Virus record (IMG/VR): IMGVR_UViG_3300005264_000065
Coordinates: 1-35,173 of that record
DNA: 35,173 nt
Source of the DNA: a virus
Strand: one strand, 5' to 3'
The notes beneath the pieces were generated by a model, which was given only the letters and a program-made list of their open reading frames with translations, had not been told where the DNA came from and did no database searches. Position 1 is the stretch's first letter; every line of letters begins with the position of its first letter. This document shows, one piece after another, positions 1 to 35,173 of the stretch. Made by a program: the position numbers and the translations under genes.

Positions 1-1
1 G

Positions 2-88
2 TCCGGGACCGTCCCGGAAGAAGGACTGGCATCCTTCTATTTGTGCACGGACTGTATGAATCATTACTTTAAATATGGAGGGCTTTAA
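2..88 (+). CDS. C-terminal end of a small Cys-pair protein (5' truncated)
   Basis: An open frame enters from the left edge and ends with TAA at 86-88. The visible 28 residues end in LCTDCMNHYFKYGGL and include one CxxC pair (CTDC), the usual second half of a zinc-ribbon. The stop overlaps the region just before the next start at 90, as in the tightly packed genes that follow, so I read it as the tail of a real gene rather than noise. No family can be assigned from so short a piece. A short spurious frame cannot be excluded. Confidence 0.5.
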   Translation, partial: SGTVPEEGLASFYLCTDCMNHYFKYGGL

Positions 89-89
89 T

Positions 90-338
90 ATGGTACAGAT
101 CAAAGAAAGAGCTTGTTATAAATGTGGGAAGTCACTCGAACTTCCTAAGTCAAAAGGTAAATTTATCGGGGTCCATATAAGCCTTATGGTTGACGTTCCA
201 CTTCCGGATGAAGATTTCGATCATATAAAGAATCTATTCGGAAAATACTATGATGATATGAAGAAGTTAAACGGAATAGAATTCTGCCATGAATGCTGGA
301 TCGATTCTTTGATGGGAAAGGAAAAAACCCATGAATGA
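90..338 (+). CDS. small zinc-ribbon-like protein, 82 aa
   Basis: Unrecognised small protein with two CxxC pairs (Cys9/Cys12 in ACYKCG and Cys66/Cys69 in FCHECW), a spacing that would bind one zinc ion. I chose the ATG at 90 because GGAGGG at 77-82 lies 7 bases upstream of it; an ATG at 75 in the same frame would sit on top of this ribosome-binding site. It overlaps the next gene by 8 bases, so translation is probably coupled. It is one of a run of cysteine-pair proteins in this block. Function unknown; protein binding or weak nucleic-acid binding are both possible. Confidence 0.8.
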   Translation: MVQIKERACYKCGKSLELPKSKGKFIGVHISLMVDVPLPDEDFDHIKNLFGKYYDDMKKLNGIEFCHECWIDSLMGKEKTHE

Positions 339-687
339 TATTAAACCGTGCATGCTTTGCGGTGAAACGGAGAAACTTCAGGTATTCACACAGCCGGGCG
401 GTGGCTATTGGGTGGCCGTCGAATGTATCAAATGCGGATTGACAGGCCCCGAACGACAGGACAAAGAAGAAGCAGTCGCCGTATGGAACAATCGAGCTGG
501 CGATACGCAGATCGAGCGCCTCGCCAACTTCCTGATGGAGAACAGTCTCGTGATATGCGAAGGCGGCGCCGTCGATGTGGCTATTGCGGTTATAAAACAT
601 CTCCGGGAAGAGCTCGAGGAAGAGCTCGAGGAACGGAGCAATCCGGACCGGTACGACGATAATGGTAATTTTATAGGAGGTAAATAA
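331..687 (+). CDS. Lar-like (restriction alleviation family) zinc-ribbon protein, 118 aa
   Basis: The first 56 residues follow the Lar-family pattern: PCMLCG (Cys7, Cys10), a beta hairpin, VECIKCGLTGP (Cys32, Cys35), then EEAVAVWNNRA. Lar proteins of phages and prophages are known to alleviate host type I restriction, but most homologues carrying only this zinc-ribbon are untested, so the role here is inferred. The C-terminal half is helical, with an acidic Glu/Leu-rich stretch near residues 92-102, and is not part of the usual short Lar domain. The start overlaps the upstream gene by 8 bases and its stop shares a base with the next ATG, so the three genes are probably co-translated. Confidence 0.7.
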   Translation: MNDIKPCMLCGETEKLQVFTQPGGGYWVAVECIKCGLTGPERQDKEEAVAVWNNRAGDTQIERLANFLMENSLVICEGGAVDVAIAVIKHLREELEEELEERSNPDRYDDNGNFIGGK

Positions 688-896
688 TGAAATTCGAAAC
701 AAGCTTTGATTACGAATCGACCTTCAATTCCATTGCTATCCATTGCCCGGTATGCGGCAAGATGGCATTCATCACTATGACGCCGGTTCACCGGACCGGC
801 AAGTCTACCGTCGAGGCAGAATGTAAACATTTCAGATTCACAGTCAACGATGAATTGAACGCGCTCGATATTGACCTGCTGGGAGGAAAGAAATGA
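687..896 (+). CDS. small Cys-containing protein, 69 aa
   Basis: Unrecognised. It carries one CxxC pair (HCPVCG, Cys20/Cys23) and a third cysteine at 46 (ECKHF), compatible with an incomplete zinc-ribbon or treble clef. GGAGG lies just upstream of the ATG, which overlaps the previous stop by one base (TAATG), and its own stop overlaps the methyltransferase start. Position next to a Lar-like protein and a DNA methyltransferase hints at an anti-restriction or nucleotide-modification cluster, but nothing in the sequence shows that directly. Confidence 0.7.
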   Translation: MKFETSFDYESTFNSIAIHCPVCGKMAFITMTPVHRTGKSTVEAECKHFRFTVNDELNALDIDLLGGKK

Positions 897-1633
897 CACC
901 TTACTACACAAACGACCTTGGCCGTATATACCAAGGTGACTGCGTCGAAATAATGCGCCGTATGCCACCGGCATCTATCGACCTCGTCGTCACAGATCCA
1001 CCGTACGGCGTCAACTATACCGGCAAGACCGAAGATGCCCTGCAGATCGAAAACGACAACATCGACCTCCAGCCATTCCTGCGCGCCGTGTTCACCGAAA
1101 TAGCGCGCGTCACTAAGCCCGGAGCATGCTGGTACGTCACTGCCCCTGCCGGGCTGCAATTCCTCGATTTCGCCATCGTCCTTCAGGAGCTCGGCGTCTG
1201 GCGACAGACTCTCGTCTGGGTCAAAGATTCCATGGTCCTCGGACACAGCGATTATCACTACAAACACGAAGCCATATTTTACGGCTGGACTCCGGGCGGA
1301 CCGCACAAGCCAGTCCCGGACCGCGGACAGGTTTCCGTCTGGGAATACGCTCGGCCGAAACGATCCACGCTTCACCCAACCATGAAGCCCATCGCACTAT
1401 TCATGAAAATGATCATGAACTCAAGCGATGAAGGCGATACAGTGCTCGACCCGTTCCTCGGGAGCGGCACCACCGCCCGGGCATGTATGATGACCAACCG
1501 CAGATTTATATGCATGGAGCTCGCCGAACAATACTGCGAGGCATCAAAGCTCCTCTGCGAGCAGACACGTACCGGCCTGACTCCGGGAGAACAGAAAGAA
1601 GGACAAATGACACTATTTGGAGATTTATCATGA
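893..1633 (+). CDS. DNA methyltransferase (N6-adenine/N4-cytosine, beta class), 246 aa
   Basis: Transfers a methyl group from S-adenosylmethionine to an exocyclic amino group in DNA. The catalytic motif IV DPPYG is at residues 35-39 and the SAM-binding motif I, DPFLGSGTT, comes later at 186-194; this order (IV before I) defines the beta class. HPTMKP at 161-166 is also typical. The variable region between them (about 45-150) should carry target recognition. No restriction endonuclease is visible nearby, so it is a solo methyltransferase, as phages often carry to protect their DNA. The ATG follows GGAGG by 7 bases and overlaps the previous gene by 4 bases. Target sequence cannot be read from sequence alone. 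Confidence 0.93.
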   Translation: MTPYYTNDLGRIYQGDCVEIMRRMPPASIDLVVTDPPYGVNYTGKTEDALQIENDNIDLQPFLRAVFTEIARVTKPGACWYVTAPAGLQFLDFAIVLQELGVWRQTLVWVKDSMVLGHSDYHYKHEAIFYGWTPGGPHKPVPDRGQVSVWEYARPKRSTLHPTMKPIALFMKMIMNSSDEGDTVLDPFLGSGTTARACMMTNRRFICMELAEQYCEASKLLCEQTRTGLTPGEQKEGQMTLFGDLS

Positions 1634-2037
1634 AAATATACCTCGCAGGCCCCATCGCTGAATGCACGGCCGTGCAGGCCAATGACTGGCGCGCAGAGGC
1701 CGCCCGTCTGCTGGACGAGCATATATGCCTCGACCCGACACGGCGGAACAAGGACGGCAGTCTGGAAGGCTTAACATCCAAGGACGAGATCATCGAGCGA
1801 ATAATCAAACCGGATCTTGTAGACATCAAGAACGCAGATACCATAATCGCCAATTGCTGGAAGCCATCACACGGCACGTCCATGGAGATATTCGCCGCGT
1901 GGTCTTTCCATAAGCGCATCGCGGTCATCATCCCGGAAGACCGCGAGCCTTCGTACTGGATCATCGCACACGCGGATATTATCGTTCGATCGCTGGAAGA
2001 AGCCTGCGACTGGGTGAAAGGAGAATGTCATGACTGA
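1630..2037 (+). CDS. nucleoside 2-deoxyribosyltransferase-like protein, 135 aa
   Basis: The N-terminus MKIYLAGPI and the motif GTSME at residues 82-86 (catalytic Glu86 by family analogy), preceded by DIKNAD at 65-70, match the nucleoside 2-deoxyribosyltransferase / DUF4406-like Rossmann fold. Family members transfer or hydrolyse the base of deoxynucleosides or nucleotides; in phages they are linked to base salvage or removal of modified nucleotides. I chose the ATG at 1630, in ATGA overlap with the methyltransferase stop; the frame is open further upstream (to 1483) but that part lies inside the methyltransferase. With the methyltransferase and the MazG-like gene it forms a small nucleotide-metabolism group. 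Exact substrate unknown. Confidence 0.85.
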   Translation: MKIYLAGPIAECTAVQANDWRAEAARLLDEHICLDPTRRNKDGSLEGLTSKDEIIERIIKPDLVDIKNADTIIANCWKPSHGTSMEIFAAWSFHKRIAVIIPEDREPSYWIIAHADIIVRSLEEACDWVKGECHD

Positions 2038-2089
2038 AAAACTCACGACCTTCGCCACAAGCCTTCCGGGCCGGGGAATTGCAAATTGA
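2030..2089 (+). CDS. very short ORF, 19 aa (leader or gene remnant)
   Basis: An ATG at 2030 overlaps the end of the previous gene and has AAAGGAG about 5 bases upstream, so translation could start, but the frame closes after 19 codons (begins MTEKLTTFATSLP). A different frame then reads open through QIDHINDFLGDAT into the next gene's leader, so this may be a frameshift-decayed gene. I cannot tell a functional mini-peptide from a remnant. Confidence 0.25.
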   Translation: MTEKLTTFATSLPGRGIAN

Positions 2090-2119
2090 TCATATCAACG
2101 ACTTTTTAGGAGATGCCAC

Positions 2120-2623
2120 ATGTTCGACGAACAATGGAAAAAAGAAATGATGAAATTCAAGAAGGCAGACCTGATCGATATGTTCGCACACACCAAACGA
2201 CAACTCCTCACCGATGCATGCTTCTTGATGTGGGACCGTATCCGGGGCATGATCGAATGCGAAAACAAAATACAAATACAAAAATGGGGCGTCCAGCACC
2301 ACACGGCATTCGAATGGCTGAGTTACCTTGCAGAGGAAGTCGGGGAAACAAGCAATGCGACAAGCGACTGGGAATACAACGGCGCTCCACCATTCAACGT
2401 CGTCCAAGAGGCTGTTCAGGCCGCAACGCTCGCAGCTAAAATAGCCGAGATGTTCCTCGACCTCGGTACCAAATCTGACCCGCAATCACGCTGCCCGGTA
2501 TGCCGAACATGGCAGTGGGATCACGACGGCCTCGGCGTGCTGGCGTGCGAAAAATGTGGCTATTGCACACACCCGGCAGCCACAGGCAACGTCTGCGACT
2601 GGTGCGGTAAGGAAATATCGTGA
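2120..2623 (+). CDS. MazG-like protein with C-terminal zinc ribbon, 167 aa
   Basis: Residues about 60-115 resemble the all-alpha MazG-type nucleotide pyrophosphohydrolase helices: FEWLSYLAEEVGET (EEVGE at 72-76) followed by an EAVQAATLAAKIAEMF helix carrying a second acidic position. Such enzymes hydrolyse (d)NTPs to monophosphates with Mg2+ held by Glu/Asp. The C-terminus holds Cys pairs 125/128, 143/146 and 159/162 plus Cys149, a double zinc-ribbon not typical of MazG. AGGAG at 2108-2112 precedes the ATG. It is the last gene before the repeat-filled gap. The enzymatic assignment is moderate: only one full EExxE-like motif is clear. Confidence 0.65.
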   Translation: MFDEQWKKEMMKFKKADLIDMFAHTKRQLLTDACFLMWDRIRGMIECENKIQIQKWGVQHHTAFEWLSYLAEEVGETSNATSDWEYNGAPPFNVVQEAVQAATLAAKIAEMFLDLGTKSDPQSRCPVCRTWQWDHDGLGVLACEKCGYCTHPAATGNVCDWCGKEIS

Positions 2624-2772
2624 TTCTGCAAGCTATCCCCATCACAATACGCGAAATGGAACCTTTAGAGGGGTCACGAAGCAATAATGAATTTCCATCA
2701 CAAGAGAGATGTGGCGATCAGCGCGCAGAAGATTATATAATCACGTTTCTCGCGATGACTTTCACCGATATC

Positions 2773-2875
2773 GATTTTTTGGCGGCTAAAGGTTTCAATA
2801 CGCGTATCTATCCCGGGATTAAAGTATGAATTGCCCACAGATACGCGAATTCGAACCTTTAGGCCTCAAAAAATC
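2773..2875. repeat. hairpin-forming inverted repeat, 37-base arms
   Basis: Arms 2773-2809 and 2839-2875 (copies 2 and 3 of the alternating element with their T-rich flank) are reverse complements at about 31 of 37 positions with no gap, around a 29-base loop. Both arms include the T-rich flank GATTTTTT, TAAAGG and CGCGTATCT. Counted by hand. Confidence 0.85.
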
Positions 2876-2945
2876 AATAAATGCCTTCTCCAAAGTGATT
2901 TTTCGGCGGCTAAAGGTTCTAATTCGAGTATCTATCTATTCTTTT

Positions 2946-2970
2946 AACTACCTTAACTACCTTAACTACC
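2946..2970 (+). repeat. 9-base iterated repeats (AACTACCTT), left arm
   Basis: AACTACCTT occurs at 2946 and 2955 and AACTACC at 2964, period exactly 9. Together with the mirrored set at 3026-3049 they make six sites, three per palindrome arm. Iterated sites of this kind are often bound by replication initiators or repressors, but no protein can be named. Confidence 0.8.
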
Positions 2971-3025
2971 TTTCCCTGTGTAACTCCATGAAAAGTAATA
3001 ATAATAATAAGAACCCACAGGAAAT

Positions 3026-3049
3026 GGTAGTCAAGGTAGTGGAGGTAGT
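3026..3049 (-). repeat. 9-base iterated repeats (GGTAGT), right arm
   Basis: GGTAGT begins at 3026, 3035 and 3044, period 9, the reverse complement of the ACTACC set in the left arm. The third base triplet of each unit varies (CAA, GGA, TAA), so the two arms have drifted while keeping spacing. Confidence 0.8.
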
Positions 3050-3259
3050 TAAAACCCCCGATAAATACGCATATTCGAACCCTTGGCCCCGAAAAAATCA
3101 CTTTCATGGAGGCATTTATCGCTCCGGCAGGTACCTAAAGGTTTCACTGCGCGTATCTACGGCCAGTTTAAAGCCAAAATCCAAAAAACGAAGGGAAGTC
3201 ACGAGGGGCGGCCTTTCGCCTAAACTAAGTTGCCCTCAAAAAAATGAAGGAGGCCAGTT

Positions 3260-3778
3260 ATGAAACTACACGTCACGATCGATTGTCCGCATTGCCAAAA
3301 GCAGGTTATAAACCTGCCGCTTGATTACGTCGGCCCGGATATTCCGATCCGGAAATCATGCCCGTTATGTGGGGAGCCACTCTGGGTTCGCGTCGCAGAG
3401 CTTCTCCCGGACGGACAGGCCCGGCTCCAGATCGGCACGACCGTTACTCCGAGTGAGATCACAGAATTGCTCAAGGAGCACGGTGGCAAGTGTCCAACCT
3501 GCGGCCGGGAGGTTAAACCAGAAGCAAACCAGATGCGCTCATACCTGATTCCGGAAGATGCCGGGATCGTTCGGCAGGGAAAAGTTCTTCCTCCGCATGG
3601 CGTTGCCAAGATGATCCGAAGGCTTTGTGAATCCGGGACGATCCCGGCAGTCTGGAAGAGCCGCCTTGATCTTGAAGATGACGGCATCGTCGTCCAGCTC
3701 TGGTGGAATGATATCGCGGCGGCGAATAAAGGGCTTGAGATCTTTGGAGTTAAGCTGGAGGAGGTTCCGAATGAGTGA
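3260..3778 (+). CDS. zinc-ribbon protein of unknown function, 172 aa
   Basis: Two or three cysteine pairs are visible: CPHC (Cys9/12), CPLCG (Cys34/37) and CPTCG (Cys78/81). The first two would form one zinc-ribbon. The C-terminal half (about 90-172) is mixed alpha/beta, with WKSRLDLEDDGIVVQLWWND, and not recognised. GGAGG at 3249-3253 precedes the ATG. It is the first gene after the repeat region and overlaps the next gene by 8 bases. Cysteine pairs link it by type to the small proteins at the left end. Function unknown. Confidence 0.8.
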   Translation: MKLHVTIDCPHCQKQVINLPLDYVGPDIPIRKSCPLCGEPLWVRVAELLPDGQARLQIGTTVTPSEITELLKEHGGKCPTCGREVKPEANQMRSYLIPEDAGIVRQGKVLPPHGVAKMIRRLCESGTIPAVWKSRLDLEDDGIVVQLWWNDIAAANKGLEIFGVKLEEVPNE

Positions 3779-4331
3779 TTTCAGCGATATGGCCGAGCTG
3801 TTTAAACGCCTCGGGATCGGGTTCGAAGAGAAGGTCTTTACCGTCAGGCAGAACATAGTCCTTACAGCAGAATGTCAAAGCAACGTCTTCGGCAGCGTTG
3901 GAGGCTTCGTTCAGTTCAGCTTCATGAGCGACGAGGAAGGAGGTGGATTCTGTTGTGCCGGGATATACCCGAGTGCTTCCGGAGGTGTTGTCAAGGGACC
4001 CGTTTCTTTCGAAACCCCTGCCCCTGCCGTTCTGCCGAAAAAGACGATCTCGGGAAATATGCATAGATATCCAGAAGATGATCTTTTCGGCCAGAAAGAT
4101 GCATCTTCGGAAGTTGACTCAAAAAGAGGCGATGATCAAGAAGATCCAAATCTGGAGGATAAGATCATCTCGGGAAAAGGCCTCAGAAAAACGAAGACGA
4201 TCTCACCACCGCCTATTAAGCCAAAGACCAAAATAAACTACGCCGCGCTGGCTGAAGGCCTCGACGAAAGCCTGCGAGAAAAGAACGACCTAACAACTCT
4301 GTTTGCAGAATACAAAAAGGAGAAAAAATGA
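3771..4331 (+). CDS. hypothetical protein, 186 aa
   Basis: Unrecognised. I chose the ATG at 3771 (MSDFSDMAELFKRLG) because GGAGGAGG lies about 7 bases upstream and it overlaps the previous gene by 8 bases; the frame is open further upstream but inside that gene. The N-terminal 80 residues look folded. Residues about 90-165 are low-complexity and charged, with the peptide KTISG / KIISG / KTISP recurring, matched by a DNA repeat (AAGACGATCTCGGGAAA near 4041, similar near 4161 and 4194). The C-terminal 25 residues are helical. Its stop overlaps the next start. Confidence 0.7.
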   Translation: MSDFSDMAELFKRLGIGFEEKVFTVRQNIVLTAECQSNVFGSVGGFVQFSFMSDEEGGGFCCAGIYPSASGGVVKGPVSFETPAPAVLPKKTISGNMHRYPEDDLFGQKDASSEVDSKRGDDQEDPNLEDKIISGKGLRKTKTISPPPIKPKTKINYAALAEGLDESLREKNDLTTLFAEYKKEKK

Positions 4332-4624
4332 AAAAGGAAACATACCGCATCAACGCAACACGCAGAGCATTTGTATTTGAGAAAAAGCTCAGCCGTAAAG
4401 GTGAGCCCTCTTGGGACGCTGTCGCATGGTTCACCTCCCCGGAGCAGCTTGTCCGGCACGCCATTGATCTCAAGGCCAGATCTCTTATCAATGCCAACGG
4501 GAAAAACGTCGCTGATGCCATACGTGAAGCAACGGCAACAGTTAAGGCTATACTTGAACCCGGGAAGCCAATTGCGGAGCTGTCGCTCGAATGGGCAGAA
4601 TCGCTTGAAGGAGACGACGAATGA
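4328..4624 (+). CDS. hypothetical protein, 98 aa
   Basis: Unrecognised small soluble protein. The first 55 residues carry a beta-rich pattern (YRINATRRAFVFEKKL, then WDAVAWFTSPEQLVRHAIDL) followed by a long helix. It overlaps both neighbours by 4 bases (ATGA type), so the three genes 3771-4974 are probably translated as a unit. AAGGAG lies about 6 bases before the ATG. Confidence 0.75.
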   Translation: MKKETYRINATRRAFVFEKKLSRKGEPSWDAVAWFTSPEQLVRHAIDLKARSLINANGKNVADAIREATATVKAILEPGKPIAELSLEWAESLEGDDE

Positions 4625-4974
4625 GTAAAACATACAAAGGGCGGCATTACACGGTAACAAGGGCTCAGGCGCTTTCGGCGATCAAGAAGGCAGGAGACAT
4701 GCGAGGCGCGTCAAAGATCATCGGATGCTCCATGGGAACGATGCTCCGCATCTGCCGGGTGCTCAATATCGAGATTGCGCCACGTGGGCGCAGGCAACGC
4801 GCTTTTACCAAGAGTGAGCTTCTTCCGTTTGCGACAAAGAAAGGATACTCTTGGGAGGCGATCGCCCGGGAGTTCGGATGCTCTGTCGGTCTTATACGGG
4901 CCGAGTTTAAGCGGTTCGGGCTGACCAAGCGTGACGAGCGGAGTAAGAACGCTGATTATCCATGCGAGTTGTAA
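4621..4974 (+). CDS. putative DNA-binding protein with two helix-turn-helix units, 117 aa
   Basis: Two helix-turn-helix-like segments are visible: residues about 27-49 (MRGASKIIGCSMGTMLRICR) and 75-100 (YSWEAIAREFGCSVGLIRAE). Both have the A..(I/F)GCS.G spacing of resolvase/sigma-type HTH units. The protein is basic and Arg-rich between them (APRGRRQR). Phage proteins of this kind at the end of an early operon just before the terminase often act as late-gene activators or terminase-associated DNA-binding proteins; here that is inference from position. Starts in ATGA overlap with the preceding gene. Confidence 0.65.
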   Translation: MSKTYKGRHYTVTRAQALSAIKKAGDMRGASKIIGCSMGTMLRICRVLNIEIAPRGRRQRAFTKSELLPFATKKGYSWEAIAREFGCSVGLIRAEFKRFGLTKRDERSKNADYPCEL

Positions 4975-4998
4975 TCAAATAAAAGATTGAGAAATTGA

Positions 4999-5027
4999 TT
5001 CGACAATCAGCCGTGAGCATGTAATAC
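4999..5027 (+). promoter_or_regulatory. possible sigma70-like promoter before the packaging operon
   Basis: TTCGAC at 4999-5004 and TAATAC at 5022-5027 are separated by 17 bases. Both boxes match consensus only partly. The gap 4975-5077 is the only non-coding stretch between the HTH gene and the terminase genes, so a promoter is expected here, but the sequence evidence is weak. Confidence 0.25.
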
Positions 5028-5077
5028 TATACGCGAGCATGAAATCGGTTCAAGCTGTTTGATAAAGCGTTTCTTGA

Positions 5078-5653
5078 GTGAAAGGTTTATGGCTGTCAGA
5101 GAAACCGAAAACGCAGGATTCGGCAAAGAAGCAGACAGTGTCAAAACGGCGCAAAAAAACCGCCCCGAAAAAACCGATCAAGCGAAAGCTATTCACCGGG
5201 AAGAACCCAACAAAGGCGATTCTGGACGAGATCTTTGAGTTGGCCGCAAAGGGGATCAACCAGAAAACCATCGCGGATTCGATCGGAGTAAGTCAGTCGC
5301 AATTTGCCAAGTGGATGGCAGAGGACGGACCTGCTGCGGTCTCTTGGAGGCAGGGGAAGGCCGTGATCGGGCGAGAGATCATGGAGAAAACCATCTCGAA
5401 AGCTCTGGACGGAAACACGACGATGCTGATATGGCTCGGCAAGGCATTACTGGGCCTGTCAGATCAGCCGGATCGGGAGGAAGAAGTCACGGACAAGGCA
5501 GCAGCGATACGCGAGACGCTGGATCAGATGAACGCAGGTCTCGAGCGTTTTACCGGGAAAGACGGGTCCTTTGTGAGCCCGGATGCCAAAGCGAAGCAAA
5601 CGAAAAAGCGCAAGCGTTCCTCGAAAAGCGCTTCTTCGAAAGGAGGTAAGTGA
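5078..5653 (+). CDS. terminase small subunit-like DNA-binding protein, 191 aa
   Basis: Small terminase subunits recognise phage DNA and load the large subunit. This one has a very basic N-terminal tail (about 11-40, Lys/Arg-rich), an HTH at about 60-80 (INQKTIADSIGVSQSQFAKWM), a helical region, and a Lys/Ser-rich C-terminus. Position two genes before the large terminase supports the call. The start is uncertain: the frame is closed just upstream by TGA, the first usable start is GTG at 5078 without a good ribosome-binding site, and an ATG at 5089 belongs to another frame that closes early. A-rich runs in the tail-coding part could hide a frameshift. Confidence 0.75.
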   Translation: MKGLWLSEKPKTQDSAKKQTVSKRRKKTAPKKPIKRKLFTGKNPTKAILDEIFELAAKGINQKTIADSIGVSQSQFAKWMAEDGPAAVSWRQGKAVIGREIMEKTISKALDGNTTMLIWLGKALLGLSDQPDREEEVTDKAAAIRETLDQMNAGLERFTGKDGSFVSPDAKAKQTKKRKRSSKSASSKGGK

Positions 5654-5892
5654 TGCCATATCCAAATTTTCATGCCGCGAGAGTGAAATCTCCAGCGCTA
5701 TTTGAGCGCATCGTCGTTCTGCGCACGCTTTCGAATGGTGTCATGATCTATGGCGGCCCTCTTAAGCGTGGCGACAGTTCTACCGCACAGTCATACCGGT
5801 TTCCGAAGGCGAAGTTCACCGCTGAAGAGGCCAAGGCATGGCTCAAGCGGAATAATATCAGTTACATCCTTTTTGAAAAGGCGACAGGATGA
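5653..5892 (+). CDS. small phage protein of the PNxHAAR type, 79 aa
   Basis: Starts PYPNFHAARVKSPALF and ends with FTAEEAKAWLKRNNISYILFE. I recall this P-N-x-H-A-A-R and EEAKAWLK arrangement as a short module found alone or inside phage head and protease proteins; its role is not known to me. AGGAGG at 5641-5646 is 6 bases before the ATG at 5653; a GTG at 5650 in frame is less well placed. It sits between small and large terminase genes and overlaps the large subunit by 4 bases. Confidence 0.75.
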   Translation: MPYPNFHAARVKSPALFERIVVLRTLSNGVMIYGGPLKRGDSSTAQSYRFPKAKFTAEEAKAWLKRNNISYILFEKATG

Positions 5893-7286
5893 GTATAGCG
5901 ATGCTTGCACCTCCTCCGGTCGGGACACCTGTCCGGCTGGCGAAGACTGCTGTTGATCCGCTATACTTCGACCATCACCCGAAGCAGGCCCGGTATGAGC
6001 TTTCGCGCAAGCGGTTCAATGTCGTTCCTGCAGGTCGTCGTTCAGGGAAGACGAAGGTCGCCAAGCGTCGCGGCGCCAAGATGGCTCTGCAGAATACCTT
6101 CTGGCCTGATTTCAGGATCGCTTATACGGCTCCGACATATTCGCAGGTCAAGCGTATCTACTGGGAGGATCTGAAGCGGATCTTCTCGGTCAATAACGTG
6201 ATTCGCGACAAGAGTGAGACGGACCTGATGATCCGGCTCGTCAACGGGAGTGAGATCTGGCTGATCGGCATGGATAAACCGGATCGGTTTGAAGGGCCGA
6301 GTTATAACTGGGTCTTCGCGGACGAGGTCGCGAACATGAAACCTGACGTTATAGAGCAGCACGTGATGCCTGCGCTTTCGGAACGACTCGGAGGTCTTGA
6401 TCAGTACGGCGTTCCTGAAGGCAGGAACCATTATTTCAAGACTGCTCAGTTCGCACAGGCCAAGGAGAACCAGCACGAGTGGGAATATCATCACTGGACA
6501 AGCCTTGAGGTCATGGCCATCTACCTTGGAGAGGAGCAGGCCGAGATTGAAATCGCCCGGGCGCGCAAGCGAATGGACGAGCTCACCTTCAAGCAGGAAT
6601 ATGAAGCAGACTTTGTACATTTCATTGGCAGGGCATATTATGCGTTTGAGCGTGATATTCATGCCGCCAAGCGCCTGCCTTACGATCCGAATGCTCCTTT
6701 GCATCTTGGGTTTGACTTCAACGTCGAGCCGGGAGTTGCCAGCATAATTCAGGAGCGCAGGGAACAGCGCGTTGACGACGCACGTGCGGATGCGACGCTG
6801 ATTATAGGGGAGGTGACAATCCCTCGAGCATCAACGACGAAGCGAGTCTGCGAGAAGCTGATAGAGAAATGGGGATCACATAGAGGCATGGTATATTGCT
6901 ACGGTGACGCGACAGGCGGTGCCCGTGGATCTGCGAAGGTGCGAGGAAGTGATTGGGACATTATCAAGGCGATGCTGGCGCCTGTGTTCAAGGACAGGCT
7001 TCGGTTCCGTGTTCCTCGAAGCAATCCTCTTGAGCGAGTAAGAGTCAATAGCGTGAATTCACGTTTCTCGAGCGCGACCGGACAGGTGCGGATGTATATT
7101 GACCCGGTAACGGCACCTGATCATGCGACGGATTTCGATGAGGTCATGGTTGAGAAAGAAGGAACTGGCGCGATTGATAAGAAATCTAACGATGAGCGCA
7201 CGCATCATTCGGACAGTGTTGGTTATTACATTGCGAAGCGCCATCCGATTGATGGTGGTTATAAATCGGAAAATAAACAGATATAG
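5889..7286 (+). CDS. terL: terminase large subunit (packaging ATPase-nuclease), 465 aa
   Basis: Motor that pumps DNA into the prohead and cuts it. Walker A is PAGRRSGKTK at about 47-56, Walker B is WVFADE at 141-146, and the RNase H-like nuclease domain starts with GFDFN at about 274-278 and ends with a conserved HHSDSVGYY near 442-450 (acidic metal ligands). Length is normal for the family. The ATG at 5889 overlaps the previous stop; a second ATG at 5901 is possible. Lies directly upstream of the portal gene, the standard order. Confidence 0.95.
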   Translation: MSIAMLAPPPVGTPVRLAKTAVDPLYFDHHPKQARYELSRKRFNVVPAGRRSGKTKVAKRRGAKMALQNTFWPDFRIAYTAPTYSQVKRIYWEDLKRIFSVNNVIRDKSETDLMIRLVNGSEIWLIGMDKPDRFEGPSYNWVFADEVANMKPDVIEQHVMPALSERLGGLDQYGVPEGRNHYFKTAQFAQAKENQHEWEYHHWTSLEVMAIYLGEEQAEIEIARARKRMDELTFKQEYEADFVHFIGRAYYAFERDIHAAKRLPYDPNAPLHLGFDFNVEPGVASIIQERREQRVDDARADATLIIGEVTIPRASTTKRVCEKLIEKWGSHRGMVYCYGDATGGARGSAKVRGSDWDIIKAMLAPVFKDRLRFRVPRSNPLERVRVNSVNSRFSSATGQVRMYIDPVTAPDHATDFDEVMVEKEGTGAIDKKSNDERTHHSDSVGYYIAKRHPIDGGYKSENKQI

Positions 7287-7298
7287 GAGACCCGGTAA

Positions 7299-8804
7299 AT
7301 GGCTGTTGATACCCCATGTGTGCAATATAAGACTATGGCAGAGGAGGGGAGTTGGGATCTCTGTCTGGATCTTCTCGGTGGAACTCCTGCAATGCGAGCC
7401 GCCCGGACAAAATGGCTTCCGCAGGAACCTGATGAGAAAACAAAAAATTATAACGTGCGCCTGAAGCGCTCTTTTCTTAATAACGCGTATAAGGACACGA
7501 TCGAGAAGTATGTTGCTCGGCCTTTTTCCCGGCCATCGATTTGGAACATCAAAGGCAATGATGAGGCCTTGGCGGCGATCGATCCGATCATGGATAACAT
7601 GGATGGCGAAGGACAGCATCATCAGGCGTTTGCAAAAGAGGTATTTGATATGCTTATGCGTTGGGGAGTTGCCTCGACGTTCGTTGATTACCCGGCTATT
7701 GACAATCCGGATGAAACCACCCGGGCCGATGAACAGGCTGAAAATCTTCAGCCTTTATGCAGTGTGCTCAAGACTCCGAATGTGATCGGATGGGAGGCCC
7801 AGAAGCAGAAGAACGGAACGGACAAGCTCATCGAGGTGCGCGTTAAAGAGACGCACATCGAGGATACCAATAACTGGGAGCAGGTGGTCTTTGATCAGAT
7901 CCGCGTGATCACTCCAGTGGGCTATAAGCTCTGGAAGCGCGAGAAGCGTGGAGGCAGAACGAGCAACAACGAAGAGTATGTTCCCAATGGTGGCGGCACC
8001 TTCGTTATGGCAGGCAAGGCCCCGGACGAGATTCCGATCGTTACCGGATACACAAAGAAGACGGGGATGATGACATCTCTTCCTCCTTTTCTTGAGCTTG
8101 CATGGGTGAATCTTGAGGACTGGATCAGCAGGAGCGATCAGAAGAATATCCTGCGCTTTGACAGGTTCGGGATACTCGTTGGATCTGGCTTCACAGAGGA
8201 CGAGGTGAAGAAGGGTCTGACGGTCGCCCCGACGCAGGCGATACTTTCAGAGAACCCGGAAGCGAAGATGGAACGTGTCGAAACGAACGGGCAGCCTGCC
8301 GAGAACGGATGGAAGGATATTCATGACATAAGCGAGCGTATGGAGATACTCGGAATGGCGCCGATGATCCAGAGGCTGGCCAATGTCAAGGCCACCGGGA
8401 TTGCGGCGAACGAGAGCAAGAGCCGGTCGCAGATCGAAAGCTGGATTGAAGAGGCGAATCTGGTCATGCGCAAGACCATGCAACTGATCCTTGCTTGGAT
8501 GGGTTTTGAAGTGGCTCTCGATGATATCGAATACAATATTTATCAGGACTTCGTATTCTCGACCCAGCAGGCTCAGGAGGTCAAGGACGTCATCGAGGCC
8601 CGGAAGATGGGCGATATTTCGCATCGGACGTTCATTCGCGAGATGCAGCGCTTCGGCCGTCTTTCTGACAAAGTTGATCCGGATGAGGAAAAGGCGCTGG
8701 TCGAGGTTGAGAAAGGCCGGGGCCTGAGTTTATTTAATAACGCGCAGACGCAACAGGGCGCAGGCGCAGGACAGCCAATAGGTGAAGTTGGAGCTATGAT
8801 CTAA
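7299..8804 (+). CDS. portal protein (DUF4055 type), 501 aa
   Basis: Forms the dodecameric channel at the packaging vertex. The N-terminal part, with GGTPAMRAARTKWLPQEP, YNVRLKRSFLNNAYKDTIEK and the following ARPFSRPS, follows the DUF4055 pattern used by a group of siphovirus portals. The middle carries the clip/stem helices and the C-terminus an acidic stretch and a Gly/Gln tail (QTQQGAGAGQ). Placement between TerL and the MuF gene fits. AGGAG lies upstream of the ATG. Its stop overlaps the start of the MuF gene (TAATG). Confidence 0.9.
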   Translation: MAVDTPCVQYKTMAEEGSWDLCLDLLGGTPAMRAARTKWLPQEPDEKTKNYNVRLKRSFLNNAYKDTIEKYVARPFSRPSIWNIKGNDEALAAIDPIMDNMDGEGQHHQAFAKEVFDMLMRWGVASTFVDYPAIDNPDETTRADEQAENLQPLCSVLKTPNVIGWEAQKQKNGTDKLIEVRVKETHIEDTNNWEQVVFDQIRVITPVGYKLWKREKRGGRTSNNEEYVPNGGGTFVMAGKAPDEIPIVTGYTKKTGMMTSLPPFLELAWVNLEDWISRSDQKNILRFDRFGILVGSGFTEDEVKKGLTVAPTQAILSENPEAKMERVETNGQPAENGWKDIHDISERMEILGMAPMIQRLANVKATGIAANESKSRSQIESWIEEANLVMRKTMQLILAWMGFEVALDDIEYNIYQDFVFSTQQAQEVKDVIEARKMGDISHRTFIREMQRFGRLSDKVDPDEEKALVEVEKGRGLSLFNNAQTQQGAGAGQPIGEVGAMI

Positions 8805-10375
8805 TGCCGTCAGTCAATGAGGATTTAATCGAGAGCGCATTTATAGCCGAGATCCGCCGTCGAGGCGCGACTGACGCTATGGTGCTCGAGGTACAGCGTG
8901 TTATACGCGATGAGGTCCTCCCGGATATAGCGGAGGCGCTCAATCGTCTGCCGTTTGACAAACTGACAGCGACAGACGCTCGGTTGATTTCTATGCGCAA
9001 CGCGATCACAGACGCGATGGGCTGGGATCGTGTGTCAGGACCTATGAAATCAGGTGTGCTTGATATGGCGAATACGGAAGCGATTGAGGCGGCACAGGAG
9101 CTTTCCGACGCGATGCCATTCCCATGGGAATTCCTTGTGCCGTCTCCGGATCTGCTGATGAATACGGTATTCAACACTCCATTCAACGGCAAGATTATGG
9201 GAGAATGGTTCGGACAGCTCGAGCAGACGACGCAGGACGGCATATATGAGGCATTCAGGATTGGCATGATCGAGGGGAAGAGTATCCCTCAGATGACAAA
9301 AGACCTTCTCCTGAGATCCTATGATGCCTTCACGACTACCGGGATCAAGCGCGTGTTTGATAACGCTGAGGCCGTTGCCCGGACGGCTGCCAACTATGCC
9401 TCGACACAGACGAGGCTGGTATTTGCCGAAGCGAACAGTGATGTAATCAAGGGCGTGCAGTATATAGCGACGCTCGACGATCGTACCAGCATGATCTGTA
9501 TGTCGCTGAACGGGACAGTGTATCCGATCGACGATATCGGGGCCATTCCTCCGCAGCATTACAACTGCAGGAGCACGCTCGGATATGTTACTAAGAGCTG
9601 GGAGGAGATGGGCCTTGAAGGCCGCGAGCCTCAATTCGTTCAGCGTTACCGCGAGGAAGGCGCCTCCCGTATGGATGGCAAGATCGCCGCACCGCCTGAC
9701 TTTGATACGTGGCTCAAGACACAGCCTCAGAGTGTGCAGGACAAATTGCTCGGTCCTGTCCGTGCCGGTATGTGGCGATCTGGCAAGGTTAAAAATATAT
9801 CTGACTTTGTTGGTAAAGACGGTCAGACGATCCTGCTTAAGGACTTCGGCCTGAACCGTGCCGGGAATCCGATTAAGCCCGGTGACGCTGTGCTTGAATG
9901 GAAAGCCACCATGACGGCAAAGGAGGCCGAGCAATGGGTGGAAAAGAGCGCATTCAAAGATCCGCTCTATCACGGGACAGGAATCACCGAGCGTGGAGTT
10001 GTTACTGATCCGAAGGCGCTCGCGGCCCGGATCGATTCGATCACGACAAACGGGTTCAATATCAGCACGGAAAACAACGGCCGCATGCTTGGTGATGGTG
10101 TTTATTTTACTCCGAGCAGAGATACGGCCTCTCGATACGGTACGGTTTTGGAAACGCGAATAAACGTCAAGAATGTTGCGAGTTATACTTACGACGAATG
10201 GTCCCAGCAATACCGGAGGATCGTTCGCGAGATGAAAAAGGCAGGCCTTAAGCTTTCAACGACTGAGCGGATTAATTGGTGGGCGGCGAATAATGGAATT
10301 GACGCGATTAATATCACCACCGGCCTTCCGCAGATGGTGGTATTCGATCCTAAGAATATAACGGTGATACAATGA
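8804..10375 (+). CDS. MuF minor head protein fused to an ADP-ribosyltransferase-like domain, 523 aa
   Basis: Residues 1-260 are a Mu gpF/SPP1 gp7-like head morphogenesis protein, ending in the typical TLDDRTSMICMSLNG (223-237) and PPQHYNCRSTLG (249-260), a likely Cys/His metal site. From about 385 to the end the protein changes: YHGTG (389-393), GDGVYFTPS (430-438), ASRYG (442-446), GIDAI (498-502) and VVFDPKNI (512-519) form the pattern of an ADP-ribosyltransferase/PARP-like fold with His390 and Tyr434 as candidate active-site residues; the third catalytic residue is not clear. MuF proteins with toxin-like C-termini are known in temperate phages and are thought to be delivered with the DNA. 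Whether this one is active is inference. Confidence 0.9.
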   Translation: MPSVNEDLIESAFIAEIRRRGATDAMVLEVQRVIRDEVLPDIAEALNRLPFDKLTATDARLISMRNAITDAMGWDRVSGPMKSGVLDMANTEAIEAAQELSDAMPFPWEFLVPSPDLLMNTVFNTPFNGKIMGEWFGQLEQTTQDGIYEAFRIGMIEGKSIPQMTKDLLLRSYDAFTTTGIKRVFDNAEAVARTAANYASTQTRLVFAEANSDVIKGVQYIATLDDRTSMICMSLNGTVYPIDDIGAIPPQHYNCRSTLGYVTKSWEEMGLEGREPQFVQRYREEGASRMDGKIAAPPDFDTWLKTQPQSVQDKLLGPVRAGMWRSGKVKNISDFVGKDGQTILLKDFGLNRAGNPIKPGDAVLEWKATMTAKEAEQWVEKSAFKDPLYHGTGITERGVVTDPKALAARIDSITTNGFNISTENNGRMLGDGVYFTPSRDTASRYGTVLETRINVKNVASYTYDEWSQQYRRIVREMKKAGLKLSTTERINWWAANNGIDAINITTGLPQMVVFDPKNITVIQ

Positions 10376-10560
10376 GCGAAACAAGAACAGATACTTCGTG
10401 TTTGAATTGCAAGCATTACGACAAGGTCGATAAGGCATTTGCATGTGCGGCCTTTCCGGATGGCATACCGTTTCCGATTGCCTCTGGGGAAGTAAGTCAC
10501 AGTCTTCCATTTGAAGGCGATAAGGGCATTCAATTCGAGGCGAAGGAAGATGAAGAATAG
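10372..10560 (+). CDS. small Cys-rich protein, 62 aa
   Basis: Contains CLNCKHYD (Cys10/Cys13), Cys25 and AFPDGIPFPIASGEVSHS, then GDKGIQFEA. This pattern (C..CKH, AFPDGIP, G...H, GD.GI.F) is a known small family of unknown function seen widely in bacteria and phages. It overlaps the MuF-ADP-ribosyltransferase gene by 4 bases. In polymorphic toxin loci an immunity gene often follows the toxin, so this is a candidate partner, but no direct evidence exists. Confidence 0.75.
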   Translation: MSETRTDTSCLNCKHYDKVDKAFACAAFPDGIPFPIASGEVSHSLPFEGDKGIQFEAKEDEE

Positions 10561-10645
10561 AGTTAAAGAGGTCAGGCTGTGCGAGAGGCGCGCCGCCGGA
10601 GAGACTTCGGATGACCAATATTTTGAGAGGAGACCGAGATGGTAG
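10550..10645 (+). CDS. possible 31-aa ORF
   Basis: ATG at 10550 follows GGAAG closely, overlaps the previous gene by 11 bases and runs to TAG at 10643-10645, overlapping the scaffold start. It fills the only gap in this stretch. The peptide is charged (MKNRVKEVRLCERR...) with no recognisable feature, so it may be chance. Confidence 0.3.
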   Translation: MKNRVKEVRLCERRAAGETSDDQYFERRPRW

Positions 10646-11445
10646 ACGAATTAGTATTGAAGACTGAGGACATCAATCAGGTGCCGGAGAATTACCGTGG
10701 AGCTTATCGAGAGGATGGCGGCGTGTATTATCTTAACGGCGTGGCAGTCGGTGATTATGAGATCGCCGATACAGGGAAGCTCAAGAATGCGCTCAATCAG
10801 GAGCGGAGGGCGAAAGAGACAGCTTTGAAATCTGCAAAGGCATACGAGAAGTATGCTGATGTTGATCTTGACGCAGCTGTAGATGCGCTCTCCCGGATTG
10901 AGGAATTCGACAAGGGCAATATCGATATGGAGGCTGAGGTTCAGCGCAAGCTGAAGGCTCAGGCTGAGCAGCTGGTCGCACAACACAACGAGAAGTTGAA
11001 TGCTGCGAATACCCGGAGCGAGAAGCTCATGGGAAAGTTGCGCAAGCTTCTGGTGGACAATCAGGCAATGAAAGCGATTGAGGCCGCCAAAGGAGACGTC
11101 GAACTCTTGCTTCCGCATGTATCTGGCCGGGTCAAAGTCATCGAGAAGGATGATGATTTCGACATCCAAGTGCTGACCGAGCAGGGAGAGCCTGCTGTTG
11201 ATGGCGAGGCCAAACCGATTACCATTGAGGCTCTTGTAAAAGGGATGGTTAAGAAATTCCCTGCCGCTTTTAAGGGAGCCGGGAGTGCCGGTGGAGGCGG
11301 CGGTGGAAGAGACGCATCTTCAGGAAGCCCTCAAGGAGGCGTCCTGACCATCACCAAAGAAGACGCGCGAGACGTATCCAAATACAGAGCGGCACGTGAA
11401 AGAGCCGCCAAGGAAGGTCTGCGCCTTGAACTTGTAGAGGGCTAA
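10639..11445 (+). CDS. capsid scaffolding protein, 268 aa
   Basis: Located directly before the coat protein, with scaffold-like composition: an acidic, helical protein with a coiled-coil-rich middle (about 48-150, many Lys/Glu/Ala/Gln) and a Gly/Ser hinge (GSAGGGGGGRDASSG, about 216-230) before a basic, helical C-terminus (KYRAARERAAKEGLRLEL) of the kind that binds coat protein. Scaffolds guide coat assembly and leave before or during packaging. No protease motif is visible. GAGAGGAG precedes the ATG. Sequence similarity to a named family is not obvious, so the call leans on composition and order. Confidence 0.8.
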   Translation: MVDELVLKTEDINQVPENYRGAYREDGGVYYLNGVAVGDYEIADTGKLKNALNQERRAKETALKSAKAYEKYADVDLDAAVDALSRIEEFDKGNIDMEAEVQRKLKAQAEQLVAQHNEKLNAANTRSEKLMGKLRKLLVDNQAMKAIEAAKGDVELLLPHVSGRVKVIEKDDDFDIQVLTEQGEPAVDGEAKPITIEALVKGMVKKFPAAFKGAGSAGGGGGGRDASSGSPQGGVLTITKEDARDVSKYRAARERAAKEGLRLELVEG

Positions 11446-11460
11446 AAGGAGTTTTAAACT

Positions 11461-12621
11461 ATGGCTAATTCACTTGGCTATTATGTTCCAGAATTTTATG
11501 CCAACGAAGCTTTGATCCAGCTGGAAAAAGCACTCGGTATGGCAAACACGGTTTACAGGGGTTATGATGAAGAATATCGCACCTACGGGCGCGGTGATAA
11601 AATCAACATCAAGAAACCGTCGAGCTTCACAGCTCAGAATGCCCCGGGCTCTGCTGCGGATCTTGACACCGGTTCTGTTCAGCTGTCGCTGGATTACTGG
11701 AAAGAAGTCAGATTTGCGCTGACGGACAAAGAACTTGCGCTCAGCGAGAAGAACATCATCGAACAGCACATACGGCCTGCAGCGTATGCACTGGCGGATT
11801 TCATCGATGCGGAACTTGCAAAGCTCTATAAGCAGGTTCCATGGCTGTATGACCTGAATGCCTCTCCGGGTTCAGTTGTAACGGATATCACCGGGCCGCG
11901 CAAGGTGCTGTTCGACAATGCCGTTCCGATGAAAGATCCCTCCATGATGCATTTCATGGTTGACGGTGAGATGGAGCAGAACCTGCTCGGCCTGTCTGCG
12001 TTCGCGCAATGGCAGGGTGCAGGTGCAGAAGGTGTTCAGACTCAGATCTCAGGCGCCCTCGGCCAGAGGTACGGGCTGAACTTCTTCGCGAATCAGAATG
12101 TTCAGACTCACACGGGCGGTACCTGTGCTGATGCCACTGGAGCGATTGACAATGGCGCCGGATATTCGAAGGGTGATACGACAATCCACATCGACGGCGT
12201 GACAGACGGCGGTGACTGGAATATCGGTGACACCTTCGTTATTGCCGGAAACACCCAGCGGTACGCTGTGACTGCTGATGTGACCTTCACCGGCGGTGAG
12301 GGTGATGTCAGTTTCACTCCGGGACTTGCAGCAGATGTTGCAGACGATGCTGTAGTCACAGGAACCATCGTCGCCAGCTCCACCCAGAATATGGCATATC
12401 ACAGAAATGCGTTCGCCGTGGCGTTTGGGCAGCTGCCCTTTGAGCTTCCGAACGAACTGGGAGCAATGGTATCGAGCGTGACTGATCCGGTGACGAATCT
12501 TTCTCTGCGTTCGCGTCTATATTATGACGGGGACAATTCTAAGGTTGTTGTTGTTCTGGACACACTGTTTGCTCTCGGTGTCCTTGACGGCAATCTTGCT
12601 GTCCGCGCGTATAAGGACTAA
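11461..12621 (+). CDS. major capsid (coat) protein, P22 coat-like, 386 aa
   Basis: N-terminus MANSLGYYVPEFYANEALIQLEKALGMAN, then GRGDKINIKKPSSF and a helix-rich segment with DKELALSEKNIIEQHIRPAA; this follows the P22 coat protein family (HK97 fold with an N-terminal segment and inserted domain). Residues about 215-310 are Gly/Thr/Asp-rich beta (FTGGEGDVSFTPG), fitting an inserted surface or telokin-like domain. The C-terminus returns to the core fold and ends AVRAYKD, as in this family. GGAG is 9 bases before the ATG. Length is near that of P22 gp5 (430). Confidence 0.9.
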   Translation: MANSLGYYVPEFYANEALIQLEKALGMANTVYRGYDEEYRTYGRGDKINIKKPSSFTAQNAPGSAADLDTGSVQLSLDYWKEVRFALTDKELALSEKNIIEQHIRPAAYALADFIDAELAKLYKQVPWLYDLNASPGSVVTDITGPRKVLFDNAVPMKDPSMMHFMVDGEMEQNLLGLSAFAQWQGAGAEGVQTQISGALGQRYGLNFFANQNVQTHTGGTCADATGAIDNGAGYSKGDTTIHIDGVTDGGDWNIGDTFVIAGNTQRYAVTADVTFTGGEGDVSFTPGLAADVADDAVVTGTIVASSTQNMAYHRNAFAVAFGQLPFELPNELGAMVSSVTDPVTNLSLRSRLYYDGDNSKVVVVLDTLFALGVLDGNLAVRAYKD

Positions 12622-12629
12622 CCTTTTTC

Positions 12630-12658
12630 GGGTGGGGAGGACGCAATCCTCCCCATCC
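12630..12658 (+). terminator. strong hairpin after the coat gene (possible attenuating terminator)
   Basis: A 12-base-pair stem (12630-12641 with 12647-12658, one G-U) with loop CGCAA follows the coat stop by 8 bases. There is no clean T-run directly after it; CTCTTTTTA comes a few bases later. It is therefore better read as a partial terminator or 3' stabiliser that lets the coat message be more abundant than the downstream genes. Confidence 0.65.
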
Positions 12659-12683
12659 AAACTCTTTTTATAAGGAGGCCGAC

Positions 12684-13052
12684 ATGATTTTGATGGCTGC
12701 AATGATAGCGTTGATGATGGCGCTTCTTCCTTTGGCATTCTCGAAGGGACCGGCAGCATCGATCCCGACGTGTACAATTTTCAAAGGTGGAAAAAAGCTG
12801 ATTGTAAACATTTCCGATCTCAAGCAGTGGGAAAAGGATGGATGGAAACGATTAGGTTCGGAACCTTCTGCATCTGCATCTGATGCAAAAGAAGGTAGTT
12901 ATACACTGCAGGAAGCGATTGAAAAGTGCAGGTCAAAGGCCTCACTTGAGGAAATCGTCGAGAGTAACGGAATAGACGTTGAACTCGACGATCTTTCATT
13001 CGCCGAACAGAAGGAAGCGGTTCTCGCGGCTATTGCTGAGGACGAGTGTTAA
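12684..13052 (+). CDS. hypothetical head-region protein with hydrophobic N-terminus, 122 aa
   Basis: The first 19 residues are strongly hydrophobic (MILMAAMIALMMALLPLAF), like a membrane segment or signal peptide, which is unusual for a head gene. Next comes FKGGKKLIVNISDLKQWEKDGWK, a pattern seen in small phage head proteins (a short beta segment followed by a W-E..GW helix), then a Ser/Ala linker and an acidic helical tail. AAGGAGG precedes the ATG by 6 bases. It could be a head decoration or stabilising protein; not certain. Confidence 0.6.
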   Translation: MILMAAMIALMMALLPLAFSKGPAASIPTCTIFKGGKKLIVNISDLKQWEKDGWKRLGSEPSASASDAKEGSYTLQEAIEKCRSKASLEEIVESNGIDVELDDLSFAEQKEAVLAAIAEDEC

Positions 13053-13054
13053 TT

Positions 13055-13327
13055 ATGCCGGTCATGCGAGGCTGTCCAAAGTGTAAAGCGCGGAGGGCAG
13101 CTCGCATGGCCGAATTTTATGACGAGGAGAAGAAGATGAAAACAGTTGAGATTCTGACGAAGGCAGGACTCCAGAAGATTTCAGAAAAGGAACTGAGTCA
13201 CTATAAGGGACGCGGAGCGACAATGCCTGACGGCTCGGAGATAAAGCTCCGGGGAGAGAAGAAGGAAGAGCCGAAGACCGAGAAGAAGGAAGCGAAAAAG
13301 GAAAAACCGAAAACTCCGAAGGAGTAA
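13055..13327 (+). CDS. small basic head-region protein, 90 aa
   Basis: Frame is open from a GTG at 13046, but ATG at 13055 (MPVMRGCPKCKARRAARM) is the better start; another ATG at 13137 has GAGGAG upstream and would give a 63-residue product starting MKTVEILTKAGLQ. The first version includes a CxxC pair (CPKC). The C-terminal 30 residues are almost all Lys, Glu and Pro. Located between head genes and a connector; function unknown. Confidence 0.6.
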   Translation: MPVMRGCPKCKARRAARMAEFYDEEKKMKTVEILTKAGLQKISEKELSHYKGRGATMPDGSEIKLRGEKKEEPKTEKKEAKKEKPKTPKE

Positions 13328-13330
13328 AAG

Positions 13331-13864
13331 ATGGCGATTCAATTTGTAGTTGAAGACGGTTCCGGGAAAAGCGATGCGACGAGCTATATATCAGTTGCCG
13401 ACGCCGATCAGATCATTGAGAATTTCGGGCTTTCATGGGTTTCAGGCGTCACCGAGGATCAGAAGAAAATTGCTCTGAATAATGCCGCGCGATACATCGA
13501 CCAGAAATATTACGGCGGCTGGAAAGGCTTTAAGGGTTCAGGGACGCAGGCTCTTCAGTGGCCACGCTTCGACGTTACCGATGATGATGGCTGGACTCTT
13601 GCGACGACGGATATCCCGGCGCTCCTGAAACAGGCTGTTGTTCAGATGGCTGTCTACTTCAACAATGAGGGGAGTGTTTTCCCGGATGCTGACAATCCCG
13701 GAAAGCTCAAGATGGAACGGATCAAGATCGATGTTCTTGAATTTGAGGAAGAGTATCTTGCAGGAACAAGCGGTTCCGAAATAGCCGCGACGATTGATGC
13801 TCTGCTCTCTCCGTATCTGGAAGGCAAGGCATCAGGCATGAATGTGGAGGTCAGCAGAGGATGA
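13331..13864 (+). CDS. head-tail connector (DnaT-like / gp6-like), 177 aa
   Basis: SYISVADADQIIENFG, then ALNNAARYIDQKYYGGWKGFKGSGTQALQWPR is the hallmark of a widespread phage family often labelled DnaT-like single-stranded DNA-binding protein; by position and fold it is best read as a head-tail adaptor of the gp6/gp15 type that docks on the portal. Residues 95-177 are helical. It follows the head genes and overlaps the next connector gene by 4 bases. Confidence 0.8.
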   Translation: MAIQFVVEDGSGKSDATSYISVADADQIIENFGLSWVSGVTEDQKKIALNNAARYIDQKYYGGWKGFKGSGTQALQWPRFDVTDDDGWTLATTDIPALLKQAVVQMAVYFNNEGSVFPDADNPGKLKMERIKIDVLEFEEEYLAGTSGSEIAATIDALLSPYLEGKASGMNVEVSRG

Positions 13865-14196
13865 GTCGAGAGCTTGATGAGGTAAAATACCAGAATAAGG
13901 TTAAAGACAAGATTGAAGGATACGGTCGTCTTGCGACTTTCTACGAAGCAGATGATACAACAGATCATAGCTGGTATATAACACCTCCACGTCAGGCACA
14001 GATGCTTGATTCTGAAACGAACAGGCCGATGGCCACATTTGTCTGTCTTGTTGCTGCTCTTGATATTCCATTCAATCCGAAACGTACGACCCGGATGGTA
14101 GACGGCAAGACATCGAAGACTTATCGGATCATTGAGGTTGATCCGATTGATAGTGGGGATTTAACGCAGGCATACAGGATATGGTTGGCGAGGTAA
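13861..14196 (+). CDS. head closure / head-tail joining protein, 111 aa
   Basis: Short beta-rich protein in the stopper position between adaptor and gp10-like protein. The part from ATFYEADDTT through SWYITPPRQ and the ending RIIEVDPIDSGDLTQAYRIWLAR fit a small beta-barrel of the head-closure class. The call rests mainly on gene order. Overlaps its upstream neighbour by 4 bases. Confidence 0.6.
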   Translation: MSRELDEVKYQNKVKDKIEGYGRLATFYEADDTTDHSWYITPPRQAQMLDSETNRPMATFVCLVAALDIPFNPKRTTRMVDGKTSKTYRIIEVDPIDSGDLTQAYRIWLAR

Positions 14197-14199
14197 TAT

Positions 14200-14619
14200 A
14201 TGGGAGTGGATGTGCGATTTGTCAACGCGGACGAATTCACGCAGAAACTGACGGCATTCGCAAACAAGAACGTCCCGGAGAAATTCGACATGATCATGAT
14301 CAAGGTCGTGTCGGATCTCGTGACGTCGGTCGTTTTTCTGACGCCTGTCGATACAGGCCGTCTGAGGGGAGGATGGCAGGTTGGAGAACAGATCGACATG
14401 GCGAGCGAGATGCCGCCAGATCCGGGCGGACGCGCAACGATAGACAAAGCAATGGCATCGATAACCGCGATCCGGGCGCAGGGATCTTTGATTGGAAAAA
14501 CAATTTATTTATACAACAACGTTTATTACGCGGAATATATAGAATTCGGAACGGAAAAGATGGCGCCTTTCGCCATGCTTCGGGAATCGATTTCTATTGT
14601 TCAGGCGACATTTGCATAG
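14200..14619 (+). CDS. HK97 gp10-like tail completion protein, 139 aa
   Basis: TPVDTGRLRGGWQVG at about 47-61 and NNVYYAEYIEFGTEKMAPFAMLR near 105-127 are the two signature segments of the HK97 gp10 family, which sits at the head-proximal end of the tail tube. Starts only three bases after the previous stop. Confidence 0.9.
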   Translation: MGVDVRFVNADEFTQKLTAFANKNVPEKFDMIMIKVVSDLVTSVVFLTPVDTGRLRGGWQVGEQIDMASEMPPDPGGRATIDKAMASITAIRAQGSLIGKTIYLYNNVYYAEYIEFGTEKMAPFAMLRESISIVQATFA

Positions 14620-14628
14620 GAGAACCTG

Positions 14629-15054
14629 ATGGGATATAGCGCGATGATCGAAGCCATCAAAGCTCGTGTTGATAGCGAGCTTGGAGGCACGTATCAGATT
14701 CAACATGATAATGAGCTTGGTTTTGAAAAGCCAGATAACGCAGTTTGGATTCGCGCTTCAATCCGCCCGGCAGGTGGAGAAACGGTATGTATAAGCACAA
14801 AGAATACATTCCGGATTAGCGGCATTCTTGATCTTGCGGTATTCGGGCCGCTTGGTTCAGATGAGGAAAGCGTGAATGATGCTGTAGAGCTTGCTATTAA
14901 TGCATTTGATTATGCAAGGATAAATGTAGGAGATACGGAGGGAACAATCGTCAAATTTGACGCTGCTCCATATCCAAATGTGATTGGACGCAATAGCGGT
15001 GAGTATCAGGTCAATGTGACCCAGCCGTGGCGAACCGATTTCACTCAGACTTAA
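14629..15054 (+). CDS. tail terminator-like protein (DUF4128 type), 141 aa
   Basis: Alpha/beta protein with an N-terminal helix (IEAIKARVDSEL), then NAVWIRASIRPAGGE, central FRISGILDLAVFGP and C-terminal NVTQPWRTDF, matching phage tail-terminator proteins annotated as DUF4128. These cap the tail tube and stop its growth. It is placed right between the gp10-like and tail tube genes, the usual order. GGAGA precedes the ATG. Confidence 0.75.
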   Translation: MGYSAMIEAIKARVDSELGGTYQIQHDNELGFEKPDNAVWIRASIRPAGGETVCISTKNTFRISGILDLAVFGPLGSDEESVNDAVELAINAFDYARINVGDTEGTIVKFDAAPYPNVIGRNSGEYQVNVTQPWRTDFTQT

Positions 15055-15080
15055 TTCGATTTTTTTATAGGAGATAATCG

Positions 15081-16271
15081 ATGAGTGATGCAAATAGAAC
15101 AGTATTGAGGTATTACGAAGAAGCCACGTGGGGAGAGATTACAGGGAATCCCAAAATGACAAACCTGCGTGAGACAGGCGAAAGCCTGAAAGGAACAAAG
15201 CAAACGGAGGTCTCTGAAGAGATCCGTTCCGATCGCCAGATTCCAGGCATCATCCGTACAGGCATTGGGGCTGAGGGAGACCTCAATTTTGAATATTCTT
15301 ATGCCAGTTATCATGACTTTCTGAGGGCGCTTCTTATGGCGGCAGCATGGAGCTCAGCTGTAACAGTCGCCACTGCGGCACAAGTTGACGTAACGGCCGC
15401 AACAGGGACTTTCACGCATGCGACAGCGTGGGATACGGCGCCGACCGTCGGTCAGTGGGTGAGAGTGTCTGGATATACTGGCGCGTACGTCGCGAACAAC
15501 GGGTATTATAAGATCGCGACTTCTGCGGCCGGGACTTTTACTGTTAGCAACAAAGACAATCTCGTGGATGCCGCCGGGCAGACAGGAATCACGATCAAAC
15601 AGGGTGCGCAGATCGTCAATGGCGTGACACCAGTCTCATTCTCGATTGAGAGGGAACACGAAGATCTGACAAATATATTCGAGCTTTATCGCGGTATGAT
15701 GCCGGAAAGCATGTCGCTCGACATACCGGTTGACGGGAGGATTACGGGCTCCTTCTCCTTTATGGGGAAAGACGAGCAGGCTCTCTCGGCGACTTCCGGA
15801 GACGGATCTTCGACTGCGGCGAACGAAAATGACATTGTCAGCGCGGCAAATGACATTCAGTTTATAAATGTTGATCACGGGAGCGTCTGCCTCATGAGTG
15901 GATCGATCGAGGTGACAAATAACCTCCGCCCGATTCGATGCGCAGGCGAGCTTGCCAATCATGCGATCGGAACAGGTCGTTTCGGAGTGACCGGAGATCT
16001 CGAGCTCCTCTTTGAGGATCACACTCAGAAGGACAAGTATTTGGCACATACTGAGGCCGGGATGGCCATCGCAATCGAGGATGCCATGACATCCGGAGTT
16101 CTCGGTCTTGGAAATGGCACACTCTTCGAAATCCCATCATTCCAGATGGGCGATGATGAGACGGTCGCAGGTGGGGTTGACACGGAGCTCTCGGAGAGCA
16201 TATCTTTCGAGGCACACATGAATGCGACAGAGGATATAACCATGAGAATCGTTATCTGGCCTGCGGAATAA
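15081..16271 (+). CDS. major tail tube protein, 396 aa
   Basis: Contains NLRETGESLKGT, SEEIRSDRQIPGIIRTG and GAEGDLNFEYSYASYHDFLRALL (about 25-90), the signature of a large siphovirus tail tube family with a two-part beta-sandwich. An internal Ig-like or lectin-like loop (about 95-180) enlarges it above minimal tube proteins. Precedes the frameshifted chaperone pair and the tape measure as expected. GGAGA lies 5 bases before the ATG. Confidence 0.9.
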   Translation: MSDANRTVLRYYEEATWGEITGNPKMTNLRETGESLKGTKQTEVSEEIRSDRQIPGIIRTGIGAEGDLNFEYSYASYHDFLRALLMAAAWSSAVTVATAAQVDVTAATGTFTHATAWDTAPTVGQWVRVSGYTGAYVANNGYYKIATSAAGTFTVSNKDNLVDAAGQTGITIKQGAQIVNGVTPVSFSIEREHEDLTNIFELYRGMMPESMSLDIPVDGRITGSFSFMGKDEQALSATSGDGSSTAANENDIVSAANDIQFINVDHGSVCLMSGSIEVTNNLRPIRCAGELANHAIGTGRFGVTGDLELLFEDHTQKDKYLAHTEAGMAIAIEDAMTSGVLGLGNGTLFEIPSFQMGDDETVAGGVDTELSESISFEAHMNATEDITMRIVIWPAE

Positions 16272-16289
16272 ACAGGCTTTACTCTTTTT

Positions 16290-16730
16290 ATGAAAGAAGA
16301 AAAAATGGAAAAAGTGGCCGACAAAAAGAAGAAGGGGTTCAGGCTGTCGAACTTCAAGACAGACAAATCTAAGGAAGAAGAAGGCGTGTGGGTTCCTTAC
16401 GAGAATGGGTTCGAGATATTGATCGCCCGGATGGGGAACAGACGGTTCAAAGAGTTCATGATGAAAAAGGGCAAGAAGCACATGCGGCAGCTTGAACGCG
16501 GAACAATCGATCTCGATACCGCTGACGAACTGATGCGTGAAGCAATCCTTGAGACGATCTTGCTCGACTGGCGGAACCTTCTGGATGACAATGATCAGCA
16601 GATCCCGTATTCTAAGGAAGAGGCCCGAAAAGCTCTTGCGATAGATGATTTCTACAAAGAGATATTCGAGCTCGCCCAACAGCGTGAACTGTACGCGATC
16701 GAAGACGAGAAAGCGGCACAGGGAAACTGA
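16290..16730 (+). CDS. tail assembly chaperone, short form (gpG-like), 146 aa
   Basis: Helical, charged protein between tube and tape measure, the position of lambda gpG. It starts with a Lys/Glu tail, followed by VWVPYENGFEILIARMGNRRF and a helical region with ADELMREAILETILLDWRNL. Start is unsure between ATG 16290 and ATG 16305; neither has a strong ribosome-binding site. The last codons are GGA AAC then TGA, and the heptamer GGGAAAC sits exactly there, so some ribosomes shift to -1 and make the longer form. Confidence 0.85.
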   Translation: MKEEKMEKVADKKKKGFRLSNFKTDKSKEEEGVWVPYENGFEILIARMGNRRFKEFMMKKGKKHMRQLERGTIDLDTADELMREAILETILLDWRNLLDDNDQQIPYSKEEARKALAIDDFYKEIFELAQQRELYAIEDEKAAQGN

Positions 16731-17077
16731 AAGCGCGCCTTGAGTGGGAGTATCAATGGGGACCAAGATCGAAAAAACTCGAGGCGCTGGAAGCGGCAGG
16801 AAAAACCGTCAAGGCGATAGAGGCGAAACCAGATCTCAGGCTGGATCTCATTCCTGCCTGGGATGCGTTTATCTCACTTCACAATCGAAGGCAGAATGGA
16901 TTCGATTTAAACCCTCTATCGGTGAAAGATATCGCGGCATGGATGGACATACAGGGATTCAAAGACGAAGAGGTTCGCGAGATTCTTTTTCGGCATATCA
17001 CCTTCTTGGACGACGTCTGGGTAAAGATGTATTTCAGCGACCCGAAGCGGAAAAAGAAAGATCAGAAAAAGAGGTGA
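16290..17077 (+). CDS. tail assembly chaperone, frameshifted long form (gpGT-like), about 262 aa
   Basis: After a -1 slip at 16721-16727 the reading frame continues from CTG at 16727 to TGA at 17075-17077, adding 116 residues: LKARLEWEYQWGPRSKKLEA, then PDLRLDLIPAWDAFISLHN and FKDEEVREILFRHITFLDDV. This extension has no usable start codon of its own and looks like real protein, unlike the overlapping frame 16744-17088. Lambda-type GT proteins bring tube subunits to the tape measure through the T part. Ends four bases before the tape measure ATG. Confidence 0.85.
16721..16727 (+). promoter_or_regulatory. programmed -1 ribosomal frameshift site GGGAAAC
   Basis: G GGA AAC in the zero frame fits X XXY YYZ exactly, followed at once by the TGA stop (16728-16730). 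Slipping to GGG AAA opens the 116-codon extension. GGGAAA-type heptamers are used by lambda and many siphoviruses for the G/GT pair. No obvious stem-loop or pseudoknot downstream was identified by eye; the adjacent stop codon may itself favour pausing. Confidence 0.85.
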
Positions 17078-17080
17078 TAT

Positions 17081-19666
17081 ATGGCTAATACTGCAACACT
17101 CGCTGTCGCCATTAGTGCAAGAGGTGCCGTACAGGGCGCAAGACAATATCAGGCGGCAATAAAGAATATGACTGGCGCAACGCTTGGTGCCTCCGGCGCC
17201 ATGGCCGGGATGCGCAGTGTTGCTCTTCGACTGTTCGCAACGATCGGCGGATACATGGTGTTCAGAAAAATGACGACCACCATAATGGATTTTGAAGATA
17301 CTATGGCGAGGCTTCAGGGCGTAACAAGCGCAACGACGGATGAGATGGTACGGTTCAATACCGTTGCGCGCGAACTTGGAGCGACGACAAGATTTACTGC
17401 GACTCAGGCAGGTGAAGGTTTATTGAATTTAGCCAGAGCAGGTTTCTCTGTTAATGAAAGCGTTGCCGCGATCGATGCAACTCTTAATCTTGCCTCAGGC
17501 GCCATGCTTGAACTCGGAGAGGCGAGTTCGTTCGTTGCTAATTCGATAAGGCAGTTCGGCCTTGGGGCTGATCAGGCAGGTCGAGTAACTGACGTTTTAA
17601 CCAATACCGCCAATAAGTCAAACACGACCGTTCGAGAATTAGCAGATGGAATGAGCTATGCCGGTGTCGTTGCGGCTCAGGTCGGTATGTCGATCGAAGA
17701 GACAGCTGCAGCGATGGGTGTTATGTCGGATGCTGGAGTTCGTGGATCTCGCGCAGGTATGGGCCTGAGGCAGGTTCTTGCAGATCTGCTTGCACCATCT
17801 GATAAGGCAGTGGAAGTAATGAACAGTCTCGGAGTGGCATACGATCAGGTTAATCCGCAGAAGGTCGGATTAGTTAATGCTCTTACAGTTCTACGCGATG
17901 CCGGGATGGATACGAGTCAGGCCTTTCAAATATTCGGTGCCCGGGCTGCAACTGCGGCGCTTGCCATGTCGCAGAATATAGAAAAGATAAATCAGCTGAC
18001 AGATGCAAACAGACAGGCTGAGGGAGTCGCACAGAGGAATGCCGATCTGATAAACAACACGCTCCGGGGCGCATATCTTCAGCTTGTTTCCACGCTTCAG
18101 GAATTGATGCTGATGATCGGGGATTCTGGTTTTACTGGGATGCTCAAGACGGCCATCCAGAATATAACGCAATTCATACGTGTTCTTTCCGGGATAAAGA
18201 CTGAAAGCGCTGATGTATCAGATGGTGTTCTTAAGGCTGTTATAGCTGTCAGGAAGCTCTGGGATTGGCTCGTTAAACTGAAAGGCGTGTTTATAGCGAT
18301 CGTCGCGATTCATCTTTCTGCGAAATTAGTGGCTATATCGAATGCGATGTTCTTATTTGGGAGGGCGACGATATTTGCCACAGGAGGATTACTGAAGATG
18401 GCTGCCGGTATTGTTAGCGCTCTTCTTCCTGCGCTTGCTATACTTGGAACTGCGATCATCGCGATTGATTTCGGCCGCTGGCTCGAAAGCCTCGAGCCGG
18501 TCCAAGTCGGAATGCAGAACTTTATCTGGTGGATTGCCGAACGTTTTCAGTGGCTTAAGAAAAACTTGAATGAAGTCTGGGTGTCGATGAAAGATCTTGC
18601 CTTGAGATATTTTGTCAATCCGCTGATAAGTGTTTTCTCCGGAGTCTTTACGAAGATAATGGATCTCCTTCATTCGATGGCTGTTCAGGCAAAGAAACTC
18701 ACGCGAGCTCTTGGAATGGATGAGGCATCTGATAAGCTTGCGAAGCTTGTCGGATTCGCTTATAAAAACAGAAATGCCTTGAAAGAAATAGCTGTCCCAG
18801 ATCTCGGACAGGAAATGGCTAAGATCGCAAATGAATATGAAACTCAACTTGAAAATATAAAGTCTGCCCATAAGCGCGCGCTCGATACGATATCAAAGAA
18901 GCAGGCCGGGAAAACAGAAGATCAGACTTTCTTTGACTTCGCCAGCGCAGACATTCAGAAAATCATCGACAAGCTTGGACTCTTTAAGGAAGAGACATCC
19001 GTGGCAAATGATGAACTCGCGAAATTCAGAGCGGAGCTCGATGCATTTGGCAAAATAGGTGTCGATGCTACAGAGACACTAAAAAATGAAATGATCGGAA
19101 CGAAGGCGGCAATTGCAGCCGCAGGGGATACCGCAAAGTCAGCCATGGCAGGAATTCAAAATGATACGGATGGAACCAAAAAGAAAGTATCAGATTTCAC
19201 AGTTGCGTGGGATGATATGAAGGGAACGATCGGCTCCGGGATAACGGATCTTATCCTCCAGACTAAAGGCTGGAATAATACTATTCAGGATGTCACGAAC
19301 TCGCTCGTTCAGATGGCTGTTCAGGCCGCTGTTATGAGAGCCATCAGCGGAGGCATCGTTGGCGGCGGAGCAGGGGCGGCAGCCGCGGCTGTTGCAGGAA
19401 GCGGCCTTGTTGCCATGGCTGCAGGCGGAGTCGTTCACGGGCCAACTGCCGCGTTGATTGGGGAGCGCGGTCCGGAAGCTGTTATTCCGCTTTCAAGAGA
19501 TGAACGCGGAAGGATCGGAGTCGCTGGTGGAGGTGCTGAACAAGTAACAAACAATTTCAACTTGATTAGTCCGGATTCAAGAGGGATAAAAGATATGCTT
19601 CTGAGAGATCCGAAATTAATCAGGCAGATGAACGAGACATATAAGCAGGGATATGCGATAGACTAA
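17081..19666 (+). CDS. tape measure protein, 861 aa
   Basis: Sets tail length and helps DNA entry. N-terminal part matches the TP901-type tape measure: ARGAVQGARQYQAAIKNM, FEDTMARLQGVTSATTDEM, ARELGATTRFTATQAGEGL (about 65-115), then ANKSNTTVRELADGMSYAG and AAAMGVMSDAGVRGSRAGMG. Residues about 405-465 are hydrophobic (IFIA...LLPALAILGTAIIAI) and could cross the inner membrane. The C-terminus has a Gly/Ala-rich helix and AAGGVVHGPTAALIGERGPE, the usual ending in this family. At roughly 1.5 angstrom per residue (known for the family) the tail would be near 130 nm. Confidence 0.95.
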   Translation: MANTATLAVAISARGAVQGARQYQAAIKNMTGATLGASGAMAGMRSVALRLFATIGGYMVFRKMTTTIMDFEDTMARLQGVTSATTDEMVRFNTVARELGATTRFTATQAGEGLLNLARAGFSVNESVAAIDATLNLASGAMLELGEASSFVANSIRQFGLGADQAGRVTDVLTNTANKSNTTVRELADGMSYAGVVAAQVGMSIEETAAAMGVMSDAGVRGSRAGMGLRQVLADLLAPSDKAVEVMNSLGVAYDQVNPQKVGLVNALTVLRDAGMDTSQAFQIFGARAATAALAMSQNIEKINQLTDANRQAEGVAQRNADLINNTLRGAYLQLVSTLQELMLMIGDSGFTGMLKTAIQNITQFIRVLSGIKTESADVSDGVLKAVIAVRKLWDWLVKLKGVFIAIVAIHLSAKLVAISNAMFLFGRATIFATGGLLKMAAGIVSALLPALAILGTAIIAIDFGRWLESLEPVQVGMQNFIWWIAERFQWLKKNLNEVWVSMKDLALRYFVNPLISVFSGVFTKIMDLLHSMAVQAKKLTRALGMDEASDKLAKLVGFAYKNRNALKEIAVPDLGQEMAKIANEYETQLENIKSAHKRALDTISKKQAGKTEDQTFFDFASADIQKIIDKLGLFKEETSVANDELAKFRAELDAFGKIGVDATETLKNEMIGTKAAIAAAGDTAKSAMAGIQNDTDGTKKKVSDFTVAWDDMKGTIGSGITDLILQTKGWNNTIQDVTNSLVQMAVQAAVMRAISGGIVGGGAGAAAAAVAGSGLVAMAAGGVVHGPTAALIGERGPEAVIPLSRDERGRIGVAGGGAEQVTNNFNLISPDSRGIKDMLLRDPKLIRQMNETYKQGYAID

Positions 19667-19675
19667 GGAAGAGAT

Positions 19676-20311
19676 ATGGCGAAAAAGACATTCATATTGA
19701 ACGATCAAGTCAGGTGTTTTTCGTATGGATACGGCTCGAAATACACTCCGCTTGTAACGATCCAGCAAAATCCGAATCAGACCGTCACGCAAGAACTAGT
19801 TCATGATCCATACGACTGGGCAACTTTCTCTCTTCCCATGAATCAGCTTCAGGAGGCCGATAAACTCGAGCTGGCGAATGTCATACTGAATGTCGGTGGA
19901 AATCAGGATAGCTTCCTTTTCCGGGATGAATTCGGCCTCGTTGGAAATAAGATAAACAGGAACACGATTGGAAATAAATCAACGTCTTCTCCTGTTTCGC
20001 TTCAGGCTCTTCGGACTTACACGATCGGATCTTATGATCGGACGTATGAGGTCTGGAATATAGAGCTCGCTCTCGGATTCAATCTCTGGGTGAATAGCGT
20101 TTTAAAAACTATAACAACGGATTATGTCGTCAACGACGAGGATGATGGAACAATCGATATAATATGCGCCGACACAGGAGACGTCGAGATTGAAGGATAT
20201 TTTCTGCGCAGATGTCGTTTTAACGGAAGCCCGGAAGCGATTCTTGCAGCATACGATCTTGTGAACATGACACTTGGTATAAAAGAAGAAAGCCCTTTCA
20301 ATGGTACTTGA
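19676..20311 (+). CDS. DUF2460-type distal tail protein, 211 aa
   Basis: Follows the tape measure and precedes DUF2163, NlpC/P60 and the J-like gene, the fixed order DUF2460-DUF2163-NlpC-hub of gene transfer agents and many proteobacterial siphoviruses. In sequence, LRTYTIGSYDRTYEVWNIELALGFNLWVN and a beta-rich second half with TTDYVVNDEDDGTI fit DUF2460. It forms the ring at the end of the tube (distal tail protein role, from homologues). GGAAGAG before the ATG. Confidence 0.8.
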   Translation: MAKKTFILNDQVRCFSYGYGSKYTPLVTIQQNPNQTVTQELVHDPYDWATFSLPMNQLQEADKLELANVILNVGGNQDSFLFRDEFGLVGNKINRNTIGNKSTSSPVSLQALRTYTIGSYDRTYEVWNIELALGFNLWVNSVLKTITTDYVVNDEDDGTIDIICADTGDVEIEGYFLRRCRFNGSPEAILAAYDLVNMTLGIKEESPFNGT

Positions 20312-21113
20312 TGCTGATGTTCAAAATATAACACTCGTCGAACTTTACGAGTTCGAATACGAGGATGGAACATTCGAGAGGTTTACGAGTTTCTCGAAGC
20401 CGGTAACATTTCAGTCGAACACGTATATTAATGCCCCGATCTCGAGGGACAGCAATGAAATGGAATCTTCTATGAAGGTCGGCACAATGAGGGTTTCTCT
20501 TCTTCTGAGCGACTATGCGAAGACGCTCATTGACCTAAATAAGATCCGGAATCGGCGTGCGCTCGATCGTGGAAAGTTCAGGCTCTATCAGGCTGAGCTT
20601 GGCGATGAGGACGCGAACTACAGATTGAAGTTCGCCGGGACTACTGGGAAGGTTGAAGTCAGTCGGCTCTCTCTTGAGATAGAATTCCGGGATATCTTCT
20701 TCCTTATGAAGAAAAACGTTCCGCCGTACATATACGGAGAACAGTGCAACGTGATATTCGGAGATCCAGTCGAGTGCACGATCGACTGGGATACGATAAA
20801 AGTCACAGGCGCAGCTCAGGCCGGTTCGACGGACAGACTTCTGATTGATTCCGGAAGGAGCGAGGCAGACGGATATTTCACGAGAGGCAAGATCCGGATT
20901 GACACCGGGACGCTCGCCGGTGAGGAGAGCACGATTCAAGAATACACTGTTGGGCAGTTCAAGCTGATGCCTCCTCTTTCAGGGACTCTTGGAGTTGGAG
21001 ATCAATACACCGCTTGGCCTCACTGTCAGAAATCTTTTGGAGGCTGTGAAGGCCTTGTTAATACGGATAATTTTTTAGGATTCAGGCATGTGCCAAGACC
21101 TGAGCAGATGTAA
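20301..21113 (+). CDS. DUF2163 / BR0599-type tail hub protein, 270 aa
   Basis: Beta-rich hub protein with the C-terminal signature WPHCQKSFGGCEG, then NFLGFRHVP (about 239-265), typical of DUF2163/phage BR0599. Four cysteines at 149, 159, 242 and 249 are placed as in relatives reported to bind an iron-sulphur cluster (GTA gp13 and lambda gpL class), so a [4Fe-4S] site is likely here (family inference). The start overlaps the previous gene by 11 bases and its end overlaps the peptidase gene by 26 bases. Confidence 0.85.
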   Translation: MVLDADVQNITLVELYEFEYEDGTFERFTSFSKPVTFQSNTYINAPISRDSNEMESSMKVGTMRVSLLLSDYAKTLIDLNKIRNRRALDRGKFRLYQAELGDEDANYRLKFAGTTGKVEVSRLSLEIEFRDIFFLMKKNVPPYIYGEQCNVIFGDPVECTIDWDTIKVTGAAQAGSTDRLLIDSGRSEADGYFTRGKIRIDTGTLAGEESTIQEYTVGQFKLMPPLSGTLGVGDQYTAWPHCQKSFGGCEGLVNTDNFLGFRHVPRPEQM

Positions 21114-21579
21114 AAAGGAAAGCGAGATCCTCCGGGATGCGATCGTTATGCATGCGAAGTCGTTGCTTGACGCTCCGTATGTCTGGAACGGAGTGCAGCC
21201 GGAAAGAGGATCTCACTGCGCGACGTTCGGTCTGAGACCATATCAGATGGCTGGTCTGATCCCGGAAGGTACAAGGCTTCCCATACATCATCGGGACTGG
21301 ATGCTCGGCAAAGACGTCGATCCAAATGAATTCAGGGATTACATCTTAAGGTTTGGAATTGAGGTCTCGTTCGATGAACGGAGGCCAGCAGATCTCGTGA
21401 CATTCTTCTTCCGGGGAATAGAGAGTCACGTCGGAATAATAACAAATGTGAATCCGGACTGGTTTATACATCAACCAAGTGGAGCTTCTGTTAAATTTCA
21501 GAGGCTTCTCGAAACTGGATCGCTCAAATCAATTTACCGGCATAAAAAGATAGTGGAGCTTGAAAATGGCGGGTGCTAA
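21088..21579 (+). CDS. NlpC/P60 family tail-tip peptidase, 163 aa
   Basis: Probably cuts peptide bonds in peptidoglycan during DNA injection. PYVWNGVQPERGSHCATFGL places the catalytic cysteine at 44, ESHVGII gives His114 and FIHQPSG gives His128, a Cys-His-His arrangement. The usual sequence around the cysteine is DCSG; here it is HCAT, an unusual variation. The length is normal for this GTA-like tail-tip peptidase. It overlaps both neighbours, so is co-translated with the hub proteins. Confidence 0.8.
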   Translation: MCQDLSRCKKESEILRDAIVMHAKSLLDAPYVWNGVQPERGSHCATFGLRPYQMAGLIPEGTRLPIHHRDWMLGKDVDPNEFRDYILRFGIEVSFDERRPADLVTFFFRGIESHVGIITNVNPDWFIHQPSGASVKFQRLLETGSLKSIYRHKKIVELENGGC

Positions 21580-24500
21580 CGAAAACGTAAAGGCTGCCGG
21601 TCGGCTCGGACTGACGTTCGGTCTCGGCGCGTGGCTCGGAGTTCCGGGATATATAGCCGGTGGAGCTCTTGGCGCAGTTCTATTTGCTCCCGATCCACCG
21701 GAGGCGCCAGATCCGTACACGGCTCTGAATATGAACACGGCTGATGAGGGAGCGAGTTCTCCGCTCCATTATGGCATCTGCAAGGTCAAAGGGAATTTTA
21801 TATACAAAGGTCCTTTGAGAACCCGGAAAGTCGAAGAAGGCGGCAAGGGCGGCCAGAAGACTGTCACTGGATATAAATATTGGACGTGGGCTGCGCTCGG
21901 ATTGGGTCACGGAGTTCTCGACGTCACGAGAATGTGGAAGAACGACGATATCATGGTCCCGGAGGGAGACTCGACGATCAATATATATCGAGGGACTCCG
22001 GAGCAGACAGTCGATCCGGACTGGGACTCGAGAGCCGAAGACGTCGTTCCTCTGAAGCGTCAGGCGTATTCTTATTTCAATCAGTTCTATCTCGGAGAAG
22101 ACAACAACACTTTTCCGACTATATCGAGCGAGGTTCATCGCTTCCCATGGGATGAAGCCATGGATTCAATTCCTCCGTATATACTAAATAGGGTCAGCGA
22201 ACAGACACTCGGTGGGAATAAGATTCTCCGGGATAAATTTGATAAAATATATACACTCACTCAAACAGAAATGAAAGTCTACAATGCGAATTGGACTCTC
22301 CAGAGGACTGTCGATTTAACGAATCTTAATCTGACATCTTATGCCGGTACATGGGATGCCTGCATAACTTATCAGAATAATCGGCCTTACATAAACTTGA
22401 GCTACAATGATGGTCTCGACGGGAAGCTGTATGTAATACGATGGGCAGCCGATCGCGGTAAATTAACGACTGAGAAAACGGAAACGACTCGAGGCCAATA
22501 TACAAAAACCGAGATCTATGATTTTGGAACCGGAATCACGAACACGAGAATCAGATCGAACAGCCAGTACATTTTTATAGCAACGGATTATTTTGCTTCG
22601 GCAGTTGATTTGTTTAAGGTGACTTTGAACGGCCAGACGCTTCTTGCGCATTATGATTATTCGGCAGTGTTTGATATAGCAGCTATGGGAGATTTTGCGG
22701 TCAACGAGGATTTTTGCTTCTGGAATAACAACGGAGGAAAAACATCGATAATCGATTTTAATGGAAACGTGCAAGACACTCTTGCGGCAAGTTCCGATTG
22801 GGCTCCTCAATATATAGTCCCTTTGATCGGCTCGAGCTGTATTATGGGATTTACTCTCGGCGTTCAGGTTAGTCCTCCAGACAAGGATTATGATCGGATT
22901 CAATTCGCTATATACGATCGCGACACAGGCTTGTTCGAGACAGTTACGCAGAACGAGATCGAGATTGACGAGAGCTGGTGGACAGGTCATGGGAGCTCTC
23001 CGTTCTTCGGGACTCAGGGAACCATGATGTGCCATGAGGGAGCGAATGGAACCGTGTATTTGACCGGCCACGACAATCTCGGAAATTATTACACTCTTGA
23101 GCTTGTTCTCGACGCGAATCCTGCCCAGATTATATACGACCTTTTCAAGCACACGAAGGGGTTTGATTTGACTATGGTTGACGAGGCTCAACTCGAGACA
23201 GTTGGAAATACCTGCTTTGATAATAGGATCGGAATGTCGTTCTCCGTTCTCCGGAAGAGAAACGTCGGAGCGGTTATTCGTGATATACTCGGACATCTTC
23301 AGGCACATCCGTATCAGACTGCTGATGGGAAATTCGGATTCTTCATGCCGAACCCGAACGACGCTGTTATTGACTCGATCGAGGAAGAAGACATTCTCTC
23401 GATAAAGAATCAGGGAGCTCCTGACATGACGATCGTCTCCTCGAGTATGAAGGATATAGGGCTCTGCCCGAACCGCCTGAATGTCGTTTATGAAAACAGA
23501 TTAAATCAGTATAAAAAGGACGCGACATTTCAGCTCGACGATATGCTTGCGCAAGATCTCGATGGCGAGATAATCGAAGAGAACTTAAATTATCAGATGT
23601 TCAGCAATCCGGCCGTTATATCAAAGATGGCATGGAAGGCATGGAAAATCGGACGATTCCAAAACAAGCTTCACGTTCTCGTTCTCAATGGAAGATGGCT
23701 CGGGATAAGACACGGTCAGGTATATACCATAAATCTTCCGGACGAGAACCTGAACAGCGCCAGATGCCGTGTTTTCTCCGTGGACGATCCTCCGGTTGGA
23801 ATCGATGCAGGAGTGACTGTCACTTTCATGATGGACGATGAATACTTGACCTCGTATGAAGAGATCGATTATGACGCTTCAATATCAGAGGATACGTCAG
23901 TTGGCCCACCCGAAGAAGTCGTTCCGCTTCTCTGGGAGGAGGACGCGAGATATAACAATGATGTTTATACGATGGCATTCAGCGCAATCCGGAACAGCGA
24001 GGCGACGGCATATTGCGACATCTGGATCAGTCTCGACGCTCCGGATAATTTCTTTTATGCGAAGAGGCTGACTCAATTCGGGAATGTTGGAGATCTGGTC
24101 AACGACGTCGTGAAGCGTCACAGGAAGTTGACCGTGAACACTGACGATTACGGTGGAAGTTCGTTCTCGGCATACACGAGGACGAACCAGAGGAACAATC
24201 TCTCGTACTGCCTCGTTGGGGAGATCAGCGACGACTTCGATCTCGCAATGACGAATATGGAATTCCTGACATACCGAGACGCGGTGGCCTCTGGATCAGA
24301 TATAATCCTGAAAGATTGTGTGAGGGGAAAAGATTATACTATGTCGAAGCCCCATGCGGTCTCCGACGAGACGGTCGTGATTCACGTCGGGATATCATAT
24401 AACAAGGTTGAAATTCCTTCTGAGTGGATCGGAAAAAAGATATATGTCAAATTCGTTCCGTACAATCTCCGGGGAGACGGCCTCGACATAGACGAGATAG

Positions 24501-27500
24501 ATACGTACGAATACACGATCATGGGCTGGACGCGTAAGGCCACCCACGCGGATCGGGTCCAGATAGAAGACAGCGTTCGAGGCGAGCTCGGTCACAGGAC
24601 GAAGACCGGAGATTCAGACGTGAAAGTTATCTGGCAGTACACGAACAGAAACAGCGGCATGGGTTCCGGGACTCTTGATACTTGGGAGTGGCACGGATGG
24701 CAGGCAGGGGATGTGGATGACTATGACATAATAGTTTATCAGGCAGGAACCGGAAACAATCCTCAGGAGGATTACAATTTAAACTGGGAGGCAGCCGACC
24801 ACGCAGGCGGATGGTTGACTGCCGAGATCGCGTCCGGGCAAGGCGGAAGCGAGGGAGAATGGTACACGTTTGACAACACCGGGAAGGCGAAAAAGGCTCA
24901 AGCTGACTCGCTCGACAATTGCGCAGTTGTTTTTATGCTCGTTGAGGATACGATAGCGGGTGAAGAAGGTTTATTCCTGAAGGCCGGGAACTGGTGGAAG
25001 GACACGTGGGGGCTCGATCCGAGTAAGATCTATTATCTCGATCAGAGCACTCCGGGAGCGTGGACGACTGTTCAGCCAACCTCCGGATTAATAATCGTTC
25101 TCGGGCGATGCGATGAGGACACGGAGACTTTCCACATCGCAGAAGGCGGAGGCGGAGGAGGCGGAGGCCTCAACGACCACGCGACTTTATCGAACCTCGC
25201 ATGGAGCGTTGCCGGGCACACGATGGACACGACGCTTTCAATGAATAGCAACCGAATAACGCAGGTCACACAAATAACTATGAATCCGCAAGGAACAAAT
25301 TCTGACGTAATTCAAATCAGTCAAGGTTCGTATGTTGCTAATCCGAGTTTTTCATATCATGGAACGTTTCAGTATATAAACAAAACCGGCGGCGCGACTA
25401 CTACCGCTTGGGAAATGACCGGTCATTATGTTGAGCTCAGACAATCAGATGCTGTAAATACGATGGGATATATTTATGGGAATCATAATATCCTGCGTGC
25501 GTATGAGAATTATGGAAATGGCTCAGATGCCATGACCGGTATGTGGAATGACTTTTTTATTGAGACCGGAAAAACCGTGACTGGTCGTGTTAAGGGAACT
25601 TATTTCCGCTTTCATCCGGAAGGAACCGTCACCCTTCAGACGTACGGAACGCTTAACTGGATTGGGCCGTCGAGCGGTGGAACTCTTCACGATATATACG
25701 GGAGTTATCAGAATATAATCTGCGCATCTCTCGGAACGATTACCGGAGATGTGTACGGTCATTATTCAGATATGAATATCAGCGGAACGAACAGGCTCTC
25801 AGGGAACGAGTATGCTTTCTTCGCGAAGAGCACGAGTACAGGTGTGACAGGGACTTCTTACGCATACTATGCTGAGGGAACGGCATTCGATTATTTTCTG
25901 TACGGCTCCGAGGATACGGTACCGTCGTATCTTGCCGGTATGCTTCAGGTCGATAACACGATATGGTCTGAAGGGACGACCGGCGCGACTCCGACGAGCG
26001 GAGCCGGGACGCGGTTTATGTGGATACCTTCAAAGCAGGCAGTGAGGGCAGGCGCAGTTGACTCGTCTCAATGGGACGACGCGAACATCGGGCAGGGTTC
26101 TTTCTGCTTCAGTCGTTATAGAAGCACAGCATCTGGTGCCGATTCTTTCGTTACTGGTTGGAATTGTTCTGCTTCGGGAACCTACGGCGTGGCAATGGGA
26201 TATTATGCCGTTTCAACAGGCAATGGCGCAAGTATCGCTCTTGGTTCACAAGTCATTGCTGGCTCATTCACTTCAATCGCAATCGGGCAGAATATCACGG
26301 CCGGGACCAGCGCGAAATGTTTCGGGAAAGGTATTACTTGCTTTACAGACTGTACGATGATTGGTTTCAATCTTGTTTCAAATACCTGTTACAGAGCTGT
26401 TTATGTTGGGCGAAATATAACAGGGGCCAGCGGAACGAATGACGACTGCTATGGGTTCGGACAGTTTATCGGATTTATAACCGGTGACGACAACTGGGTT
26501 TTTGGAAAAGGTGTTGATGCCGGTAATCCGCTTATGAGCGTTGGAAGCAACCAGCTCGTAATCGGTATGAATTCGAATCTGGCCTCAATTATTATAGATG
26601 GATCATCTGCTGGAATAGGAACCCCGGCTGACATAAACTTCCTCGGTGATATGACGTTCACGGGAGCAGCCGTATTTACTGGCGGAATCTCGGCACCACT
26701 GACTGGTTCCGGGACTAACTCGGAAGCGTACGGAGTTGGATCGTCAGCAACAGGAAACAATTCTCTTGCCGTCGGATATAACGTCACGATGTCCGGCATA
26801 CAGTGTATCGGTTTCGGGAACGATCTTCAGGCGACAAACGGAAATTGCTTTTTGTTCGGTTTTGATCTTTCCACGTCTGGCGTCGAGACGGTTCTGGTCG
26901 GTGGGAACATACATACTGCTGGCGCGAACGGAATCGTTGCGATTGGAGAATACCTGTCGGGTATTGGGCAGAATACGGTCGCGCTTGGTTCTGACTTAAC
27001 GGGAACGGTTGTTTCGACGGATTCTGTTTATCTCGGTTCTGCTGGAGTAGCAACTGGAACCCTCGCTCGAAATGTAGCCATCGGATATCAGTTTACTATT
27101 TCCGGCAGTGACGGCGTCGCGATAGGTGAGAACGTAAATCTTGCAGCTGATAATTCAATCGCAATCGGTGCTGACGGAAACGTTACTGGTCCTCGCTCAG
27201 TCGGAATCGGAAAAGGAACTTCAGTAACGATCTTCGATGCCACGGCAGTTGGGGAGAACACGTCGATCGCCTATCAATACAGTGTGGCGTTCGGGGCCGA
27301 TGCGACGGTTACCGGAATTGGCGGAACCGCACTCGGTACAGCAACTTCGGTTGCGGTGTCGGCCGTGGCCGTCGGTTATGACGCTGCAGCAAACCACGAC
27401 TCAGCAATAGCAATCGGGCGCGGGGCCACAACTACCCAAGCGAACGAAATGGTAATTGGCGCGACTTCGTATGAGATCGATCATCTGAGGTTCATAACTA

Positions 27501-28414
27501 CCGGGGATTATGTAAGCGTGTATTCTGGATTCGGGTGGGTGGACAAGAACATATATATTGGAAGCAATCCGAATGGATACACGACGGATTATCCGAACAA
27601 CTTCTTCCGTGCGGAGGCTTTATCAAAAACGATCAATGGAAGCGCGAACCTTTTCAGTTTTATTGTTACCATGAACGGAGGAACCGGAACGGCGAACGAT
27701 CACTGGACCAACTGGAGCGGTCAGATCACGATGCAGAGCGTTGGTGGGCAGCACGGAAACGTGCGAGGGATTTATCAGTCCCTGATCATACTCGAGGGAG
27801 ATTTTGGAGACGTCTCGACTTCTCAGTATATAGCCGGTCAATACCTGTCCACGCAATTTAACGAAGTAACGGCTCTGAAGCTCTGGGGATCTCTGTACGG
27901 AATAAGGAATTATATAAACGCCTCGGATGGGGAGATTACAGACGACGTATTCGGCCATCATCTCGAGGGAACGGCTATCGGAGGAGTCACCCTCGGAGGA
28001 TCTTCTTATGGTGTCTATCTGGACCTTCACACGAGCTGGGATTGGGCAGTGTATGTCGCGACGAATGTTAAGAGCTTTTTCGGCGGAAGTGTTGAAGTTC
28101 TTCTTTTGAATTTGACCGATAGTACAGAGCTGACAATTTCTACCGGCGCAATAGTAAAAACACAGGGCTGGCACAGGATTGATACTGAGGGCGATGCGGC
28201 ATCCGACGATCTCGATACTATAAGCGGAGGTCAGGCTGGAGATAGGCTGATTCTTCAGGCCGAGAATGATGCCCGGACTGTTGTTATAAAAGACGGAACC
28301 GGAAATATTCAATGTGCAGGAGATTTCAGCCTTGACAATACACAGGACACGATAGAGCTTATATATGATGGTTCGAATTGGCTCGAGCTGTCTCGAAGCG
28401 ATAATGGCGCATAA
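21566..28414 (+). CDS. J-like central tail hub fused to a receptor-binding fibre, 2,282 aa
   Basis: Start at ATG 21566 is supported by GGAG about 8 bases before; a TTG at 21560 is in frame but unneeded. The N-terminal ~900 residues resemble lambda J/GTA hub proteins (APDPPEAPDPY, HYGICKVKGNFIYKG, later IRDILGHLQAHPYQTADGK). Eight consecutive glycines near residue 1195 mark a hinge. Beyond it lies a fibre: a beta module (about 1280-1470), a segment of about 430 residues (1530-1965) with repeated S.A.G...V.G units like the YadA head (SVGIGKGTS, SVAFGADAT, AVAVGYDAA, AIAIGRGAT), a second copy of the beta module (about 2015-2180), and a C-terminal domain ending IELIYDGSNWLELSRSDNG, common in phage fibres. 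It should recognise the host. Confidence 0.9.
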   Translation: MAGANENVKAAGRLGLTFGLGAWLGVPGYIAGGALGAVLFAPDPPEAPDPYTALNMNTADEGASSPLHYGICKVKGNFIYKGPLRTRKVEEGGKGGQKTVTGYKYWTWAALGLGHGVLDVTRMWKNDDIMVPEGDSTINIYRGTPEQTVDPDWDSRAEDVVPLKRQAYSYFNQFYLGEDNNTFPTISSEVHRFPWDEAMDSIPPYILNRVSEQTLGGNKILRDKFDKIYTLTQTEMKVYNANWTLQRTVDLTNLNLTSYAGTWDACITYQNNRPYINLSYNDGLDGKLYVIRWAADRGKLTTEKTETTRGQYTKTEIYDFGTGITNTRIRSNSQYIFIATDYFASAVDLFKVTLNGQTLLAHYDYSAVFDIAAMGDFAVNEDFCFWNNNGGKTSIIDFNGNVQDTLAASSDWAPQYIVPLIGSSCIMGFTLGVQVSPPDKDYDRIQFAIYDRDTGLFETVTQNEIEIDESWWTGHGSSPFFGTQGTMMCHEGANGTVYLTGHDNLGNYYTLELVLDANPAQIIYDLFKHTKGFDLTMVDEAQLETVGNTCFDNRIGMSFSVLRKRNVGAVIRDILGHLQAHPYQTADGKFGFFMPNPNDAVIDSIEEEDILSIKNQGAPDMTIVSSSMKDIGLCPNRLNVVYENRLNQYKKDATFQLDDMLAQDLDGEIIEENLNYQMFSNPAVISKMAWKAWKIGRFQNKLHVLVLNGRWLGIRHGQVYTINLPDENLNSARCRVFSVDDPPVGIDAGVTVTFMMDDEYLTSYEEIDYDASISEDTSVGPPEEVVPLLWEEDARYNNDVYTMAFSAIRNSEATAYCDIWISLDAPDNFFYAKRLTQFGNVGDLVNDVVKRHRKLTVNTDDYGGSSFSAYTRTNQRNNLSYCLVGEISDDFDLAMTNMEFLTYRDAVASGSDIILKDCVRGKDYTMSKPHAVSDETVVIHVGISYNKVEIPSEWIGKKIYVKFVPYNLRGDGLDIDEIDTYEYTIMGWTRKATHADRVQIEDSVRGELGHRTKTGDSDVKVIWQYTNRNSGMGSGTLDTWEWHGWQAGDVDDYDIIVYQAGTGNNPQEDYNLNWEAADHAGGWLTAEIASGQGGSEGEWYTFDNTGKAKKAQADSLDNCAVVFMLVEDTIAGEEGLFLKAGNWWKDTWGLDPSKIYYLDQSTPGAWTTVQPTSGLIIVLGRCDEDTETFHIAEGGGGGGGGLNDHATLSNLAWSVAGHTMDTTLSMNSNRITQVTQITMNPQGTNSDVIQISQGSYVANPSFSYHGTFQYINKTGGATTTAWEMTGHYVELRQSDAVNTMGYIYGNHNILRAYENYGNGSDAMTGMWNDFFIETGKTVTGRVKGTYFRFHPEGTVTLQTYGTLNWIGPSSGGTLHDIYGSYQNIICASLGTITGDVYGHYSDMNISGTNRLSGNEYAFFAKSTSTGVTGTSYAYYAEGTAFDYFLYGSEDTVPSYLAGMLQVDNTIWSEGTTGATPTSGAGTRFMWIPSKQAVRAGAVDSSQWDDANIGQGSFCFSRYRSTASGADSFVTGWNCSASGTYGVAMGYYAVSTGNGASIALGSQVIAGSFTSIAIGQNITAGTSAKCFGKGITCFTDCTMIGFNLVSNTCYRAVYVGRNITGASGTNDDCYGFGQFIGFITGDDNWVFGKGVDAGNPLMSVGSNQLVIGMNSNLASIIIDGSSAGIGTPADINFLGDMTFTGAAVFTGGISAPLTGSGTNSEAYGVGSSATGNNSLAVGYNVTMSGIQCIGFGNDLQATNGNCFLFGFDLSTSGVETVLVGGNIHTAGANGIVAIGEYLSGIGQNTVALGSDLTGTVVSTDSVYLGSAGVATGTLARNVAIGYQFTISGSDGVAIGENVNLAADNSIAIGADGNVTGPRSVGIGKGTSVTIFDATAVGENTSIAYQYSVAFGADATVTGIGGTALGTATSVAVSAVAVGYDAAANHDSAIAIGRGATTTQANEMVIGATSYEIDHLRFITTGDYVSVYSGFGWVDKNIYIGSNPNGYTTDYPNNFFRAEALSKTINGSANLFSFIVTMNGGTGTANDHWTNWSGQITMQSVGGQHGNVRGIYQSLIILEGDFGDVSTSQYIAGQYLSTQFNEVTALKLWGSLYGIRNYINASDGEITDDVFGHHLEGTAIGGVTLGGSSYGVYLDLHTSWDWAVYVATNVKSFFGGSVEVLLLNLTDSTELTISTGAIVKTQGWHRIDTEGDAASDDLDTISGGQAGDRLILQAENDARTVVIKDGTGNIQCAGDFSLDNTQDTIELIYDGSNWLELSRSDNGA

Positions 28415-28431
28415 AAACAAAGGAGAAAAAA

Positions 28432-28710
28432 ATGAATGATCCGTTACAGTTTACAGAACAGATTGAGACAAGCGTAATAGAACAGGGGATTCAGATTTCT
28501 ATCGGTCTGAAATCTTTTCTGCTGACAGACAAAGGGAAAAAGGCGAATGCTTTTCTCGGAGAGTTTACAGAAGCTGAACAAGGAAAGATCAAGGAGGTGT
28601 TCGGGTTCGTGTCCGAGAAACTGATAAAGAAAGCGAATTCAGCCTCAACGGTAACAGCCTCAGAGATTGTCTCGAAGGTTGAGGAGTCTATTGAAATGGC
28701 TCCTGAATAG
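28432..28710 (+). CDS. hypothetical protein, 92 aa
   Basis: Unrecognised, mostly helical and soluble, Lys/Glu-rich (KGKKANAFLGEFTEAEQGKIKEVFGFVSEKL). Located right after the fibre gene with GGAG before the ATG. This is a common place for a fibre-assembly chaperone, but no such similarity is visible. Confidence 0.65.
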   Translation: MNDPLQFTEQIETSVIEQGIQISIGLKSFLLTDKGKKANAFLGEFTEAEQGKIKEVFGFVSEKLIKKANSASTVTASEIVSKVEESIEMAPE

Positions 28711-28741
28711 TTAATGTTTTTTTAAGAAGGAGAAAAAAGAA

Positions 28742-29263
28742 ATGGCCGACAAAGAAAAAGAGATGAAAGAGGAAACAAAACAATTTGAGCTCGAGATCGA
28801 ATACGGGGAGATTACAAATCCTTTCCATCCAACCATGCAAACAATAGGGCGTTTCTGCAGTCTGTATATAGGGATTGATGAGAATTTTCAACTCCTTGAA
28901 TTGAATGACGCCTTGCTGAAAGAGCAGAAGAAGTTTGAAACGATGAAGGCGAAACTTTATCAGGAGGTGTATGGTCGTCCGATTCCGAGATCTCCGATGG
29001 GCCTCCCGGATGAAAATGAACGCAACAAAATGACGCAGGAAGAAAAAGAGGAAAGGAAACGGATCGACAAAGAATATGGCAAAAAAATAACCGAAGCAAG
29101 TCAGAAGGTAATTAAATTGAAATATCCGGAGATCCGGATCAGCAAGGAAGCCCTTGCGCTTGCCATGGAAAGGGAGAAAAAGAAGGTTGAGGCCGGAAAA
29201 GATGCAATCTTTATCTCCCCAAACGATATCGCGATCTTGAGGAAGTTCGTTACTTTCATATAA
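28742..29263 (+). CDS. hypothetical charged protein, 173 aa
   Basis: Unrecognised; no membrane segment. Begins with an acidic/basic tail (MADKEKEMKEETKQFELEIE), has a possible coiled coil about 55-80 and many Lys/Glu in the second half (EEKEERKRIDKEYGKKITEAS). AAGGAG precedes the ATG. Stands between the fibre and lysis-like genes; possible tail fibre chaperone or virion accessory protein, unproven. Confidence 0.65.
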   Translation: MADKEKEMKEETKQFELEIEYGEITNPFHPTMQTIGRFCSLYIGIDENFQLLELNDALLKEQKKFETMKAKLYQEVYGRPIPRSPMGLPDENERNKMTQEEKEERKRIDKEYGKKITEASQKVIKLKYPEIRISKEALALAMEREKKKVEAGKDAIFISPNDIAILRKFVTFI

Positions 29264-29272
29264 GGGAACAAA

Positions 29273-29701
29273 ATGGAAGACGGAAGACCTACGAAAAGAG
29301 ATCTTGCGATCATATTAATTCTTTTGATCCTCGCTATAATTGCCTGCTGTATGGAAATGGGATGTAATGGGAATTCGGCGAATATAAAACCGAACAACGC
29401 CATGGAGACGTCCCTGAAGAATCAGCAGGATATGTCTGAGAAAATCGAAAAGCTGGATGGAGACCTCGTCAAAATACAGCAGTCGATTTCAGTCGTCATG
29501 AATACGGTGACGCAGACTTTCGAAACGCTTCAGGGAAGCACCAAGACTGGCGATGTCGATGGCGATGTAAATACGAGTCACGACGTCAATTCGATATGGT
29601 ACGGCATCGGACTCGTGGCCGTGGTCTTGGCATTCGCCTTGATCCTTATCTGGCTGCTCGCGAAGATGCTGAAAGAGGTCGCGTTGAAATTCTTGAAATG
29701 A
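29273..29701 (+). CDS. membrane protein, candidate unimolecular spanin, 142 aa
   Basis: Two hydrophobic segments: residues 11-24 end in a lipobox-like IIAC at 22-25, and residues 108-130 (GIGLVAVVLAFALILIWLLA) form a transmembrane helix followed by a basic tail. Between them is a polar helical stretch (about 44-90). An N-terminal lipoprotein signal plus a C-terminal transmembrane helix is the layout of a u-spanin (phage T1 gp11 type), which joins the inner and outer membranes to finish lysis. A second reading is a two-helix holin. The neighbours are also small membrane proteins, so this looks like a lysis cassette. Confidence 0.6.
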   Translation: MEDGRPTKRDLAIILILLILAIIACCMEMGCNGNSANIKPNNAMETSLKNQQDMSEKIEKLDGDLVKIQQSISVVMNTVTQTFETLQGSTKTGDVDGDVNTSHDVNSIWYGIGLVAVVLAFALILIWLLAKMLKEVALKFLK

Positions 29702-29715
29702 AATAGGAGGAAGGG

Positions 29716-30072
29716 ATGGACAACTGGATAATACAACTCGGAGTCGGTGGTATATTTGCGGTTCTGATAATAAGAGAATTCGTCAATCTTTTGGCGAAGA
29801 TGAAGGGGAACGATTCCAAGCCGACAGGAACGAACCCTCAGGTCTGTCAGGACATAAAATCGATAACGATCGACACGAACGATAAAGTCAAGGAGATCCA
29901 TTCCATCCAAACGCAAAAGGATTCTGACGGTCTTCCGCTCGCGTACTTCCCGAGGTCGATAGTGAAGAGTCAAGAGAAAATAGCAAGAGATCAAGCAATT
30001 ACCGCTCAGCACATGCAGACAATAGCTGACGCGGTTTCTGAACTTAAAAAAGAAAGGAGTCACAATGGATGA
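29716..30072 (+). CDS. small membrane protein, holin-like candidate, 118 aa
   Basis: One N-terminal membrane helix (about 4-20, WIIQLGVGGIFAVLII) followed by REFVNLLAKMK and a long polar, helical tail. The layout resembles BhlA/UviB-type holin-like proteins with an N-terminal helix and charged tail, but sequence identity is not evident. AGGAGG precedes the ATG. Overlaps the next gene by 8 bases. Confidence 0.6.
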   Translation: MDNWIIQLGVGGIFAVLIIREFVNLLAKMKGNDSKPTGTNPQVCQDIKSITIDTNDKVKEIHSIQTQKDSDGLPLAYFPRSIVKSQEKIARDQAITAQHMQTIADAVSELKKERSHNG

Positions 30073-30283
30073 GAAGAAATCATTTAAGGACAAGGTAATC
30101 GGAACGCTCGAGAGACTTTACGGGAGCACGGAGAATGCGCTGAAGGCCGTGACATCCAAGCGCGCGTATGTGATTGCGGCGCTCGTCTATCTCGGCATCA
30201 GTGAAATGGACTGGAGGAAATTCCTCGGTCTCTGCGCTCTCGGATGCGTGTTTATCTGGAGCGAGACTATAAGAAAGAACTGA
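30065..30283 (+). CDS. small membrane protein, holin-like candidate, 72 aa
   Basis: Two short hydrophobic stretches: about 34-46 (AYVIAALVYLGI) and 53-66 (FLGLCALGCVFIW), with charged ends. Size and layout fit a small holin with two helices. It is the last gene before the terminator. AAAGGAG precedes the ATG and it overlaps the previous gene by 8 bases. No separate endolysin is visible, so the lysin is either the NlpC/P60 protein or outside the window. Confidence 0.6.
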   Translation: MDEKKSFKDKVIGTLERLYGSTENALKAVTSKRAYVIAALVYLGISEMDWRKFLGLCALGCVFIWSETIRKN

Positions 30284-30304
30284 CAGCTGCTGTCGGTTCG
30301 TGTG

Positions 30305-30345
30305 ACGGGTCCGGGGAGGTCGGCCACTTCGGACCCGTTTTTTTG
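30305..30345 (+). terminator. rho-independent terminator of the structural operon
   Basis: Stem ACGGGTCCG (30305-30313) with CGGACCCGT (30330-30338), nine perfect base pairs, loop of 16 bases, followed by a run of seven or more T. It lies about 20 bases after the last lysis gene and should end the long late transcript. Confidence 0.92.
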
Positions 30346-30350
30346 TCTTT

Positions 30351-30379
30351 TTACCAAAATTCCTCAAATGCCATATAAT
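30351..30379 (+). promoter_or_regulatory. possible weak promoter after the terminator
   Basis: TATAAT at 30374-30379 is perfect; the box 17 bases upstream is TTACCA, matching 4 of 6. Close to the terminator and 75 bases upstream of the stronger promoter, so possibly a tandem promoter or chance. Confidence 0.35.
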
Positions 30380-30453
30380 ACGGCAAAAATAGCCTTTTGC
30401 CCCTTTCTATTGATCAAATAAAACGATATGTTGATCTTTTTTGAAGAAGGTCC

Positions 30454-30481
30454 TTGACAGGGGTTTGGCGCCGCGTATAAT
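30454..30481 (+). promoter_or_regulatory. strong sigma70-type promoter of the right-hand operon
   Basis: TTGACA at 30454-30459 and TATAAT at 30476-30481, both exact consensus, with a 16-base spacer. Transcription should start near 30488. It is the only consensus promoter I see and sits between the late terminator and the operon carrying the AAA ATPase, so this operon is probably expressed early by host RNA polymerase (inference). TTGATC direct repeats at about 30409 and 30431 could be operator half-sites. Confidence 0.88.
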
Positions 30482-30499
30482 CCCTGTGTCGAATTTAAT

Positions 30500-30604
30500 G
30501 GGGTCCGATAATGAAAAAGAATCAACGAAAAATAAGGCAGGCTGAAACGGGAACCGCTCTCACCGCAATGGTGGAATCGGACCCCAATCCTGTTTCAGTC
30601 TGCC
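30500..30604 (+). ncRNA. structured leader with two crossing inverted repeats
   Basis: Pair one: GGGGTCCGAT (30500-30509) with ATCGGACCCC (30576-30585), exact. Pair two: 30536-30552 with 30588-30604, 15 of 17 positions. They cross (A, B, A', B'). Only two bases separate A' and B', too few to bridge a 10-base-pair stem, so the two stems are probably alternatives rather than a single pseudoknot. It lies at the very start of the transcript from the strong promoter, a natural place for a switch. It does not carry a hammerhead core. Function unknown. Confidence 0.6.
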
Positions 30605-30624
30605 GCCATTTTCCGGGCGATTGA
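30511..30624 (+). CDS. possible leader peptide ORF, 37 aa
   Basis: ATG at 30511, about 23 bases after the expected transcription start, with GGGG at 30500-30503 as a weak ribosome-binding site. The peptide starts basic (MKKNQRKIRQAETG). The frame runs through segments B, A' and B' of the crossing inverted repeats, so translation would change which stem can form, as in attenuation. May equally be chance. Confidence 0.3.
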   Translation: MKKNQRKIRQAETGTALTAMVESDPNPVSVCRHFPGD

Positions 30625-30706
30625 ACCGGTCAACGGTTATGAGGCCGGGGAAGAGCTGATCATATCCGCCAATCACATTAACAACCAGATATAAGGAGGA
30701 AATATC

Positions 30707-30901
30707 ATGCAGGCATACATAATCGAGAAAAAATTGAGTGATGGAAGCAAAGTTCATGATGTTGTTGTTAAAGATGGCAATGAATCCATTGTATTCGATT
30801 GCTTTGAGAGCATGGATGAGGCGGAGGATTTTATGGTCATGCTCGCAGAACGAGCGAAGGTCGATATTGATCTGGTCAATATCGTTCGGGTTCATGGATA
30901 A
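30707..30901 (+). CDS. hypothetical protein, 64 aa
   Basis: Small acidic protein (MQAYIIEKKLSDGSKVHDVV, then DCFESMDEAEDFMVMLAERA), probably a beta-beta-beta-alpha fold. AAGGAGG precedes the ATG. First solid gene of the right-hand operon and directly upstream of the first hammerhead. Not recognised. Confidence 0.75.
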   Translation: MQAYIIEKKLSDGSKVHDVVVKDGNESIVFDCFESMDEAEDFMVMLAERAKVDIDLVNIVRVHG

Positions 30902-30923
30902 AATGAATCACACAATCACAACA

Positions 30924-30985
30924 GTCGAAACACCCGGGGCCGCCCGGGTGTCCGCCGGGACCGACCGCCCGGCGCTGAAGATGGC
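30924..30985 (+). ncRNA. hammerhead ribozyme, type II, copy A (core with one extra base)
   Basis: GAAA at 30927-30930; stem III 30930-30938 with 30943-30951 (nine pairs, loop GCCG); cleavage triplet GUC ending at C30952; stem I 30953-30959 with 30968-30974 (seven pairs); CUGAAGA core at 30975-30981. The open stem II is three pairs (30924-30926 with 30983-30985) only if U30982 is left unpaired, so this copy may cleave slowly or not at all. It sits 22 bases after the 64-aa gene stop. Downstream are a T7 tract and a ribosome-binding site for the next gene. Confidence 0.75.
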
Positions 30986-31024
30986 AGGTCAAACAGCGCA
31001 TGCTTTTTTTCAAGGAGGGTTGAT

Positions 31025-31294
31025 ATGGTATGCGATACATTTGCGCGTGAAGAACGCGAGAGGCGCGAACGCGCCCGGCAACTGGCTGAGCTCGAGGCTC
31101 AGCTGAAATCCAAATCCGCACAGATCGTGCGGAATGGGAACAGGGTCTCCATTGAGGGATGGAGCAGTCGCGGAGGATGGTGTGATGCCTGCGCGATCAA
31201 CAAACTGCGTCAAAGCAGCGATGCCACGATCCGCATGATGGTCGCCACTGCGGCACCGGCAGGTCAGGCATTGGTATTCGGACATGGTCATTAA
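31025..31294 (+). CDS. hypothetical protein with GGWCDAC motif, 89 aa
   Basis: N-terminal 30 residues form a charged coiled-coil-like helix (ERERRERARQLAELEAQL). The second half has IEGWSSRGGWCDACAINKL (Cys53/Cys56), then SDATIRMMVATA and the ending VFGHGH. I do not recognise the family; one CxxC and terminal histidines could bind metal. AGGAGGG is 6 bases before the ATG, preceded by TTTTTTTC. Directly upstream of the AAA ATPase, 15 bases away, so probably a functional partner. Confidence 0.7.
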   Translation: MVCDTFAREERERRERARQLAELEAQLKSKSAQIVRNGNRVSIEGWSSRGGWCDACAINKLRQSSDATIRMMVATAAPAGQALVFGHGH

Positions 31295-31309
31295 TCAGGA
31301 GGGTGAAAA

Positions 31310-32833
31310 ATGACTAACTACATTAATGAGGTGGAAATCGCAATGCGCGCCAAGACGGGGATCGTCTGGTTGCGCACGCCTGAGGAGGTGCGCGTCGAGC
31401 GCGCGCTGGTTCCGATGGCGGACAAGCTCGGATATGAGCTCTGGACTTGGACGGTAACGAAGGGAGTCGAGAAGGTCGGGCAGGTAGATCAGGTCCGCCG
31501 CGACGAGACTCGGCCGCTTGACGGGGCCATGCAGTGGCTTCGGGATTATGACAAGCGTGCGATCCTGCTCGCCAAGGATGGCGGCACATGGCTCAATGAG
31601 CCGATCGCGAAGCGCGCGGCCCGGGATATGCATCTCGAGCTCCAGAGCATGCCCAAGGAACGGGCAAAGCAGATCATCATCGTCGATCAGGCAGCTCCCG
31701 GGGAGGGACTTGACCTCTTCACGCTGATCGAATCGAGCCTCCCGGACCGGGCGGAGATGAGCGACATACTTGATGGCTTCCTCGATTGGGCGCCGGATGG
31801 TGCTGTCGCGGACGTCAAGAAAAACGGCAATCGAGATGATCTCATTAGCGCGATGCTTGGCCTGACAGCAGATGATGCCAGCAATGCCCTTGCCCGGTCT
31901 CTGGCTGCCGTCGGTATTTTCGATCCCGGCCTTGTCGCCAAAGAGAAGGCCCGGGTAGTTAAGGGTTCCGGCCTTGAATGGTACGATCCCGATCCGCGAG
32001 GTCTGTCGGCCGTGGGCGGCATGGATGAGCTCAAGGGAGCATTGGTAACGAGGCGCCGTGCTTTCTCGCAGGATGCGCGTGACTGGGGTCTTCCGGCTCC
32101 TAAGGGTTTTCTGCTGGTCGGCATCCCGGGATGCGGCAAGAGCCTGACGGCCAAATGCATCGCGAACGCATGGGGCCTTCCATTGCTCCGGATGGATGTT
32201 GGATCGCTTTTCGGCAAGTATGTCGGGGAGAGCGAGGGCAAGATCCGGACTGCGCTCCAGACGGCCGAGACGATCGCGCCCTGCATCCTTTGGGTGGATG
32301 AGATCGAGAAGGCTTTTGCACAGGGCGGAGGTGATACCGATGGCGGAACCAGCACACGGGTATTCGGCACCTTCCTGACTTGGATGCAGGAGCGCAAGGA
32401 AGGAGTATTCATCATCGCCACGAGTAATGATATTTCCAAACTTCCTCCTGAATTCCTCCGGGCAGGTAGATGGGATGATCTTTGGTTCGTTGACCTTCCC
32501 AATGAGACCGAGCGTGAACAGATCGCAAACGTCATGGTGGCCAAGTTCGAGCCTTGCGGCGATGTAGACATCAGCATCGTCTCGGACGTCAGCGATGGCT
32601 ATACAGGGAGTGAAATAGAACAGGGCTTCATCGATGCGATGTATACCGCCTTCGAGGACGGCGCCCGGCAGGTAACAGACGACGACATCGTCAAGGCCTT
32701 GCGCAAGCGTGTTCCGCTTTCAACTACCATGCGAGAGAAGATCGAGGAACTGCGCAAATGGGCACAGGGACGCGCACGCATGGCTTCGATTTCTGAGACG
32801 GCCGCCAAACAGTCTGGCCGCTCGATTGAATAA
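31310..32833 (+). CDS. AAA+ ATPase, Ycf46-like, 507 aa
   Basis: N-terminal domain (about 1-140: YINEVEIAMRAKTGIVWLRT, ELWTWTVTKG) is that of Ycf46-like proteins of cyanobacteria, plastids and phages; the C-terminal half is an AAA+ module with Walker A GIPGCGKS at 271-278, pore loop FGKYVGESEGK at 301-311, Walker B CILWVDEIE at 325-333, sensor 1 ATSND at 370-374 and second-region-of-homology arginines 384 and 387. Such ATPases form hexamers that remodel or unfold proteins; the phage role is not known. AGGAGG lies just upstream of the ATG. Confidence 0.9.
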   Translation: MTNYINEVEIAMRAKTGIVWLRTPEEVRVERALVPMADKLGYELWTWTVTKGVEKVGQVDQVRRDETRPLDGAMQWLRDYDKRAILLAKDGGTWLNEPIAKRAARDMHLELQSMPKERAKQIIIVDQAAPGEGLDLFTLIESSLPDRAEMSDILDGFLDWAPDGAVADVKKNGNRDDLISAMLGLTADDASNALARSLAAVGIFDPGLVAKEKARVVKGSGLEWYDPDPRGLSAVGGMDELKGALVTRRRAFSQDARDWGLPAPKGFLLVGIPGCGKSLTAKCIANAWGLPLLRMDVGSLFGKYVGESEGKIRTALQTAETIAPCILWVDEIEKAFAQGGGDTDGGTSTRVFGTFLTWMQERKEGVFIIATSNDISKLPPEFLRAGRWDDLWFVDLPNETEREQIANVMVAKFEPCGDVDISIVSDVSDGYTGSEIEQGFIDAMYTAFEDGARQVTDDDIVKALRKRVPLSTTMREKIEELRKWAQGRARMASISETAAKQSGRSIE

Positions 32834-32855
32834 CTTTAACCTAAAGGAATATAAA

Positions 32856-33737
32856 ATGAAAAACACACAGTATATCAGGGACGGATACCTTGTAGTCGGG
32901 GCCATCAGCCAGAGTGGATGCGTCAGCTATACGCACAAGGATCGTCAACAGGCGATCAATGGTGAGAGACTCGACGCAGACTGGAACACGCATAAAATCG
33001 TCATAAGCGTCAAGGAACAGCGCGCGCTCGGCTATACCCGGAACCTGCTGACGAAGAAGATCGCGAATCTCGGAACGGCTATTAATAATTTCGGGATCTT
33101 CGTTCCCAAGGATCGCGCGGATGAACTCGAGGCCGCGATCAGCGTCGCCCGGAACGGAGTCTGGGAATATAACGCCAATGCCAAATATACCCGGCTGGCT
33201 TTCAACTTCTCGGTTTTTGAGATTTCCGGAGGCGATGAACGAGTCGCCCGGGCGCTCTACGATAACACTGTCTCCTTGCTCGAAAACGTCAACGAATGCG
33301 TGGAAAAGGGTGACATCAAAGGGCTCAGGTACGCGCTGGGACGTATGAAAGGGATTAGCAATATTCTTCCCAAGGATACAGGCGCCAAACTGGCAGAGCA
33401 GATCAAGGCGGCCCGGGAGGCGGCGAAAGCGGCGGTTAAGGCGGCCGAAGAAGGTGGAAGCGAAAGCCAGAAAACGAAGAAGATCATCGATGCGCTTAAG
33501 GAAGTCAAGGCCGCAGGTCTTCGCGCGTCTCTTGTGGAAACAATCGACGAAATCGATAAACGGGTAAACGATACAGCATTTGTTCCCAACGCAGATCTTG
33601 TTAAGGCTCGCCAGATAGAGGCCGAGATCAAGGCAGAGATGGCGGAGCCGAAAAAGGCGAAGAAGCGTGATGTTGAAGCCAAACCGAAAAAGACATCCTC
33701 GAAGAAGAAGGCCGCATCCAAGCGTGAGATTGAATAG
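32856..33737 (+). CDS. hypothetical phage protein with Lys-rich tail, 293 aa
   Basis: Start at ATG 32856 (MKNTQYIRDGYLVVGAISQS), with AAAGGA about 7 bases before; the open frame further upstream lies inside the ATPase gene. N-terminal 140 residues look folded; residues about 150-230 are helical and Ala/Lys-rich; the last 40 are almost all Lys, Ala, Ser and Glu, typical of nucleic-acid binding tails. Its TAG stop is the start of hammerhead copy B. Function unknown; possibly ATPase-associated by neighbourhood. Confidence 0.75.
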   Translation: MKNTQYIRDGYLVVGAISQSGCVSYTHKDRQQAINGERLDADWNTHKIVISVKEQRALGYTRNLLTKKIANLGTAINNFGIFVPKDRADELEAAISVARNGVWEYNANAKYTRLAFNFSVFEISGGDERVARALYDNTVSLLENVNECVEKGDIKGLRYALGRMKGISNILPKDTGAKLAEQIKAAREAAKAAVKAAEEGGSESQKTKKIIDALKEVKAAGLRASLVETIDEIDKRVNDTAFVPNADLVKARQIEAEIKAEMAEPKKAKKRDVEAKPKKTSSKKKAASKREIE

Positions 33738-33797
33738 CCGAAACGCCCGGAGAGATCCGGGCGTCCGTCCGGGATGGTTTCCGGGCGCTGATGAGGC
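33737..33797 (+). ncRNA. hammerhead ribozyme, type II, copy B
   Basis: C-GAAA core at 33739-33743; stem III 33743-33751 with 33756-33764 (nine pairs) closed by a GAGA tetraloop of the GNRA class; GUC with cleavage after C33765; stem I 33766-33772 with 33781-33787 (seven pairs, one G-U); CUGAUGA at 33788-33794; open stem II GCC (33737-33739) with GGC (33795-33797). All conserved core bases are present. The first base of stem II is the last base of the upstream TAG stop codon. The downstream product would carry stem I in front of the ribosome-binding site of the 102-aa gene. Confidence 0.92.
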
Positions 33798-33830
33798 AGA
33801 CCCTCTATTGGCCGATATAAGGAGTAGATA

Positions 33831-34139
33831 ATGCCAAGGAAGAAGAAAGAGGAAGTCGAGCTCGAGAAAGAGCGAGAGAAAGGAAGCGGCAATCTGTTTC
33901 CCGGGATGAAGGTTCCCAAGGATGTCGAAGCCCTTGATCGCAAGATGAAGGAAGCAGAGCTCACGCGCAAACAGGCAGGCGCCGTCGAAAAGGAGGCCCG
34001 GGAGAACCTTTGTCTCCTGATGGAGAAAAAGGACTTCAGGCGGTTTCAGATCGAGATCGAAGGAAGCGACTACGAATTCGAGCTTGATACGTCTTCGAGG
34101 GTGAAATCGAAGAAGGTCCATGACGAAGTCGAGGAATAG
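33831..34139 (+). CDS. hypothetical charged protein, 102 aa
   Basis: Lys/Glu-rich N-terminus (PRKKKEEVELEKEREKG), then a long helix (about 33-70) and a small beta region (FRRFQIEIEGSDYEFELDTS). Fits a coiled-coil-containing protein; not recognised. AAGGAG precedes the ATG. It is flanked on both sides by hammerheads: copy B upstream and copy C starting at its stop codon. Confidence 0.7.
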   Translation: MPRKKKEEVELEKEREKGSGNLFPGMKVPKDVEALDRKMKEAELTRKQAGAVEKEARENLCLLMEKKDFRRFQIEIEGSDYEFELDTSSRVKSKKVHDEVEE

Positions 34140-34206
34140 CCGAAACATGCGCGTGGCGATCCTGCGTGCATGTATGCCGGGGACGAGCATCCGGTACTGA
34201 TGAGGT
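34139..34206 (+). ncRNA. hammerhead ribozyme, type II, copy C
   Basis: C-GAAA at 34141-34145; long stem III 34145-34156 with 34162-34173 (twelve pairs, three G-U); GUA triplet with cleavage after A34174 (H17 = A is allowed); stem I 34175-34180 with 34191-34196 (six pairs, one G-U, loop of ten); CUGAUGA at 34197-34203; open stem II 34139-34141 with 34204-34206. As in copy B, stem II starts with the last base of the upstream TAG. Stem sequences differ from the other copies but the pairing is kept, including a matched U-A change at the base of stem I. Confidence 0.9.
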
Positions 34207-34244
34207 GGCTCGATTCTGTGATCTGCGATACGGAGGGCAAAAAA

Positions 34245-34658
34245 ATGAATACATGCATTGAAAAGGCCAAAGCGGCAATTGAGGCTGAAGAGAACGGGGA
34301 CTTTTCCAAAGCGGCTATTCTGTGGGGAGAGGCGGCCCAATTGGCCGGGACAGCCAGTGAGCGGCGAATGTATGCCGAAACAGCAACAAATACCCACCTG
34401 AGAGCGCGTAAAATCGCCGGACAGGCCGTTACCGCACAGGATGCGCCCCTGAATACTACCGATCCTGCAAGGCCTTATACGGCCAAACAGCGGACGCGGT
34501 GGGGAAAGGCTAAAACCCGGATCATCAAATGCGCTAATTTTATACACGGCGAGCTTTCTGATCCGGATCTGGGCAACGACGCGAGGGCGAAGCTTGAGGA
34601 CGCTCGTGCTTTGCTTATCGATGCCACCAACCGAATAATGGAAGCAATCAACGGTTGA
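34245..34658 (+). CDS. hypothetical helical protein, 137 aa
   Basis: Start ATG 34245 (MNTCIEKAKAAIEAEENGDF) with GGAGGG about 9 bases before. An upstream in-frame ATG at 34170 falls inside hammerhead copy C, so the longer version is unlikely. Mostly alpha-helical; FSKAAILWGEAAQLAG resembles a TPR-like helix pair. A central segment is Thr/Ala/Pro-rich, the C-terminus helical. Its TGA stop is followed directly by hammerhead copy D. Not recognised. Confidence 0.7.
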   Translation: MNTCIEKAKAAIEAEENGDFSKAAILWGEAAQLAGTASERRMYAETATNTHLRARKIAGQAVTAQDAPLNTTDPARPYTAKQRTRWGKAKTRIIKCANFIHGELSDPDLGNDARAKLEDARALLIDATNRIMEAING

Positions 34659-34725
34659 GGCGAAACAGGGGAGGCCCTCCCCTCCCCTGTCCGTGCGGAG
34701 CTGATCGGCCGCGCGCTGAGGAGCC
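34659..34725 (+). ncRNA. hammerhead ribozyme, type II, copy D
   Basis: C-GAAA at 34661-34665; stem III 34665-34674 with 34681-34690 (ten pairs, loop of six); GUC with cleavage after C34691; stem I 34692-34698 with 34709-34715 (seven pairs, one G-U, loop of ten); CUGAGGA at 34716-34722; open stem II GGC (34659-34661) with GCC (34723-34725). It begins on the base directly after the TGA stop. The stem II pair order is inverted relative to copy B (GGC/GCC against GCC/GGC), which is covariation. Downstream is the same T7 plus AGGAGGG arrangement as after copy A. Confidence 0.92.
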
Positions 34726-34756
34726 AGATCGTAACTTTTTTTCAGGAGGGCAAATT

Positions 34757-35173
34757 ATGGCAGATTGCAAACTGACGCATTCGAGTATGAGTTGCGCCAA
34801 GACCTGCCTGAGGATGTATTACTACAAATACATTCTCGGACTGGTTAAGCAACGCATCGACACGCCGATGTATGTCGGTGGACTTTTTCATGAGGGGTTG
34901 GAGCTTGGCAAGATCCCGCCCAAACCCAAAGAACCGGAATGGCTTGGCCTTGATGGTGATTACGAAGGGGACAGGTATAAGTGGGAGTGTGATTATCAGC
35001 TCGCATGCGCGATGGTGAACGCCTACCATGAATACTGGGCCGATCGTGCGATCGAAATAGTCGAGCGCGAATGGGAATTCGCGATGCCGATCGCCAATCC
35101 GGAGACGACCGGGAAATCCCGGACGTTTGAAGCGGCTGGGAAAATTGACAAGATCGTCGAATTACCGGATGGC
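34757..35173 (+). CDS. PD-(D/E)XK nuclease family protein (RecB/Cas4-like), 3' end outside window
   Basis: 139 codons are visible, open to the window edge. LTHSSMSCAKTCLRMYYYKYILGL (about 6-29), then VGGLFHEGLELG (40-51) and GKIDKIVEL near the end form the N-terminal pattern of RecB/Cas4-like PD-(D/E)XK exonucleases: an S.S....C...YYYKY helix, G..FH..LE, then the first acidic residue (GKID). In phages these often pair with recombination proteins. AGGAGGG lies 6 bases before the ATG. The catalytic E-x-K lies beyond the end. Confidence 0.8.
   Translation, partial: MADCKLTHSSMSCAKTCLRMYYYKYILGLVKQRIDTPMYVGGLFHEGLELGKIPPKPKEPEWLGLDGDYEGDRYKWECDYQLACAMVNAYHEYWADRAIEIVEREWEFAMPIANPETTGKSRTFEAAGKIDKIVELPDG

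Follow-up and report, generated by a model that had tools for sequence, protein, structure and literature searches.

A phage operon in a 35,173-nt stretch of viral DNA (positions 1 to 35,173 of IMG/VR record IMGVR_UViG_3300005264_000065; referred to here as the window) carries four type II hammerhead ribozymes within 3.8 kb, all on the + strand and each between two open reading frames. We consider it probable, at roughly 80%, that these ribozymes split the transcript of the operon into gene-sized mRNAs in which each new end forms a hairpin, the likely benefit being units that are separated, protected, and insulated. Intercistronic hammerhead arrays are already known in phages; they are far commoner and more regular than has been described.

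Four type II hammerheads in one operon

The four ribozymes had been proposed from the bare sequence to lie between cistrons of one operon. A 5.2-kb scan with cmscan against all of Rfam (4227 families) returned + strand matches to RF02276 (Hammerhead_II) for all four, at the expected positions. Copies A (30923 to 30993, 41.8 bits) and B (33736 to 33805, 58.0 bits) exceeded the RF02276 gathering score of 37 bits, which is a curation threshold and not a structural feature. Copies C (34138 to 34214, 31.1 bits) and D (34658 to 34733, 33.5 bits) fell below it. The E values of D and C were 4.7e-4 and 2e-3, respectively, in the scan of 4227 families and 7.7e-7 and 3.2e-6 in a search with RF02276 as the single family. 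Scores similar to those of C and D are common among the ribozymes of other phage arrays. Weak matches to Rfam microRNA families, far below the cut-offs of those families, were set aside as chance.

Our own motif scanner, which looks for GAAA, a closed stem III, NUH, a closed stem I, and CUGANGA in this order, found exactly four matches in the whole window, all on the + strand. Neither the - strand nor 7.03 Mb of dinucleotide-shuffled sequence contained a match to this pattern. Neither the Rfam scan nor the motif scan revealed further hammerheads elsewhere in the window.

All four copies have the type II order with CUGANGA, GAAA, the A15.1-U16.1 pair, an NUH cut site, and closed stems I and III. 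Stem III and stem I flank the predicted cut site and are followed by the CUGANGA box: 30930 to 30951, 30953 to 30974, and CUGAAGA at 30975 to 30981 in A; 33743 to 33764, 33766 to 33787, and CUGAUGA at 33788 to 33794 in B; 34145 to 34173, 34175 to 34196, and CUGAUGA at 34197 to 34203 in C; and 34665 to 34690, 34692 to 34715, and CUGAGGA at 34716 to 34722 in D. On remapping, the cut sites predicted by the sequence-only reading, after 30952, 33765, 34174, and 34691, were those following residue 17. This residue is the anticipated C in A, B, and D but an A in copy C, where the same reading had itself noted GUA. Its stem III lengths of 9, 9, 12, and 10 pairs in A to D were recovered on recount; for stem I, the 7 pairs of A and D were correct, whereas B has 9 rather than 7 and C has 7 rather than 6, G-U pairs included.

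Stem II is open and has two to three pairs (GGC/GCC in B, GGU/GCC in C, and GCC/GGC in D). In copy A, an extra U (30982) separates A9 from stem II, which consists of G-C, G-U, and C-G with a bulged U. Among the matches listed in the survey described below, an extra nucleotide at this position recurs in 36 of 617 relatives (~6%), and it is a U in 32 of these 36. The minimum-energy folds of the four copies lay only moderately below those of shuffled sequences (z of -1.5 to -2.7), as expected of GC-rich sequence, and the z-scores were not counted as evidence.

Stems and pseudoknot covary around a fixed core

Inspection and partner scoring identified a pseudoknot of 4 to 5 pairs between loop I and the tail in all four copies: GACC with GGUC in A, GGUUU with AGACC in B, CGAGC with GCUCG in C, and UGAUC with GAUCG in D. 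This element is typical of type II hammerheads and absent from the Rfam model, and it had been missed by the sequence-only reading. Over 194 relatives, the loop-tail partner score was 10.9 for true partners as opposed to 7.54 for shuffled ones (standard deviation of the shuffled means, 0.13). In the ortholog of B in the nearest relative, L005 (8750 to 8819), the pseudoknot has changed on both sides, from GGUUU/AGACC to GAUCU/AGAUC.

The copies also bear out the original observation of stems that vary in sequence and still pair around a fixed core. Counting from A to D, pair III-4 is C-G, C-G, U-A, and G-C, and pair I-5 is G-C, C-G, G-C, and C-G; pair II-2 is C-G in B and C and G-C in D.

Operon layout

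An intrinsic terminator of the preceding operon (30305 to 30344, + strand) consists of a 9-nt perfect inverted repeat, ACGGGTCCG...CGGACCCGT, followed by a T run. The promoter of the hammerhead operon (30454 to 30481, + strand) has TTGACA and TATAAT separated by 16 nt, a 12/12 match to the consensus, and L005 has a similar promoter at the corresponding place (TGGACA-16-TATAAT). Just behind the promoter is a + strand leader RNA (30499 to 30604), possibly a pseudoknot, with two interleaved helices, 30499-30509/30576-30586 and 30536-30552/30588-30604, which were reached by none of 100 shuffles. L005 has a leader of the same topology and different sequence at 5380 to 5485.

All genes of the operon are on the + strand. 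A 64-aa ORF (30707 to 30901) lies upstream of ribozyme A. It is followed by an 89-aa ORF (31025 to 31294), which starts 43 nt past the CUGANGA of A, a 507-aa AAA+ ATPase (31310 to 32833; PF00004, phrog_8638), and a 293-aa ORF (32856 to 33737; phrog_11021), whose UAG stop codon extends into the start of ribozyme B. A 102-aa ORF (33831 to 34139) starts 36 nt past the CUGANGA of B; a 137-aa ORF with a weak phrog_2227 match (34245 to 34658) starts 41 nt past that of C; and a PD-(D/E)XK nuclease (34757 to 35173; PF12705, phrog_1218 exonuclease), truncated by the window end, starts 34 nt past that of D. The distance from the upstream stop codon to GAAA is 3 nt in B, 3 nt in C, 4 nt in D, and 26 nt in A.

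Ribozyme presence differs between relatives

The operon had no blastn match in 50,697 phage records, and tblastn searches of phages with the 102-aa protein and the nuclease likewise found none. In L005, two of the sites carry a ribozyme and A is missing; no ribozyme was found in another relative, L006. With some junctions of these relatives devoid of a ribozyme, the function of the ribozymes is either dispensable or quickly replaced. In L005, the relative of the 137-aa ORF precedes the 102-aa ORF instead of following it. A role of the ribozymes as cassette borders in gene shuffling was set aside, as this gene order provides a single comparison.

The uneven presence of ribozymes at given junctions is what would be expected of decaying or neutral relics of mobile elements that have no present function. 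We regard this explanation as highly improbable because the stems and the pseudoknot covary, the core is kept, and the strand and gap placement of the ribozymes follow rules over hundreds of loci.

Placement rules in viral hammerheads

To place the window in context, viral records were examined with pattern scans, whose counts are lower bounds. At least 617 type II hammerheads were found in at least 279 viral loci, with arrays of up to 12. An array of four is not unusual, and viral records with 5 to 12 hammerheads were readily found. A scan of cellular genomes returned 21 stretches, some of them chance matches and too few for statistics.

Among the matches listed, 131 viral loci had more than one ribozyme, and in 130 of these all copies lay on one strand. 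This rule fits a role in the transcript because such a function needs one sense. Also among the matches listed, a stop codon preceded GAAA by 3 to 9 nt in 279 of 599 cases (47%; control, 2.4%), and the distribution of this distance had a sharp lower edge and a mode of 3 to 4 nt. The first pattern scan fixes a G before CC and is hence biased toward UAG, so two other stem II patterns were run as a check; stop adjacency persisted with all of them. On the downstream side, the next start codon with a Shine-Dalgarno site was found 20 to 45 nt after CUGANGA in 339 of 579 of the matches listed (59%; control, 5.7%), with a median distance of 28 nt and quartiles of 23 and 33 nt.

The position of the stop codon allows for coupling to translation. 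A terminating ribosome covers at least roughly 10 nt past the stop codon and could sit on stem II and GAAA, delaying cleavage, so that the array would sense translation of the upstream gene. Stop codons within 2 to 9 nt of GAAA in about half of the 599 cases listed, and at 3, 3, and 4 nt in copies B, C, and D, are consistent with this scheme. However, in a compact genome, with a ribozyme taking up almost the entire gap from stop to start, the same picture arises at the level of sequence, and copy A sits 26 nt from its stop codon. We consider coupling unlikely.

The cultured Streptomyces phage Janus carries 11 ribozymes in a region for which the GenBank record lists genes only. All 10 of its gaps of at least 79 nt contain a ribozyme, and none of its 11 gaps of at most 45 nt does. 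A phage-wide rule, in which nearly every real operon gap would hold a ribozyme between terminating and initiating ribosomes, yielding single-gene mRNAs with the timing of the cut following upstream translation, is a speculative extension that we doubt.

The main target might instead be the downstream gene. Every following gene would then have the same kind of insulated leader, with a 5'-OH, the stem I hairpin, and ~28 nt to the start codon, and the split from the upstream gene would be a by-product. The narrow quartiles of the start distance among the matches listed favor this, as does its near-constancy whether an adjacent upstream stop is present (median, 29 nt) or not (28 nt). In Janus, the start distance is 25 to 41 nt in ten cases, and the stop-to-GAAA distance ranges from 4 to 51 nt where a single ribozyme fills the gap. 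Yet the stop side is also tight in about half of the cases listed, and the minimum space of a ribosome-binding site could alone set the downstream distance. On balance, this is a tenable reading to which we give less than even odds. It recalls the RiboJ-type insulators of synthetic biology, in which the 5' end of an mRNA is defined by a hammerhead placed ahead of the gene; the ribozymes of the window differ in being natural, of type II, and located in intergenic gaps rather than directly behind a promoter.

Discussion

The processing of a polycistronic message, as first suggested from the sequence, is supported as an interpretation, with cleavage itself predicted. Transcription would start at the promoter at 30454 to 30481, and one operon message would carry all four ribozymes. 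Each would fold during RNA synthesis and cut after residue 17. Hammerhead cleavage leaves a 2',3'-cyclic phosphate on the upstream product and a 5'-OH on the downstream one. The former would comprise a whole reading frame with the GC-rich stem III hairpin close behind its stop codon, and the latter would begin with stem I as a terminal hairpin, followed by a standard leader to the Shine-Dalgarno site. The predicted units are ~2.8 kb (the 89-aa ORF, the AAA+ ATPase, and the 293-aa ORF), 0.41 kb (the 102-aa ORF), 0.52 kb (the 137-aa ORF), and the nuclease unit. The likely benefit would be mRNA stability and translation set gene by gene; no demonstrated benefit of hammerhead cleavage was found in the sources consulted. 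Counted against processing were the subthreshold scores of C and D, the A at the cut site of C, the extra U beside the core of A, and the absence of ribozymes from some junctions in L005 and L006.

The ends left by two flanking ribozymes are exactly those that RtcB joins, and the predicted cuts in B and C would excise an RNA of 409 nt that contains one complete ORF. Sealing of such RNAs into circular mRNAs by a host ligase, RtcB for example, is conceivable. No RtcB gene was found in the window or in 25 further hammerhead-bearing viral records, as opposed to 9 of 14 control genomes; a host enzyme might still supply the activity. A search by Perreault et al. for spliced or circular products was negative (PMC3088659), and we consider circularization very unlikely.

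Cleavage of the four copies is expected from the published activity of the family: in 2011, three clustered arrangements cleaved in vitro and one in E. coli (PMC3088659). Against this, 4 of 18 consensus hammerheads assayed in the same study were inactive in vitro (PMC3088659). The window shares with type II hammerheads of RF02276 the order GAAA, stem III, UH, stem I, CUGANGA, and an open 2- to 3-bp stem II, as well as the loop I-to-tail pseudoknot and the phage context (PMC3088659); it differs in that C and D lie under the curated cut-off, C has A17, and A has an extra U beside stem II.

The sequence-only reading held that hammerheads are known singly in bacteria and phages, but clusters in prophages were published in 2011 (PMC3088659). 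Perreault et al. described prophages in which single genes or short blocks of genes are bordered by several hammerheads, and proposed that long phage transcripts are processed into operon- or gene-length mRNAs (PMC3088659). Their examples, in Clostridium scindens, Azorhizobium caulinodans, and a triple array around ardA in Agrobacterium tumefaciens (Figure 3, PMC3088659), share with the window both this arrangement and the proposed mRNA processing. The window differs in that its four ribozymes are all of one type and belong to one operon, and in that their stop-to-start placement has been measured; other phages reach 11 to 12. A similar enrichment, close to one another and to Mu-like phage genes, is summarized for gene-associated self-cleaving ribozymes (PMC10085705); the operon of the window combines the AAA+ ATPase and the PD-(D/E)XK nuclease with small ORFs.

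The reason for the gene associations of self-cleaving ribozymes was still called unknown in 2023 (PMC10085705). The window provides a clean example for the question of why phages carry hammerheads. In phages, arrays of 4 to 12 turn up readily, and strict rules govern their strand and position. Since the cultured phage Janus carries 11 ribozymes, the purpose of such arrays is directly testable in the laboratory.

Type II hammerhead ribozymes in the right-hand operon

When the full window, an entire viral record of 35,173 nt, was searched with cmscan against Rfam 15, two matches exceeded threshold, both to Hammerhead_II (RF02276; cutoff, 37 bits): ribozyme B at 33736-33805 (58.0 bits) and ribozyme A at 30923-30993 (41.8 bits), each on the positive strand. 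An E-value listing of all Rfam matches in 30001-35173 added two RF02276 matches on the same strand that fall below the cutoff, ribozyme D at 34658-34733 (33.5 bits; E = 4.7e-4) and ribozyme C at 34138-34214 (31.1 bits; E = 2e-3). A single-family search of the whole record with RF02276 returned A to D again and no further matches. The same four copies were found on the positive strand by an independent motif scanner, whose only demand is the series GAAA - closed stem III - NUH - closed stem I - CUGANGA; it had no match on the negative strand of the window, nor any in 7.03 Mb of dinucleotide-shuffled sequence. The four hammerheads proposed by the sequence-only reading are thus borne out, and its predicted cut sites agree with those recomputed here. 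The covariance-model matches that it called for were obtained for all four copies, with scores above threshold for A and B and below it for C and D.

Compared pair by pair, the stems vary among the copies and pairing is kept, as had been claimed. Two features had been overlooked. Loop I forms a pseudoknot with the tail after stem II in all four copies: GACC/GGUC in A, GGUUU/AGACC in B (where pairing reaches loop bases that our script assigned to the stem), CGAGC/GCUCG in C, and UGAUC/GAUCG in D. Such a pseudoknot is a hallmark found in most type II hammerheads (Perreault et al. 2011, PMC3088659), and since the Rfam model lacks these pairs, they support type II identity independently. Copy A also carries an extra U (30982) between A9 and stem II (CUGANGA-U-GGCA); with this U bulged, stem II pairs as G-C, G-U, and C-G. 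An insertion at this position occurs in 36 of the 617 relatives among the survey matches listed (U in 32) and is therefore a recurrent variant, not a defect of copy A alone; it is absent from the variants discussed in the corresponding section of the 2011 paper (PMC3088659). The cut site of copy C is A, likewise found in 15 of the 617 relatives among the matches listed.

Operon layout and relatives

The terminator of the preceding operon lies at 30305-30344, and the hammerhead operon is headed by a promoter at 30454-30481 with a perfect sigma-70 consensus (TTGACA-16-TATAAT, 12 of 12 positions). There follow, in order, a structured leader, a 64-aa ORF, A, an 89-aa ORF, an AAA+ ATPase, a 293-aa ORF, B, a 102-aa ORF, C, a 137-aa ORF, D, and a PD-(D/E)XK nuclease.

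No INPHARED phage record was similar to the operon DNA, and the ATPase had only distant relatives there (~35% identity). A search with the ATPase returned 20 relatives from IMG/VR, the nearest being L005, with 76% identity in the ATPase. L005 has a ribozyme at the B site (8750-8819; 50.5 bits) and a second one before the nuclease gene (9190-9260; 29.9 bits), and lacks one at the A site; no hammerhead was found in another relative, L006. From the window to L005, the pseudoknot of B changes on both sides, from GGUUU/AGACC to GAUCU/AGAUC, with pairing kept. This covariation, together with the uneven presence in L005 and L006, indicates that the structures are maintained where present, yet gained, lost, or moved.

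A relative of the 137-aa ORF (C-terminal part) lies before the 102-aa ORF in L005 (8530-9288) and after it in the window (33831-34757), with ribozymes at the borders of this region in both. The swapped order possibly reflects cassette-like reshuffling of gene-plus-ribozyme units.

Directly behind the promoter, the leader at 30499-30604 (positive strand) contains two interleaved helices of 11 and 17 pairs, a possible H-type pseudoknot. L005 repeats this topology at 5380-5485 in a sequence that is mostly different, and none of 100 shuffles reached the helices of either. In both, the first helix covers with its 5' arm a possible Shine-Dalgarno sequence of a short ORF (37 aa, from ~30511, in the window). 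The leader may be a regulatory RNA without an Rfam family; in relatives further removed than L005, no interleaved-helix leader was seen where the operon begins.

Elsewhere in the window, an ORF of 2284 aa (21560-28414) follows the tail genes. Its C-terminal part is rich in AIG.......A repeats that by eye resemble trimeric-autotransporter head repeats, and it probably encodes a tail protein fused with a receptor-binding protein.

Hammerhead arrays are common in viruses

IMG/VR was scanned with three patterns that differ in their stem II sequence; together with the motif scanner, these scans yielded at least 617 non-redundant type II hammerheads at no fewer than 279 loci. Among the matches listed, arrays of 12 copies in 5.4 kb (L204) and of 10 copies each (L321, L333, and L377) were present; covariance-model searches counted 10, 9, 9, and 11 in the viral records G021, G027, G035, and G067, respectively. 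All copies lay on one strand in 130 of the 131 multi-ribozyme loci among the matches listed. Loop I paired better with its own tail than with other tails (score, 10.9 versus 7.54; standard deviation of shuffled means, 0.13).

In 279 of 599 cases among the matches listed, the end of the upstream stop codon and the G of GAAA were 3 to 9 nt apart; the figure at shifted positions was 2.4%. This adjacency was seen with stem II types GCC, GGC, GAC, and GTC alike and is thus not an artefact of the search patterns. For the window copies A, B, C, and D, the distance from the stop is 26, 3, 3, and 4 nt, respectively. Coupling to translation is one possible main point of the ribozymes, and the tight stop-codon spacing fits it; the spacing fits equally well with compact gaps, the ribozyme making up nearly the whole gap. 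The upstream 3' end itself may also be the main point.

Downstream, a start codon with a Shine-Dalgarno sequence occurred 20 to 45 nt after CUGANGA in 339 of 579 cases among the matches listed, versus 5.7%, and the median distance to the start was 28 to 29 nt whether or not the upstream stop was adjacent. The starts in the window follow ribozymes A to D by 43, 36, 41, and 34 nt, respectively. Conceivably, it is the downstream leader that matters most.

The L333 array is part of the cultured Streptomyces phage Janus (NC_054660.1). By the annotated genes, its right-hand operon (L408, NC_054660.1 40306-50166) contains 11 hammerheads, on the coding strand only, and RF02276 matches all 11 (E up to 0.0039). 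A hammerhead is present in 10 of 10 gaps of at least 79 nt, the 365-nt gap holding two, and in none of the 11 gaps that measure at most 45 nt. In the Janus record, this region is annotated with coding genes alone, none of the ribozymes appearing in the feature table, and a literature search on Streptomyces phage hammerhead ribozymes found no paper on those of Janus.

Discussion

Sequence, structure, covariation, strand, and placement were directly observed in this analysis. Hammerhead cleavage leaves an upstream piece that ends in a cyclic phosphate and a downstream piece that begins with a 5'-OH. Clustered hammerheads have been shown to cleave (PMC3088659), and each copy would accordingly be expected to cut its own transcript; by general hammerhead chemistry, the upstream product would then end in stem III and a cyclic phosphate, and the downstream product would begin with a 5'-OH and stem I. 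Each gene would keep its full reading frame and acquire a 3' hairpin a short distance past its stop codon, and the next gene would gain a 5' hairpin and a uniform leader before its start codon. The benefit is most likely the production of separate, end-protected, insulated mRNAs from one promoter.

A 2011 study described prophage hammerheads clustered around single genes, showed that they cleave, including in E. coli, and proposed that they process phage transcripts (Perreault et al., PMC3088659). Because of that description, the sequence-only reading was mistaken in presenting the known phage hammerheads as single; its interpretation, self-processing of a polycistronic message, was right in kind and overstated in novelty. 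PMC3088659 makes no mention of stop codons or of translation, and a 2017 review and a 2023 paper (PMC10085705) make none of stop codons. The regularities measured here are additions to a known phenomenon, as judged against a mainly open-access literature. The 2017 review and the 2023 paper (PMC10085705) call the role of these ribozymes open, and the survey, together with the cultured phage Janus, makes that question testable.
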